64,000 nucleotides of DNA from Serratia sp. AKBS12 (GTDB taxonomy: Bacteria; Pseudomonadota; Gammaproteobacteria; Enterobacterales; Enterobacteriaceae), in contig NZ_JANUSB010000002.1 of the NCBI RefSeq assembly GCF_024793895.1, forward strand, positions 537,730 to 601,729, given 5' to 3'. Under the pieces are notes generated by a model. It had not been told where the DNA came from and ran no database searches. It saw only the letters and a list, made by a program, of their open reading frames with translations. This document shows, one piece after another, positions 1 through 64,000 of the stretch (position 1 is its first letter; each line of letters begins with the position of its first letter). Made by a program: the position numbers and the translations under genes.

Positions 1-72
1 TGTGCGGCCGACATACGCCGGCCGGTGATAATAATGTACGACAGGTGACCGGGCTATGCCCGTAAGCGGCTA

Positions 73-2556
73 TCAGCCTTCACTCTGCTGCGCACCTTTC
101 TTCTTCACGGCGCGCTTGGCTTTGGTGGCCGCCGCTATCTTTTTGGTTTTGTCGGACACTTTTTTGGCCTTGGCCTTTTTGTCCTTCTTCACCTTGTCGG
201 CCGGTTTGGCGCCGTCTTTACGAAACGCGCTGTCCGGCTCAAAATTGGCCGGTGGCTTGCCGCCACGGCGTTTACGGCCGTTGCCGTTGCCGCCGCCGTC
301 ACGCAGCGTGCGTGGCGCACCCTTCTTGGCGCGTTCGCGTTCGGTCTTGCCTTCGCCGCGCGGCTTGCGGGTGCTGGAAACCAGAGCAAAATCGATTTTA
401 CGCTCGTCCATATGCACCGCTTCAACACGGATCTCCACGGTATCGCCCAGGCGATAGACCATACCGGACGATTCGCCGATAAGACGCTGGCCGATATTAT
501 CGTAGCGATAGTAATCATTATCCAGCGTTGATACATGCACCAAACCATCAATAAACAGATCGTTCAGGCGCACGAAGAAACCAAAGCCAGTGACGCTGGC
601 AATAATGCCGGTAAACACTTCACCGACGTGATCCTGCATAAAGTCGCATTTCAGCCAGTCGGCGACGTTGCGGGTGGCTTCGTCGGCGCGGCGTTCGGTC
701 ATCGAACAGTGCAGACCCAGTTGCAGCATCTCTTCAAGATCGCTATGCCAACCGCCGGTCGGCGTCCAGCGGTGCTGCGGTTCGCCGTGCTCTTTGGCTA
801 ACAGATACTTGATAGCCCGGTGCAGTGACAGATCCGGGTAGCGACGAATAGGCGAGGTAAAGTGGCCGTACGACCCCAACGCCAGCCCGAAGTGGCCACG
901 GTTTTCCGGATCGTAAATCGCCTGTTTCATCGAACGCAGCAGCATGGTCTGCAGCATTTCGTGATCGGGACGCTCGGATACGATATCCATCAGTTGCGCA
1001 TAGTCTTTCGGCTGCGGCTTGTTGCCACCACCCAGGGTCAGGCTCAGCTCGCTGAGCACGCTGCGCAGCGACTTGATATGGTCGTCGCTTGGGCGATCGT
1101 GCACGCGGAACAGCGCCGGCTCATTGTGTTTTTCAACAAAGCGCGCCGCCGCAACGTTCGCCATGATCATGCATTCTTCGATTAGCTTGTGCGCATCGTT
1201 ACGCACCGTCGGCTCCACGCGTTCGATGCGGCGCTCGGCGTTGAAGATGAACTTGGCTTCTTCGGTTTCAAAGGCAATGCCGCCACGTTCGGCGCGCGCG
1301 CGATCCAGCACCTTGTACATGGCGTGCAACTCTTCCAGGTGCTTGACCAGCGGATGGTACTGCTCGCGCAGCTCCTGATCGCCCTGCAACATGTGCCACA
1401 CCTTGGTGTAGGTCAGGCGAGCATGGGAGCTCATCACCGCTTCATAGAACTTGGCCGTCGACAACCGCCCCTGGGCCGAAATGGTCATTTCGCACACCAT
1501 ACACAGGCGATCCACCTGCGGATTCAGCGAGCAAAGGCCGTTGGACAGCACTTCCGGCAGCATCGGCACCACCTGTGACGGGAAGTACACCGAGGTACCG
1601 CGGCTGCGGGCTTCGTCATCCAGTGCGGTCCCAGGACGTACGTAATAGCTGACGTCGGCAATGGCAACCCACAGGCGCCAGCCGCCGCCGCGCTTCTTCT
1701 CGCAGTAAACTGCGTCATCGAAGTCGCGCGCGTCTTCGCCGTCAATGGTGACCAACGGCAGGTTACGCAAATCTACGCGCCCGACCTTGGCCTCTTCCGG
1801 CACCTCTTCGCTGAGGGAGGCGACCTGTTTTTCCACCTGTGGTGGCCAGGTATGCGGGATTTCATGGGTGCGCAGCGCAATATCGACCGCCATGCTGGTG
1901 CCCATTTTATCGCCGAGGATCTCGACGATTTTACCAACGGCCTTGGTGCGGCGGGTCGGACGCTGGGTCAGTTCAACCACCACCATAAAGCCCATGCGCG
2001 CACCGCTGACCGCCTCGCTCGGGATCAGAATATCGAAGCTCAGACGGCTGTCGTCCGGCACCACGAAGCCGACGCCGGCGTCGGTAAAGTAGCGGCCGAC
2101 GATCTGACTGGTTTTTGGCACCAGAACGCGCACAATGCGCGCTTCGCGACGGCCTTTGCGGTCGGCACCCAGCGCCTGCGCCAGCACCACGTCGCCATGA
2201 ATGGCCATTTTCATCTGTTCGGCCGACAGGTACAAATCGTCCTTGCTGCCCTCAATGCGCAGGAAACCATAGCCATCGCGGTGGCCGATCACCGTACCGC
2301 GCAGCAGGTCCAGACGCTCCGGCAGGGCGTAGCATTGACGGCGAGTAAATATCAGTTGCCCATCGCGCTCCATGGCGCGCAGGCGGCGGCGCAGCGCTTC
2401 CTGATGTTCTTCGCTGGTCAAATCCAGCTCTTTTGCCAGCTCTTCACGACTGGCCGGTGTTTCACGCTTGGCCAAATGGGCAAGAATGAATTCGCGGCTC
2501 GGGATGGGGGATTCGTATTTTTCTGCTTCTCGTTCCAGGAAAGGATCTTGTGACAT
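73..2556 (-). CDS. rnr: Ribonuclease R, 3'-5' exoribonuclease
   Basis: RNase R degrades structured RNA processively from the 3' end in mRNA, rRNA and tmRNA quality control and in cold shock. The 827-residue product has the family layout: N-terminal winged helix, two cold-shock domains, RNB catalytic domain, S1 domain near 640-725 and a Lys-rich basic tail. The catalytic signature [10 protein letters not shown] lies at 272-281, so the metal-binding Asp 272, 278, 280 and 281 match E. coli numbering. I chose the ATG at 2556 because GGAGG lies just upstream and the protein then begins MSQDPF as in E. coli; an upstream in-frame start at 2697 would add 47 unrelated residues. It follows nsrR on the same strand, as in the E. 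coli nsrR-rnr-rlmB operon; rlmB would lie just outside the window. Confidence 0.97.
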
Positions 2557-2754
2557 TGCGGTTCCTCCGTTGTCATCAGCAGGGTGTCGCGAGAATAGGC
2601 CAACGGGCTCGATTGTCGCAGACTGTCTGGGGCGGACAGCACGTAAACCGGAGCATGCACCGGGCACCTGCGGTTCTTGAACGCTGTCTCGCCGCAAAAT
2701 GGCAAGTAAACTGGCTTATGGGGCCACTTCTCAGCCCTGTTTACTTATCGATGT

Positions 2755-3180
2755 TTATTCGACAAGCAATAGCTTGTAGAGCGGAGCGTTGTCTTCGACC
2801 ATATCGGCCAAGGTATAATTGTCCAGCTCTGCAAGAAAATTCTGTACCCCCTGCTGCAACACCTGCTTCAGGCGGCAAGCGGGGGTGATATGGCAAAAAT
2901 CGCCGCTGCAGTTAACCAGCGATAGCGGCTCCAAAGCGCGCACCACGTCGCCAATGCGTATCGATGCCGCAGGTTGCCCCAGGCGGATACCCCCATTTTT
3001 ACCACGCACGGCAGTGACCAGCCCGATACGACTCAACTGGTTGATTATTTTCACCATATGGTTGCGGGACACGCCATACACTTCGGTCACTTCCGAAATG
3101 CTGGTCATTTTATCCTTCGGCAATGAGGCCATGTAGATCAGCGCCCGCAGGCCATAATCAGTAAAACTTGTTAACTGCAC
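2755..3180 (-). CDS. nsrR: Nitric-oxide-sensitive Rrf2-family repressor NsrR
   Basis: NsrR is an [Fe-S] repressor of nitrosative-stress genes that loses DNA binding when NO attacks its cluster. The 141-residue product has an N-terminal winged helix-turn-helix (about residues 1-60) and the three cluster cysteines at 91, 96 and 102. The start is GTG at 3180, preceded by AGAGGT at a proper distance, and the reading [18 protein letters not shown] is the canonical beginning. It is the first gene of the nsrR-rnr pair, 198 bp upstream of the rnr start. Confidence 0.95.
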
Positions 3181-3392
3181 GTCTACCTCTGGGTAGGATT
3201 TACCCGTCTGACACGCCGCTTTTCGGCATTTATCAAAAGATTACTTATAGGATAATAAACCAGGCTGAGAGTTCGTCGTTAATTATTTATACCCTAGGGT
3301 ACACGACCGACAGGGCAATGAAATCATTAAGCCGGGATAATGAAAGGATTTTTGCTGGGCAACCGCATTTGGCGAGGTGAACACCATAAAAA
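3181..3392. other. Intergenic region between purA terminator and nsrR
   Basis: This noncoding stretch must hold the nsrR promoter on the minus strand. It is AT-rich in the middle (about 3235-3300). I see no convincing NsrR operator or other named site. Confidence 0.4.
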
Positions 3393-3416
3393 CAAACCGG
3401 GACGGCGCCCGGTTTG
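3388..3416 (-). terminator. Rho-independent terminator of purA
   Basis: A perfect 9-bp stem, CAAACCGGG with CCCGGTTTG, closes a 6-nt loop (3393-3416). Read on the minus strand it is followed by TTTTT. It lies 19 bp after the purA stop codon. Confidence 0.85.
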
Positions 3417-3435
3417 CTGATGACAGGAAAACGGT

Positions 3436-4788
<1,353 letters not shown>

Positions 4789-4831
4789 TCAGCACTTTTA
4801 GCATACGATTGCGTATTTTTTCGGCTACACT

Positions 4832-5032
4832 TCAGCCACCAAGGCGTGTGCTCAACATATAGTAGATAACGATGCCGGCAACCACTATTCCGCCGCCAAA
4901 ACGGCGCAGCGTGGCGTCGGGCAATTGCGTCATTGCCAGGATCATTTTGCGCCAGGCCTGCGGAAACAGCATTGGTCCCAGCCCTTCCAGCACCAAAACC
5001 AGCCCAAGCGCCAGCCAGATCGTCGAATTCAT
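4832..5032 (-). CDS. yjeT: Small inner-membrane protein YjeT (DUF2065)
   Basis: This 66-residue protein has two hydrophobic segments (about 4-22 and 44-62) joined by a basic loop, the pattern of YjeT/DUF2065. The function is unknown. It sits between hflC and purA exactly as in E. coli. The hflC terminator lies immediately upstream, so it is probably transcribed by read-through or from its own promoter. Confidence 0.85.
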   Translation of the reverse strand: MNSTIWLALGLVLVLEGLGPMLFPQAWRKMILAMTQLPDATLRRFGGGIVVAGIVIYYMLSTRLGG

Positions 5033-5048
5033 GTTTCCCTCCGGAAAA

Positions 5049-5074
5049 GAAAAAGGCCCGCGATTAAACGGGCC
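5049..5074 (-). terminator. Terminator after hflC
   Basis: On the minus strand a GGCCCG / CGGGCC stem with an 8-nt loop is followed by TTTTTCTTTTCC. It lies 25 bp after the hflC stop. Confidence 0.75.
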
Positions 5075-5098
5075 CTGATAACTATGATGCTTTAAGCA

Positions 5099-6103
5099 TT
5101 ACTTACGCGTCGAATCCGGCGACTTCATGTAGCGGAAGAAATCGCTGTCCGGGCTGAGCACCATCACATCCTGGTTGTTTTTGAAGCTGGCTTCATAGGC
5201 ACGCAGGCTACGGATAAAGGCATAGAAGTCCGGATCCTGGCTGAACGCATTGGCGAACAGCTTGGCGGCTTCGGCATCGCCTTCACCACGGGTGATTCGA
5301 GCCTGACGCTCGGCTTCCGCCAGGGTACGAGTCACCTCATAGTCCGCGCTGGCGCGCAGTTTCTCGGCTTCTTCCTGACCCTGTGAACGCAGACGACGAG
5401 CGACCGCTTCACGTTCGGCGCGCATACGCTGGTAAATCGCATCGGACACTTCCGCCGGCAGGTTGATCTGCTTGATACGGACGTCGATAACTTCAATACC
5501 CAATGCGGCCATGCTGTTCGGGTTGACCTGTGGCTGCTTGCCGGTGGTTTCCCGCTCAACGCGCGCCGCTGCAGAAGCGATAGCGTCGTCGGCTTCGGTG
5601 GTGGCAACTTCTTCGCCATCGCCGACGGTGCCGGTGTTCAGCGCATCACGCACGTCGGACATCAGCTTGCCGCGCGAGTCGGTAACGATATCCTTCACGT
5701 CCAGACGACCGATTTCGGAACGCAGACGGTCACTGAATTTACGTTTCAGCAGCACTTCGGCCTGGGAGACGTCACCGCCGCCGGTTGCCAGATAGTAACG
5801 GCTGAAATCGCTGATGCGCCATTTCAGATAGGAGTCGACGATCAGGTCTTTCTTCTCGCTGGTAACAAAGCGATCGGCCTGGTTGTCCATGGTCTGGATA
5901 CGCGCATCCAGGTTCTTCACGGTCTCAATGAACGGGATCTTGAAGTGCAGACCCGGCTCATACACCAGCGGTTTATTTTCGCCGTCACGCAGTACCTTGC
6001 CAAAGCGCAGGACGATGCCACGCTGGCCTTCCTGCACCACGAACAGTGAAGCAAAAAGCGCCACCAGCACCACAATGACGATAACTACAAAAGACTTACG
6101 CAT
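5099..6103 (-). CDS. hflC: HflC, regulator of FtsH protease (SPFH family)
   Basis: HflC forms with HflK a large membrane complex on the periplasmic side that surrounds and modulates the FtsH AAA protease. The 334-residue product has one N-terminal membrane anchor (about 4-22), an SPFH/band-7 domain and a long charged coiled-coil segment rich in Glu, Arg and Ala (about 215-285). Its start is 4 bp after the hflK stop, so the two are translationally linked. Length and order agree with E. coli. Confidence 0.96.
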   Translation of the reverse strand: MRKSFVVIVIVVLVALFASLFVVQEGQRGIVLRFGKVLRDGENKPLVYEPGLHFKIPFIETVKNLDARIQTMDNQADRFVTSEKKDLIVDSYLKWRISDFSRYYLATGGGDVSQAEVLLKRKFSDRLRSEIGRLDVKDIVTDSRGKLMSDVRDALNTGTVGDGEEVATTEADDAIASAAARVERETTGKQPQVNPNSMAALGIEVIDVRIKQINLPAEVSDAIYQRMRAEREAVARRLRSQGQEEAEKLRASADYEVTRTLAEAERQARITRGEGDAEAAKLFANAFSQDPDFYAFIRSLRAYEASFKNNQDVMVLSPDSDFFRYMKSPDSTRK

Positions 6104-6106
6104 TGA

Positions 6107-7360
6107 TTATTCTCTCCCTACGCGAGTGGTATCGTCACGCTGCGCATTTGCCCGGCGTTGGTCCATGATCGTACCGCTGTTCTGCGGTCTGTTGCCGGCA
6201 TTGCCGCTGGCAGACGGAGCGGGGTTGAGACGAATCAGGCTGGTGTCCTTATTGCCGCTGTCTGCCGCTGCGCCGGTCTGGCCACGCAGCATCTGATCCA
6301 GCGGTAACACCATCAGATTGTTGCCTTTGTCACTCACCAGCACCTTGCGGGTATGGCTCAGGACTTTTTCCATGGTTTCGATATACAAACGCTCGCGGGT
6401 AATTTCCGGCGCAGACTTGTATTCCGGCAGCAGCTTGGCAAAGCGCGCGACTTCACCCTGAGCTTCCAGAACCGTACGGTCTTTATACGCCTTAGAGTCT
6501 TCCAGCAGACGCTGCGCCTGACCGTTGGCGCGAGGCTGAACTTCGTTGGCATAAGCTTCTGCTTCACGAATGTACTGCTGTTCGTTTTCACGTGCGGCAA
6601 TCGCATCATCGAACGACGCCTTGACCTCTTCCGGTGGACGCGCCGCCTGGAAGTTGACGTCCAGCAGGGTGATGCCCATGTGGTAAGGACGAATGGTCTC
6701 TTCCAGCATGCGTTGCGTATCATTACGCACCACGGTACGGCCTTCGGTCAGGATGCGGTCCATCGAATATTTGCCGATCACTCCACGCAACGCGCTGTCG
6801 GTAGCCTGGCTCAGGCTGTCGTCCGCATTCACCACGCTAAACAGATAGGCTTCCGGGTTGGTCACGCGATACTGCACGTTCATTTCCACCCGCACCACGT
6901 TTTCATCGGAAGTCAGCATCACGCCGGACGCCGCCAGTTCACGAACCGATTCCACGTTAACCGGGCGTACCTCATCAATGAAGGTCGGCTTCCAGTTCAG
7001 GCCCGGTTGCACCAGGTGGCTGAACTTGCCAAAACGCGTCACAACGCCGCGCTCGGCTTCCTTGATGGTGTAGAAGCCACTGGCTGCCCAGATAACCACT
7101 ACCGCCACTGCCGCGATACCGATGATACGGCCGCTGAAACGCGGGCCGGATGAACCGGTACCGCCAGTATTATTGCCGTTGGAGCCTTTGCCGCCGCCCA
7201 AACCACTCAGCTTCTTGCTCAGTTTGCGGAAGATGTCATCCAAATCAGGTGGCCCTTGTTCACGACCGCCTTTGTTACCGCCAGAGTTGCCGCCATTATT
7301 ATTGCTGCTCCCCCACGGGTCGCGGTCCTGTCCGTTATTACCGGGCTGATTCCACGCCAT
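6107..7360 (-). CDS. hflK: HflK, regulator of FtsH protease (SPFH family)
   Basis: HflK is the partner of HflC in the FtsH regulatory complex. The 417-residue product has a Gly/Asn-rich cytoplasmic N-terminus (1-75), a single membrane segment at about 79-97, the SPFH domain, an Ala/Glu/Arg coiled coil near 265-315 and a disordered C-terminal tail. Many long open frames on the opposite strand within this gene are codon-bias shadows. In E. coli it is cotranscribed with hflX and hflC. Confidence 0.96.
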   Translation of the reverse strand: MAWNQPGNNGQDRDPWGSSNNNGGNSGGNKGGREQGPPDLDDIFRKLSKKLSGLGGGKGSNGNNTGGTGSSGPRFSGRIIGIAAVAVVVIWAASGFYTIKEAERGVVTRFGKFSHLVQPGLNWKPTFIDEVRPVNVESVRELAASGVMLTSDENVVRVEMNVQYRVTNPEAYLFSVVNADDSLSQATDSALRGVIGKYSMDRILTEGRTVVRNDTQRMLEETIRPYHMGITLLDVNFQAARPPEEVKASFDDAIAARENEQQYIREAEAYANEVQPRANGQAQRLLEDSKAYKDRTVLEAQGEVARFAKLLPEYKSAPEITRERLYIETMEKVLSHTRKVLVSDKGNNLMVLPLDQMLRGQTGAAADSGNKDTSLIRLNPAPSASGNAGNRPQNSGTIMDQRRANAQRDDTTRVGRE

Positions 7361-7473
7361 GTTTTAGCTCCATTATTCTGTGATTGGGTACTTCAGGCTT
7401 ATACGCCGGCTGTCGCAAGGCTGCGACGCCGATCGTGCCTACAGACCGAGCGTACAAATGTAACAGGATATGA

Positions 7474-8754
7474 TCATACGATAAAGTTAATCAGTTCCTG
7501 TTCCTGTTTACAAAGGCGACGCCACTCGACGATCGGCATGCGCACAACCATGCCAATGCTGCCGTCCTCTTCGATCCACTCTTTCTCTATCGCCTGAAGC
7601 TGGTAAAAACGGCTACGAAGACGGCCTGCCTCTGGCGGTAAGCGCAGTTCATGTTGCGCAATTTCCCCCGATAAGCGCTCCGTCAACGCCTGAAACAGCA
7701 ACGGGATACCTTCTCCGCTGGCGGCGGACAGCCACACCCGGATCGGTAAATTTTCTTCGTTGCGGTCGATACGCGGCACAAAATCGTCCAGCATATCTAT
7801 TTTGTTCATCACTAACAGTGTAGGGATCTCATCCGAGTCAATCTCTGCCAGCACGGTATTCACCGCTTCAATGTTTTCATCCACGCGGGTGTCCGCAGCA
7901 TCGATAACATGTAACAACAGAGAGGCCTGACGCGTTTCTTGCAGCGTCGCTTTAAAGGCAGCGACCAAATCGTGCGGCAAGTGCCTGATGAACCCTACGG
8001 TATCCGCCAGCACCGTATCGCCCACATCCGCCACGTCAATGCGGCGCAGCGTTGGATCCAGGGTGGCAAATAGTTGATCCGCCGCATACACATCGGCAGA
8101 GGTAATTCGATTAAACAGGGTAGATTTGCCGGCATTGGTGTACCCCACCAAAGATACGGTGGGTACATCGGCGCGGGTACGCGCACGGCGACCTTGTTCA
8201 CGCTGCTTTTCCACCCGCTCAAGGCGGCGCAGAATCAGGCTGATGCGATCGCGCAGCAAACGACGGTCGGTCTCCAACTGGGTTTCCCCTGGGCCGCGCA
8301 GGCCGATCCCCCCTTTCTGGCGCTCAAGGTGAGTCCAGCCACGCACCAAACGCGTCGCAATGTGGCGCAGCTGCGCCAGTTCTACCTGCAGCTTGCCTTC
8401 GTGTGTACGGGCTCGCTGGGCAAAGATATCTAGAATCAACCCGGTGCGATCGATCACGCGGCATTCACATAGGCGCTCGAGATTTCTCTCCTGCGCCGGG
8501 GAAAGGGAATGATCAAACAGGACAACAGATGCGCCACTGGCTTTAACTGCATCTGCAATTTCTTCGGCCTTTCCTTCACCGACAAAGTACTTGGGATGTG
8601 GGGCTTTGCGGCTACCAGTAACCACTTGCAAAGCGTCTACACCCGCGGAAGAAACCAGCGATTCGAATTCACTGAGGTCTTCGGTGTCTTTGTCCTGCGA
8701 GAAATAGATATGAACCAGTACGGCCTGCTCACCGGCTTCATAACGGTCAAACAA
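7474..8754 (-). CDS. hflX: GTPase HflX, ribosome-splitting factor
   Basis: HflX is a GTPase that dissociates stalled or heat-damaged 70S ribosomes. The 426-residue product has the HflX N-terminal domain, a Gly-rich linker with [17 protein letters not shown] near 150-166, and a G domain with the P-loop [16 protein letters not shown] and NKID. It lies downstream of hfq on the same strand, as in the E. coli hfq superoperon. Confidence 0.96.
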
Positions 8755-8791
8755 GCGTGCAACCTCTCAAACGGACACAAACCGTGAGTTT

Positions 8792-8828
8792 GGGGAACAC
8801 AGGCAGCACTTTACTGCCCATGTTCCCC
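8792..8828. other. Strong hairpin between hfq and hflX
   Basis: GGGGAACA pairs with TGTTCCCC and an inner GGCAG pairs with CTGCC across a 7-nt loop, with CA/CA internal mismatches. No T-run follows on either strand, so it is more likely an mRNA processing or stability element in the hfq-hflX transcript than a terminator. Confidence 0.55.
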
Positions 8829-8852
8829 GACATGGTTGTCTTGCAACGCGCT

Positions 8853-9173
<321 letters not shown>

Positions 9174-9395
9174 TTATTTGCTTGTTGTTTGTAACTAAGA
9201 ACCTGTCGGCTCTAAAATAAACGACGTAAAAAATTTGCGCGCTGAATACTCATCAATTGTACACAATCACTCGACCTATGCACTATATCCTTCATCTTTC
9301 AAGCCTGTAACGGCAGTGGCTACTTGCATTACCCCTTCACTTAACGCTTCAAGCTTCAGGAATTCCCGCATTAGCCTGCTGACGACAACCTGAAA

Positions 9396-10340
9396 TCAAC
9401 GGGATAAAACCACCTGTGTTACCGAGTTCAAAGCCTCTCCCGGCTTTTCACTGTCCAGCCAATGGACCGACTCCCAACCTCGTAACCAGGTCATTTGGCG
9501 TTTGGCCAACTGACGTGTTGCGCAAATACCACGATAAACCATCTCATCGTAACTAATCTCGCCAGAAAAATATGACCACATCTGGCGATAACCGACACAG
9601 CGAATGGAAGGCAAATCCGTATGCAAATCACCCCGCGCAAAAAGTGCGCGCGCTTCCGTTTCAAAACCTGCCGCCAACATTTGATGGAACCGCTGCTCAA
9701 TGCGTTGATGTATCAACTCACGGCTGGTCGGCGCTATCGCAAATTGGTGAACATGATACGGCAACGATTCACCCGAAATTTTAGTCAGTTCCGTTAAAGT
9801 TTTACCCGAAATAAAAAAAACTTCCAGTGCTCTGGACAGTCTCTGCGGATCATTCGGATGAATTCTCAATGCGGCAACCGGATCAATGGCCTGTAACTGA
9901 CGGTGCAGAGCTTCCCAACCCTCTGCTTGCGCCTGCCGTTCAATACGCTCGCGCACCGCCGCATCGGCCGGTGGCAACGGCGACAGGCCTTCCAGCAACG
10001 CCTTGAAATACAACATGGTTCCACCCACCAGCAGCGGGATACGCCCGGCGGCGGTGATGTCGGCCATTTCTTTCAGGGCATCGGCACGAAAATCGGCGGC
10101 GGAGTAAACCTCGGCGGGATCGCGAATATCAATCAGCCGGTGCGGCGCCTGCGCCAATTCTTCTGCGCTGGGCTTGGCGGTGCCGATATCCATGCCACGA
10201 TAAATCAGCGCAGAGTCCACGCTGATCAGTTCTACCGGCCAACGTGCGCGCAACGCCATTGCCAGCGCGGTCTTGCCCGATGCCGTAGGCCCCATGACGA
10301 AAATCGCCGGGGGACGTGATGCTATTTCAGTTTCAGTCAT
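9396..10340 (-). CDS. miaA: tRNA dimethylallyltransferase MiaA
   Basis: MiaA adds a dimethylallyl group to A37 of tRNAs that read codons starting with U, supporting accurate decoding. The product is 314 residues (E. coli 316). The P-loop GPTASGKT is at 17-24. The ATG at 10340 gives [17 protein letters not shown] and overlaps the mutL stop by 8 bp; a longer frame from 10430 lies inside mutL and is not conserved. Confidence 0.96.
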
Positions 10341-12216
10341 GCGTAAGGGCTGCCAGTGCAGCCTGTAAATCAACAGGTTGTAAAAGTCCGGCCGGTGGCG
10401 ATTTGACCAGCTGCGGGCAAAGTCGTTCAACGTCGGTCAATAATTGTATCGCTTGCGAGCTGTTCCACTGTTCATGTTCGCTGCCTATGTGGCGGGCGAT
10501 CCAGGTGGCCAGCACCGTCGGCGACATCTCGTGATGTTCGGCCAGATAGCCTAACAGCTCCGGTATCAGTTTTTGTAAATTTTGTTGGCGTAATGGTAAA
10601 GGCACTGCGCGCAGCGTCACACGCCCGTGATCAACCTGCAGTTCCAGCCCCATTTTCACCAGCAACGCCTGATGCCTGGTACAGGCCGACGCTTCGTTAT
10701 TGCGCAGTGTCAGCTTGAGCGGAATCAGCAGTGGTTGCGGCCGCAACCCCTCTTCCGGCGGGTTCAGCTGCGCCTGACGCAGCCAGCGTTCGGCCACCGG
10801 CAAATTGAGTAACGCCAGCTGCTGGCGCTGTTCCAGCAGGGCATAGCACGGCGGATAGACCATCAGCACGCGGCCAAAGCCATGCTGACTGCCGGCCAGC
10901 GGCGTTTCCTGCGCGACTTTCGGCGCGGGGAACAGCGGGGCCTTCACCGTCTCGGCCGTCGGCATAACTGCCGGCTCGGCCGTCGCCTGCATCAAACGGC
11001 CGTACAGCTCTCCTTCGCGCTTTTGATAGCCGGAAGCGCCGCCGTGGTAGGGCTGAGGGGGACGTTCGCGCGCCGCCGGCGGACTTGCCGCTGACGGTTC
11101 GCGGCGCGGTGCCGGCTGGGAAAAATGATTGCCACCGGCCGCAACGCGGTTTTCCGGCTGCCATGCCGGCGCGGCGTCTGGAGCATCGGTTGCTTCTGCC
11201 AGCGGTAGCGGCGCACTGCCAAGCTGTTGCAATACCGTGGTCACCGCCTGATAGATAAAGTCATGCACCAGCCGCGCCTGATGGAAGCGCACTTCATGCT
11301 TGGCAGGATGCACGTTGACGTCCACCTGATGCGGATCCACCTCGAGATACAGCACATAGGCCGGCTGCTGGTCGTCTTTCAGCTGATCCTGATAGGCCTG
11401 GCGGATCGCATGGTTGATCAGGCGGTCGCGCATCATGCGGCTGTTGACGTAACAGTATTGCAGTTCGCCCAGTTGCCGCGCGCCGGCCGGATCGGCCACC
11501 CAGCCGCGAATGGTCAAATCGCCGTGTTGCCAGGAAACCGCCAGCGCATGCTGCAAAAACGCCGGCCCGCAAATACTGCCAAGTCGGCGCTCGTGCTGGC
11601 TTTCTTCCTTCGCTGTACGGTACTGACGCATCAGCTTGCCGTTATGACTGAGATTGATAGCCACATCGAAACGCGCCAGCGCAATGCGCCGCACCACTTC
11701 ATCGATATGACCGAATTCGGTTTTTTCGGTGCGCATGAACTTGCGGCGCGCCGGGGTATTGTAGAACAGATCGAGTACTTCAACCGTGCTGCCAACCGGA
11801 TGCGCCGCCGGTTTGACCATCACCGCCTGATCGCGCCCTTCGGCGTAGGCCTGCCAGGCTTCTGGCTGTTCGGCAGTGCGCGACGTCAGCGTCAAGCGTG
11901 ACACCGAGCTGATACTGGCCAGCGCTTCGCCGCGGAACCCCAGGCTGACGATGGCTTCCAGATCGTCAAGCGTGCTGATTTTACTGGTGGCGTGACGCGC
12001 CAGCGCCAGCGCCAGATCGGCCTTGCCGATGCCGCAGCCGTTGTCACGAATTCGGATCAGCTTGGCGCCACCGCGCTCAATATCAATATCAATACGCGTC
12101 GCGCCGGCATCCAGACTGTTTTCCACCAGTTCCTTCACTACCGACGCAGGCCGCTCCACCACCTCTCCGGCGGCGATCTGGTTGGCGAGCTGTGGTGGCA
12201 ACACCTGGATTGGCAT
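10333..12216 (-). CDS. mutL: DNA mismatch repair protein MutL
   Basis: MutL links MutS mismatch recognition to MutH nicking and UvrD unwinding. The 627-residue product has the GHKL ATPase motifs: the NSLDAGAT motif near residue 33, DNGCGIG near 58 and [10 protein letters not shown] near 93. A Pro/Ala-rich variable linker (about 340-440) precedes the C-terminal dimerization domain. It overlaps miaA downstream and follows amiB by 21 bp. Confidence 0.97.
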
Positions 12217-12237
12217 ACTGGCTCCTCGAGAGTGGCG

Positions 12238-14049
12238 TTACGCCTGCGGAATGGTCAAAGTCCGATCCAGCGGCGCAACGTCCGATTTCAGTTTATTGGC
12301 GCTTTTTAATTCACTGACGCTCACGCCATAACGGCTTGCAATCGATGACAGCGTATCACCGCGCACCACTTTATATCTGGCCGGTTTCTTGCTGACCGGT
12401 TTCGCCTTGGCGACGCTCCGGCTCTGACTGCCAGCGGTGCTGCCCGCCGGCACTTTCAGGCGCTGGCCAACCCAAACGCCGTCTTTCTTCAGATGGTTCA
12501 GGTCACGCAGCGCCGCCATGCTGATGCCGTAGCGACCCGCGATGCCGGAGAGCGTTTCCGCCCGTTTCACCACGTGGATCTGGGTCTTACCCCGATAACT
12601 GCTGTTGCCAGCGGAGCGGGTAGTCACCGGCTCCGGCTGGCTGACGTCTGGTGTAGATTCGTTAACCGCCGCTGCGACGTCCAGCGGTCGGTTTTCCACC
12701 TTTGGGTCGGCTTGTAGCGGATGCGACAGGAAATAGCTGCGCAGGCCGCGATGGATCGCCTTGGCTATTTTCTCCTGATACGCGCTACTGCCCAGCAGTC
12801 GCTCCTCCGAAGGGTTACTGATAAAGCCGGTTTCCACCAGCAGGGACGGAATGTCCGGTGAACGCAGCACGCCAAGGCTGGCAGGCTGCGGACGGCTCTT
12901 GTGCAATACGCCGATGGTTTGCATTTCACTCAGTACCTTGGTCGCTACGTCATAGCCGACGCGCTGTGAATGACCGAACTGCAGATCCAGTACTGCCTGG
13001 CTGAGATAAGGGTCCGCCTGGCTATTGGCCAGCAGATCGCCCGCGCCACCCAGCAGCTCGGATTGCTTTTCATGCTGTTCCAGCCAGTTGGCCATTTCGC
13101 TGTTGGCGCGGCGGTTGTTCAATACCCATACCGATGCACCGGTGGCACTGCGGTTTGGCGCAGAGTCGGCGTGAATCGATACCAATACGTTAGCACCGTG
13201 CTTGCGCGCCACGTCCGAACGGCCCATGACCGAAATAAAATAGTCGCCGTTGCGCGTCAGCACCGGCTTGAACATCGGGTCATCGTCCAGCAGCGCCTGC
13301 AAGCGGCGCGCGACGGCGATAGTAACGTTCTTTTCACGCAGACCGTTCGACCCGATGGCACCGGGATCCTGCCCGCCGTGGCCAGCGTCAATCGCTACCA
13401 CCACGCGGTTGCCGGAGCCGGCTGACACCCGGCTGCTGCGCGGCGTATCCGCCGTTGCCGTACCAGCCACCACCGCCGGCTTGTTCTTGAACGGGTTGGA
13501 CGCCGAAGAGCTGGTGGGCGCACGACGTACCGGTTCGGCCGGCTCCTCGATCAGCACCGGTTGGCGAACCGCCGGCTTGCTGACAATCGGCTTGCTGACC
13601 GTCGGTGCCGGAGCCTGGCGAGTGGTGGTGGACCCACCGCCTTCCGCTGCGATGGTAAACACCACGGTATACAGGTTACCGTTTTGCCGCGTTACCGCCC
13701 GCGTTTTGGCCCGCCGGGTCAGATCGAACACCAATCGCACGCTTTGCGCATCTTTCGGCGTGCTGGAACGAATGCTCTTCACCAGGTTTTGACCGCTAAA
13801 GTTCAACGGCAGGCCGTTGACCTTGCCGCTCTGGTTGACGTCCAGCACTACGCGCTCAGGCCCGTGCAGCGGGAAGAACGCATATGCCGGCGGGCCGTTG
13901 AAGCTCACCGAAACGGTGGCCTCACGCTGCGCATTGGTCACCTTGATGTCCGCCAACGACGAGGCTGCCGCCAGCGCATTGCCGGCGCCAAGCAGACCCA
14001 GACTCGCCAGCAACGTCACCAGCAGGATTCTTTTTAATCCATACATCAT
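12238..14049 (-). CDS. amiB: N-acetylmuramoyl-L-alanine amidase AmiB
   Basis: AmiB is a periplasmic zinc amidase that splits septal peptidoglycan during daughter cell separation and is activated by EnvC. From the ATG at 14049 (MMYGLKR, as in E. coli) the product is 603 residues. It has a signal peptide ending near NALA, an N-terminal AMIN domain, an Amidase_3 domain with [19 protein letters not shown] and a conserved Glu in LLVETGF, then two LysM repeats at the C-terminus. It is longer than E. coli AmiB (about 445) because of the Pro/Ser-rich linker and the extra LysM. A frame extending to 14130 lies inside tsaE and is rejected. Confidence 0.94.
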
Positions 14050-14056
14050 GTTGGCG

Positions 14057-14527
14057 TCATCCCTGTTGCCCGTGGATTCGGTCGATGAGTTGGTGACCAT
14101 GGGGGGAAAGCGGCACAATGCGCGCTTCACGGCCCCGATCGTGATAGCTCAGGTGCAGTGCCAGATCCGGCTCCGGCAATACGCCGGTGCCCTGCTGCGG
14201 CCATTCCACCAGGCAGATGGCATCCTGCGCAAAATAATCGCGGATGCCCATAAATTCGAGTTCTTCCGGGTCGGCCAGGCGATACAGGTCGAAGTGATAC
14301 ACCGCCAGCGGTTGCAGCGCGTAAGGCTCAACCAGCGTATAGGTCGGGCTTTTAACGTTGCCCTGGTGGCCCAATGCCTGCAAAAAACCGCGGCTGAAGG
14401 TGGTTTTCCCCGCCCCCAGATCGCCATAAAGGTAAATGACGCTGGCGCGATCGCACGCCTTCGCCAACGCGGCACCCAATGCAACAGTCGCTGCCTCATC
14501 CGGCAGAGGTAATACGAGTTCTTTCAT
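14057..14527 (-). CDS. tsaE: tRNA threonylcarbamoyladenosine ATPase TsaE
   Basis: TsaE is the ATPase that works with TsaB and TsaD to make the t6A37 modification. The product from the ATG at 14527 is 156 residues (E. coli 153), with Walker [14 protein letters not shown] near residues 36-48 and a conserved VEW segment near 108. It is flanked by nnr (13 bp upstream) and amiB (7 bp downstream), the usual enterobacterial order. Confidence 0.95.
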
Positions 14528-14540
14528 TCGATGATATCTA

Positions 14541-16052
14541 TTATGCCAACTGAGGATTAACGTAATGAGGGATTTCGGGCAACAGATCGGTTGCCAGCAA
14601 TCCTCTTGTTCCTTGTCTGTCTGCCACTTTATCGGCGGCGGCGCCGTGTACCACACAACCTGCGCAGGCGGCATCATACAGCGAGAGCTTTTGCGCCAGC
14701 AAACCGCCGATAATGCCGGCAAGCACATCTCCCATACCGCCGGACGCCATACCGGCATTACCGACGTCGGCAATCGCCATTTCGCCATGTTCGGCAGCAA
14801 TCACCGTACCCGCGCCTTTCAAGACCACCACGCCGCCATAGTTTTCCACCAGACGTCGAGCGGAAAGTAAGCGATCACTTTCAATTTCTAGCGTACGGCA
14901 ACCCAACAGCCGCGCCGCTTCGCCGGGATGTGGCGTTATCACGCGATTCTGACGCTTCTCGGGATTTATTGCCAGCAGGTTAAGTGCATCGGCGTCCCAT
15001 AACGCGGGTTTATCACTACGCTGAAGGATTTTCAGCGCATTCTTACCCCATTCGCCCTGACCCAAACCGGGGCCGACTACCAGAACATCGGCCCATTCCA
15101 GCCCCTGTTGCAGGCTATCGTCAGTCAAGCGCTGAGCCATCAGCTCTGGACGTGCGGCGAGCAATGGCGCCAGGTGATCTATGTGAGTAAGCACTCGCAC
15201 TAATCCGGCACCGCTGCGCAGCGCGGCTTCGGCCGCCATGCGTATCGCACCGCCAAAACCGAGATCGCCGCCGACCACCAGCAGGCGGCCATGTTCTCCC
15301 TTGTGCGAACATGGCCGGCGTGGTGGCAACCAGCCCGACAGGTTCGACGCCGACAAACGCTGAATCGGCACAGGTTGCTGTGCCAGCCAGTCAGATAATC
15401 CTAGCGTAGTCTGATGAAGTTGCCCGACCCAATCACGCGCCTGCCCGGTTAACAGCCCCGGCTTCAGGGCGATAAACGTCAGGGTATGGGCGGCGCGTAT
15501 CACCGCCCCCGGCGCCGCGCCACTCTGCGCCAGCAAACCGGACGGGATGTCCAGTGCAACGATCGGCAGGCCGGTGCGGTTGGCGGCTTCAATCAGCGCA
15601 TCCACCGGCGCACGCGGCGCGCTACCCAGCCCGGTCCCCAGCAGACCATCGATAATCAGATCAATATCGTTTGGCCAGCGGCTGTCAGCCGGTTGAATTT
15701 CCCCACCGCCGTCGATCCAGGCCTGCCGCGCCTGCGTGGCCTCCGGCGGCAGCGGTCGAGCCCCTTGGCAGGCAATCAGCGTCACCCTGATACCGGCGGC
15801 AGCGGCCAGCCCCGCCACCACATAACCATCACCGCCGTTATTACCATGGCCGCACAGTACCAGCCAGTGACGGCTGGTCGGATAGCGGTCTCGCGCCAGC
15901 TGGTACGCCGCAGCGCCGGCGCGCTGCATTAATGCATACAGAGACAGGCCGAGCGAAGCGGCGGCGGCCGGTTCGGCCTGGCGGATCCAGTCCGCAGACC
16001 AGACAGAGTGTGGTAAACTGGCGCAGTATTGTTTCTCACTATGGCTCGTCAT
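14541..16052 (-). CDS. nnr: Bifunctional NAD(P)HX epimerase / dehydratase
   Basis: This enzyme repairs hydrated NADH and NADPH. The N-terminal YjeF domain epimerizes the R form and the C-terminal kinase-like domain dehydrates the S form using ADP. The 503-residue product shows [13 protein letters not shown] near 70-82 in the epimerase half and [15 protein letters not shown] near 430 in the dehydratase half. I chose the ATG at 16052; a TTG at 16073 would add seven residues. The start codon overlaps that of queG on the opposite strand by two bases, so each gene's leader lies in the other's coding sequence. Confidence 0.92.
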
Positions 16053-16911
16053 GACACACCCTCTCGATCTCAATCAACTCGCCCAACATATCAAGCAATG
16101 GGGGCAATCGCTAGGATTCCAGCAGGTTGGCATCTGCGATACCGATCTGAGCATGGAAGAGCCAAGATTGCAGGCGTGGCTGGACAAACAGTATCACGGC
16201 GAAATGGAATGGATGGCACGCCACGGCATGTTGCGTGCACGACCGCATGAGCTGTTGCCCGGCACGCTGCGCGTTATCAGCGTGCGTATGAATTACCTGC
16301 CGGCCAAAGCGGCCTTTGCCAGTACCTTGAACAATCCGCAACTGGGGTACGTCAGTCGTTATGCGCTAGGCCGCGACTATCACAAACTGCTGCGCCAGCG
16401 GTTGAAAAAACTCGGCGAACAGATCCAGGACTACTGCGGTGAACTGAATTTCCGGCCGTTTGTCGATTCCGCGCCGGTGATGGAGCGCGCCCTGGCGTCG
16501 AAAGCCGGTATCGGCTGGGTTGGCAAGCACTCACTTATTCTTAACCGCGAAGCCGGTTCCTGGTTCTTTCTTGGCGAGTTGCTGATCGATTTGCCGCTGC
16601 CGGTGGACCAACCGCAGGAAGAGCAGTGCGGCCGCTGCGTCGCCTGTATTACCACCTGCCCAACCGGTGCGATTGTCGCGCCCTATACCGTTGACGCGCG
16701 GCGCTGCATTTCGTATCTAACCATCGAACTGGAAGGCGCGATACCGGAGGAATTCAGGCCGCTGTTAGGCAACCGTATCTACGGCTGCGACGACTGTCAG
16801 CTTATCTGCCCGTGGAACCGTTTCTCCCAGCTAACCGACGAGAATGACTTTAGCCCACGCGCTGCGTTGCATGCGCCGCAGTTGATTGATCTGTTTGGCT
16901 GGTATCGATAG
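16051..16911 (+). pseudogene. queG: Epoxyqueuosine reductase QueG, C-terminally truncated
   Basis: QueG is the cobalamin- and Fe-S-dependent enzyme that finishes queuosine in tRNA. The frame matches E. coli QueG from [18 protein letters not shown] through both ferredoxin-type clusters, CGRCVACITTCP and CDDCQLICPW, up to HAPQLIDLFGW. It then stops after two unrelated residues at 286, where E. coli continues for about 90 more. All eight cluster cysteines are kept, but the C-terminal helical domain, thought to contact tRNA, is missing. Downstream sequence does not encode the lost part in any frame I checked by eye. It may be inactive or partly active; I list it as a truncated gene. Confidence 0.7.
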
Positions 16912-16949
16912 CCGAACTTTTTCAAATTCTTCATCGGTACGGGGTGCGC

Positions 16950-16977
16950 ATTATACGAGAAATCCTTTTTGCCGCAA
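16950..16977 (-). promoter_or_regulatory. Orphan stable-RNA-type promoter facing queG 3' end
   Basis: On the minus strand a perfect -10 TATAAT (16950-16955) is followed by the GC-rich discriminator GCGCACCCC, with a TTGCGG -35-like box 16 bp upstream. This style is typical of tRNA and rRNA promoters, but only the antisense of queG lies downstream. In E. coli the glyVXY tRNA genes occupy this position and orientation between orn and queG. Confidence 0.5.
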
Positions 16978-16983
16978 GCCCCT

Positions 16984-17007
16984 AAAAGCAAAAAAACGCT
17001 TTTTTTG
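16984..17007 (+). terminator. Possible weak terminator after queG
   Basis: AAAAGC pairs with GCTTTT across an A-rich loop and is followed by a run of Ts. The stem is short and AT-rich, so efficiency is doubtful. Confidence 0.35.
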
Positions 17008-17112
17008 TTTGATTGCCGATTAATGCGCCAAGGTGGCGAAATAAACGACGACCGGCGTTCATTTGGCGTTCAACCACGGGTAAAACGGCCGATATCGGCC
17101 GCAATCTCTGAG

Positions 17113-17658
17113 TTAAAGCTGAATAAAGTGCTCGCGATAGTAGGCCAGTTCGGCCACCGATTCGCGAATATCATCCAGCGCCTGATGCGTACCCTGTTTT
17201 TTAAAACCGACCAGTATTTCCGGTTTCCAGCGGCGCGCCAGTTCCTTCAGGGTGCTGACATCCAGATAGCGGTAATGGAAGTAGGCTTCCAGCTGCGGCA
17301 TGTAGCGGAACAGGAAACGCCGATCCTGTCCTACGCTGTTACCGCAGATCGGTGATTTACCGGCAGGCACCCACTGTTGCAGGAAGGTAATGGTAGCCAG
17401 TTCGGCAGCCTGATCATCGTACGGACTGTCTTTAACCCGCTGCACCAGCCCACTGCCGGTATGGGTGCGCACGTTCCAGTCGTCCATCAGCGCCAACTGC
17501 TCATCCGACTGATGCACCGCGATCACCGGCCCTTCTGCCAGGATGTTCAGGTTGGCGTCGGTCACCAACGTGGCGATTTCGATAATGCGATCGCGTTCGG
17601 GATCCAGACCGGTCATTTCCAGATCGATCCAAATCAGATTGTTTTCGTTTCCTGTCAT
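17113..17658 (-). CDS. orn: Oligoribonuclease
   Basis: Orn is an essential 3'-5' exonuclease that clears di- to pentanucleotide RNA, including pGpG from c-di-GMP turnover. The 181-residue product has the DEDDh signature: D and E in [11 protein letters not shown] near residues 11-21, the HQALDDI segment near 158-164 and a final Asp. The length matches E. coli. It is divergent from rsgA across a 242-bp gap. Confidence 0.97.
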
Positions 17659-17900
17659 GTGATGTCCTGCTTATCAGTCCTGGCGGCGACCGCCGTCGCC
17701 CACCGATTGCCGTAGTACGGTCAACAACGGTTATTTAATATAAAATAGCGTGTATCATAGTCTTTTTGGTCGTAACGAGCGATATACTCGTCGTATCTAT
17801 CCCCCGCAGCGGCGTTGGCTCTCCTGTTTGCCCAGGTGCCACGGGTTTGTCGCCTTGCCGCCGCGTGAATGATGCCGAGTATCCCGCCGAGAGAGGTGCA

Positions 17901-18950
17901 GTGAGCAAGAACAAACTGTCGAAAGGTCAGCAACGCCGCGTGCAGGCGAACCATCAGCGTCGCCTGAAGCGCACTGATAACAAACCGGAACTGGACGATT
18001 CCCAACTGGGCGAGCCGCAAGACGGGATCGTAATCAGCCGCTTTGGCATGCACGCCGATGTTGAAGCGGCAGATGGTAGTCAGCATCGCTGCAACATCCG
18101 CCGCACGCTGCGTTCGCTGGTCACCGGCGATCGCGTGGTGTGGCGTCCGGGACTGGGCAGCCATGAAGGGGTAAAAGGCATCGTTGAGGCGGTTCACGAA
18201 CGAACCTCGGTGCTCACCCGCCCGGATCTTTACGACGGCGTCAAGCCGATCGCGGCCAATATCGATCAGATCGTCATCGTTTCGGCGATCTTGCCCGAAC
18301 TGTCGCTGAACATTATCGATCGCTATCTGGTGGCCTGTGAAACGCTGGAGGTTGAACCGCTGATCGTACTGAACAAGATCGATCTGCTGGATGCCGAAGC
18401 CCGTAAGCTGGTCGACGGCATGATGAACATCTATCGCAACATCGGTTATGCCGTGCTGGAAGTCTCCAGCCGTACCCGTGAGGGCATGGACGCGTTTGAA
18501 AAAGCCCTTGCCGGGCGCATCAGCATCTTTGCCGGCCAGTCCGGTGTCGGCAAATCCAGCCTGCTAAATGCCCTGCTGCCACCGTCCAAACAGCAAATTC
18601 TGGTAAACGAGGTTTCCGATGTCTCCGGCCTCGGGCAACATACCACCACGGCAGCGCGTCTGTATCACTTCCAGCATGGCGGTGATGTGATTGATTCGCC
18701 GGGGGTGCGTGAATTTGGCCTGTGGCATTTGGAGCCGGAACAAATTACCCGTGGTTTTGTCGAATTCCGTGACTATCTGGGCAGTTGCAAGTTCCGCGAT
18801 TGCACCCATGACAACGATCCCGGCTGTGCCATTCGCGCGGCGGTCGAGCGTGGCGATATCGCGGAAGAACGTTTCGACAACTACCACCGCATCCTGGAAA
18901 GCATGGCGCAGGTCAAGGTTCGCAAGAACTTCCCCGACGCCAACGGCTAA
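17901..18950 (+). CDS. rsgA: Small ribosomal subunit GTPase RsgA
   Basis: RsgA is a circularly permuted GTPase that checks late maturation of the 30S subunit. The 349-residue product begins at GTG 17901 (preceded by GAGAGG) and reads [15 protein letters not shown], as in E. coli. It has an OB fold, NKIDL (G4) before [10 protein letters not shown] (G1) and [10 protein letters not shown] (G3), and a C-terminal zinc knuckle with [14 protein letters not shown]. Upstream in-frame codons to 17766 are not conserved. Confidence 0.96.
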
Positions 18951-19024
18951 GTCTATCGGGCGAGCGTTGACAGCGGCCAAACCGCCGCTACAATGCGCGC
19001 CCTTTACCCTTTCAAGAGGTTAAC

Positions 19025-19921
19025 GTGCTGGATAGCATTAAAATTACATTGCAGTACTGGCTGCCAAAGCTGGCGCTAACGCGTCTTGCCGGCTGGGGCG
19101 CCGATAAAAAGGCCGGTTGGCTGACTCAACTGGTGGTAAAGGCATTTGCCCGCTTTTATCGCGTCGACATGCAGGAAGCGCAAAACCCGGATCTGGCTTC
19201 CTACCCGACATTCAACGACTTCTTTGTGCGCCCGCTGCGCGACGGCGCGCGTCCGATCGTCAGCGATGCCAACGTGTTGGCGCTGCCTGCCGATGGCGCG
19301 ATAAGCCAGCTCGGCCCAATCCGCGACGATCAGATTTTCCAGGCCAAGGGCCACAACTACAGCCTGGAAGCGCTGCTGGCCGGCAATTATCTGCTGGCAG
19401 AACCATTCCGCAACGGGCTGTTTGCCACCATTTATCTGGCGCCGCGCGACTATCACCGCGTCCATATGCCGTGTGACGGCGTGCTGCGCGAAATGATCTA
19501 CGTGCCTGGCGATCTATTTTCGGTCAATCCGCTGACCGCCGCCAACGTGCCAAACCTGTTTGCCCGTAACGAACGCGTCATCTGCGTATTTGATACTGCC
19601 TTTGGACCAATGGTGCAGATTCTGGTCGGCGCAACCATCGTCGGCAGTATCGAAACCGTATGGGCCGGCACCGTCACGCCACCGCGCGAAGGCATCATCA
19701 AACGCTGGACCTACCCGGCAGAAGGCATGGAAGGCGCCATTCAACTGCTCAAAGGCGAAGAAATGGGTCGCTTCAAACTCGGTTCAACGGTCATCAACCT
19801 GTTTACGCCAGGCAGCGTGCACTTCGAGCCGCGCCTGAACAACGGCACCGTCACCCGCATGGGCGAAGCGTTTGCCGAAGCGTCTGCGGCAGCTGCAACC
19901 GCAACCCCCCCACAGACCTAA
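19025..19921 (+). CDS. psd: Phosphatidylserine decarboxylase proenzyme
   Basis: Psd makes phosphatidylethanolamine at the inner membrane using a pyruvoyl group formed by self-cleavage. The LGST motif is at 252-255, so the cleavage serine is 254; Asp90 and His147 of the self-cleavage triad are present at the E. coli positions. The product is 298 residues, about 24 shorter than E. coli because of a shorter acidic tail. The start is GTG with AAGAGG upstream. mscM begins 14 bp after it, as in E. coli. Confidence 0.96.
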
Positions 19922-19934
19922 AGGAACTGCTGCT

Positions 19935-22900
19935 GTGCGCCTGATTATTACCACGTTGTTGCTCGGTTGTTTATTGACTCAGCCAGCGCTGGCTGCGCCG
20001 CTGCCCGATGAGTCACAGCTCCAACAAGAGCTGAAGCAGGCCGAAGGCAATAAAAATGCGCCTAATCAGGCGGAAACGGTGGAGGCGCTGCAAAGCGCCA
20101 TCAACCGGCTGGCCGAACGCAAGGAGTCCATCACGCGTTCGGAGCAGTATCAGAAGGTGATCGACGAATTTCCCCGGATGACGCAGGAACTGCGTCGTCA
20201 ACTGACGATTGAAGATGCCAAAATCCTGCCCAATGGCGACAACCTGCCCGCCAGCGATCTGGAACAGCAAATCCTGCAAACCAGCAGCCAGTTGCTGGAA
20301 CAGGCGCGTTTGCTGCAACAGGAGCAGGATCGCACGCGAGAAATCAGCGATTCCCTTGGCCAACTGCCACAGCAGCAAGCCGAAGCCCGCCGTGCATTAA
20401 CCGAAACGCAACGGCGTCTGCAAGCTCAGCCGGCCAACCCGACTACGCCGAACGCACTGGCACAGCTGTCGCTGTTGCAGGCGGAGGCCGCGGCGCGCAA
20501 AGCCAAGGTTGACGAACTGGAACTGGCGCAGCTCTCCGCCAACAACCGCCAGGAGCTGGCGCGTATGCGCGCCGAGGTGCATAAAAAACGCCACGAAAAG
20601 CTGGATGTCCAGTTGCAGGCTCTGCGTAATAATCTCAATAGCCAACGTCAGCGCGAGGCCGAACTGGCGCTCGAAAAAACCGAACTGCTGGCCGAGCAGA
20701 GCGGCGAACTGCCAAAAAGCATTAGTCAGCAGTTGCAAATCAACCGAGAGCTGTCCACCGCGCTGAACAATCAGGCTCAGCGTATGGATTTGATTTCATC
20801 GCAGCAGCGCCAGGCCGCGTCGCAGACCTTACAGGTACGTCAGGCGCTCAGCACCATCATCGAACAGGCCCAATGGCTGGGATCGTCGTCGGTTCTGGGT
20901 GAAACCCTGCGTGCTCAGGTTGCAACGCTACCAGAAATGCCGAAACCGCAGCAGTTGGACAGTGACATGGCGCAACTGCGGGTACAGCGGCTGCAGTTCG
21001 AAAGCCAGTTGGAAAAACTGCCGCAACGTGCGCAGAGCATCAAACAGGACGACGGTTCCGATCTGACGCCGGCGCAACAACGCATTATCGACGCGCAGAT
21101 CCGCACCCAGCATGAGCTGCTCAACTCGCTGCTGTCCGGCTGCGATACGCAAATTCTTGAACTGACCAAACTGAAGGTAGCCAACACCCAGTTGGTGGAT
21201 GCGCTAAATGAAATCAAGGACGCCACCCACCGCTATCTGTTCTGGGTGCCGGACGTCAGCCCGATCAGCCTGTCCTACCCGCTCAACGTCGCACATGACC
21301 TGACCAGACTGCTGTCGCTCGATACCCTGGCTCAGTTGAGCGGGGCAATCATGATGATGGTCACCAGTCGCAGCACGCTGATCCCGATCTTCGGGGCCCT
21401 GCTGCTGGTGATTTTCAGCATCAGTTCGCGCAAGCATTACCACGCTTTTCTGGCCCGCTCGAGCAGTAAGGTCGGCAAGGTCACCCAGGATCAGTTCTAT
21501 CTGACGCTGCGCACCGTATTCTGGTCGATTCTGGTGGCCTTGCCGCTGCCGGTATTGTGGGCCGCGCTGGGGTATGGCCTGCAAAATGCCTGGCCTTATC
21601 CGGTGGCGGTAGCGATCGGTGACGGCGTTACTGCCACGCTGCCGATCCTGTGGGTGTGCATGATCAGCGCCGCCTTCGCCCATCCGCAGGGGCTGTTTAT
21701 CGTTCACTTCCGCTGGCCGGTGCAGCAGGTTTCACGCGCCATGCGTTACTACAAAATGTCGATCTGGCTGATTGTGCCACTGATCATGGCGCTGATTACC
21801 TTCGATAACCTGAACGATCGCGAGTTTTCCAATACGCTGGGGCGCCTGTGCTTTATTTTGCTGTGCGTAGCGCTCAGCCTGGTGACCAACAGCCTGAAGC
21901 GAGCCGGTATTCCGCTATATCTGGACAAGAAGGGCTCCGGCGAGAACATGCTTAACACCGCGCTGTGGGGGCTGCTGCTGTCGGCACCGCTACTGGCGGC
22001 CCTGGCGTCGACCATCGGCTACCTGACCACTGCGCAGGCGCTGTTGGCGCGCCTGGAAACCTCGGTCGCCATCTGGTTCTTCCTGTTGGTGGTATACCAC
22101 ATCATCCGCCGCTGGATGCTGATCCAACGCCGTCGAATTGCCTTCGATCGTGCCAAACAACGGCGCGCCGACATCCTGGCCCAGCGCGCACGCGGCGAAG
22201 AAGACGCACCGTACACCACGTTCATCAGCAGCAACGAAGGATCGATGGACGTCGATGAATCCGAGATCGATCTGGACGCGATCAGCGCCCAGTCGCTGCG
22301 GCTGGTACGGTCGATCCTGACGATGATCGCGCTGGTGTCGGTGATCTTCCTGTGGTCGGAGATTCATTCCGCCTTTGCCTTCCTGGAAAACATCACCCTG
22401 TGGGATGTAACGTCCAAGGTGAACGGCGTCGACACCGTACAGCCAATCACCCTCGGCGCGGTACTGATCGCCATTCTGGTGCTGATCGTTACCATGCAGC
22501 TGGTGCGTAACCTGCCTGCGTTACTGGAGTTGGCAGTACTACAGCACCTGGATCTGGCTCCCGGTACCGGTTATGCCATTACTACCATCACCAAGTATCT
22601 GTTGCTGCTGTTTGGCGCAATCCTCAGCTTCGCCTGGATCGGCATCGAATGGTCGAAACTGCAATGGGTCGTCACCGCGCTCAGCGTCGGCTTGGGCTTC
22701 GGCATGCAGGAGATCTTTTCCAACTTTATCTCCGGCCTGATCATTTTGTTTGAAAAACCGATCCGCATTGGCGATACCGTGACGATCCGCAATCTGACCG
22801 GCAGCATCACCAAGATCAATACGCGCGCTACCACCATTTCGGACTGGGATCGCAAAGAGATCATCGTGCCAAACAAGGCATTCATCACCGAACAGTTCAT

Positions 22901-23297
22901 CAACTGGTCGCTGTCCGATTCGGTAACGCGCGTGGTGCTAACCGTGCCTGCGCCGGCGGAAGCCAACAGCGAAGAAGTAACCAAGATCCTGACCGATGCC
23001 TCCGAACGCTGCTCGCTGGTGCTGGATAACCCACCACCGGAAGTGTATCTGGTCGATCTGCAACAAGGTATCCAGATATTCGAGCTGCGTATCTACGCCG
23101 CAGAAATGGGCCATCGCATGCCGCTGCGTCATGAGATCCACCAGCTGATTCTGGCCGGCTATCGCGAACACGGCATTACTCTGCCGTACCCGCCGTTCCA
23201 GGTTCGTACCGAAACGCTGTCCCGTATCAACAACAATGGCCGGGCGGTGTCATCCACTCCGGCACCAAACACCAAACGCGAGTCGGGTGGTTTGTAG
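19935..23297 (+). CDS. mscM: Mini-conductance mechanosensitive channel MscM
   Basis: MscM (YjeP) opens under membrane tension to release solutes during hypo-osmotic shock. The 1,120-residue product starts at GTG 19935 with a signal peptide ending near ALA (about residue 20). A roughly 400-residue Gln/Leu-rich coiled-coil periplasmic domain follows, then about eleven hydrophobic segments (from residue 470 on) and the MscS pore and beta domain near 900-1100, with LGFGMQEIFSNFISG lining the pore. A frame starting at 19872 is inside psd. A strong terminator follows. Confidence 0.95.
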   Translation: MRLIITTLLLGCLLTQPALAAPLPDESQLQQELKQAEGNKNAPNQAETVEALQSAINRLAERKESITRSEQYQKVIDEFPRMTQELRRQLTIEDAKILPNGDNLPASDLEQQILQTSSQLLEQARLLQQEQDRTREISDSLGQLPQQQAEARRALTETQRRLQAQPANPTTPNALAQLSLLQAEAAARKAKVDELELAQLSANNRQELARMRAEVHKKRHEKLDVQLQALRNNLNSQRQREAELALEKTELLAEQSGELPKSISQQLQINRELSTALNNQAQRMDLISSQQRQAASQTLQVRQALSTIIEQAQWLGSSSVLGETLRAQVATLPEMPKPQQLDSDMAQLRVQRLQFESQLEKLPQRAQSIKQDDGSDLTPAQQRIIDAQIRTQHELLNSLLSGCDTQILELTKLKVANTQLVDALNEIKDATHRYLFWVPDVSPISLSYPLNVAHDLTRLLSLDTLAQLSGAIMMMVTSRSTLIPIFGALLLVIFSISSRKHYHAFLARSSSKVGKVTQDQFYLTLRTVFWSILVALPLPVLWAALGYGLQNAWPYPVAVAIGDGVTATLPILWVCMISAAFAHPQGLFIVHFRWPVQQVSRAMRYYKMSIWLIVPLIMALITFDNLNDREFSNTLGRLCFILLCVALSLVTNSLKRAGIPLYLDKKGSGENMLNTALWGLLLSAPLLAALASTIGYLTTAQALLARLETSVAIWFFLLVVYHIIRRWMLIQRRRIAFDRAKQRRADILAQRARGEEDAPYTTFISSNEGSMDVDESEIDLDAISAQSLRLVRSILTMIALVSVIFLWSEIHSAFAFLENITLWDVTSKVNGVDTVQPITLGAVLIAILVLIVTMQLVRNLPALLELAVLQHLDLAPGTGYAITTITKYLLLLFGAILSFAWIGIEWSKLQWVVTALSVGLGFGMQEIFSNFISGLIILFEKPIRIGDTVTIRNLTGSITKINTRATTISDWDRKEIIVPNKAFITEQFINWSLSDSVTRVVLTVPAPAEANSEEVTKILTDASERCSLVLDNPPPEVYLVDLQQGIQIFELRIYAAEMGHRMPLRHEIHQLILAGYREHGITLPYPPFQVRTETLSRINNNGRAVSSTPAPNTKRESGGL

Positions 23298-23305
23298 AGA
23301 GCAGA

Positions 23306-23343
23306 CAAAAAAAGGCCGGCAGTGATTCTGCCGGCCTTTTTTA
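23306..23343. terminator. Bidirectional terminator between mscM and epmA
   Basis: A perfect 12-bp stem, AAAGGCCGGCAG with CTGCCGGCCTTT, has a 5-nt loop (23311-23339). T-runs occur on both strands, so it serves the two convergent genes. Confidence 0.92.
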
Positions 23344-23360
23344 TACCCGATAATGCTTTG

Positions 23361-24338
23361 TCATGCTCGAGTCACCGGGAAGGCAATAACCTCACTCAGG
23401 CTTTCAGCCCCCAGCGCCAGCATCACCAGGCGATCCACGCCCAGCGCTACCCCGGCGCAGTCCGGCATGCCATGGCGCAACGCATCCAGCAGGTTGTGGT
23501 CAATCGGCTGTTCAGGCAAACCGCGAGCGGTACGTTTACGATTATCCTGCTCAAAACGCTGGCGTTGTTCGTTGCCATCGGTTAATTCGCGGAACCCGTT
23601 CGCCAGCTCCAGCCCCTTGAAGTACACTTCAAAGCGTTCCGCCACCCGGTGATCTTCGGTACTGATTTCCGCCAATGCCGCTTGCGAGGCCGGGAAATGA
23701 TAGACAAACGCCGGCTTTTCGCGGCCAATGTGCGGCTCGACGCCGACGGTGAACAGCAATTGCAACAGCGTGTCACGGTCTTCTTCCGTGTCGGCAATAT
23801 TGCCGAGATCCAGCTTGGCCGCCGCTTCACGCAGTTGGGCTTTTTCTGCCGACAGCGGATCGATATCCAGATGACGCAAAAACGCCTGCTGGTACGACAG
23901 GGTTTCCGCGCTGCCGCAGTCCAGCACCTGTTGCAGCAGATCGTCCACTTCATTCATCAGCCGGTACATGTCGTAATGCGGGCGATACCATTCCAACATG
24001 GTAAATTCAGGGTTGTGGTGACGCCCCGCCTCTTCATTGCGGAACGCACGCCCCATCTGATAGATCGGGCCACTACCGGCCGCCAGCAGACGCTTCATGT
24101 GATATTCCGGGCTGGTCATCATGTACAGCGTCATCCCTTCTGCCGCTCCCGGGCCGACAAAACGCGTTTCGAACGGGAACAGGTGAACGTCGGTCACCGT
24201 CGCCTGGCTCATCGCCGGCGTTTCAACCTCCAATACGCCGCGATCGGCAAAAAAACGCCGGATCTCAGCCAGGATCGCTGCGCGCTTCAACAAATTGGCG
24301 ATGGGTGCACTAGGCTGCCAGCTTGCCGTTTCGCTCAT
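23361..24338 (-). CDS. epmA: EF-P (R)-beta-lysine ligase EpmA
   Basis: EpmA (PoxA/GenX) attaches (R)-beta-lysine to Lys34 of elongation factor P. It is a class II lysyl-tRNA synthetase homologue lacking the anticodon domain. The product from the ATG at 24338 is 325 residues, equal to E. coli. Motif 2 is visible as [20 protein letters not shown] and motif 3 as [14 protein letters not shown]. Its partners epmB and efp lie 6 kb away in this window. Confidence 0.96.
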
Positions 24339-24836
24339 GGTAATTACTCCGAAATCAAACAGGGGATGCAGTCTACTCGTATCCTGCCCGGCAAACAAAT
24401 TCTCGGCTAAAAAGCGTACCTCTGCGGATAAACCCCTTCATTTCCTGGGCCAGACTCTCTTCGGTCCTACGCGTGAACATTGGCTTGCCGCCTGGCGATA
24501 TCCTCCGCGCTCAGCGCGTCGCTGAAGATTGTGGCAACGCTAGCGGAAAACACAGATACAACCGCCAATAAGCCGGTAAAAAAGCGCGAAATGGATGACA
24601 ATCGCGTCTCTGCAGGACAGCCTCTCGCCAAATGAATAAAAGACAAAACAATCGATCACATCAAATTTCTACTACTTAACTTTAGGTATAGTGAAAACCC
24701 TATAGTTGGTAAGCGTTATTTATCCTTAGTATTTATCGCCAACGGCACATATTTAGTTAGCACCCGAATTATTTACCTGAATTTTAAGTATAGATAATCA
24801 ATCAGCTATTTTTGACAAGTTTACTGGAGGAATGCA
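24339..24836. promoter_or_regulatory. Divergent epmA / frdABCD control region
   Basis: This 498-bp gap has no credible gene. The part from about 24,640 to 24,820 is AT-rich and should hold the frd promoter. I see a partial dyad TCGATcacATCAA at about 24,653 that is one base short of an FNR site, so I do not call it. FNR and NarL control of frd is known in E. coli but is not shown here. Confidence 0.4.
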
Positions 24837-26633
24837 GTGCAAACCTTTAATGCCGATCTCGCCATCATTGGCGCAGGAGGGGCCGGTCTACGCGCAGCAA
24901 TCGCCGCCGCGGAGGCCAACCCCCAATTAAAAATCGCGCTGATCTCGAAGGTCTATCCGATGCGCAGCCACACCGTTGCCGCAGAAGGCGGATCTGCCGC
25001 CGTCACACAGGATCATGATGCCTTTGATTACCATTTCAATGACACCGTCGCCGGCGGTGACTGGCTGTGCGAGCAGGACGTGGTCGATCACTTCGTTCAC
25101 AGCTGCCCGCGTGAAATGGCCCAATTGGAGCAATGGGGCTGCCCGTGGAGCCGCAAGCCGGACGGCTCGGTCAACGTACGTCGTTTCGGCGGCATGAAGA
25201 TCGAACGCACCTGGTTTGCCGCAGACAAAACCGGCTTCCACATGCTGCACACCCTGTTCCAAACCTCGCTGAAATACCCGCAAATCCAGCGTTTTGACGA
25301 ACACTTCGTGCTCGACATTATGGTGGACGACGGGCAGGCTCGCGGCCTGATTGCTATCAATATGATGGAAGGTACCCGGGTGCAGATCCGCGCCAATGCG
25401 GTGGTCATGGCCACCGGCGGTGCCGGGCGCGTTTATCGCTATAACACCAACGGCGGCATCGTCACCGGCGACGGCATGGGCATGGCGTTCCGTCACGGCG
25501 TGCCGCTGCGTGATATGGAATTTGTCCAGTATCACCCCACCGGCCTGCCGGGTTCCGGCATCCTGATGACCGAAGGCTGCCGCGGCGAAGGCGGCATTCT
25601 GGTCAACAAGGACGGCTACCGCTATTTACAAGATTACGGCATGGGGCCGGAAACCCCGCTCGGCGAGCCGAAGAACAAATACATGGAACTCGGCCCGCGT
25701 GACAAAGTGTCACAGGCATTCTGGCACGAATGGCGCGCCGGCCGCACCGTGGCTACGCCGCGTGGCGACGTGGTGTATCTGGATCTACGTCATCTGGGCG
25801 AGAAGAAGCTGCTGGAACGCCTGCCGTTCATTTGCGAGCTGGCCAAAGCCTACGTGGGCGTCGACCCGGTCAAGGATCCGATCCCGGTGCGCCCTACCGC
25901 GCATTACACCATGGGCGGCATTGAAACCGATCAACACTGCGAAACCCGCATCAAGGGGCTGTTTGCCGTCGGCGAGTGTTCTTCCGTCGGCCTGCATGGC
26001 GCCAACCGCCTCGGTTCCAACTCGCTGGCAGAGCTGGTGGTATTTGGCCGCGTCGCCGGCGAGCACGCCGCGCGTTGTGCGCTGGAAAGCGGCCCGGCTA
26101 GCGGCAGCGCGCTGGACGCGCAGGGTCGCGATGTGGAAACCGCGCTGAGCAACCTGATGAAACAGGAAGGCAGCGAGAATTGGTCGAAGATCCGCGACGA
26201 GATGGGGCTGTCAATGGAGGAAGGCTGCGGTATCTACCGTACGCCGGAGCTAATGCAGAAAACCATCGACAAGCTGGCCGAACTGAAGGAGCGTTTCAAA
26301 CGCGTCAAGATCACCGACACTTCCAGCGTGTTCAATACCGATTTGCTGTACACCATTGAACTCGGTCATGGTCTGGACGTCGCCGAATGCATGGCGCATT
26401 CCGCATTCAATCGTAAAGAATCACGCGGCGCTCACCAACGTCTGGATCCTGGCTGTACCGAACGTGATGACATCAACTTTCTCAAGCATACGCTGGCTTT
26501 CCATAATCCGCATGGCGTACCGCGCCTGGAGTACAGTGACGTGAAAATCACCAAACTGCCGCCGGCCAAACGTGTCTACGGCGCAGAAGCCGACGCACAG
26601 GAGAAAAAGGATAAGGAGCAGGCGAATGGCTGA
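24837..26633 (+). CDS. frdA: Fumarate reductase flavoprotein subunit
   Basis: FrdA reduces fumarate to succinate with covalent FAD at the inner membrane during anaerobic respiration. The 598-residue product starts at GTG 24837 behind TGGAGG. It has the dinucleotide loop [12 protein letters not shown], the FAD-attachment His45 in [11 protein letters not shown], and catalytic [10 protein letters not shown] and [10 protein letters not shown] segments. It is slightly shorter than E. coli (602) at the charged tail. It overlaps frdB by 8 bp. Confidence 0.98.
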
Positions 26634-27360
26634 GATGAAAACCCTGAAAATCGAGGTCATGCGTTATAACCCGGAAAGCGATACGCAACCGCATTTCGAA
26701 ACCTATAACGTACCTTACGATGAGCAAACCTCGCTGCTTGATGCATTGGGTTATATCAAGGACAACCTGGCGCCGGATCTTTCCTACCGCTGGTCATGCC
26801 GTATGGCTATTTGCGGCTCCTGCGGCATGATGGTCAACCGTGTACCGAAACTGGCGTGCAAGACCTTCCTGCGCGAATACACCGGCGGCATGAAAGTCGA
26901 GGCATTGGGCAACTTCCCGATCGAGCGCGATTTGGTGGTCGACATGACCCACTTTATCGAAAGTCTGGAGGCGATCAAACCGTACATCATCGGCAACGAT
27001 CGCAAACCGGAAGACGGCCCAAACCGGCAAACGCCGGCGCAAATGGCCAAATATCACCAGTTCTCCGGCTGCATCAACTGTGGGCTGTGCTATGCCGCCT
27101 GCCCGCAGTTCGGCCTGAATCCGGAGTTTATCGGCCCGGCGGCGATCACCCTGGCGCATCGCTACAATCTGGACAACCGCGACCACGGCAAGAAACAGCG
27201 CATGCCGCAGCTTAATGGCCAGAACGGCGTCTGGAGCTGTACGTTTGTTGGCTATTGTTCTGAAGTCTGTCCAAAACACGTCGATCCGGCCGCTGCCATC
27301 CAGCAGGGCAAGGTAGACAGTGCCAAAGACTTCATGATCGCCATGCTGAAACCGCAATAA
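26626..27360 (+). CDS. frdB: Fumarate reductase iron-sulfur subunit
   Basis: FrdB carries electrons from menaquinol to FrdA through three clusters. The 244-residue product shows the [2Fe-2S] motif [10 protein letters not shown] plus a later Cys, and ferredoxin-type motifs [13 protein letters not shown] and [11 protein letters not shown]. The ATG at 26626 is inside the end of frdA; an upstream frame from 26572 is not conserved. The length equals E. coli FrdB. Confidence 0.98.
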
Positions 27361-27376
27361 GGGAGAGGAGACGGCA

Positions 27377-27769
27377 ATGACAACACAACGTAAACCGTAT
27401 GTGCGCACCATGACGCCAACCTGGTGGCAAAAACTGGGTTTCTATCGCTTCTATATGCTGCGGGAAGGCACCTCGCTGCCGGCGGTGTGGTTCAGCATCG
27501 TGCTGATCTACGGCCTATTCGCGCTCAAAGGCGGGCCGGATAGCTGGGTAGGGTTTATCGGTTTTCTGCAAAACCCGCTGGTGCTGCTGATTAACATCGT
27601 CGCGCTGCTGGCGGCGCTGCTGCACACCAAAACCTGGTTCGATCTGGCGCCTAAAGCCGCCAATATCGTGGTCAACAGCGAAAAAATGGGTCCAGGCCCG
27701 ATCGTCAAGGCCCTATGGGCAGTGACCATCGTGGTGAGCGTGATTATCCTCGCCGTCGCGCTACTGTAA
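27377..27769 (+). CDS. frdC: Fumarate reductase membrane anchor FrdC
   Basis: FrdC anchors the reductase and helps form the menaquinol sites. The 130-residue product begins [17 protein letters not shown], as in relatives, and has three hydrophobic helices (about 30-50, 60-85, 108-128). GGGAGAGG lies upstream of the ATG. The length is typical. Confidence 0.97.
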
Positions 27770-27781
27770 TCCGGAGGAAAC

Positions 27782-28141
27782 ATGACAAATTTAACACCTA
27801 AACGCTCCGACGAGCCGGTATTCTGGGGTTTGTTCGGCGCCGGCGGCATGTGGGGAGCCATCGTTGCACCGGCGATAGTATTATTGGTGGGTATTCTACT
27901 GCCACTCGGCCTGTTCCCTGGCGACGCGCTGAGCTATGAGCGCGTGCTGGCCTTCAGCCAAAGCCTGATCGGCCGGTTGTTCCTGTTGCTGATGATCGTC
28001 CTGCCGCTGTGGTGTGGCCTGCACCGCATTCACCACGCCATGCACGACCTGAAAATCCATGTGCCGGCCGGCAAATGGGTATTCTACGGCCTGGCGGCGA
28101 TCCTGAGCGTGGTCACGCTGATAGGCGTTGTCACGCTATAA
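27782..28141 (+). CDS. frdD: Fumarate reductase membrane anchor FrdD
   Basis: FrdD is the second membrane anchor. The 119-residue product starts 12 bp after frdC and has three hydrophobic segments, with HRIHHAMHD near residue 80 in the quinone-binding region. It ends the frdABCD operon. Confidence 0.97.
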
Positions 28142-28228
28142 TCCCCCTTGGCGGCCAGCGTTGATTGGCCGCCAGCCCCCCGCTTTTCCGCTACACTGTT
28201 TATCTCACCGGTAAACAGGAGTTACCTA

Positions 28229-28759
28229 ATGCGTTTTTGGTCAAAACTGTGCATGATGCTTCCCGCACTGCTGTCTGTCGCCTGCAGCGTATCCCCGCCA
28301 AAGGACGTCAAGGTGGTGGATAACTTCGATGCTAAACGCTATCTCGGCACCTGGTATGAAATCGCCCGGCTCGATCACCGCTTCGAACGCGGCCTGGAGC
28401 AGGTTAGCGCACAGTACAGTCCGCGCCAAGACGGCGGCCTGAAGGTGATAAATAAAGGATTTAATCGACAAAAACAGCGGTGGCAGCAAAGCGAGGGAAA
28501 AGCCTACTTTATCGGTTCGCCACAGCAGGCGTCACTAAAGGTGTCGTTCTTCGGGCCATTTTACGGCGGTTATAACGTCATTGCACTGGATGCGGACTAC
28601 CGCTATGCGCTGGTCTGCGGGCCAAACCGCGACTATCTGTGGATCTTGTCACGTACGCCGACGCTGGATGCCAGCGTACGCGACCAACTGCTGCAAACCG
28701 CACGAGGCTACGGTTTCGAGATCGACAAGCTGATCTGGGTGAAACAGCAAGGCAACTAA
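28229..28759 (+). CDS. blc: Outer-membrane lipocalin Blc
   Basis: Blc is an outer-membrane lipoprotein of the lipocalin fold thought to handle lysophospholipids under stress. From the ATG at 28229 the product is 176 residues, with a lipoprotein signal ending at LLSVAC (Cys19) and the lipocalin signature [11 protein letters not shown] near residue 46. It converges with gdx; the two stop codons overlap (28756-28759). It follows frdD as in E. coli. Confidence 0.95.
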
Positions 28760-29073
28760 TGGCTACTGAATTTCAACCCGAGAATACCGACAATAATCAG
28801 GCACAGGCTTAAAACGCGCATGATATTGGTCGACTCGCCGAGCAGCACCATGCCCATAATCGCCGCTCCGACGGCGCCAATGCCGGTCCACACCGCGTAG
28901 GCGGTGCCGGCGGGCAGCGTTTTCATTGCATTTGCCAATAGCACCATGCTGACTACCATCGCCACAATGGTAATAATGCTGGGTGTTAGACGGGTAAATC
29001 CGTGGGTATATTTCAGGCCTATGGCCCAGACAACTTCCAGTAAACCGGCAATAACAAGAATGATCCACGCCAT
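28756..29073 (-). CDS. gdx: Guanidinium exporter Gdx (SugE), SMR family
   Basis: Gdx exchanges guanidinium for protons as an antiparallel dimer of four-helix subunits in the inner membrane. The 105-residue product has four hydrophobic segments, the essential Glu13 in [10 protein letters not shown] and the [14 protein letters not shown] motif in helix 3. The ATG at 29073 gives the normal start; a frame to 29352 would swallow the riboswitch. Control by a guanidine-II riboswitch just upstream supports the substrate. Confidence 0.95.
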
Positions 29074-29094
29074 GGAACAGGCTCCAGGATATAT

Positions 29095-29140
29095 GGGGTC
29101 GTCCCCTGAACAACGACGCGCAGGAAGGTCGTCCAACCTG
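29095..29140 (-). promoter_or_regulatory. Guanidine-II (mini-ykkC) riboswitch for gdx
   Basis: On the minus strand two hairpins with ACGA loops occur in tandem, the hallmark of mini-ykkC. The first is CAGG-TT-GG-ACGA-CC-TT-CCTG (29121-29140). The second is GGGG-ACGA-CCCC (29095-29106). The second ends 21 bp before the gdx ATG, with the ribosome binding site between. The family binds guanidine and turns on gdx/sugE. Confidence 0.9.
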
Positions 29141-29206
29141 GCTAAATGAACGGTACAATGATAACGCACAGTCGGCGGCAAGGTCGCGCCAGACATGGTC
29201 AAGCAG

Positions 29207-29259
29207 GGTATTCCACGACGGTAAAACTGATTAACACCGATTATCGCACGTGGAATACC
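29207..29259. repeat. 11-bp perfect inverted repeat upstream of gdx
   Basis: GGTATTCCACG (29207-29217) is matched by CGTGGAATACC (29249-29259) with 31 nt between. No T-run follows on either strand. It lies between the ecnB end and the gdx leader and could be a transcript barrier or a protein site. Confidence 0.5.
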
Positions 29260-29279
29260 ACAGACAACATCAGTGAACG

Positions 29280-29411
29280 CTATTGTGCGCTGCGTTGGAT
29301 AGCCTCGCCACCGGCTTGTACGTCCTTGCCGACGCCTTCGGTGGTATTGCACGCAGTCAGTGAAGACAGAACCAGCACAGAGAAAATCGCAATAATACTT
29401 TTCTTCAACAT
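29280..29411 (-). CDS. ecnB: Entericidin B, small lipoprotein
   Basis: The reading from the ATG at 29411 gives 43 residues beginning [15 protein letters not shown] with the lipobox LTAC and then [17 protein letters not shown]. This matches entericidin B, the bacteriolytic lipoprotein of the EcnAB pair, induced in stationary phase in E. coli. AAGGA precedes the start. It lies downstream of ecnA on the same strand. Confidence 0.88.
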
Positions 29412-29518
29412 AAGAAAATCCTTATTAGTAAGTGACGAAAAGATACAGCTCTCTAAGCGTAGTCAAAATTGGCAGGCGTTGCCGTTAGAAACAGACTTTT
29501 CTCTCTCTATCCATTAAT

Positions 29519-29531
29519 AACGCTTAGCGTT
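29519..29531 (-). terminator. Possible attenuator between ecnA and ecnB
   Basis: AACGC and GCGTT form a short stem just after the ecnA stop. The T-run is poor. A terminator in this position is known for E. coli ecnAB; here it is only suggestive. Confidence 0.3.
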
Positions 29532-29532
29532 T

Positions 29533-29664
29533 TTAGTCTGCGCCGCGAGAAATAGCACCGCCAAGATGCTGCACGTCTTCGCCAAAGCCGCGGAAGGTAT
29601 TACAGCCGCTCAGGGACAGCAATAATGCGAGGGAAATAATGGCTAACAGCGTTTTTTTCATCAT
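29533..29664 (-). CDS. ecnA: Entericidin A, antidote lipoprotein
   Basis: The reading from 29664 gives MMKKTLLAIISLALL, lipobox LSGC, then NTFRGFGEDVQHLGGAIS, 43 residues in all. This is the EcnA pattern (GFGEDI/V-HLG). EcnA is described as the antidote of EcnB. A second ATG directly follows the first, so the start may be 29661. It lies between efp and ecnB, as in E. coli. Confidence 0.88.
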   Translation of the reverse strand: MMKKTLLAIISLALLLSLSGCNTFRGFGEDVQHLGGAISRGAD

Positions 29665-29696
29665 GCCAATTCTGCCAAAGTTCTAAAAAAGGACGC

Positions 29697-29726
29697 TAAA
29701 ACGCGGGAGCCACACGGGCTCCCGCG
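29697..29726 (-). terminator. Terminator after efp
   Basis: On the minus strand CGCGGGAGCC pairs with GGCTCCCGCG (29702-29726, 5-nt loop), followed by TTTT. It lies 10 bp after the efp stop. Confidence 0.85.
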
Positions 29727-29735
29727 CATAGATAC

Positions 29736-30302
29736 TTATTTAACGCGCGATACGTATTCGCCAGAGCGGGTGTCAACCTTGATCACTTCGCCGATCTGCA
29801 CGAACAATGGCACCTTAACCACCGCGCCAGTGGACAATGTCGCTGGCTTGCCGCCGGTACCGGCAGTATCGCCTTTCAGGCCTGGATCGGTATCGATGAT
29901 TTCCGCTTCGATAAAGTTCGGTGGCTGTACGGCGATCGGGCGACCATCCCACAGCGTAACGATACATTCCGCATTATCTTGCAGCCATTTGGCGACGTCA
30001 GAAACGGTTTTTTCTTCAACCTGGTGCTGTTCAAAGGTTTCTGGATGCATGAAATGGTAGAACTCACCGTCGTTGTACAGGTAGTTCATGTTGGTATCAA
30101 CCACGTCGGCGCCTTCGCAGGAGTCGGTAGATTTGAAGGTTTTCTCAACGCGGCTGCCGGTCAGCAGACGACGCATTTTAACACGAGCAAAAGCCTGGCC
30201 TTTGCCCGGCTTGACGAACTCGCTGGATTCGACGGCGTAAGGCTCGCCCTCGAACATGATTTTAAGACCCGGACGGAAATCGTTGCTAGAATAAGTCGCC
30301 AT
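29736..30302 (-). CDS. efp: Elongation factor P
   Basis: EF-P binds between the P and E sites and relieves stalling at polyproline. The 188-residue product has the modified lysine at position 34 (KPGKGQAF). Its modifying enzymes EpmA and EpmB are both in this window. It is divergent from epmB with only 42 bp between the starts. Confidence 0.98.
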
Positions 30303-30344
30303 GATGGCCCTCTGAATATTTAAACTGGTAGCTTAGCCAAAAAA

Positions 30345-31373
30345 ATGGCACACATTATAACCCAAAACATCGCGGATAGAGAAGAATGGTTACATCAACT
30401 CGCCGATGTTATTACCGACCCCGATGAATTACTGCAACTGCTGTCACTGAACGCACACCCGCTGTTGCCGCAGGGGCGTGAAGCGCGTCGGCTGTTTCCG
30501 CTGCGCGTACCGCGCGCCTTTGCTGCACGCATGCGCCCCGGCGATGCCAATGACCCTTTACTGCGACAGGTGCTGACCGCCAGCGAAGAATTCGTTATCG
30601 CCCCCGGCTTCACTACCGACCCGCTTGACGAACAGCGCAGCGTGGTGCCAGGACTGTTGCATAAATATCGCAACCGCGCGCTGCTGTTGGTCAAAGGCGG
30701 CTGTGCGGTCAACTGCCGCTACTGTTTCCGCCGCCACTTCCCTTATCAGGATAACCAAGGCAACAAGGCCAACTGGCGTCTTGCGCTGGAGTATATCCGC
30801 CATCATCCGGAACTGGATGAAATTATTTTCTCCGGCGGCGATCCGTTAATGGCGAAAGACCACGAACTTGATTGGTTAATCGGTGAACTGGAGGCTATCC
30901 CACACCTGAAACGTCTGCGTATCCACACCCGCTTGCCAGTGGTCATTCCAGCGCGCGTTACCGAGGCGCTGTGCCAGCGGCTGGCGACGTCACGGCTACA
31001 GGTGTTGCTGGTAACGCATATCAATCACGCCAATGAAATCGACGCCGCGCTAAGCACCAGTATGGCGCAGCTGCGCCGGGCCGGGGTAACTCTGCTCAAC
31101 CAGAGCGTGCTATTGCGTGACATCAATGACGATGCCGACACGCTGGCAGCGCTGAGCAATGCGCTGTTCGACGCCGGGATCCTGCCGTATTACATTCATG
31201 TGCTGGATAAAGTTCAGGGAGCGGCGCATTTTATGGTCAGCGACGACCAGGCCCGCGATATCATGAAAGCGCTGCTAAGCAAAGTTTCAGGCTATCTGGT
31301 ACCGCGTCTGACGCGTGAAATAGGCGGCGAGCCGAGTAAAACGCCACTGGATCTGCGCCTCACCCAGCAATAG
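30345..31373 (+). CDS. epmB: Lysine 2,3-aminomutase EpmB
   Basis: EpmB (YjeK) is a radical SAM, PLP-dependent enzyme that converts (S)-alpha-lysine to (R)-beta-lysine for EF-P modification. The 342-residue product has the radical SAM motif Cys120, Cys124, Cys127 (GGCAVNCRYCFRRHF). The PLP lysine is expected in the C-terminal YYIHVLDKVQGAAHF region. The start lacks a strong Shine-Dalgarno. Confidence 0.97.
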   Translation: MAHIITQNIADREEWLHQLADVITDPDELLQLLSLNAHPLLPQGREARRLFPLRVPRAFAARMRPGDANDPLLRQVLTASEEFVIAPGFTTDPLDEQRSVVPGLLHKYRNRALLLVKGGCAVNCRYCFRRHFPYQDNQGNKANWRLALEYIRHHPELDEIIFSGGDPLMAKDHELDWLIGELEAIPHLKRLRIHTRLPVVIPARVTEALCQRLATSRLQVLLVTHINHANEIDAALSTSMAQLRRAGVTLLNQSVLLRDINDDADTLAALSNALFDAGILPYYIHVLDKVQGAAHFMVSDDQARDIMKALLSKVSGYLVPRLTREIGGEPSKTPLDLRLTQQ

Positions 31374-31390
31374 TTACCGCCGTCAGATGC

Positions 31391-31424
31391 AAAAAGAGGA
31401 ATGCCTGGGCATTCCTCTTTTGTT
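31391..31424. terminator. Bidirectional terminator, epmB / yjeI
   Basis: AAAAGAGGAATGC pairs with GCATTCCTCTTTT around a short loop, with T-runs on both strands. It serves two convergent genes. Confidence 0.9.
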
Positions 31425-31441
31425 TTAAACCGCCAATCGGA

Positions 31442-31786
31442 TCAGGGGCATTTATACACCTGGCCGATCATTTTGCTGTCCAGTGGAGCAAAGCTGGAAA
31501 GCAGATTCTGGCTCGGGCTGGTTGCACCGTAAATCACGTTGCCGCCCATTGCCGCCGCCTTATTGCGCAGATCGTTGGCCGCGCCGCGCAGGCCACCGCT
31601 TTCAGCATTACTGCCAGATAGCCAATTGCTCTGGGTGCCGGTCACTTCACCCACCAGCTGGCATTCTGCCGCCGGTTTGGTGTCGGTGAATTTAACTTGC
31701 TGACCTGCGCTGGTCAGTTCATTGGTCGTGCTGCATCCTGCCAGCAGCAACGCTGCTGAAAGTCCCAGTAAGGCTTTAATCCGCAT
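31442..31786 (-). CDS. yjeI: Lipoprotein YjeI (DUF4156)
   Basis: From the ATG at 31786 (GGGGAA upstream) the product is 114 residues with a lipoprotein signal ending LLLAGC. It carries the DUF4156 pattern GTQSNWLSG, RGAANDLRNKAAAMGGNVIYG and GQVYKCP. The function is unknown. It lies between epmB and groL as in E. coli. Confidence 0.9.
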   Translation of the reverse strand: MRIKALLGLSAALLLAGCSTTNELTSAGQQVKFTDTKPAAECQLVGEVTGTQSNWLSGSNAESGGLRGAANDLRNKAAAMGGNVIYGATSPSQNLLSSFAPLDSKMIGQVYKCP

Positions 31787-32097
31787 CTTGTTCCCCATAT
31801 GATGTTGAGAATTACGCAAAAGCTTATCAGAAAGCGATGCTATCTCTTAAGCTTCCGTTGCCACATGTGCCTGGTCAACGCCTTGAGCGACAGCTGATGA
31901 TGTACCAGTTTACACGCTAAAGCAGCCCGGTCTGCAAAAATATCATCAAATACCGTGCGCTAATGCGCGCATTATTCGCCAGCCTTGCTTGCATAGCCAA
32001 TGACGGGCGCGCTGTCATACACCTGCTCCACCCGAGATTATGGTGTTCCCCGCAATGAAATCTTTTTTGCGCCAGTCCGTTGCCAGATCCCGCGCAT
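31787..32097. other. Noncoding gap, yjeI to groL terminator
   Basis: I see no credible gene here. The yjeI promoter should lie at its left end on the minus strand. No repeat or strong hairpin was noted. Confidence 0.4.
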
Positions 32098-32122
32098 AAA
32101 AAAACCCCGGCTTTCGCCGGGG
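32098..32122 (-). terminator. Terminator of groESL
   Basis: On the minus strand GCCGGGG-type and CCCCGGC arms (32105-32111 with 32116-32122) enclose a tetraloop and are followed by TTTTTTT. Confidence 0.92.
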
Positions 32123-32149
32123 CTTATCACACTACGGTGTGGGGGATGA

Positions 32150-33808
<1,659 letters not shown>

Positions 33809-33841
33809 TCAACTCTTTTCAGTTCAGAAGATAAAGCGTAA

Positions 33842-34135
33842 TTACGCTTCAACAATTGCCAGAATGTCGCTTTCGGACATGATCAACACTTCTTCATTGT
33901 CGATCTTCTCTGCTTTCACGCCGTAACCGTCGTTGAAAATCACGATGTCGCCTACTTTCACATCCAGCGGTTGAACATTACCGCTTTCCAGAACGCGCCC
34001 TTTGCCGACGGCTACTACTTCACCACGGGTGGATTTACCCGCCGCAGAGCCAGTCAGTACGATGCCGCCAGCAGATTTTGATTCAACTTCTTTACGCTTG
34101 ACGATAACGCGGTCATGCAATGGACGAATACTCAT
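33842..34135 (-). CDS. groS: Co-chaperonin GroES
   Basis: GroES caps GroEL as a heptamer. The 97-residue product begins [16 protein letters not shown] at the ATG 34135 and contains the mobile loop [18 protein letters not shown] near 21-38. Longer upstream frames run through the heat-shock promoter and are rejected. Confidence 0.99.
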
Positions 34136-34215
34136 TGAACGCTCTCCTGTAAGAAGGTCTGTATCAGATTTAGGGTTATTCACCGGATTATCATATTTAC
34201 CGGCCTCGTGGGTTT

Positions 34216-34248
34216 GAAATGGGGGCATTCCATTCCCCTTCAAGGGGG
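34216..34248 (-). promoter_or_regulatory. Sigma-32 heat-shock promoter of groESL
   Basis: On the minus strand the -35 element CCCCCTTGAA (34239-34248) and the -10 element CCCCCATTTC (34216-34225) are separated by 13 bp. Both match the sigma-32 consensus and the E. coli groE promoter closely. Confidence 0.9.
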
Positions 34249-34369
34249 CCGAGTAAAAATTTTTTGCTTTTATGGCTGACGACACCCTGCCGCCGGCCAC
34301 ACACGGCCCGCAGGCCGCATTGGTGCGCCGTGCATGCCGGTTTTCCGGACCACACGGCGCCAAAAATAT

Positions 34370-34861
34370 TTAGCGCTCGTCGCGTTTGTCGTGGTCGTCC
34401 GGACGGTGCTCAATCACGTTGCGATCGTCGTCCTTACGCTGGAACTCGCCGTCAAACGTGTTGCCGTCGGCCGCGCCGCCACCCTGCCCCCAACCGCCGG
34501 GACGATACACCGACAAATGCGGCATCAGTTTCAGCGTCAGGGATTTCTGCACCGGCGGCAGCAACAGCAGCAGGCCGAGAAAATCGGTAAAGAAACCTGG
34601 CACCAGCAGCAAAAAGCCCGCCAGCACCAGCGAAACACTCTTCACCATTTCCGCCGCCGGACTTTCGCCGGCCGCCAGCTTCTGCTGCATCTGCACGAAA
34701 GTCTTCATGCCCTGATTGCGCACCAGCGAAACACCCACGCACGAGGTAAAGATCACCAGCAACAGGGTGACGGCGACGCCCAGCACGGCGGCAACTTTGA
34801 TAAACAGCGATATTTCGATGTAAACCAGCAAAAATATCAGCAAAAACGGTAACCAGCGCAC
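34370..34861 (-). CDS. fxsA: Membrane protein FxsA
   Basis: FxsA is an inner-membrane protein whose overproduction relieves phage T7 exclusion by the F plasmid in E. coli. The 163-residue product starts at GTG 34861 (AGGAG upstream) and has hydrophobic segments at about 4-22, 27-46 and 76-102. A hydrophilic tail rich in Asp, Arg and His follows. It lies between groS and aspA as expected. Confidence 0.93.
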   Translation of the reverse strand: MRWLPFLLIFLLVYIEISLFIKVAAVLGVAVTLLLVIFTSCVGVSLVRNQGMKTFVQMQQKLAAGESPAAEMVKSVSLVLAGFLLLVPGFFTDFLGLLLLLPPVQKSLTLKLMPHLSVYRPGGWGQGGGAADGNTFDGEFQRKDDDRNVIEHRPDDHDKRDER

Positions 34862-35011
34862 CGCGTTCTCCTATCAGATGGCTTCGCGTACCCGCGCGGT
34901 GGCGCATACGTGAAAGAAAAATGGGGCCTGATTCAGGCCGATTCAATAACAATGGGGGCGGCTTGTGGACATTTCAACCAGACTGCATTTTTTATTGCTA
35001 GAGTTAACAAA
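34862..35011. other. Upstream part of fxsA-aspA gap
   Basis: Divergent promoters for fxsA and aspA must lie in the 352-bp gap 34,862-35,213. Apart from the CRP-like site I see no other clear element. Confidence 0.35.
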
Positions 35012-35027
35012 CGTGAATGAGATCACA
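35012..35027 (+). promoter_or_regulatory. CRP-binding site upstream of aspA
   Basis: CGTGAATGAGATCACA fits TGTGA-N6-TCACA with one mismatch. It lies 187 bp before the aspA start. CRP activation of aspA is known in E. coli. Confidence 0.6.
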
Positions 35028-35213
35028 GAATGCAAAAGCTGTGGTTTTTGAAGCGTCAGATAGTGATCTGGGTTCATTCATTTATTCCAAAGCAGCATAT
35101 GATCTGGGCTGCAACAATTGCTGCGGTCGATACTTCGGCAGTTGAAGCTCACGGCGACATAAATTAGTTAACAGACAAATAATTAATTCGGCAGCAACAT
35201 AGAGAAGGTTCTC

Positions 35214-36650
35214 ATGTCAAACAACATTCGTATCGAAGAAGACCTGCTAGGAACACGTGAAGTACCCGCAGAAGCCTATTACGGTGTTCATACTCTGCGT
35301 GCGATTGAAAACTTTTATATTAGTAACAGTAAGATAAGTGACGTTCCTGAGTTTGTCCGTGGCATGGTTATGGTGAAGAAAGCCGCTGCGCTAGCTAACA
35401 AAGAGCTAAAAACCATTCCGCGTAAAATCGCCGATACAATCATCCAGGCTTGCGATGAAGTGCTGGATAAAGGCAAGTGCATGGATCAATTCCCGGTGGA
35501 TGTGTTCCAGGGCGGTGCAGGCACCTCTTTGAACATGAACACCAACGAAGTGCTGGCGAATATCGGCCTGGAGCTGATGGGGCATCAGAAAGGGGAATAC
35601 CAGTACCTGAACCCCAACGATCACCTCAACAAGAGCCAGTCCACCAACGACGCCTACCCAACAGGTTTCCGCATCGCGGTCTATGCGTCGATCATCAAAC
35701 TGAATGACGCCATCAACCAACTACGCGAAGGCTTCGACCGCAAAGCCAAAGAATTTGAAACCATCCTGAAAATGGGTCGTACCCAGTTACAGGATGCGGT
35801 ACCGATGACCCTCGGTCAGGAATTCCACGCCTTCAGCGTATTGCTGAGCGAAGAAATCCGCAGCCTGCAACGCACCTCGGAGCTACTGCTGGAGGTGAAC
35901 CTCGGCGCGACCGCCATCGGCACCGCGCTGAACACGCCGGAAGGCTACCAGCAACTGGCGGTACAGAAACTGGCGGAAGTCAGCAATCTGCCGGTGGTGC
36001 CGGCAGAAGACCTGATCGAAGCCACCTCTGACTGCGGCGCCTACGTCATGGTGCACAGTGCGTTGAAACGCCTGGCGGTGAAACTGTCCAAAATCTGTAA
36101 TGACCTGCGCCTGCTGTCCTCCGGCCCGCGCGCTGGCCTTAATGAAATCAACCTGCCAGAACTGCAGGCGGGCTCATCGATTATGCCGGCCAAGGTAAAC
36201 CCGGTGATCCCGGAAGTGGTGAACCAGGTGTGCTTTAAGGTGATTGGCAACGACACTTGCGTTACTATGGCCGCCGAAGCAGGTCAGTTGCAGTTGAACG
36301 TCATGGAGCCGGTGATTGGCCAGGCGATGTTCGAGTCAATTCACATCCTGACCAACGCATGCTACAACCTGCTGGAAAAATGCATCAACGGCATCACTGC
36401 CAACAAAGAAGTGTGCGAACACTACGTATTCAACTCTATCGGTATCGTGACCTATCTGAACCCGTTCATTGGCCACCACAACGGTGACATTGTCGGCAAG
36501 ATCTGCGCGGAGACCGGTAAGAGCGTACGTGAAGTGGTGTTGGAGCGCGGCCTGTTGACCGAAGCCGAACTGGATGACATTTTCTCGGTTGAGAACCTGA
36601 TGCACCCGGCCTATAAAGCGAAACGCTATACTGATGAAAACGAACAATAA
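35214..36650 (+). CDS. aspA: Aspartate ammonia-lyase
   Basis: AspA converts aspartate to fumarate and ammonium, feeding fumarate respiration. The 478-residue product carries the fumarase/aspartase signature [11 protein letters not shown] near residue 320. It pairs with dcuA downstream, the C4-dicarboxylate exchanger. The frdABCD operon in this window uses the fumarate. AGAAGG precedes the ATG. Confidence 0.98.
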
Positions 36651-36669
36651 CAACGACATCCGTTAGCCC

Positions 36670-36707
36670 AAAAGGCACGCTAAATCCTCTGGATAGCGTG
36701 CCTTTTT
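36670..36707 (+). terminator. Terminator after aspA
   Basis: AAAGGCACGCTA pairs with TAGCGTGCCTTT across an 11-nt loop, followed by TTTTT. It lies between aspA and dcuA, so dcuA depends on read-through or its own promoter. Confidence 0.9.
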
Positions 36708-36775
36708 ACTTTCTGGCGCCCACAAAATTTTAACGTTTCATTTTCATAATGTTTTCTATTAAGGAGTAACACACT

Positions 36776-38077
36776 ATGTTAGCGGTGGAATTGATTATCG
36801 TTCTGCTGGCCATTTTTTTGGGGGCCAGATTGGGCGGTATCGGCATTGGCTTTGCAGGGGGCCTTGGGGTTTTAGTCCTGGCAATGATCGGCGTTAAGCC
36901 GGGCAATATTCCCTTTGACGTTATTTCAATCATCATGGCGGTTATCGCTGCCATCTCCGCGATGCAGGTCGCGGGCGGTATGGATTATCTGGTACAGCAA
37001 ACTGAAAAATTGCTGCGTAAAAACCCAAAACACATCACTATTCTGGCACCCATCGTTACCTATTTCCTGACCATTTTTGCCGGCACCGGCAATATTTCGC
37101 TCTCCGCGCTGCCGGTGATCGCCGAAGTGGCCAAAGAGCAAGGCATCAAACCGTGCCGTCCCCTGTCGACCGCAGTCGTGTCAGCCCAGATCGCCATCAC
37201 CGCATCACCGATATCCGCGGCGGTGGTGTACATGTCGTCAGTAATGGAAGGCCACGGCGTCAGCTACCTGCACATGCTGATGGTGGTCATCCCGTCTACC
37301 TTCTGTGCGGTGCTGCTGATGTCGCTGCTGGTCAGCTGGATCTTCGACTCAAAACTGTCTAGCGACCCGGTTTACCTGAAACGATTCGAGGAAGGTCTGG
37401 TCACGCTGCGTGGCAATAACGTGGTCGCCATCAAGCCACGCGCCAAATTGTCGGTGATGCTGTTCCTGCTGGGTGTACTGTGTGTCGTGGCCTACGCCAT
37501 TATCAACAGTCCGGGCCTGGGGCTGGTGGCCACACCATTGATGAATACCACCAACGCCATTCTGATCATCATGTTGAGCGTGGCCACCTTGACCACGCTG
37601 CTGTGCCGCGTCGATACCGATCTGGTATTGAATTCCAGCACCTTCAAGGCCGGCATGAGCGCCTGTATCTGTATTCTTGGCGTAGCCTGGCTGGGTGATA
37701 CCTTCGTTCAGGCCAACCTCGGCTGGATCAAGGAAACTGCGGGCAACGTGATTCAGGCGCACCCGTGGCTGCTGGCGGTAATTTTCTTCTTCTGTTCGGC
37801 GTTGCTCTACTCGCAGGCGGCAACCGCCAAGGCGCTGATGCCAATGGCGCTGGCGCTGAACGTCAGCCCACTGACCGCCATTGCCTCCTTCGCTGCGGTA
37901 TCCGGCCTGTTTATTCTGCCTACCTACCCCACGCTGGTGGCTGCGGTGCAGATGGACGATACCGGCACCACTCGCATTGGCCGCTTCGTGTTTAACCACC
38001 CGTTCTTTATTCCCGGTACCATCGGCGTGGTCTTCGCCGTGCTGTTCGGCTTCCTGCTGGGCAGCGTCATCTTGTAA
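36776..38077 (+). CDS. dcuA: Anaerobic C4-dicarboxylate transporter DcuA
   Basis: DcuA exchanges aspartate, fumarate and succinate across the inner membrane. The 433-residue product is hydrophobic throughout with about ten membrane segments and starts MLAVELIIVLLAIFLGARL, as in E. coli. AAGGAG lies upstream. The aspA-dcuA order is conserved. Confidence 0.97.
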   Translation: MLAVELIIVLLAIFLGARLGGIGIGFAGGLGVLVLAMIGVKPGNIPFDVISIIMAVIAAISAMQVAGGMDYLVQQTEKLLRKNPKHITILAPIVTYFLTIFAGTGNISLSALPVIAEVAKEQGIKPCRPLSTAVVSAQIAITASPISAAVVYMSSVMEGHGVSYLHMLMVVIPSTFCAVLLMSLLVSWIFDSKLSSDPVYLKRFEEGLVTLRGNNVVAIKPRAKLSVMLFLLGVLCVVAYAIINSPGLGLVATPLMNTTNAILIIMLSVATLTTLLCRVDTDLVLNSSTFKAGMSACICILGVAWLGDTFVQANLGWIKETAGNVIQAHPWLLAVIFFFCSALLYSQAATAKALMPMALALNVSPLTAIASFAAVSGLFILPTYPTLVAAVQMDDTGTTRIGRFVFNHPFFIPGTIGVVFAVLFGFLLGSVIL

Positions 38078-38208
38078 CACCACCACCGGGGTTGCCGTGC
38101 AGCCCCGATTTCCTCCTGGTTTTCTCCGGTCGTGATAAACTCGCCTTCTGGCCCGACGGCCTTCAAGGTATAGTGCCTGCCTGCCCCTAACGGTTGAGAG
38201 GAGTAAAC

Positions 38209-38532
38209 ATGTCTGATTGCAATGCCGTCGTCATACTCTGTACCGCACCGGATGAAGCCACAGCGCAAGAACTGGCGGCGCGCGTATTGGGCGAAAAACT
38301 GGCCGCCTGCGCCACGCTACTGCCCGGAGCCTCATCGCTCTATTACTGGGAAGGGAAACTGGAACAGGAATATGAAGTGCAAATGCTGTTCAAAAGCGAT
38401 AAACAGCATCAGGACGCCCTGCTCAGCCATCTGAAACAACATCACCCGTATCAAACGCCCGAGTTGTTGGTGCTGCCGGTGATGACTGGAGATAAAGACT
38501 ACCTGTCATGGATCAACGCATCGTTAAACTGA
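38209..38532 (+). CDS. cutA: Divalent-cation tolerance protein CutA
   Basis: CutA is a small trimeric protein linked to copper tolerance. From the ATG at 38209 (GAGAGGAG upstream) it has 107 residues, with [13 protein letters not shown] near 10, [11 protein letters not shown] near 33, and [19 protein letters not shown]. It overlaps dsbD by 25 bp, as in E. coli. Confidence 0.95.
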
Positions 38533-40235
38533 TTTTCCTGATCTGCGGCCTGTGGTTACTGCCGCTGAGCGCACAAGCCTCACTGTTTGGCGGCGGCGGT
38601 AGCCAGTTCGTACCCGTCGATCAGGCATTTGCCTTTGATTTTCAGCAAACAGACCACCAACTGACGCTAAACTGGCAAATACGCCCCGGCTATTATCTGT
38701 ATCGTCAGCAAATCAAGCTGGTGCCACAGCAGGCCCAACTGGGAGCCGTCACGCTGCCCAGCGGCTTGAGCCATAAAGATGAGTTCTTCGGCGAGGTAGA
38801 GATTTATCAGCAGCAGTTGACCTTGCCGCTGACGCTACAGCAGGCCGGTGCCAACGCCAGCCTCAGCGTCACCTACCAGGGCTGCGCCGAAGCCGGTTTT
38901 TGCTACCCGCCAGAAACCCGCGTGGTCCCGCTGAATGCCGTGAGCGCCGCCGTAACGCCAAGCTCAGCGCCGACTGCTGCAACACAGCCTCCCCCGGCGG
39001 CACCGACGACATCGGCCGAACTGCCGTTCTCACCGCTGTGGGCATTGCTGATTGGCATCGGTATCGCCTTTACGCCGTGCGTACTACCAATGTACCCATT
39101 GATTTCCGGCATTATTCTTGGCCGTGAGCGCCCGCACAGCAGCGGCCGCATCCTGTTGTTGGCGGTGGTGTATGTGCAAGGTATGGCGCTGACCTATACC
39201 CTGCTTGGGCTGGTGGTGGCCGCCGCCGGGTTGCAATTTCAGGCGGCACTTCAACACCCTTACGTACTGATTGGCCTGTCGCTGCTGTTTATTGCGCTGG
39301 CGTTGTCGATGTTCGGCCTCTACTCGCTGCAGTTACCGTCATCACTGCAAACCCGGCTGGCCAATTGGAGCAACACCCAGCGCGGCGGCTCGCTGGCTGG
39401 GGTGTTCGCCATGGGCGCGCTGGCCGGGCTGATTTGCTCGCCGTGCACTACCGCACCACTCAGCGCCATCCTGTTGTATATCGCGCAGAGCGGCAATCTG
39501 TGGGCCGGTGGCGGTACGCTGTATCTATACGCTTTGGGCATGGGTATTCCACTGGTGCTGATCACCCTGTTCGGCAACCGGCTGCTGCCGCGCAGCGGGC
39601 CGTGGATGCAGTACGTGAAAGAAGCGTTCGGCTTCGTCATTCTGGCGCTGCCGGTATTCCTGCTCGAGCGGGTGATTGGTGACGTCTGGGGTCTGCGGCT
39701 GTGGAGCCTGCTGGGGCTGGCGTTCTTTGGCTGGGCCTTCACACTCAGCCTAACCGCCACCCGCCGCTGGGCCCGCCTGGCGCAGTTGCTGCTGCTGGCC
39801 GCCGCAGTGATCGTCGCCCGGCCGTTGCAAGACTGGGCTTTCGGCGTCAATGCCACACAGCAGGCAACGCATCCGCAGCTCAACTTTACCCGCATCGATA
39901 ATGTGGCGCAGCTCGAACAGGCGCTGCAACAGGCGCAGGGCAAGTCGGTGATGCTGGATCTGTACGCCGACTGGTGCGTCGCCTGTAAAGAGTTCGAAAA
40001 ATATACCTTCAGCGACCGCGCAGTACAGGCACGCCTGGCCAATACCGTGCTGTTGCAGGCCGACGTGACGGCCAACAGCAGCGAACAGGCTGCGCTGCTC
40101 AAACGGCTCAAGGTGCTGGGGCTGCCGACCATCCTGTTCTTTGATGCTCAGGGGCAAGAGCTGCCGGCCGCCCGCGTTACCGGCTTCATGGACGCGCAGA
40201 CGTTTGATGCGCATTTGCAGAAAACAGTGCCATAA
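38508..40235 (+). CDS. dsbD: Thiol:disulfide interchange protein DsbD
   Basis: DsbD moves reducing power from cytoplasmic thioredoxin to periplasmic DsbC, DsbG and CcmG. The 575-residue product has a signal peptide (about 1-24) and an N-terminal domain with the CAEAGFC pair. An eight-helix membrane domain follows, with Cys in [11 protein letters not shown] and SPCTTAPLS, then a C-terminal thioredoxin domain with DWCVACK. All six redox cysteines are present. Confidence 0.97.
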
Positions 40236-40276
40236 ACGACACTGAGGTTCATAACCAGAGTTTGGAGGGGTTACAC

Positions 40277-40852
40277 GTGCAACGCGAACTTGTTCTTGAT
40301 ACGGCGCTGGGACTTTTGGAACAAAAAGGTCTCGCGACCACCACGCTGGAAATGCTGGCGGAAAAACTCGGCATGCAGCCCAGCGATTTCAAGCCGTTCT
40401 GGCCGGATCGCGAAGCTCTGCTGTACGACTGCCTGCGTCACCATGGGCAGCAGATAGATGCCTGGCGCCGTCAGCTGTTGTTGGACGAATCCCTTAGCCC
40501 GCAGCAAAAACTGCTGGCACGCTATGACGTACTGACCGAGTATGTGAAAAACGATCGTTATCCCGGCTGCCTGTTTATCGCCGCCTGCAGCGTGTTCCCC
40601 GACGACCATCACCCGATCCACCAGTTGGCGGAACAGCAAAAGATGACCTCACTCGAGCTGACCCGCGACCTGCTACGCGAAATGGATGCGGATGACCCCG
40701 ACATGGTGGCACAGCAAATGGAGCTGGTGCAGGAAGGATGTTTGAGCAAACTGCTGATCAAACGGCAGCTTCAGGATGTATCGGTTGCCAAACGGCTGGC
40801 AGAGGACATTCTACAGGTAGCTCAATGCCGTAAACACGGTGCGTTGAGCTAG
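40277..40852 (+). CDS. yjdC: TetR-family regulator YjdC
   Basis: The 191-residue product starts at GTG 40277 behind GGAGGGG and aligns with E. coli YjdC throughout. It has an N-terminal helix-turn-helix (about 6-50) and the family segment NDRYPGCLFIAACSVFPDD. It follows dsbD and precedes tRNA-Phe exactly as in E. coli. Its target genes are unknown to me. Confidence 0.92.
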   Translation: MQRELVLDTALGLLEQKGLATTTLEMLAEKLGMQPSDFKPFWPDREALLYDCLRHHGQQIDAWRRQLLLDESLSPQQKLLARYDVLTEYVKNDRYPGCLFIAACSVFPDDHHPIHQLAEQQKMTSLELTRDLLREMDADDPDMVAQQMELVQEGCLSKLLIKRQLQDVSVAKRLAEDILQVAQCRKHGALS

Positions 40853-40972
40853 AATGTTCCCCCCACTGATACCGGCATGGCCCTGATTTATCACGCCAAG
40901 GACAAACTTCAGGCAGTTTGTTTGAAAAGTCAGCGAGCGAGCCGGTTTTTTTGCGTTTATGGCATAAAGCGA

Positions 40973-41001
40973 TTGACGCCATTGGGCCTTTAGGGTTTAA
41001 T
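40973..41001 (+). promoter_or_regulatory. Promoter of tRNA-Phe
   Basis: TTGACG (40973-40978) and TTTAAT (40996-41001) are 17 bp apart, followed by the GC-rich discriminator GCGGCGCG typical of stringently controlled stable RNA genes. The tRNA begins 11 bp later. Confidence 0.85.
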
Positions 41002-41011
41002 GCGGCGCGTT

Positions 41012-41087
41012 GCCCGGATAGCTCAGTCGGTAGAGCAGGGGATTGAAAATCCCCGTGTCCTTGGTTCGATTCCGAGTCCGGGCACCA
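41012..41087 (+). tRNA. pheU: tRNA-Phe (GAA)
   Basis: The 76-nt cloverleaf starts GCCCGGATAGCTCAG, has the anticodon GAA at 41045-41047, a TTCGATTCC T-loop and an encoded CCA end. Its place after yjdC matches E. coli pheU. It is the integration site of the island that begins directly downstream. Confidence 0.98.
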
Positions 41088-41217
41088 CTAATTCTGCATC
41101 AATGCACACTGGTTAAAGGATGAGAACTTTAACGGGTGGTTAATACGGAATCGACTTGTCAAAGTGATAACAGAGTAACTGTTTACTACCGCGACGTTGT
41201 AAGTTGAATTCCTCAAG

Positions 41218-41252
41218 AAGGATGCCTGTGGGCAAACACAGGCATCCTTTTC
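41218..41252. terminator. Terminator between tRNA-Phe and integrase
   Basis: AAGGATGCCTGTG pairs perfectly with CACAGGCATCCTT over a 6-nt loop, followed by TTT on the plus strand. It lies between two convergent transcripts. Confidence 0.85.
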
Positions 41253-41279
41253 TCGATCACTGGTGATATTCACAGCAAA

Positions 41280-42311
41280 TCATGCCTGTGTCAAGCTTTG
41301 TAAGCTTCTCGTAGCAGTGATATCCGTATGTAAAACAAGCTCCTGTTCGAGTGCTTTTCCAGCTACTTCCATATCCAATTCGATATACTCCATTGTGGTA
41401 CTGACGTTCCGGTGACCCAGCAGATCCTTCACCAGTTTTAGATTTCTGTCCGGGGATTTCATCAACTCCGTGGCAAGTGTGTGACGGAAACGGTGTGAAG
41501 AAATATCGAAGCCACTCTCCCTGGACAACCGGCGATAGAAGCTACGAAATGACTGCGTCACCCCTTTCTCGCTATAGACGTATTGCGTGTGTCGTGGCAT
41601 CGTAAAACGTTTCACATCAAACAGCAGATCATGAAGACCGGCACCTCGCTCCATGGCACGGGTGATCAACTGTTTTATCCGTTCTCTCAACTGCCGGACG
41701 ATAGGAACCTTCCACTCACGATGGGTCTTACTCCCTTCCTGTCGTAACTCTATCCAGCTTTGCTCAAGATTGATGTCTCCCAAGCGTATGTGAATCAGCT
41801 GATTATTCCGCATGCCGGTATACCTGAACGTATCAAGCACAGTCATCCAGAACCAGGTCGGATAAAGTGCACATTTCCCACCACGTAATGGTTTTCTGTC
41901 CTTCTCCCTTTGTTCATACTGCTGCATGATTAGATACATGCGAGTCAGCTGCGTCCGCGTTAATATTCGCTTTTTCTTGGTGTCAGAACGGACAACCGTT
42001 CCGTTAAACGGATTATCTTCAAACTCAACAAGCCCTTTTTTTATCCCCAAATTAAAGATCGCACGCAGATGCGCCACCTTGTTATTCCAGGTATGGACCG
42101 AAAGATTTTTCTCCTTTAATAAATGCCGGCGCCACAACAAAACATCACGCTGAGTGATCTTGTTTGGCGGAACCGTGGCACCAATAAAACGAGTAAAAGT
42201 GAGAACAACCTTCCTATAGCTCCACTCGGTAGCCGAACGAAGCTGCTTAGTGAAGAAATACTCTTCGAGTAAAAGCTCCCATTCATCATGCATTAATTCT
42301 TTCTTTTTCAT
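41280..42311 (-). CDS. int: Island tyrosine integrase
   Basis: This 343-residue tyrosine recombinase has a SAM-like core-binding domain (about 5-105) and a catalytic domain with Arg168 (TGMRNNQL), Lys195, His273-x-x-Arg276 (SSHRFRHTLA), His300 (LLGHRNVSTT) and the nucleophile Tyr309. It lies 192 bp from the 3' end of tRNA-Phe and faces it, the standard arrangement for an element integrated at a tRNA. It is presumed to excise and integrate the island. Confidence 0.93.
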   Translation of the reverse strand: MKKKELMHDEWELLLEEYFFTKQLRSATEWSYRKVVLTFTRFIGATVPPNKITQRDVLLWRRHLLKEKNLSVHTWNNKVAHLRAIFNLGIKKGLVEFEDNPFNGTVVRSDTKKKRILTRTQLTRMYLIMQQYEQREKDRKPLRGGKCALYPTWFWMTVLDTFRYTGMRNNQLIHIRLGDINLEQSWIELRQEGSKTHREWKVPIVRQLRERIKQLITRAMERGAGLHDLLFDVKRFTMPRHTQYVYSEKGVTQSFRSFYRRLSRESGFDISSHRFRHTLATELMKSPDRNLKLVKDLLGHRNVSTTMEYIELDMEVAGKALEQELVLHTDITATRSLQSLTQA

Positions 42312-42375
42312 TGCAATACCTCTTCGCTGCTTTATCGCACGCTGACCATTAAGTGATTCAGGGTTCCCTGGTTAA

Positions 42376-44115
42376 CTACGGGATCACCAATAACTGGCTA
42401 TCTTCAGGTACATGTTTCCCCCCATATAAACTATTTGCCTTCACCAGATAGCCATTGATACGTCGGTACGAACCGCATCCGGCAGGCTCCTGGTACAAAT
42501 GACCAATAAAAAATCGCTGCCCTTTACGTACCCTGTGCCTCCCCATTTTCTCAAACGCCTTCTGAATAGCGTTCCGTTCGGAACGCTCCTTACCACACTC
42601 TTTGATATACAAGTGAAAAATTTCTGGAACACAAAGGAAAACAAAACCGCTGACCATATGCGCCCTGGACTCCGGATGATTGACGCTGATGCGCTGTTCT
42701 TGAAGCCCCGTGGCCAACCACTTCCAAAACTCATCGTCTGCATTCTCCAACTCATGCTGCCGCTGACTTATCGCCATCTGTTCGGATCCCTGATGGCTTA
42801 AATCAGGTTGAATAAGGGGTTGTGCAACTGGCTTTTCAAGTGGACGAGGTTCAGCAATAGATTCTGTTAGAGAAGGCACAGGATCATCAGCTCTATCAAT
42901 ATCAGTGCTAATATTAGTTGCTGGCTGCTGGCTCCCTTCCGATGGATGTACCTCACTATGAGGGGCGTCACCTTTCTCAACGGGATCTGAAGCAGCTGGC
43001 TCCAATACGCTGACATTCATCAGCGAAAGCAGTGCCTGCATCTCTTCCTCAACCTCAACAGCAGGCTCTGGTGCAACAATCATTTCGGCCAGCGGTAAAT
43101 CATTAACAGGTGCATCCAGCGCAGAGCTCAGAAGTACATCACCCGGTGGAACAGCCATGGCACCTTCAGAGCTGACTGCAGCTGCGGTGTCAGCACCGTC
43201 TTCTAGGTCGTTAATGGCAGTCGGCTCTCCCGACACAGCACTTTGGACTGCGACACCAGGTACACTGCTCTCCAGCGCAACCTGCGCGGCAGATTCGCCA
43301 ACAAGGTCTGGCGACGTCTCTGCCGGCACGGGCATGGGAGAAGAAGGAATGGCAACGGCCGCTAGGTTTGCAATTGCATCGCCACCCGCCAGCTTGACAG
43401 CCTCTTTGACTATTTCATCAATCACCGGCAACGAGCTGGGTTGGCCTGAAGCTATCAGCATCACCGCATGTGCCGCGGTTGGCAGGATAGATAGCCAGTT
43501 GACCGCTTCCGCCGGCAACAGACGACAGGCAATCAACGCCCTTTGGCTTGTCGTGATGGTCGAATCCGGTGACACCGGTCTGAACCGAAAACGGTAAGGT
43601 TCGGCGGGCACGGTCACACCGGGTAACCACGGGCGGCCACTCTGCAGTTCACCTTCTATCAGCACGAGTTGAGGTAGGTAACGCCAGAGCGCCGCGTAAA
43701 ACACCACGGCGTTCCACAGAATATTTTGCGCTGACTGCTCCTCCGGCGCCACACCCGGCGGCAGCATATGGCCTTTGGCCAGACGAACGGCGTAGGTCGT
43801 CGTCTGCAGCGTGATATCAACCAGCCCGCCTTCATTGGCATACTCACCTTGCCGGGTTGCCGGCAGCACCTGCATCAGTGTCACCAGATGATGCAGCGGC
43901 TGCAGATAAAACTGCTCGTACAAATCTTTTGGCAATGCGCTGTTTTCCCACAGCTGCTGCAGACACTGTTTACGGGCTGGCATGTCCAGCAGCTGCGTGG
44001 CGGACTGCGGCATAAAATAACCGGCCGGTCCTGTCGGCGATGAAGGTGCTGATGATTTTTCCCTGGTCGATACCTCACGGGTGCCGACCAGCAGTTCCTT
44101 GATGGCCTTCAACAT
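42376..44115 (-). CDS. TraI_2-domain (MOBH-like) mobilization protein
   Basis: The 579-residue product has an N-terminal domain (about 30-240) like the TraI_2 domain of MOBH relaxases and a C-terminal winged-helix-like domain (about 470-575). An acidic, Ala/Val/Pro-rich linker joins them. Such proteins lie near the integrase in SPI-7/PFGI-type conjugative islands. The usual His-rich metal cluster after LPA (HHH in classical members) reads RQGEY here, and the later H-T is D-I-T, so relaxase activity is doubtful. It overlaps the upstream helicase by 7 bp. Confidence 0.65.
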   Translation of the reverse strand: MLKAIKELLVGTREVSTREKSSAPSSPTGPAGYFMPQSATQLLDMPARKQCLQQLWENSALPKDLYEQFYLQPLHHLVTLMQVLPATRQGEYANEGGLVDITLQTTTYAVRLAKGHMLPPGVAPEEQSAQNILWNAVVFYAALWRYLPQLVLIEGELQSGRPWLPGVTVPAEPYRFRFRPVSPDSTITTSQRALIACRLLPAEAVNWLSILPTAAHAVMLIASGQPSSLPVIDEIVKEAVKLAGGDAIANLAAVAIPSSPMPVPAETSPDLVGESAAQVALESSVPGVAVQSAVSGEPTAINDLEDGADTAAAVSSEGAMAVPPGDVLLSSALDAPVNDLPLAEMIVAPEPAVEVEEEMQALLSLMNVSVLEPAASDPVEKGDAPHSEVHPSEGSQQPATNISTDIDRADDPVPSLTESIAEPRPLEKPVAQPLIQPDLSHQGSEQMAISQRQHELENADDEFWKWLATGLQEQRISVNHPESRAHMVSGFVFLCVPEIFHLYIKECGKERSERNAIQKAFEKMGRHRVRKGQRFFIGHLYQEPAGCGSYRRINGYLVKANSLYGGKHVPEDSQLLVIP

Positions 44116-45563
44116 GCCGGCATATCCCCTTCCCCGTCATTAGCGGCGGCTTCGTCAAGGAGTACCTGCAGCAACCCGTTAATGACCAGCACTTTTCTCG
44201 CGCGAGTTACCGCCACATACAGCAGATTGGTTTCGTCAGTGCGCTCATCCTCAGGCAACAGCGGATCAGTGATATCGGCAAAGTCCTCGTTCAGGGCGAC
44301 CACCGGCCATTCCAATCCCTTGCTGCGGTGCGCCGTCGACACCGTGACCTGAGCCTGTGTTTCGTCCGTGACGGCATGCTCACGCATCACCTGCAGTTTC
44401 TGCGGCAACGGAAAATACTGTTCAAGCAGGCGCAGGCCCTGGTTCATTTCCGGATCTTTCGTGGCCTTGGCCACCGACTCGAACTCTTCAAAATCACGAT
44501 ATTCCCGCGACAACGCCGGCGAACGCATCCGTTCAGGCATGTCTGCAGAGAACCAGTAAAGGTCTTCGAGCTCCTCGGTCTTGTAGCCGGCGATGCCGCC
44601 GACCCAGAACACCTTCTGGCCGGCCAGGCTGGCATCCAGCGCTGCCCCAATCACACCGGCAACAGTTCGGCTTAATACCGTGACGTGCTCTCCCCGTTTT
44701 TCCTCTGGCAGCCGTGTGACTACCGCGTCTTCCCCGCCATCGCCCACAACGGGCATCGTTTCTCCCTGGCGGGCCAGCAGCATGTTTGCCACGCTGGCCA
44801 CCGCTGGCCCGAACCGGAAACTGTGAGTCAGATTCAGCCATTCGGCATCGCTGAGTGCCGGCGCATCGAGGGCATTCTTGGCGCCGCGGAAACGGTAAAT
44901 CTGTTGATGACGATCGCCGACCAGCACCACATTACAGTCCTGCGCAAACACCAGGCTCTGTGTCACCGGGTTGGCATCCTGCGCCTCGTCGAACAGCAAC
45001 GTTTGCCAGCGTTTTGAGAGATCTGGCTGAGAGAGCTGATACAGCTTGAGATAGACATCGTGCGTAACTGGGAACGTGCCATCCTGGCGCGCAGATTCGC
45101 GCCACAGCTGCTGCGCAGCCGCTAGGATCCGGTCTGCAGTTAACCCGCAGCGGTCATCTTCATCCGGTAGGTGTTGCGGCCCAAATTCATGATCACCACT
45201 GCACAAAAAGGCATTGAAGGCCATGATGGCCGTCCTGGCCAGCGGCCAGTGGCGGGTATTGAGCTGGCGAGCAACGTCAGTGATCCGCAGATTACCCGTT
45301 AACCGCTTCTGGTAATGACGGCCGAAGTTTGGCCAGGCCAGCTGATGCGACGTTTTGCACTCAACGTTGAAGGGAAATTTTTGTTCGGCCTCATCCCTGA
45401 CAGCGCGGTTATACGCCAGATAGAGCATCTTGGTGTTGGGATTCGCCAGCGCATAACGCACCAAGGTGGACGTTTTGCCCGTGCCGGCAAACGCCCTGAC
45501 GACCAGGCGATGCCCAGACCAACCGATGACGGCTACCTGTTCAGGCGTATCAGAATAAGACAT
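44109..45563 (-). CDS. UvrD/Rep-like superfamily 1 helicase
   Basis: The 484-residue product has the SF1A motifs in order: Walker A FAGTGKTSTLV near 30, LLFDEAQDANP (motif II), GDRHQQIYRFRGA (motif III region), STAHRSKGLEWPVVAL (motif V) and NLLYVAVTRARKVLV (motif VI). It is shorter than chromosomal UvrD (about 720). I chose the ATG at 45563 with GGAG 8 bp upstream; an in-frame GTG at 45572 is an alternative. The overlap with the TraI_2 gene suggests they act together in island DNA processing. Confidence 0.85.
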   Translation of the reverse strand: MSYSDTPEQVAVIGWSGHRLVVRAFAGTGKTSTLVRYALANPNTKMLYLAYNRAVRDEAEQKFPFNVECKTSHQLAWPNFGRHYQKRLTGNLRITDVARQLNTRHWPLARTAIMAFNAFLCSGDHEFGPQHLPDEDDRCGLTADRILAAAQQLWRESARQDGTFPVTHDVYLKLYQLSQPDLSKRWQTLLFDEAQDANPVTQSLVFAQDCNVVLVGDRHQQIYRFRGAKNALDAPALSDAEWLNLTHSFRFGPAVASVANMLLARQGETMPVVGDGGEDAVVTRLPEEKRGEHVTVLSRTVAGVIGAALDASLAGQKVFWVGGIAGYKTEELEDLYWFSADMPERMRSPALSREYRDFEEFESVAKATKDPEMNQGLRLLEQYFPLPQKLQVMREHAVTDETQAQVTVSTAHRSKGLEWPVVALNEDFADITDPLLPEDERTDETNLLYVAVTRARKVLVINGLLQVLLDEAAANDGEGDMPAC

Positions 45564-45572
45564 CAACAGCAC

Positions 45573-45858
45573 TCCATTAAAACGGGACCGGCGCTATGCT
45601 GCGCAGGTCGGCACGATACGCACCACAGGAAACTCTTTTCCCGGAAGAAAAGATTTATCCTGTTCAGGCGTATTCAGGGTGATATATCCTTTATCAATCC
45701 CATGCTGCTGCAGTTGGTGAAGCCAAAGGCCACAAAAGGACCACGTGGATAAATCATCCACGTGGGTATTTGAGGCAAAAACAAATTTTTTTTAATTTAT
45801 TCAGGGCGCTACCATCATTATTTAAGCCCTGTTTATTATCCGGAAATTAAATGAATAA
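45573..45858. other. Gap with a 10-bp perfect palindrome
   Basis: No gene is supported in these 286 bp. CCACGTGGAT (45741-45750) and ATCCACGTGG (45756-45765) form a perfect hairpin with a 5-nt loop. On the minus strand it is followed by TCCTTTTG, so it may be a weak terminator for the operon ending at 45,859. It could also be an operator near the helicase promoter. Confidence 0.5.
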
Positions 45859-46686
45859 TTAATTCCGTTTTATTTTTTTAAATACTTCGACGGTATTTTT
45901 AATCGCTATTTCAGTTGGCAGGCGTTCCATCGAGCTGGCACCGTAGAATCCGTGGCAATCCGGGCAATGAGCCAGGATATACGCCGCATCTTCCGGCTCC
46001 GCGATAGGACCACCGTGGCACAGCACAATCACGTTATCCCGTACCGCTTTCGCCGCCCAGGCACAGGCGTTGATTATCGGTATACAGGACTCAAGGTCAT
46101 GCGCAGTTTCGGCACCGATATCCCCGCCGGTGGTCAACCCCATGTGCACGACAATGATGTCCGCGCCGGCCTGGGTCATCGCCACCGCGTCGTCCGGATT
46201 GAAGACGTACGGGGTGGTCAGCATCCCCTTCTCATGCGCCAGGCGTATCATGTCGACTTCCAGCTGATAGCCCATCCCGGTCTCTTCCAGGTTCTTGCGG
46301 AAATTGCCGTCAATGAGACCCACGGTCGGGAAGTTCTGTACGCCGACAAAGCCCTGATTCTTGAGCTCGTCCAGGAACGGTGAGAGATTACAGAACGGAT
46401 CGGTGCCGCAGACGCCGGCAAGTACCGGCGTTTTTTTGACGACAGGCAACACTTCGTTTCCCATCTCACGAACTATCTGATTGGCGTTACCATACGGCAT
46501 CAGGCCGGACAGTGAACCGCGACCAGCCATCCTGAAACGACCCGAGTTGTAGATGACTATCAGGTCAACACCGCCGGCCTCTTCGCTGCGCGCAGAAAGA
46601 CCGGTGCCAGCACCGGCGCCAATAATCGGTTCATCACGGGCGACTTTCTGCTTCAGACTTTCAACAATCATCCTGTAGCTATTCAT
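45859..46686 (-). CDS. TIM-barrel phosphoenolpyruvate hydrolase-family protein
   Basis: The 275-residue product matches the TIM-barrel family named phosphoenolpyruvate hydrolase-like, related to the C-terminal half of tomato Tm-1. Visible marks are [12 protein letters not shown] near 21-32, AGVCGTDPF near 90 and [15 protein letters not shown] near 175. The reaction is not established. Its start codon overlaps the upstream stop as TAATG, a translational coupling with the gene for the other Tm-1 half. Confidence 0.8.
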
Positions 46687-47939
46687 TAAAGTTTCCCTGG
46701 TATTGAGTGATGAGAGGTTCCCTGGTGTTGCATGACTGCGTTGAACTCCTCAATCACAAGTGCTGCAAATTCAGGTGCGTTAATATGGTGAGGCGTTTTG
46801 ATAATCCGGCGCCGGCTCGTCTGTAACACAGTCTTCTCTAACCCGTCAGCAAACGCCCGTCGTGCGTCAGGGTCATAAAACGGCTGGCCGGGAGCATCAA
46901 GTGCGGAGAATCCACCTTCTGGTATAAGAAAACGTACCGGCCCATTGCATTCGTTGAGCTTCTGCCCAATCCACACGCCGAGCTGGTAGTTTTCCCCTGG
47001 TGTTGTGCGCATTAGCGTCACCTGAGCGTTATGCTCGACAAACTGCCGCTGAGCATAACGCTCAGGTATGCTGTCAGGAGCGCTGAAATTAACCATATCC
47101 AGAGCCCCTGCACTGCCGATCCATGGCACCTTTGTCTCCGCTATACAATCTAACCGAGTTTCTGGACATGCCAGTACACCGCCAAACAGTAGGTCAGCGG
47201 CTTCAGTCAGCGTGATATCAAGAACGCCGACAATCTCGCCATTCTCAACAAGCCGCTCCATCGAAGTACCACCGTTGCCAGTGGCGTGAAATACCAAAGG
47301 GTCGTACTGTTCATGCAAAGCTGTAATCAGCTGATTAATGCATGGCGTAGTTACACCAAACATGGACAAACCAATAACGGGTTTTTGGGCGCGAACAGGG
47401 ACAACCAGATGATTTACAGCACCGGCTATCATATGGGCCGCATTAGAGAGAATGGTACGAGAGAGGTAATTAAGGCCGTTCAGGTCAGTCACCGTGTACA
47501 GCATGGCAATATCTACGCCCCCGACATAGCCGCTAACGTTACCCGACGCCATGGTAGACACCATCAGTTTGGGTATGCCTATAGGCATTGACTTCATCGC
47601 TGCCGTTATCAGGGCTGTTCCGCCGGAACCCCCTATGCCAATTAATCCAGAAATATCTTCCGAGGTACTGCGTAGAAAACGAGTCAGAGCAACAGACATG
47701 GCTGTTACAGCACGACCACGCTCATTGCAGAAAACCGCTTCACAGCCTTCCGGATGATATTCAGCAATCTGTGATGGCGGAATATCTATCTTACTGTCTT
47801 CACAAAATTCCGACGGCTTTCCAGTAGACACATCAATAATATGTGAATCCACGCCGGCGGCATGCAAACAGGACTTCAGCCAGAGCAACTCATCGAGTTT
47901 GGTGTCCGCTGTCCCTATGACATACACAAACTTGGCCAT
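46686..47939 (-). CDS. Tm-1-like ATP-binding protein (UPF0261)
   Basis: The 417-residue product belongs to UPF0261, homologous to the N-terminal ATP-binding half of tomato Tm-1. It shows [15 protein letters not shown] near 6-20, [15 protein letters not shown] near 100 and [14 protein letters not shown] near 230. GGAGAGG precedes the ATG at 47939; an in-frame start at 47987 is less likely. Function in bacteria is unknown. The divergent TetR-type gene 127 bp away is the probable regulator. Confidence 0.82.
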
Positions 47940-48066
47940 ACAACCCTCTCCATCATAAGGGGTGAAAGATTGATTGATATCGTGCAATATAAAGCTAGGC
48001 TAATATTTTATAACCTGCAAGATATTTTTATTACGTGTGATATTTTTTGTTGAGCGAGACAAAGAA

Positions 48067-48684
48067 ATGCAACTTTTTGACGAAAACAACCTGTCACCAG
48101 TGCGGCGCCGAACCCTTGAACGTCTTGTTAATGCAGCACTGAAGCTCTACAAGGAAGACAAATTCCCATCCCCGGAAGAGATCACCCGCGAAGCCGAATA
48201 TGCGAAGGTTACTCTCCGGAGTTACTTCACGACGCACAGCGAGTTCGTTGAGTATGTCGTCAAACAGGTCATAGGGTCTGTTGAAAGGCCTATCATGGGG
48301 GATGATGCTGAGGATAATATCTGCCGATTACTGAGCTGGGGATATGGAGAGCTGTACTCTCATGAAGGACTAATGCGTGATGCAATGCGCATTTCGCAAC
48401 ATCGCTGGCAGACCCGCCATGAGGAGAAGGAGCGTGAAGAAGAAGATACTCTGCTTAAAAAGAGTAACCGCCGGGAAGCACTCACTGAAGCATTAGCACC
48501 GCTGGAGTCTCAACTCCCACAGGACAAAGTTCAAAAGCTGGTCATGCTGATGTCAGTGCTCTATGGCACCGAAGCGATGACGGTACTCAAAGATACCTTT
48601 GGCTTGGAGCAGGAAGAGATCGTGGATCTGACCACCTGGGGGGCAAAACTTATGCTACGCCAAGCAAAAAAGGAAGAAGAATGA
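48067..48684 (+). CDS. TetR/AcrR-family regulator
   Basis: The 205-residue product has a TetR-type N-terminus (RRTLERLVNAALKLYKE, then a helix-turn-helix to about residue 60) and an all-helical C-terminal ligand domain rich in Glu and Lys. It is divergent from the Tm-1-like operon, with two GATATTTTT repeats 18 bp apart in the spacer that could be sites. The ATG at 48067 lacks a strong Shine-Dalgarno; a GTG at 48037 is an alternative. It overlaps the next gene as ATGA. Confidence 0.75.
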   Translation: MQLFDENNLSPVRRRTLERLVNAALKLYKEDKFPSPEEITREAEYAKVTLRSYFTTHSEFVEYVVKQVIGSVERPIMGDDAEDNICRLLSWGYGELYSHEGLMRDAMRISQHRWQTRHEEKEREEEDTLLKKSNRREALTEALAPLESQLPQDKVQKLVMLMSVLYGTEAMTVLKDTFGLEQEEIVDLTTWGAKLMLRQAKKEEE

Positions 48685-49196
48685 AAAGGTTAGCCACAAA
48701 AAGGGACCTTCCATTCATAACCAAACTTATTCGTGAAGGGGCGAAAAATCATCATTTCGATACGAATCTATTAAACCCTTTCGAGTGGTTTGTATATAAA
48801 ATTCGGCTCAGGCTAATGATTTCAAAGGGTTTCGATCATCACTACCATCGAAAGGCCGAGAAGTATATAAGTCGTAAAATGGGCGTTTTTGTATGGATGG
48901 ATCAAGGGTTACCTGTAGGTTTCAGCATTATCGCCGGAGACGTTAAGGGTTATTTCTACAAAGAAATTCTCATGGTCTCAATATCTCCAGAACACCAAGG
49001 TAAGGGGTTCGGGAGAAAGATAATAGAAACGCATTTATCTGAATCTAAGGCCCGGGGAGAAATGCTTACTGCCAAGTGTCATCCAGAATCAAAAATAATG
49101 CATAATATTTTAATAAAAAAAGGGTTTCGCTGTAAAGTGGATGAGTCAGGTTTGCGTCACCTATGGAATAGATATCCGGTTGATAACGGCATATAG
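48681..49196 (+). CDS. GNAT-family N-acetyltransferase
   Basis: The 171-residue product has the acetyl-CoA loop HQGKGFGRKIIETHL near residues 112-126 and GNAT secondary-structure order. The substrate is unknown. It is coupled to the TetR gene by ATGA and is more AT-rich than the core genes. Confidence 0.75.
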   Translation: MKRLATKRDLPFITKLIREGAKNHHFDTNLLNPFEWFVYKIRLRLMISKGFDHHYHRKAEKYISRKMGVFVWMDQGLPVGFSIIAGDVKGYFYKEILMVSISPEHQGKGFGRKIIETHLSESKARGEMLTAKCHPESKIMHNILIKKGFRCKVDESGLRHLWNRYPVDNGI

Positions 49197-49203
49197 GGAT
49201 CCG

Positions 49204-49282
49204 CTAGGGAAACGGAATACATCCTACGTCAAGCCTGTTTTTTGAGCTGGTATGACGGGCTGTTATGTGCCAGGAGCGGACG
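49204..49282 (-). repeat. Intergenic repeat, copy 1
   Basis: This roughly 80-bp segment aligns over its whole length with the reverse complement of 53,010-53,088. Conserved blocks are CTACGTCAAGC, TTTTTGAGCTGG and AGCGGAC. It marks the left edge of the AT-rich/arsenic segment. Confidence 0.7.
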
Positions 49283-49576
49283 TTGGAGTGCCAGACGCCC
49301 TCTAAAAATAATGGTTCGTTTTGTAGGGACATTTACAGTAGCTATTCACTACTAAATGTTAGATACAAGAGAAGGGATGGGATAGACAGAACCTTTCAGT
49401 ACGGAAGCCGGCTACGGCGCCATTTGCCTACGGTACTCTATTCAACAGCTGCTGGCGCCTCCATGCCGCTGACGCGGCATAATTCTGGCTTTTCAACCGC
49501 TCAGTTCTGGCAGTTAAACAACAGAAAATATAGGTATGGGTAACGACAAAAACGCCAGTTTAAAGCAGGTATGAGT
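49283..49576. other. Noncoding stretch between repeat copies
   Basis: I find no supported gene in these 294 bp; short open frames lack ribosome binding sites and family likeness. Confidence 0.4.
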
Positions 49577-49630
49577 GTCCGCTTCACGCTCAAGCCTGCT
49601 TTAAAAACAGGCTTGACGTAGGATATTTTA
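49577..49630 (+). repeat. Intergenic repeat, copy 2 (internally shortened)
   Basis: GTCCGCTTCACGCTCA at the left and GCTTGACGTAGGATATTTT at the right match copy 3, but the middle is shorter. CAAGCCTG and CAGGCTTG make it a hairpin. Bases 49603-49624 are a perfect 22-bp inverted match to 49221-49242 of copy 1. Confidence 0.65.
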
Positions 49631-49670
49631 ATAATTAGTCATAAAAAGGCTCCAATTGGAGCTAAATGCG

Positions 49671-51374
49671 TTACAAGAATAAATTTTCATTCACATCATT
49701 CTTAAAGTAAGAATGAATAAACTTTATAGAAATTGCTAGCAGACCTAAACCAAATATATACTTTAATATATCCATAATAGAAGAACCAAAAATTTCCAGC
49801 TTAGATTGCAAATAAGTTATTTTACGAAGGTTCATTATCTTGTTATCAACAAAAACAAGATCTGCCGTGCCATATATTTTAATTTTTTTGCTTTTATTAA
49901 CTAGTCCATACAAACTCCCTTCAGAAATAATAATCTCCGATTCTGGCCTTAACGACAAATTTTTCCCGTTGATACTAAATTGGGAGATACCTGTTGCTCT
50001 CAGTGAAGATAATTTCCCATTGCTTATATCATCATATATTTTATCAAGCTTCTGGTATGTTTTTTTATAGAAAGCAAAATCAGTCTTGAGTAGTACGGAG
50101 GGGCTATTGTTGTAATTAATAATATCATCTGGTTTTAGGACAAGTAAAAAACCCGTTAAGTAATTTGCATTAATGCTATAAGTATTTTTCAAATCCGATA
50201 TTTGCTGGTATTCACACTTCATCTTCTTATTTTTATCAAGCCTAGATAGAGGTGCAACATGATTTTCAATTTTATATTTTTTATCATTTATTATTATATC
50301 GTATGTATAATCATGTAAAATACCATTCGTTGTTATTGGCATAAATGCGAAAGCAACCATCAATTGTGCATTGTTTGATTCAAATTTTATTTGAGAGTCA
50401 GTAACACTTGAGGCTAGCATAAATTCATCATCTTGCTTGCTCAAACTTAATCTTGATGCTGCTTTAGGCATCACATCCGCGGATTCACCTTGTATGAACC
50501 CCATCATTGGAAGTTTCTGTGTGATTTCTAGCTTTTTTACATTCAGAAAAGATTTTTTAGCATCAAGCGGTACATTGCGAAGTAAATCTGGAAGGGCATA
50601 ACAACCGGAGACAATATAAATATCAGCACCACTTAAACCCTTTATATCATTATATATCAAACTACCATTTTTCATTACATCCAGATACGTTGGCGTGTCT
50701 GTTTTTTTATCATTTAAAAACCCAAATGATTTCTCTTTATCTTTTACACCTACATAGGTGATGTCTGAACCTTCAGATATATCCATCTCAATCTCTACCG
50801 CCTGCCGGGCAAACAATAAATATATAACGGCGGTTATAAGTACGGCTATTATTATTGCGGAAATTAATGGAATCATTGCCGATAAAATCATTGGAATATG
50901 TTTTATCTTATTAAGATGGAAAAGGAGGGAGTTTGATAAACACATAAACAGCGACAATAAAATAGCCCCAAAAAGATTATATAGTATATTTAACAAAATA
51001 TTATTCATAGCTATATCGTCTAATGCGTGTATTAACACCACATCTGTTATTGTTAGTACGATCCATGTAATAGCTAACAATGTTAAATAACCTTTAATTC
51101 TATGCTGTATAAAAACAGATGCAATAAATACTGCAACAGCAGATATGAGGTACCATGCGCTTTCCAGTGAAAAATAAAATTGTTTTATGTAATCAAGTTT
51201 CATTGAGCATTCATAACAATTACCTTTTGTGAAGGCAGCGGTAAAATATTGAAAGAGAACGCCACTACAAAGAAGAAAAAAAATCGAGGAAATATAGAAA
51301 AATGCCAAGATCGTAAATTCAATTTTTTTGCTAAATATCTTTCTTACAATTTCTCTTTCTGATACAAAAGCCAT
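49671..51374 (-). CDS. AT-rich unknown membrane protein
   Basis: I do not recognise this 567-residue protein. It has about five hydrophobic segments in the first 190 residues (near 17-42, 70-90, 95-113, 123-147 and 160-190) and a long soluble region of about 340 residues rich in Asn, Lys, Asp and Ser. A last membrane segment lies near 535-555. Base composition is far more AT-rich than anything around it, a sign of recent transfer. It sits beside the cut end of arsB and inside the pair of inverted intergenic repeats. The start codon context is weak. Confidence 0.7.
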   Translation of the reverse strand: MAFVSEREIVRKIFSKKIEFTILAFFYISSIFFLLCSGVLFQYFTAAFTKGNCYECSMKLDYIKQFYFSLESAWYLISAVAVFIASVFIQHRIKGYLTLLAITWIVLTITDVVLIHALDDIAMNNILLNILYNLFGAILLSLFMCLSNSLLFHLNKIKHIPMILSAMIPLISAIIIAVLITAVIYLLFARQAVEIEMDISEGSDITYVGVKDKEKSFGFLNDKKTDTPTYLDVMKNGSLIYNDIKGLSGADIYIVSGCYALPDLLRNVPLDAKKSFLNVKKLEITQKLPMMGFIQGESADVMPKAASRLSLSKQDDEFMLASSVTDSQIKFESNNAQLMVAFAFMPITTNGILHDYTYDIIINDKKYKIENHVAPLSRLDKNKKMKCEYQQISDLKNTYSINANYLTGFLLVLKPDDIINYNNSPSVLLKTDFAFYKKTYQKLDKIYDDISNGKLSSLRATGISQFSINGKNLSLRPESEIIISEGSLYGLVNKSKKIKIYGTADLVFVDNKIMNLRKITYLQSKLEIFGSSIMDILKYIFGLGLLAISIKFIHSYFKNDVNENLFL

Positions 51375-51509
51375 AGCAAATCCATATATAAAGCCTTTAA
51401 GGTTGATTTTTAATCATACGCAACAAACCATCGACTTTCTAGCAACCAATTTCATTACTCGATACAGTGTTGATGGCTGAAGGCTCTATCTCCGACAAAG
51501 TTCCTGCCT

Positions 51510-52526
51510 AGAGCGCTGTTCACCTTGATAGTCTTGCTCGGTGCCGCTGTTGCTGCGTTGTTTGCCAATGACGGCGCCGCGCTGATCCTGACGCCGATTG
51601 TGATTGCGATGCTGCTCGCACTGGGGTTCAGCCAGGGCACGACACTGGCCTTTGTCATGGCTGCAGGATTTATTGCAGATACGGCCAGCCTACCGCTCAT
51701 TGTTTCTAACCTGGTGAATATCGTCTCGGCGGACTTCTTCTGTCAGGGCTTTGCGCAGTACGCCTCCGTTATGATCCCCGTGGATGCGGCAGCGATTGCG
51801 GCCACGCTGATCATGCTGCATCTCTTCTTCCGCAGGGATATTCCGGCAACGTATTAAGTTTCGCTGCTGAAGACGCCAGCCTGTGCGATCAAGGATCCGG
51901 CAACCTTCAGGGCGGGCTGGATTGTCCTGTTATTGCTGCTTGTTGGTTTCTTTGTTCTGGAGCCGCTGGGAATCCTGATCAGTGCGATAGCGGCGGCTGG
52001 CGCAGCAGTGCTGTTTGTGGTGGCGAAAAGAGGTCATTCCATCAACACCGGAAAAGTCCTGCGCGGTGCGCCATGGCAGATCGTTATTTTCTCACTGGGC
52101 ATGTACCTCGTGGTCTATGGCCTGCGCAATGCAGGGTTCACGGAGTACCTGTCTGGCGTGCTGAATCTGCTGGCAGACAAGGGGTTATGGGCAGCGACGT
52201 TCGGCACCGGCTTCTTGACGGCATTTCTCTCATCAGTGATGATCAATATGCCGACGGTGCTGATTGGTGCGCTGTCGATTGACGGGAGTACGGCGACTGG
52301 CGTCGTCAAAGAGTCAATGATTTATGCCAATGTGATTGGCTGCGATTTAGGCCCGAAAATCACCCCGATTGGCAGTCTGGCAACTCTGCTGTGGCTGCAT
52401 GTGCTTGCCCAGAAAAATATGACAATCACCTGGAGATATTACTTCCGTACCGGCATTGTCATGACTGTGCCGGTGCTGTTTGTCACTCTGGTCGCGCTGG
52501 CGTGGCGGCTCTCTGTCACTTTGTAA
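51510..52526 (+). pseudogene. arsB: Broken arsenite efflux pump gene arsB
   Basis: ArsB expels arsenite. The frame matches E. coli ArsB from about residue 92 ([21 protein letters not shown]) to the C-terminal WRLSVTL. The first 91 or so residues are missing, replaced by unrelated sequence. An in-frame TAA at 51855-51857 replaces the Glu after DIPATY; downstream sequence stays in frame with ArsB. The gene is therefore both 5'-truncated and nonsense-interrupted. Confidence 0.9.
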
Positions 52527-52538
52527 TGAGATACTAAT

Positions 52539-52964
52539 ATGAGCAACTTTACCATCTATCACAACCCGGCCTGTGGCACCTCACGCAACACGCTGGAGAT
52601 GATCCGTAACAACGGCAACGAACCGACGATAATTTATTATCTCGATATGCCACCGACCTGTGATGAGCTGATTAAACTTATTTCAGATATGGGAACTACG
52701 GTGCGTGTATTACTGCGTAAGAATGTTGAGCCTTATGAACACTTGGGTCTTGATGAAGAGAAATTTAGTGATGAGCAGTTGATTGATTTCATGCTTCAAC
52801 ATCCGATCCTGATTAATCGGCCGGTTGTCGTTACGCCGCTTGGCACTCGTCTTTGCCGCCCTTCAGAAATAGTGCTGGATATTCTACCGGAAGGCCAGAA
52901 AGGAGCGTTTACCAAAGAGGATGGCGAGAAGGTCATTGACGAAACGGGGAAGCGGGTTAATTAA
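52539..52964 (+). CDS. arsC: Arsenate reductase, glutaredoxin-dependent
   Basis: ArsC reduces arsenate to arsenite using glutaredoxin. The 141-residue product has the catalytic Cys12 in HNPACGTSRNTL and the arginines of the family (including RPVVVTPLGTRLCRP). It is full length. With arsB dead and no arsR in sight it is an orphan of a former arsRBC operon and would not by itself give resistance. Confidence 0.95.
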   Translation: MSNFTIYHNPACGTSRNTLEMIRNNGNEPTIIYYLDMPPTCDELIKLISDMGTTVRVLLRKNVEPYEHLGLDEEKFSDEQLIDFMLQHPILINRPVVVTPLGTRLCRPSEIVLDILPEGQKGAFTKEDGEKVIDETGKRVN

Positions 52965-52984
52965 TCTGCCCACTTCAAAATATC

Positions 52985-53019
52985 GGACGCCTGTTTACGC
53001 TATGCGGGCGTCCGCTTTT
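52985..53019 (+). terminator. Terminator after arsC
   Basis: GGACGCC pairs with GGCGTCC across a 15-nt loop, followed by GCTTTTC. Its right arm overlaps the start of repeat copy 3. Confidence 0.7.
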
Positions 53020-53088
53020 CGCTCATAGCTGCCCGCCATGCCAGCTCAAAAAGCGAGCTTGACGTAGCGTATTTTCCGTTTTCTAGGT
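53010..53088 (+). repeat. Intergenic repeat, copy 3
   Basis: It aligns over about 80 bp with copy 1 in opposite orientation, with blocks GTCCGCTT, CCAGCTCAAAAA and GCTTGACGTAG. It forms the right edge of the segment 49.2-53.1 kb. Confidence 0.7.
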
Positions 53089-53154
53089 GCCCCCATATAG
53101 CGCAATGCCTGATTACTTACGAATAACTGAATTATCAGGCCTCTACCTTAGCTT

Positions 53155-53175
53155 AAAAGCCGGCAATATGCCGGC
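53155..53175 (-). terminator. Terminator after the methylase-like gene
   Basis: On the minus strand GCCGGCA and TGCCGGC form a 7-bp stem with a 3-nt loop followed by TTTT. It ends the antirestriction module. Confidence 0.8.
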
Positions 53176-53200
53176 ATGGGTTAATTAAGCTGTACCTTCA

Positions 53201-53878
53201 TCAGGCGACCTGTTTCCTTTTCAAACGCGCTGACCAGTTTCCCAGGTAGTGACCAGGCGTATAAAGTATTCGGCGCCGCTCGTTATGCAGCGAGTTGCCG
53301 ATCACCACCTCCCCTGCGACACCACAGAGCGACAACTGGATATAGGCCATACCGGCCGCCAGCGGGTCAATGTCCGTCGCTGACACCCACATATGATGGT
53401 GTGACAGATAGCCCGACTGGTTAAGCACATCGGCATAGGCCAGTGCCATACAGCCGGCGCCACACGCCGGTTCGGCAAGGGTAATGAACGGTTTATCCAG
53501 GAAAACGCTGTCAACATCACCCAGGGATATCTGGGCCATCATTCTGCTGACGTCCCACGGCGTGAAAAACTGGCCGCGGTACTTGTCCCCCAGATCCAGC
53601 TGCATGAAGACCCTACCCAGGAAGTCACTGAATTGATCCATCATGCTCATCGATACCTTGGCCAGCAGCTGCGCCATGCGACTGACGTCCGTTTTCTCAT
53701 AGCCTTTGACGATCTGCAGGTAATTGTCTTCCCGCTTTTGGTTGAAGCAAAAACGGTTCTCCAGCGCGATGACGCTGCAGCTGACGAAGTCCTCAAACAC
53801 CTTGGCGCGCCGGTGATACCGCGCCGTCTCATTGAAGAGTGAGATAAACGCTTTTTCATGGTTAATTAGTCCGGACAT
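53201..53878 (-). CDS. N-6 adenine DNA methylase-like protein
   Basis: The 225-residue product matches the plasmid/ICE N-6 DNA methylase-like family of similar length. It has a SAM-binding motif I, AEPACGAGCMALAYADV near residue 138, an SATDIDPLAAGMAYIQL segment and GNSL, but I see no NPPY/DPPY catalytic motif. It may therefore bind SAM or act with a partner. The ATG at 53878 has GGAG 8 bp upstream; a longer frame to 53953 runs through the structured leader. Confidence 0.75.
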   Translation of the reverse strand: MSGLINHEKAFISLFNETARYHRRAKVFEDFVSCSVIALENRFCFNQKREDNYLQIVKGYEKTDVSRMAQLLAKVSMSMMDQFSDFLGRVFMQLDLGDKYRGQFFTPWDVSRMMAQISLGDVDSVFLDKPFITLAEPACGAGCMALAYADVLNQSGYLSHHHMWVSATDIDPLAAGMAYIQLSLCGVAGEVVIGNSLHNERRRILYTPGHYLGNWSARLKRKQVA

Positions 53879-53880
53879 AC

Positions 53881-53932
53881 GTGTTCTCCAAAAAAAAGGG
53901 AACACGTATCCCGAGCGGGAAACAGTGTTCCC
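53881..53932 (-). promoter_or_regulatory. Three-arm leader of the methylase-like gene
   Basis: Minus-strand arms in order are GGGAACAC (53925-53932), GTGTTCCC (53898-53905) followed by eight T, and GAACAC (53881-53886) overlapping the ribosome binding site GGAGAACAC. Arms 1 and 2 form a terminator-like hairpin; arms 2 and 3 would hide the ribosome binding site. Confidence 0.7.
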
Positions 53933-53941
53933 AGAGGGATG

Positions 53942-53970
53942 AAAAAAGACCACCGGAAAATCCGGTGGCC
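53942..53970 (-). terminator. Terminator-like hairpin upstream of the methylase leader
   Basis: CCACCGGA and TCCGGTGG enclose a short loop and are followed by TCTTTTTT on the minus strand. It stands between the 64-residue gene and the methylase-like gene with no room for a promoter before the next leader. Confidence 0.75.
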
Positions 53971-54000
53971 ATCGTTTAACGTCAGTGCTGCAGCGAGTAT

Positions 54001-54195
54001 TTAACTCGCTACGGCATTGGGTGGTAACGGCATGGAATCTTTGTCGGCGTAGGTAAACTGGATAACCTCACCGCCCAGGACTTCCGGCTCTATTCGGCCG
54101 CCATCAACATGTTCGACACCGGCCCCGTTCAGCTCTGTCGCCAGACGCGTCGGGATTAACATCAGCATGTCGCAGGGCACAGTATACTCGGGCAT
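54001..54195 (-). CDS. Hypothetical 64-residue protein
   Basis: I do not recognise it. The product is acidic and begins MPEYTVPCDMLMLIPTRLA. AGGAG lies upstream, directly after the DUF1281 stop, so it is probably coupled. The ATG sits in the loop of a 6-bp hairpin, CTCGGG-AATATG-CCCGAG, which could restrict initiation unless ribosomes arrive from upstream. Confidence 0.6.
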   Translation of the reverse strand: MPEYTVPCDMLMLIPTRLATELNGAGVEHVDGGRIEPEVLGGEVIQFTYADKDSMPLPPNAVAS

Positions 54196-54210
54196 ATTCC
54201 CGAGCCGCTC

Positions 54211-54675
54211 CTAACAGCTGCCGGCATCAACAGGGCCGTCAAGCCCCACCATGCCGAACCAGTCGGCAAATTGGCGCTCAATGACGTCCGCTATTCGCGC
54301 CTGGGCAAGTGGTGGAATGTTCTCCCACTTGACTGACGCTATCCCGGACTGGCTGTAGAGCCGCTCAATCTGACGGATATTTTCAGCCGTTAACGGCGCA
54401 TCGGCTTTAAGCAGCCAGAACCACTGTTCAAACGCCAGGTTCTGCGCTGACGAAACGCCGGGATGTGCCAGCAAACCAGGATAAGGGACATAAACACCTG
54501 GTTTTACCGTCGCCGGTTTCAAGATGCCGGCACAACCTGCCAGGAACATCCTGCAACTTTGCTGGATGGCATGGCGGTAGTCAGGAACGACATGGCCATT
54601 CACCCATTGCTGTAGCTCGTCGACAAACACGGATTGGCCGGTTACAACCAGACGGTTTTTGCACCAGTTAGACAT
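54211..54675 (-). CDS. DUF1281-family protein
   Basis: The 154-residue product starts MSNWCKNRLVVTG and has YRHAIQQSCRMFLAGCAGIL, FEQWFWLL and KWENIPP, matching the DUF1281 family common on conjugative plasmids near antirestriction genes. It ends in FADWFGMVGLDGPVDAG. The function is unknown. Confidence 0.8.
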   Translation of the reverse strand: MSNWCKNRLVVTGQSVFVDELQQWVNGHVVPDYRHAIQQSCRMFLAGCAGILKPATVKPGVYVPYPGLLAHPGVSSAQNLAFEQWFWLLKADAPLTAENIRQIERLYSQSGIASVKWENIPPLAQARIADVIERQFADWFGMVGLDGPVDAGSC

Positions 54676-54681
54676 GGTAGT

Positions 54682-54744
54682 TCTCCTTGTTTTTCAAGAA
54701 AAAAGGAGAGACGTCCCCCAACGGGGGAGCATCTCCCCCGTTGG
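54682..54744 (-). promoter_or_regulatory. Structured leader of the DUF1281 gene
   Basis: A perfect 12-bp hairpin CCAACGGGGGAG / CTCCCCCGTTGG (54718-54744) is followed by TCTCCTT (54703-54709) running into a six-T tract. AAGGAGA (54682-54688), the ribosome binding site, can pair with that TCTCCTT arm. Confidence 0.7.
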
Positions 54745-54790
54745 GTTAAGGTGTAAAACAGTGACGGTCAGCCTGTTGGCTCAACCGCCG

Positions 54791-55057
54791 TCAGTGGTCG
54801 GACAGTTCGCGTAAAACCCGTAACTCATGGGCCAGGCGGATCGCCGGCGACAGCTGCTGATAGTCATTGACATCGATACGTTCGAGGTCGAATTTCTCAG
54901 CCAGGTCGTTAATCGCCTCATACGGCCGTAAACCGGCCTCCTGCAAGGCGATGACGCAGACCTCTTCGCAGAGGTCCGTGTCGTTCAGTGTCAGTCCGTA
55001 ATGCCGGTTCAAAAGCGCGCCGGCAACGGTCTGCCAGTGGTGTTGTTCCTCGGTCAT
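54791..55057 (-). CDS. Hypothetical 88-residue acidic protein
   Basis: I recognise only that similar small proteins with HYGLTLNDT and a charged, helical layout occur on plasmids and ICEs near ardC-type genes. GGGAGGG precedes the ATG, 14 bp after the stop of the ArdC-like gene, so it is coupled and has no leader hairpin of its own. Confidence 0.65.
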   Translation of the reverse strand: MTEEQHHWQTVAGALLNRHYGLTLNDTDLCEEVCVIALQEAGLRPYEAINDLAEKFDLERIDVNDYQQLSPAIRLAHELRVLRELSDH

Positions 55058-55071
55058 AATCCCTCCCCCGT

Positions 55072-56085
55072 TCAGGCCGCCCGGGCGGCATCAGTCTTTA
55101 CCGTTTCTGTCTCTGCCGCCGGCATTAACAGAAACTCGGTCGCCTGATGCGCCTGGCTGCTCGCACGGAACAGCGCGCGTTTGTCTTCCTTCATGATTTT
55201 CAGCCACCCTTCCAGATAGCTCTCATGCTGGACGTCGCCGGCAACGCCGATCCAGGCACAGAGAAATGCACTGCCCAGCTCGGCAACCAACTCCTCAAAC
55301 GCATAGACCGGGTCACCCCGCTTACGTGAAGAAGACGTTATCCCCTCCCGGTTAAGACGTGTTGCATGACCGGTGCTGTGCACCAGCTCATGCAGCAACG
55401 TCGACCAGTAGTCCGCCTCCGTCTTAAACTGCCGGTCTTCCGGCAGCACAATCAGGTCGCGGTTCGGGGTGTAAAACGCCCTGTTCTGGTAAACATGCTC
55501 AAGGTGAACACCGCAGTCCGCAACCATCGTGCTGACCTGCGCCTGTATTCGCTCATCAACCTGTGGGTCCTCCTCACCCGGAGCATCTGCCGGCAGTGCG
55601 CCAACCACGTCATCCGGGAGTCCGTCACACTGGCAAATGTTGAACAGGTACAGTGGCTTCAGCATCGGGACACGCTCTTTCAGGACTTTCCCTTCGTCGT
55701 CAAACAGCTGCCGGCCGTCGGCATCCTTCGCATCCTTTTCCCAGGGCTTGAAGACCACGGCAAGCGTCGCCTTCTCGCCGGCACGCACATGGCCACCGGC
55801 GGCTTCCGCCTGGAGATAGGTCAGCCAACGATTAGAACTGAAGCCATGGTCAAAGGCAGCCAACCACAGCAGCAGCACATTGACGCCACTGTAAAAGTTA
55901 CCGGTGGTGCCGTTGAGCGGCATCACCGCCCCCTGTGCCATCCGGGAGCGGTCCGTCTGCCAGGGCTTGCGCCAGGGCAGCGTACCGCGCTCGATGGCGG
56001 CGATGATTTTGTCCGTCACCTGCTGATACAGGTCGGTACGTTCGAGCCGTTTTTTCGCTGGCCGTGATGATGATGTCTTTTTCAT
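55072..56085 (-). CDS. ArdC-like antirestriction protein
   Basis: The 337-residue product has an N-terminal ssDNA-binding domain of the ArdC type (DLYQQVTDKIIAAIERGTLPWRKPW near residues 18-42) and a C-terminal zinc-peptidase-like domain with HELVHSTGH near 235 and AFEELVAELGSAFL. ArdC of plasmid pSa shields incoming single-stranded DNA from restriction. The start is the ATG at 56085 with GAGGAG upstream; a frame to 56151 crosses the leader. Confidence 0.88.
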   Translation of the reverse strand: MKKTSSSRPAKKRLERTDLYQQVTDKIIAAIERGTLPWRKPWQTDRSRMAQGAVMPLNGTTGNFYSGVNVLLLWLAAFDHGFSSNRWLTYLQAEAAGGHVRAGEKATLAVVFKPWEKDAKDADGRQLFDDEGKVLKERVPMLKPLYLFNICQCDGLPDDVVGALPADAPGEEDPQVDERIQAQVSTMVADCGVHLEHVYQNRAFYTPNRDLIVLPEDRQFKTEADYWSTLLHELVHSTGHATRLNREGITSSSRKRGDPVYAFEELVAELGSAFLCAWIGVAGDVQHESYLEGWLKIMKEDKRALFRASSQAHQATEFLLMPAAETETVKTDAARAA

Positions 56086-56120
56086 GGGAGGCTCCTCAGT
56101 AGTAAAGGCGCACTCCTCCC
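56086..56120 (-). promoter_or_regulatory. Divergent structured leader of the ArdC-like gene
   Basis: GGGAGG (56115-56120) can pair with CCTCCC (56086-56091), which touches the start codon and lies next to the GAGGAG ribosome binding site (56092-56097). It lacks the T-run and is the least regular member of the leader set. Confidence 0.45.
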
Positions 56121-56166
56121 CTTGCGGCGAAGAATACGCCCCAGGGGACAAAGAATGGGTTAACGA

Positions 56167-56769
56167 TTAACGTGCAGGGAAACGGATTGCCCCTTCCGCA
56201 TTAACCGTGTCGGCCAGGTTATACAGGCGTTCGAACATCAACTGGAATTCCTCCCTGTCGTCCGGTTTCGCCCGTTTAGTGTCGGTATGACTGGCAGTCG
56301 CCAGCAGGTCGATGGCGTTGACGCGCCAACGTTTGTACTCCGCGTTGCCGACACATGCCCGGTAATGGACATGAGCCAGTCGCTGCATGCGGTTAATGAT
56401 ATGGCGGTACTCAGCCACCGGCACCCAGGTTACAGGTGCAGCATGCACATGGATCTGGTCATGCAATACATGTATCCAGAGTTCAAAGCCGTCTGAAAGT
56501 ATTCGCTCTACGTTGCCATCGGCCAGTTGCAGATACTCGCAAAAGTCATCGCCTCCCACCAACACGCGGGAGGTTTCGTACCAGGCGTCATCCTTTTCCG
56601 GATGACAGCCATCGGCATACGCTATGTGCTTCACGCGGCCCGAGTCGGCACGTTCGGCCACGGCCGATATCAGGTAAACGCCGTCGTCTTTGGCCAGCAC
56701 CAGTTCACACTGATTGGCCTTAACTTCGGCAACGACCAGGCGCAATGCCTCAGGTTCAAAGTGCAGCAT
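56167..56769 (-). CDS. DUF3085-like protein
   Basis: The 200-residue product begins MLHFEPEALRLVVAEV and has LVGGDDFCEYLQL near 70-82, the pattern of DUF3085 proteins carried by conjugative elements. The C-terminal half is helical and unremarkable. The function is unknown. Confidence 0.65.
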   Translation of the reverse strand: MLHFEPEALRLVVAEVKANQCELVLAKDDGVYLISAVAERADSGRVKHIAYADGCHPEKDDAWYETSRVLVGGDDFCEYLQLADGNVERILSDGFELWIHVLHDQIHVHAAPVTWVPVAEYRHIINRMQRLAHVHYRACVGNAEYKRWRVNAIDLLATASHTDTKRAKPDDREEFQLMFERLYNLADTVNAEGAIRFPAR

Positions 56770-56774
56770 GTTAA

Positions 56775-56828
56775 GTCTCCTGAGTTGCGGAGACGACTTT
56801 CCCTGGAGGGGAAGCCCCTCCAGGGAAA
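56775..56828 (-). promoter_or_regulatory. Structured leader of the DUF3085-like gene
   Basis: A perfect 14-bp hairpin TTTCCCTGGAGGGG / CCCCTCCAGGGAAA (56798-56828) stands before GTCTCC (56789-56794). That arm can pair with GGAGAC (56775-56780), which holds the ribosome binding site. Confidence 0.7.
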
Positions 56829-56855
56829 TGAAACGTTATGGACAGCGCGGTGGTG

Positions 56856-57341
56856 TTACCACGATGCCCGGAAGTAAAGGTGATGCTGGCTAAAATCGAA
56901 GCCGATAAGTACGCTGTTAACGTACGTTTTCAGTGAATCGAGCAGCATCCAGTACACATCGCCGTAGTCGCGAGAATCATCAGGGAACTCCTCATGGCAG
57001 TTCGCTTCATTCAGCCGCGACAGACACAAATCCAGCATCTGGATGTCATTGCGGTCGAACGCCATCAGCTCACCGCTTTTGACATCCCCTACACTGTTGG
57101 CCACCCAATGCATCAACGCAGTAAACCCGCGAAAATGACAGGTGTGAACCAGCAGCGGCGGATGGTAGTGGTTACACGTTTTGTGGTTGTATATTCGCGG
57201 CACCTGTGCACAATCACCGCCGTCCTCTAGCCACGCTGGTGAACACGGCACCCAGTCGCCGACAGGTGTCCAGTCGCCGTTTACCGGCAACATCGGATAG
57301 TCAGCCTTACGTTGACGGAAAAAGTTGATATCAAGTCCCAT
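56856..57341 (-). CDS. Hypothetical 161-residue protein
   Basis: I do not recognise this protein, which begins MGLDINFFRQRKADYP and is rich in Cys, His, Asp and Trp (HKTCNHYHPPLLVHTCHF near 52-69). It may bind metal, but no standard motif is clear. It belongs to the leader-linked module, same strand as its neighbours. Confidence 0.7.
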   Translation of the reverse strand: MGLDINFFRQRKADYPMLPVNGDWTPVGDWVPCSPAWLEDGGDCAQVPRIYNHKTCNHYHPPLLVHTCHFRGFTALMHWVANSVGDVKSGELMAFDRNDIQMLDLCLSRLNEANCHEEFPDDSRDYGDVYWMLLDSLKTYVNSVLIGFDFSQHHLYFRASW

Positions 57342-57347
57342 GGGTCA

Positions 57348-57393
57348 CTCCTCTCGGTATACGGACAGGAGCTCCCCTGCAGGGAGGCCCTGC
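57348..57393 (-). promoter_or_regulatory. Structured leader of the 161-residue protein gene
   Basis: GCAGGG / CCCTGC form a 6-bp hairpin (57379-57393). CTCCT (57367-57371) can pair with AGGAG (57348-57352), the ribosome binding site. Confidence 0.6.
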
Positions 57394-57414
57394 CGGGTGA
57401 ATTAAAAATCGCGA

Positions 57415-57993
57415 TTATGCCGCCGAATGCGCCTGATTCAGACGCACCGCCAGCACTTCATCCATGCCGACAATAACTCGCCAGCGACAAAGCAATTCAT
57501 CGGGATCATCGTTATGACTGCTATACCCTTCCAAATGGTAAAGAATGGAATCATCAGCCAGTGCCGCCTCATCCACTTCACCCGGAGCAAGAAGTTCTGG
57601 GCGTTTAAGGTGGTGGCGCAACCAGAGCAGTGGCAACTCCCATCCTGGATTTTTGGAAAGTTTGGAGTCGTTCCGCTCTATCCGTACAGAGCCAGGGCAC
57701 AGGTTATGAATCAGTATCAGAACCAGTCGGTGAAAAAAATCAGGGTGCTGAAAGAACCCCACACGTTCTTTGACGTAAGGCACCGGTTGCATCGGGATAT
57801 TTTCCTCTGATCCCGGTGATACACGTAAACCGATCGTTTCGAAGATCATGCCATCAAACAGCTGACCGGCTTCCGTGATACCTTCTGGCCGGGCCTCTTC
57901 CGGCAACAGCCAGAACACCTCGGTCACCGCCAGGGTGAAATCAATCCACGCGTCCTGGGACGGTGGTGCGACAAAATACACGTTCATACTCAC
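57415..57993 (-). CDS. Hypothetical 192-residue protein
   Basis: I do not recognise it. The product is acidic, begins MSMNVYFVAPPSQDAWIDF and has no membrane segment. The start is GTG at 57993 because GGAGG lies 7 bp upstream; ATG 57987 is an alternative. It shares an almost identical leader with the next gene upstream. Confidence 0.7.
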   Translation of the reverse strand: MSMNVYFVAPPSQDAWIDFTLAVTEVFWLLPEEARPEGITEAGQLFDGMIFETIGLRVSPGSEENIPMQPVPYVKERVGFFQHPDFFHRLVLILIHNLCPGSVRIERNDSKLSKNPGWELPLLWLRHHLKRPELLAPGEVDEAALADDSILYHLEGYSSHNDDPDELLCRWRVIVGMDEVLAVRLNQAHSAA

Positions 57994-58056
57994 GATAAAT
58001 CCTCCGGTAACAAAAAATTGGGGGGGGATTTATCCCCCGGACGGGAATAAATCCCC
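57994..58056 (-). promoter_or_regulatory. Three-arm leader of the 192-residue protein gene
   Basis: GGGGATTTAT (58047-58056) pairs with ATAAATCCCC (within 58024-58034), followed by six T (58012-58017). GATAAATCC (58026-58034) can instead pair over 9 bp with GGATTTATC (57994-58002), which is the ribosome binding site up to the GTG. Confidence 0.75.
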
Positions 58057-58073
58057 GTCAGGGTGTGTGTCTG

Positions 58074-58466
58074 TCAGGCTGTCGTGCCGATCACCAAACC
58101 TCGAGCTCGCCAATCGCAATGTCGGCTTCGACATCGCGCTTGCCTTGCTCCACGGGCCTGCGCCCAATAAGACGCGTGAATATCTGCACTCAGTGTATCC
58201 AGATGAGCCATAAGTGCTTGCCCGTTAGCGGAAAGCGTCGATATATAGCCGTACTGCATGACCAGCAGGAAACCACCAAAGGCCTCTCCCGTATTGATAA
58301 CGGCATTTTCCACATCATTCAGCTCAGTGGGGTCTTCACGTTCAAGACCCAATCCCAGACGTTGGCAAGCCCGTATACTCATGAGCTTACCTTCAACCAG
58401 GCAAAGGAAATGAAACGCATCAAGCGCGGTTTTCACGTCAAATACGTTGGGTAACTAGGTATGCAT
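58074..58466 (-). pseudogene. Hypothetical gene with an amber codon at position 4
   Basis: The properly placed ATG at 58466, behind GGAGGATTTATCG, reads Met-His-Thr and then TAG (58455-58457). The same frame continues LPNVFDVKTALDAFHFLCLVEG to 58074. A GTG at 58436 could start a 120-residue product but has no ribosome binding site. The gene is probably disabled by one base change, or needs amber suppression. The product is unknown to me. Confidence 0.6.
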
Positions 58467-58467
58467 C

Positions 58468-58525
58468 GATAAATCCTCCACAAAAAGAAAAGCGGGATTT
58501 ATCCCCATAACGGGTGTAAATCCCC
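58468..58525 (-). promoter_or_regulatory. Three-arm leader of the amber-interrupted gene
   Basis: GGGGATTTA (58517-58525), then GATAAATCC (58495-58503) followed by CTTTTCTTTTTG, then GGATTTATC (58468-58476) containing the ribosome binding site. Arms 2 and 3 match over 9 bp. It is a close copy of the leader at 57,994-58,056. Confidence 0.75.
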
Positions 58526-58556
58526 GTCAGGGTATGAAGTGGGTAAACCGACCGCT

Positions 58557-58895
58557 CTAAAAGCGGTAACGCAGTCTGGCCAAATGCTCAGCATGTTGAC
58601 TGGCGAGTCGGTAAGCTTTTCTGCGCTCGGTATGCTTGCAAGACAGCACAACATGGGTGCTTGCGTAGGTATATTCGCCTTTATACCACCCCTTGCGCAG
58701 CGTCAGTAACGCGCTGACCGAACCATCATCACTGCAGATAACATGCGCGCGAACGGCAAAATTACCTGCTGCATTGACGTACCAGTCAGTAAAACGCGGC
58801 GGCGCCATGCGAAAAGGTATTCGCTGGACAGCCGATTTGACACGGTGCAGGGTTGATAAGAAATCAGGAACAACTGAAGAAGTAAAAACAGACAT
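58557..58895 (-). CDS. Hypothetical 112-residue basic protein
   Basis: I do not recognise it. The product from ATG 58895 (AGGAG upstream) is basic, with a helical C-terminus rich in Arg and His (HTERRKAYRLASQHAEHLAR). It is the first gene of the leader-linked module on the minus strand. A frame to 58982 runs through the leader and is rejected. Confidence 0.65.
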   Translation of the reverse strand: MSVFTSSVVPDFLSTLHRVKSAVQRIPFRMAPPRFTDWYVNAAGNFAVRAHVICSDDGSVSALLTLRKGWYKGEYTYASTHVVLSCKHTERRKAYRLASQHAEHLARLRYRF

Positions 58896-58949
58896 GGTGT
58901 TTCTCCTGTAAAAAAGGGAAACACCGCTCCCAGGGGAAAGGTATTTCCC
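58896..58949 (-). promoter_or_regulatory. Three-arm leader of the 112-residue protein gene
   Basis: GGGAAATACC (58940-58949) pairs with GGTGTTTCCC (58916-58925), followed by six T (58910-58915). GAAACACC (58896-58903), between AGGA and the ATG, matches the GGTGTTTC of arm 2 over 8 bp. Confidence 0.75.
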
Positions 58950-59021
58950 TTGGGATTTGACTGCGTCACGCGCAATCATCATAGGTAAGAAAGTTAAGCC
59001 TTGTTCATCAAAACTACGATG

Positions 59022-59220
59022 ACATCTACTCTCAAAGGCGGGCAGATGTACTACACCGTAAACGGCGTGCTTCCTTTCAAGCTACGGAAGCGTTTTTTGC
59101 CACTACCCGAAGGCGATCCTCACAAGTGACAGGATCATTGGTGGCTGTCGACTGACAGCTAGGTCACCCGAAGGCGCTCATCACAGACCCATTGAGCATT
59201 GGTGGTTGTCCGAAGACAAC
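59022..59220. ncRNA. Multi-hairpin repeat, copy 1 (possible STAXI-like RNA)
   Basis: This 199-bp segment is repeated at 61,081-61,280 with about 85% identity by eye. It contains two tandem units of ACCCGAAGGCG, hairpin, CATTGGTGG, hairpin. Stems include GATCCT/AGGATC, GCTGTC/GACAGC, GCTCA/TGAGC and GTTGTC/GACAAC. Location beside antirestriction and integrase genes resembles the context of the STAXI motif, but I cannot confirm the family or the strand. The 471-bp gap 58,983-59,453 holds no gene. Confidence 0.6.
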
Positions 59221-59342
59221 GAGTAAGCATGTTTATTTTCCGAGCAAATCGCTGATCTGTCAAGAGACCATGAGCACCTGTTTTTAGAATAATATTTCCT
59301 ATTATCCTAATAACGTAACGTCTCAGTACCATTATGATTTTG

Positions 59343-59369
59343 AGGTCGCAGCCCTGTGAGAGCTGCGAC
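59343..59369. other. 9-bp perfect hairpin after the second integrase gene
   Basis: GGTCGCAGC and GCTGCGACC enclose a 9-nt loop. No T-run follows on either strand, so it is not a standard terminator. Confidence 0.5.
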
Positions 59370-59453
59370 CGTTATGTCCGAACCATCATATTCACGCATA
59401 CAGTTGATAAAATTTTAAATTAATAAAATCCCGCATACTATGCAATTAATCCG

Positions 59454-60353
59454 TTACTCCACATCACCTTTGAAATAGACTTGCTTAATATAACGACCTC
59501 GTCCATCACCATGGCCCAAATCCATCGATACCAATGCCTCTGCTTCTACGCGACTCATTCCATTTTTAACATGATAAGACACCGCATCACGTGAATACGC
59601 GTATCGCAAACTATGAGGAGCATCTTTCCCTGTCATTCCAGCTTCACGAACAATATTTCTGTACCGTTCTATTGCTGTATGCAATGAAGGCTTATCAATC
59701 AGTTTCCCATTGTGTTCATCACAATGTTTTATTGCCGCCTCTAAAATAGATAAAACTTTCTCGCGATTAAAAATAGTCGTATCACGAGGGCGACCACCTT
59801 TCGTGCCAAACACAACCCGAACACGCTCGTCTCCATTAATTAAAGCCTGCCGCCATGTTTTTAATGACTTTGCTGACTGAACCGTTTCTTCCGTTCGCAA
59901 ACCTACATAGCGAGACAACTGAACACCTAATGCTACCCCTGCATCTTTTTTTAAGACGTGATTTATGACAGCAGTTAACTTTTCATCCGAAATAGGGGCT
60001 TTTGTTCCATCACGGTTAGCACCTGAAATCCCTAAAGCCTGGTTACTCAATTTCTCATGGTTGGGATCGGCCAGTTTATTCCGACCCGCAGCTGACATGA
60101 TTGAACGCACTGCTGCCATCTCGTTTTGCAATGTACGGAGCGACAGGTTTTCAGCCTGCCGGCTATGAATGTATTTTTCGATATGGGCCGTCTTGATGTG
60201 TTTTACATCACGAATTTGAATATTCAACTTTGCCAGACGTTCAGAAAAACGTTCTGCAATTCTGGAACGGTCAGCAACGGTTTTAAAACTCCCTCTTCCC
60301 TGACGAGCAAGCGTGACAAGTTGTTTTCCCAGCTGTTTACCGAATCTGGACAT
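59454..60353 (-). CDS. Integrase-domain protein (tyrosine recombinase family)
   Basis: The 299-residue product has the tyrosine-recombinase pattern Arg153 (YVGLRTEET), Lys185, His247-x-x-Arg250 (PHSLRYAY), His281 (DLGHGDGRGRY) and Tyr288 or Tyr293. It starts at ATG 60353 with GGAG 8 bp upstream; a frame to 60482 is not supported. It is not next to a tRNA and lies between the two 200-bp repeats. It may act on those repeats or on a dimer or origin site of the island rather than at tRNA-Phe. Confidence 0.8.
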   Translation of the reverse strand: MSRFGKQLGKQLVTLARQGRGSFKTVADRSRIAERFSERLAKLNIQIRDVKHIKTAHIEKYIHSRQAENLSLRTLQNEMAAVRSIMSAAGRNKLADPNHEKLSNQALGISGANRDGTKAPISDEKLTAVINHVLKKDAGVALGVQLSRYVGLRTEETVQSAKSLKTWRQALINGDERVRVVFGTKGGRPRDTTIFNREKVLSILEAAIKHCDEHNGKLIDKPSLHTAIERYRNIVREAGMTGKDAPHSLRYAYSRDAVSYHVKNGMSRVEAEALVSMDLGHGDGRGRYIKQVYFKGDVE

Positions 60354-61080
60354 CTTAACATCTCCAATGGGATACACGTTCTTCTGCTTTAAAAGAAGCA
60401 GACGGATCTGTACCTCAGTAATTTCAACCCCGACGACACGGTTGCTTTTGCGCTTCCTGCGTCTCGACTGGTATCTGTGCATCGGGGCGGCGAAATGTTG
60501 AGTTCTTGCGAGGCACCCCAGATCTCTGATCCGTTTGCTGCTAATGCAGAGCTGACTTTCGTCAAGCTGCCTCCAACACTACTGTTCGTAGTGTCGCCAT
60601 CGATACCGAGTCGATTTCCTCCTTTTAGATAGTGAAACGTTCAAAACGGTGTTTTCCGTCGTAATTACGTTGAAGTGAATGAGTGTTAAAACCGTACTGA
60701 CACAGACTACATGTTGGTCAGATGGTAGTTAAACGTTGAAAGCCACGTCGTACGTGGGTTGAGACGTTATGCGCTACGCGCGTCACTTGGTAGTGTCTTC
60801 GCCACTTCACAAGTGACGCGCGCTCCTCTGCTCCTAATGAGACTCACGTAAGCGGCCAAATGTACCAAATGGCCTTATACGTGCGTTCAAAAGTCGCATC
60901 GTCCGCAACACGTCATAAAAGCCTTAACAGCTTTAAAGAAGTAAGTGATATCAGTCTGTTGAGACTGAATTATCTAGGCAAGGACTGCCATATGTAGATG
61001 TGTGCCAGGCTAATAGCGCCATGGTATTGTGATGACTTTTCAGCAGCCTTAACCGCCCCAAATACTACGTTATGCAGGCG
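60354..61080. other. Long noncoding region rich in palindromes
   Basis: No gene is supported. The strongest structure is a perfect 12-bp inverted repeat GCGCGTCACTTG / CAAGTGACGCGC (60778-60821) with inner pairing. CCACGTcgtACGTGG lies at about 60743, and several shorter dyads follow. Such a region could be an origin, a single-strand initiation site or a noncoding RNA locus. Confidence 0.5.
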
Positions 61081-61280
61081 ATATCTGCTCCCAAAGGCGG
61101 GCAGATGTACCACACCATACCTGGCGTGCTCCCTTTCAGGCTACGGAAGCTTTCTTTTGCCATCACCCGAAGGCGATCCTCGCAGATGGCCAGATCATTG
61201 GTGGCTGCCTATCGACAGCAGGGTCACCCGAAGGCGCTCATCACAGACCCACTGAGCATTGGTGGTCGTCCGAGGACGAC
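61081..61280. ncRNA. Multi-hairpin repeat, copy 2 (possible STAXI-like RNA)
   Basis: This is a direct repeat of 59,022-59,220. The last stem changes from GTTGTC/GACAAC in copy 1 to GTCGTC/GACGAC here, a paired change that keeps base pairing. The GCTCA/TGAGC stem is unchanged, while the GCTGTC stem is partly lost. Confidence 0.6.
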
Positions 61281-61398
61281 AGTACAACGTAGATAAATTA
61301 AATGATCTGACCGAATGTCGTCAATCACAACAAGTAAACTATCAAACTAATCATCATCTTTTACGTTGAATATTTTTTAATACGTCCCCACCGAGAAA

Positions 61399-61427
61399 AT
61401 AAAAAGCGAGGTATACCCTCGCTTTAA
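61399..61427 (-). terminator. Terminator facing left, beside IS1
   Basis: AAAGCGAGG pairs with CCTCGCTTT (61403-61425) over a 5-nt loop, and on the minus strand TTTTTATTTT follows. It would stop transcripts coming from the IS1 side. Confidence 0.75.
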
Positions 61428-61501
61428 AAACACATTGAAAACCACTGACTTTATATTACAAATACATTTAATGCCCTAAAATCGACGGGTAATGCTTCCA
61501 A

Positions 61502-61945
61502 TTAGTAGAACATGTATTTCTCAATAAAGGCACCAATGACTTTTTCATGAAGTTCAACAGAGCGTGAGAAGCAGACGGTTTTGCGAGTGAGTCTTTTGAT
61601 TCGTGTACGCAGTGTCAGGTTGTTACGCTCAATACGCTGAGTGAATATTTTGCCGGTCAGATGCTTATCCTTCGGCACTTCTCTGGCATAACTCCCCCAG
61701 TCATCGCTGGTTATCATTCCGATAGTAAAAGGTGTGAGCAGAGCCAGCAGTTCACGGCAGGTTTCATCAGTCCGGGGACCAAATGTACAGGCCAGGACCC
61801 CGCCTGTTTTGGTGTTGTACGCATACCAGAGCCAGTGCTGCCGGGCTTTACTGCCGACAAAGCTCCATTGCCCGTCGGGTTCGCAGATAAGTGCTACGTC
61901 AGCATGAGCAACCGGAGATGATGTTATTCGTCGCGGCGCGAGTTT
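61502..61945 (-). CDS. insB: IS1 transposase, InsB part
   Basis: InsB is the DDE catalytic part made by -1 frameshifting from insA. After the slip, the frame reads KKLAPRRITSSPVAHADVA, GQWSFVGSKARQHWLWYAYN, TSDDWGSYAREVP and TQRIERNNLTLRTRIKRL to the end at 61502 without stops. It is a diverged IS1 member. Confidence 0.82.
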   Translation of the reverse strand, partial: KLAPRRITSSPVAHADVALICEPDGQWSFVGSKARQHWLWYAYNTKTGGVLACTFGPRTDETCRELLALLTPFTIGMITSDDWGSYAREVPKDKHLTGKIFTQRIERNNLTLRTRIKRLTRKTVCFSRSVELHEKVIGAFIEKYMFY

Positions 61946-62196
61946 TTTAAAGTGCGACTGACGGTGTTAATGCCGATTTTCAGCATCCCTGCGGTATCGC
62001 GAACACCAGCCCCATTGAACGCCATTTCAGTGATTTGCTCTTTGACACCCGGCTTACGGGCCTCACAGGCATAAATGAGCAGAAACACGCGATGGCAGTC
62101 ACGACAGCGAAATCTGCCATTGCCTTTAGGGTTCTGCCCATGCCGGTAAACCAGAGCAGACTGACAGCGGGGGCAATGAACATTAACGCTGGCCAT
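61924..62196 (-). CDS. insA: IS1 protein InsA
   Basis: The 90-residue product has the zinc-finger CPRCQSALVYRHGQ and CRDC near the N-terminus and a helix-turn-helix ending VSRTLKNSRRDE. InsA binds the ends and represses transposition. The slippery run AAAAAAC (61942-61948) allows the shift into insB. Confidence 0.9.
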   Translation of the reverse strand: MASVNVHCPRCQSALVYRHGQNPKGNGRFRCRDCHRVFLLIYACEARKPGVKEQITEMAFNGAGVRDTAGMLKIGINTVSRTLKNSRRDE

Positions 62197-62289
62197 GAGA
62201 GAACCTCAAAAGCGAGCATTATACAGCAAGTTCAACCCATTGGAGGCATTACCAGATTCTGCAACCCAACTGGCCGTTTCCCATGAATC

Positions 62290-63867
<1,578 letters not shown>

Positions 63868-64000
63868 GACCATCAGAATGCTGGTCGAGTCGGCCAAAGC
63901 CGGACGCTGGTTGTATTAGGGGTCAGTTTGGATATCGAAAATTATTAATACGCTGTTCATCTCACCTGAGGGTTCTGTGGCCTGTCTGACCCGCCACTGA
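63868..64000. other. Right edge of window, possible gene end
   Basis: Immediately after the IS an open frame reads RMLVESAKAGRWLY and stops at about 63,919. It may be the 3' end of a gene cut by the IS, but it is too short to name. The rest shows nothing I can support. Confidence 0.25.

Follow-up and report, generated by a model that had tools for sequence, protein, structure and literature searches.

Three-arm RNA leaders repeated gene by gene in modules of mobile elements: a candidate translational lock

In the window (the whole analysed stretch of 64,000 nucleotides from Serratia sp. AKBS12), most genes of an antirestriction module are preceded by a structured leader with three arms, a, b and c, in which b is able to pair with either of the other two. 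By sequence and comparison, we see this arrangement ending at start codons, its arms changing jointly, and its repetition gene by gene in an IncC plasmid, in SXT/R391-type loci and in modules bearing the STAXI RNA. Our preferred reading, which we regard as reasonably probable, is that each leader represents a lock on translation that contains its own decoy, repeated gene by gene.

Leaders and genes of the window module

Eight of the nine gene starts between 53.2 and 58.9 kb (minus strand) carry a leader of 64-77 nt. Read from 5' to 3', it is composed of a hairpin, P1, which holds arm a, followed by arm b, a T-rich loop, and arm c with the ribosome-binding site (RBS). Sequence and predicted folding give b two alternative partners: c, with the RBS hidden, or a, with the RBS free. 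The features are listed from the head of the module onwards; p refers to both pairings scored together.

59045..59221, minus strand: STAXI RNA, heading the module some 150 nt ahead of the first gene, with a promoter-like TTGACA immediately upstream (59263-59235)
58893..58959, minus strand: leader of the first module gene (unknown protein, 112 aa); P1, b GGTGTTTCCC, T6, c GGAGAAACACC, start codon; a model-training sequence; p 0.0015
58464..58536, minus strand: leader of the gene closed at its fourth codon; arms GGGGATTTA / GATAAATCCC / GGAGGATTTATC, from sequence, folding and covariance model
57991..58067, minus strand: leader of the unknown gene 57415-57993; arms GGGGATTTAT / GATAAATCCCC / GGAGGATTTATC, T6 in the b-c loop
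57339..57402, minus strand: leader of the unknown gene 56856-57341; no T-tract; p 0.001
56767..56830, minus strand: leader of the DUF3085 gene, with a strong P1 and an RBS hairpin (GTCTCC/GGAGAC); the third arm is weak and a T-tract absent; p 0.64 (alone, no better than chance)
56167..56769, minus strand: DUF3085 protein (PF11284)
56083..56150, minus strand: leader of ardC; arms GGGGCGTATT / GAGTGCGCC / GAGGAGCCTCCC, from sequence folding and covariance model
55072..56085, minus strand: ArdC antirestriction protein (PF08401 and PF18818)
54791..55057, minus strand: CbtA-toxin-family protein (PF06755)
54673..54749, minus strand: leader of the interrupted DUF1281 gene; T6 behind arm b
54211..54675, minus strand: DUF1281 protein (PF06924), interrupted (remainder 54001-54195)
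53876..53941, minus strand: leader of the N6 methylase-like gene; c 53879-53889, T8 53890-53897, b 53898-53909, a 53924-53932
53201..53878, minus strand: N6_Mtase-domain protein (PF02384, E 4.9e-6)

The arms with T-tracts that the first-pass annotation had placed at the starts 53878, 54675, 57993, 58466 and 58895 were all located by sequence and folding, and folding likewise gave RBS hairpins devoid of a T-tract at 56769 and 57341. Its count of eight leader-bearing genes stands, ardC (56085) being the eighth; the ninth start, that of the CbtA-like gene at 55057, has neither a leader nor a covariance-model match and lies 14 nt past the ardC stop.

Two leaders precede damaged genes: the reading frame at 58466 is closed at codon four, and that of DUF1281 is broken. 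The counterpart of the 58466 leader, at L001:10770-10838, stands ahead of an open 124-aa gene. Relatives of ardC have their leaders at L001:8393-8460 and L004:8044-8117, and STAXI is placed as in the window in L001, L003, L004 and L006. Gene content differs among modules.

For each start, a free arm search was run against 2000 dinucleotide shuffles. It gave p of 0.001 (57341), 0.0015 (58895) and 0.02-0.04 (58466, 57993 and 53878), with 0.05 (56085), 0.15-0.19 (55057 and 54675) and 0.64 (56769) at the remaining starts. On the same scale, at least 8 of the window's 130 remaining mechanical ORFs outscore eight of the nine module starts. A stricter ungapped scan yielded p <= 0.001 at 57993, 58466 and 58895, 0.025 at 54675, 0.042 at 56769 and about 0.1 at 55057 and 57341, with no signal at 53878 and 56085; it was dropped in favour of duplex energies because leaders with a bulged A in the RBS escaped it. 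Overall, a leader taken singly is hardly above chance, and the weight of the case lies in the comparison between leaders.

Complementarity between the arms

Arm sequences vary among genes and species, and b has a far better fit to its own a and its own c than to arms taken from other leaders. For 17 divergent training leaders, drawn from 37 of 38 leaders prior to clustering, own arms were compared with swapped ones, giving -16.4 versus -8.9 kcal/mol for a:b and -13.4 versus -7.8 kcal/mol for b:c (0/20,000 permutations). An independent set was derived from the 222 of 321 model matches kept by a rank cut: 154 were non-training matches at ORF starts, 122 of them distinct, and 69 were left after clustering. 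In these 69 leaders outside the training loci, the energies were -10.8 versus -7.0 kcal/mol for a:b and -10.0 versus -5.5 kcal/mol for b:c (0/20,000 each). The b:c pairing is part of the search model, and its value in the independent set is not bias-free; the model contains no a:b pair, so the a:b value is free of such bias. The control pairing, a:c, was null in the training set and slightly above swapped arms in the independent set (185/20,000 with n = 69; 1401/20,000 with n = 33).

Column covariation adds to this picture. In a:b, 84.8% of cells are paired against 71.6% after shuffling, and 41 cells are altered on both sides against 13.4, both values lying above all six slides; RNAalifold itself picked a:b. 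In A1, two of five measures (pairs changed on both sides and pair types) could not be separated from shuffles for b:c, nor clearly for a:b (126/500 and 34/500), where one slide had more pair types. When 56 independent leaders were aligned by plain MAFFT and passed to RNAalifold, the inner P1 stem alone was recovered, with neither a:b nor b:c. The near-invariant positions fall in the RBS, in the start codon and on a G or C within stems; no conserved unpaired positions were found in the leaders outside the RBS and the start codon.

These comparisons bear out the first-pass proposal of a common design with two competing pairings, in which the letters of the arms change and complementarity is kept. 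Compensatory change in homologous modules, whose absence had been named as grounds for refuting it, was found in own-versus-swapped energies and in covariation alike.

Predicted folding, termination and the proposed lock

The closed state, combining P1 with b:c, is the predicted minimum, about 8 kcal/mol below the c-open states. Mean pairing of the RBS core exceeds 0.7 in 59 of the 75 leaders with an identified core, with probabilities of 0.99-1.0 in the SXT/R391-type bet leader and 0.59-0.95 in the IncC one; for the opening four letters of c, the pairing probability exceeds 0.8 in just 31 of 77 representative leaders. When c is held open, a:b becomes the best fold in 53 of the 77. P1 is predicted to fold first and to retain a, so undisturbed RNA would finish closed. 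The predicted barrier from P1 to a:b is about 18 kcal/mol (a direct-path upper bound), and a:b may thus seldom form without help.

Two ways of opening were considered and rejected. Spontaneous opening of nascent RNA, with a:b as the initial fold, conflicts with the earlier formation of P1 and the high predicted barrier, though in 57 of 77 leaders there is a nascent length at which a:b is the best fold. A ribosome at the upstream stop codon covering P1 does not suit as a general opener, the distances being too large and too scattered: the median from stop to model start is 23 nt (63 of 77 leaders have an upstream ORF), and only 17 of the 63 stops lie inside the leader or within 12 nt of it, so that a terminating ribosome would be unable to mask P1 in most leaders.

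We propose that pairing of b with the RBS-bearing c would hide the ribosome-binding site, as folding models suggest, while P1 would carry a as a look-alike of c; once P1 is opened, a could capture b and free the RBS. Such opening would require an agent that melts or pre-empts P1, possibly a factor that binds RNA or a ribosome coming off the gene upstream. In T-tract leaders, a:b forming under RNA polymerase might add transcription termination. The likeliest use would be to protect long operons on incoming DNA from leaky expression, one gene at a time, and the gene set and element types are compatible with the common switch for entry into a new cell suggested by the first-pass annotation.

The same folding can be read as a plain RBS-masking hairpin (b:c) that does the work without switching, P1 and the likeness of a to c being relics of a hairpin duplication. 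The preference for the closed state and the trapping of a in P1 agree with this, as do the weak a:b of the SXT/R391-type bet leader (-6.7 versus -9.3 kcal/mol for b:c) and the review description of the reported SXT bet attenuator, which speaks only of hindered expression. A relic would drift, however, and a sustained a:b fit therefore counts against such a reading: own arms remain 3.8 to 7.5 kcal/mol ahead of swapped ones despite arm divergence, and the advantage persists when the GC-rich end of arm a is removed (-2.9 versus -1.6 kcal/mol, 0/20,000). We consider the relic explanation unlikely.

Transcription attenuation, with a:b and the T-tract as an intrinsic terminator, P1 as the antiterminator and b:c as a second safety catch, appears to us quite improbable. 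Of the 77 leaders, 32 carry a run of T >= 5 in the b-c interval, and 27 of these runs begin no more than 3 nt past b; with such a run, a:b (-11.8 versus -6.8 kcal/mol swapped) is somewhat more stable than in the 38 leaders lacking T >= 4 (-10.5 versus -7.0, 0/20,000), and the region holds 15 terminator-like sites (10 separate places) against 6.6 +/- 2.5 in shuffles. Yet 45 of 77 leaders have no T >= 5, a:b is kept even where T >= 4 is missing, T enrichment spans the entire b-c loop and not just the side of b, and the scanned terminator stems at leaders are short hairpins within b and its flank, not a:b. Furthermore, SXT bet and exo are described as highly transcribed, with their translation held back (PMC4542580). 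With the T-tract confined to 32 of 77 leaders, a terminator is not their common denominator; the terminator-like hairpin of the first-pass annotation applies to that subset, while elsewhere a:b is kept, somewhat less strongly, without a T-tract.

Returning to the translational lock, a broader idea can be put forward, although we hold it to be tentative and rather doubtful: that conjugative elements might possess a regulon set by shape rather than sequence. In each element, dozens of genes would have a private a/b/c switch, with letters fitting few others, and a single general event in the newly entered cell would open them all; it could lie in how the ribosome or RNA polymerase stands on a new operon transcript, or in one chaperone that acts on P1. 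The establishment operon would then be released as a whole and closed again with no need for a repressor at each gene.

Distribution and comparison with known systems

In one IncC plasmid operon, the covariance model matches upstream of 15 of 25 genes, including ssb, bet and exo, and 14 of the plasmid's 16 plus-strand matches stop at annotated starts. SXT/R391-type loci have matches ahead of bet, exo and other genes, and further ones occur elsewhere in Gammaproteobacteria; the SXT/R391-type label derives from gene order and from a comparison with 5426 E. coli genomes, 7 of which gave 97-98% matches (six of the seven matches listed name bet), with no SXT-named record among those compared. Of the 222 best matches, a set that counts training loci and near-identical copies, 201 stop precisely at the start codon of an ORF of at least 40 aa; L047:600-666, L062:9087-9153 and L061:14864-14943 all finish at RecT-family gene starts. 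The leader family is wider than the first-pass annotation had it.

The setting also raises the question of whether the repeats act as DNA, be it as repressor operators (cf. the CUP elements of pKM101), as folded single-stranded DNA in transfer or as integron-like recombination sites (attC of gene cassettes). The window module adjoins an Integrase_1 gene, four of six plasmid modules adjoin a gene annotated as an integrase-domain protein, STAXI lies close by, and the variable gene content would suit such a role. Nevertheless, the RBS itself is one arm, at the start codon; the arms are not the same from one gene to the next, which makes a single protein that binds them all hard to imagine; and the single clean gene gain or loss looked at (L004 versus L005) has its borders inside genes, away from leaders. 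A DNA-level role therefore seems to us very improbable.

Among the carriers of drug resistance, IncC plasmids and SXT/R391 ICEs hold a major place. Should one kind of RNA lock indeed stand before most of the genes with which they bind ssDNA, recombine, methylate and counter restriction, post-transcriptional control would be a main layer of quiescence and establishment, and transcript data alone would misjudge the protein output of these elements. One reported attenuator would become a testable class with clear arm-swap predictions.

No Rfam family matched the window leaders down to E 1, and we found no description of an operon-wide leader family in the open-access literature. The earlier remark that no named regulator is known needs qualifying: a review (PMC4542580, citing Garriss et al. 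2013) mentions a strong translational attenuator upstream of SXT bet, also noted in IncA/C plasmids, and our model matches just ahead of bet. This attenuator is likely a relative of the window leaders, judging from model matches that end at the bet start in SXT/R391-type loci and the IncC plasmid; the presumed effect and the class of element are also alike. Lowered translation is reported there for SXT bet only. As the review describes it, the attenuator concerns one gene; our leaders front many operon genes and occur in other modules, and they add a further arm that could compete for b, though weakly in the bet leader itself.

Leader-peptide attenuation (ermC, cat, and floR as treated in PMC5890775) resembles our leaders in its hairpin-hidden RBS, freed by re-pairing. 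Short leader peptides were rejected as the control here: a short ORF with RBS, start and stop in the leader or the 60 nt before it occurs in 4 of 77 leaders, against 11.1 expected in shuffles. Riboswitch expression platforms follow the three-arm logic of anti-anti-SD, anti-SD and SD; our leaders share this logic but lack a conserved unpaired core for ligand binding. The CUP elements of pKM101 are a conserved DNA sequence bound by ArdK/ArdR, whereas the leader arms are not conserved in sequence. Intrinsic-terminator attenuators have a stem and T-tract in all members, here found in a subset (T >= 5, 32/77).

STAXI RNA (RF01728), described as tandem pseudoknots (PMC2864571), is likewise a structured element of the same modules, placed at their head, but has another fold and is matched by none of the window leaders. 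In Gram-positive conjugation operons of the pLS20 type, multiple internal terminators with antitermination have been proposed to curb spurious expression (PMC8955417). As described there, control acts on transcription, unlike the RBS masking with an optional T-tract seen here; in both cases, control elements are repeated along the long operon of a conjugative element.

The leader design and its gene row

A single leader design, recognised from sequence and folding, stands at eight of the nine gene starts of a row on the minus strand (window 53.2–58.9 kb). Over 64–77 nt, each leader consists of a hairpin, P1, which contains arm a and whose inner stem is enclosed by CCC...GGG, followed by arm b, a T-rich loop and arm c, which includes the Shine-Dalgarno sequence. 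Two pairings are predicted: b:c, which hides the ribosome binding site (RBS), and a:b, which leaves it free. The genes are as follows.

Genes of the module (window coordinates)
58557–58895, minus, unknown protein
58436–58466, minus, broken gene; start codon after the leader at 58466, stop as the fourth codon
57415–57993, minus, unknown protein
56856–57341, minus, unknown protein
56167–56769, minus, DUF3085
55072–56085, minus, ArdC
54791–55057, minus, CbtA-like protein, the sole module gene lacking a leader
54001–54675, minus, DUF1281 gene, interrupted
53201–53878, minus, N6 methylase-like gene

Given the interrupted DUF1281 gene and the fourth-codon stop behind the 58466 leader, the module seems to be decaying, yet the leader arms are kept. 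Under strict filters, all six covariance-model matches at E ≤ 0.01 in the 4.87-Mb genome fell within the module; these are training sequences, and the informative part is that nowhere else in the genome scores as high. A further terminator-like hairpin (53970–53948, minus; 10 pairs, T6) separates the DUF1281 gene from the N6 methylase leader, and a similar T6 hairpin occupies this position in the Klebsiella (L002) and Salmonella pSGI4 (L003) plasmid modules.

Named plasmids supplied the other homologous modules as well: Serratia (L001), Erwinia (L004), Pantoea (L005) and Citrobacter (L006). Across these six loci 47 gene starts were examined, and the model matched at 39, most matches being training sequences or near copies. 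STAXI RNA (RF01728) lies shortly before the first leader in the window, L001, L003, L004 and L006, and the STAXI–EFASI–STAXI order of the window recurs in L001, L003 and L004.

Features at the operon head (window coordinates)
59045–59221, minus, STAXI RNA
59263–59235, minus, promoter-like TTGACA-17-GAAAAT directly upstream of STAXI
59454–60482, Integrase_1 gene between the two STAXI RNAs
60465–60614, EFASI RNA
61104–61281, minus, second STAXI RNA

Promoter-like matches were no commoner than in shuffles (4 versus 4.2). Since seven of nine copies examined have TTGACA or TTGACG at about the same place, some 40 nt ahead of STAXI (absent at L003:10418 and L004:10550), the operon transcript would begin with STAXI. 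Elsewhere, Rfam matches mark a guanidine-II riboswitch (RF01068; 29094–29140, minus), a group II intron piece (62405–62575, plus) and isrC (62678–62800, plus), the last overlapping an open frame (62646–62993, plus) that looks like a putative insertion-sequence transposase.

Joint change of the pairing arms

The pairings of individual leaders are modest, and it is the comparison among leaders that carries the case. A statistic that combines a:b and b:c, judged against dinucleotide shuffles, gave p = 0.001–0.04 in five leaders and p = 0.05 in one, and was not significant at 54675, 56769 and the leaderless start at 55057. Eight of the nine module starts scored between −7.0 and −14.9 kcal/mol and one −20.6, compared with a median of −7.6 and a top eight of −22.4 to −15.2 kcal/mol among 130 other window ORFs. 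That the module starts do not stand out here speaks for a plain hairpin that masks the RBS and does no switching.

In the alignment of 38 training leaders, RNAalifold, unprompted, returned a:b as the consensus helix, with both-side changes in 6/6 pairs. Relative to shuffles, a:b had more paired cells (84.8% versus 71.6%), more cells changed on both sides (41 versus 13.4) and a higher covariation score (0.550 versus 0.293), and all six slides fell below it on these three measures. For b:c, the corresponding values were 65.8% versus 57.4%, 55 versus 32 and 0.308 versus 0.209. Counts of pairs changed on both sides and of pair types were not clearly above shuffles for a:b and null for b:c.

Because MAFFT fails to keep such arms in register, we added a swap test, comparing arm duplex energy with the own partner and with partners of other leaders. 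In 17 divergent leaders, own partners were superior for a:b (−16.4 versus −8.9 kcal/mol) and b:c (−13.4 versus −7.8 kcal/mol), each with 0/20,000 permutations, while the control pairing a:c was null. Joint change is also visible by eye between leaders of related genes: arms a/b/c before the N6 methylase gene are GGGAACAC/GTGTTCCC/GGAGAACAC in the window and GGGACAAG/TTTGCTCCC/GGAGCAAT in locus L018.

The covariance model, built from this 38-leader alignment, contains the P1 and b:c pairs and no a:b pair; it yielded 321 matches on the loci retrieved, training and weak ones counted, many of them outside the training set. Among the best 222 (E up to about 0.05), the end coincides exactly with the first codon of an ORF ≥ 40 aa in 201; as the model itself contains the start codon, the more informative count is that of the 215 matches whose end is a start codon, 209 of which open an ORF that long. 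Clustering of the 154 non-training matches at ORF starts (122 distinct) left 69 leaders, in which own partners again prevailed for a:b (−10.8 versus −7.0) and b:c (−10.0 versus −5.5), with 0/20,000 permutations in both cases; for 32 of the 69 a arms, the own b ranked in the top tenth of partners. Model bias does not enter into this a:b result. The a:c control was slightly above swapped partners (185/20,000; 1401/20,000 after stricter clustering), and RNAalifold on a MAFFT alignment of 56 independent leaders recovered the inner P1 stem alone.

Probable RBS masking and its possible release

A passage in PMC4542580, citing a 2013 paper, reports a strong translational attenuator before bet of the SXT element. 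The model matches exactly before bet in SXT/R391-type and IncC elements, with the RBS core predicted to be paired at 0.99–1.0 and 0.59–0.95, respectively. On this ground, RBS masking is the likely function shared by the leaders; for those other than bet we infer it. In the SXT/R391-type bet leader a:b is weak (−6.7), a further point for the non-switching hairpin. With this and the ORF control counted in its favour, we still regard such a hairpin as unlikely and consider it somewhat probable that the leader is a translational lock, in which arm a would be a decoy that releases the RBS from b:c.

Best folds of 77 representatives averaged −32.1 kcal/mol, versus −23.8 kcal/mol with c kept open, when 53 of 77 used a:b. 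In 59 of 75 leaders the mean predicted pairing of the RBS core was above 0.7, while the first four letters of c were above 0.8 in only 31 of 77. Before c is synthesised, 53 of 77 fold best as a:b, by a median of 7.6 kcal/mol over P1. Predicted direct-path barriers, both upper bounds, are about 18 kcal/mol from P1 to a:b and about 14 from a:b to the closed fold (48 of 77 leaders with both states clear). From these energies and barriers, P1 is best viewed as a gate: RNA left undisturbed would end closed, and if P1 were melted or prevented, b would pair with a, which could leave the RBS accessible for some time.

Translational coupling through P1 masking fits only a minority of leaders, judging by upstream stop codons, which precede the model start by a median of 23 nt (63 of 77 leaders) and lie within 12 nt of it or inside the leader in 17 of 63. 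A run of at least five T follows b in 32 of 77 leaders, where a:b could act as a terminator. Since a:b is kept, somewhat weaker but clear, in leaders lacking this tract, and T enrichment spans the whole b–c loop, termination looks like an addition rather than the core.

Distribution and comparison with known systems

Leader matches occurred in 30 of 394 genomes order-wide (E ≤ 0.01) and, at E ≤ 0.003 with the genome of the window counted and some genomes repeated, in 15 of 369 class-wide and 11 of 398 phylum-wide. Two phylum-wide matches fall outside the class: an SXT/R391-type leader of a 47-aa gene (L095) and a clear new a/b/c set (L097). In SXT/R391-type loci, leaders precede bet (RecT), the 47-aa ORF just named, YqaJ exonuclease, AAA ATPase, DUF3150 and CobT/VWA genes. 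An IncC plasmid stretch (L061) has 16 plus-strand matches, several weak singly (E up to 3 accepted): the end falls on an annotated start in 14, another reaches a start that lies 15 nt within an annotated gene, and the last precedes an unannotated 30-aa ORF; the other strand has three weak matches. From 11339 on, 15 of its 25 annotated genes have a match, including ssb, bet and exo. Among the ten match-less genes, a simple scan gives both pairings at three (21023, 23177 and 25859) and partial pairings or none at the remaining seven; the seven tra-region genes at 264–9381 had no match.

The window leaders matched no Rfam family, and the open-access literature, to which our search was confined, yielded no account of a leader that recurs from gene to gene in operons of this kind. 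The leader works like a translational attenuator, but without a leader peptide, and like the expression platform of a riboswitch, but without a conserved ligand core.
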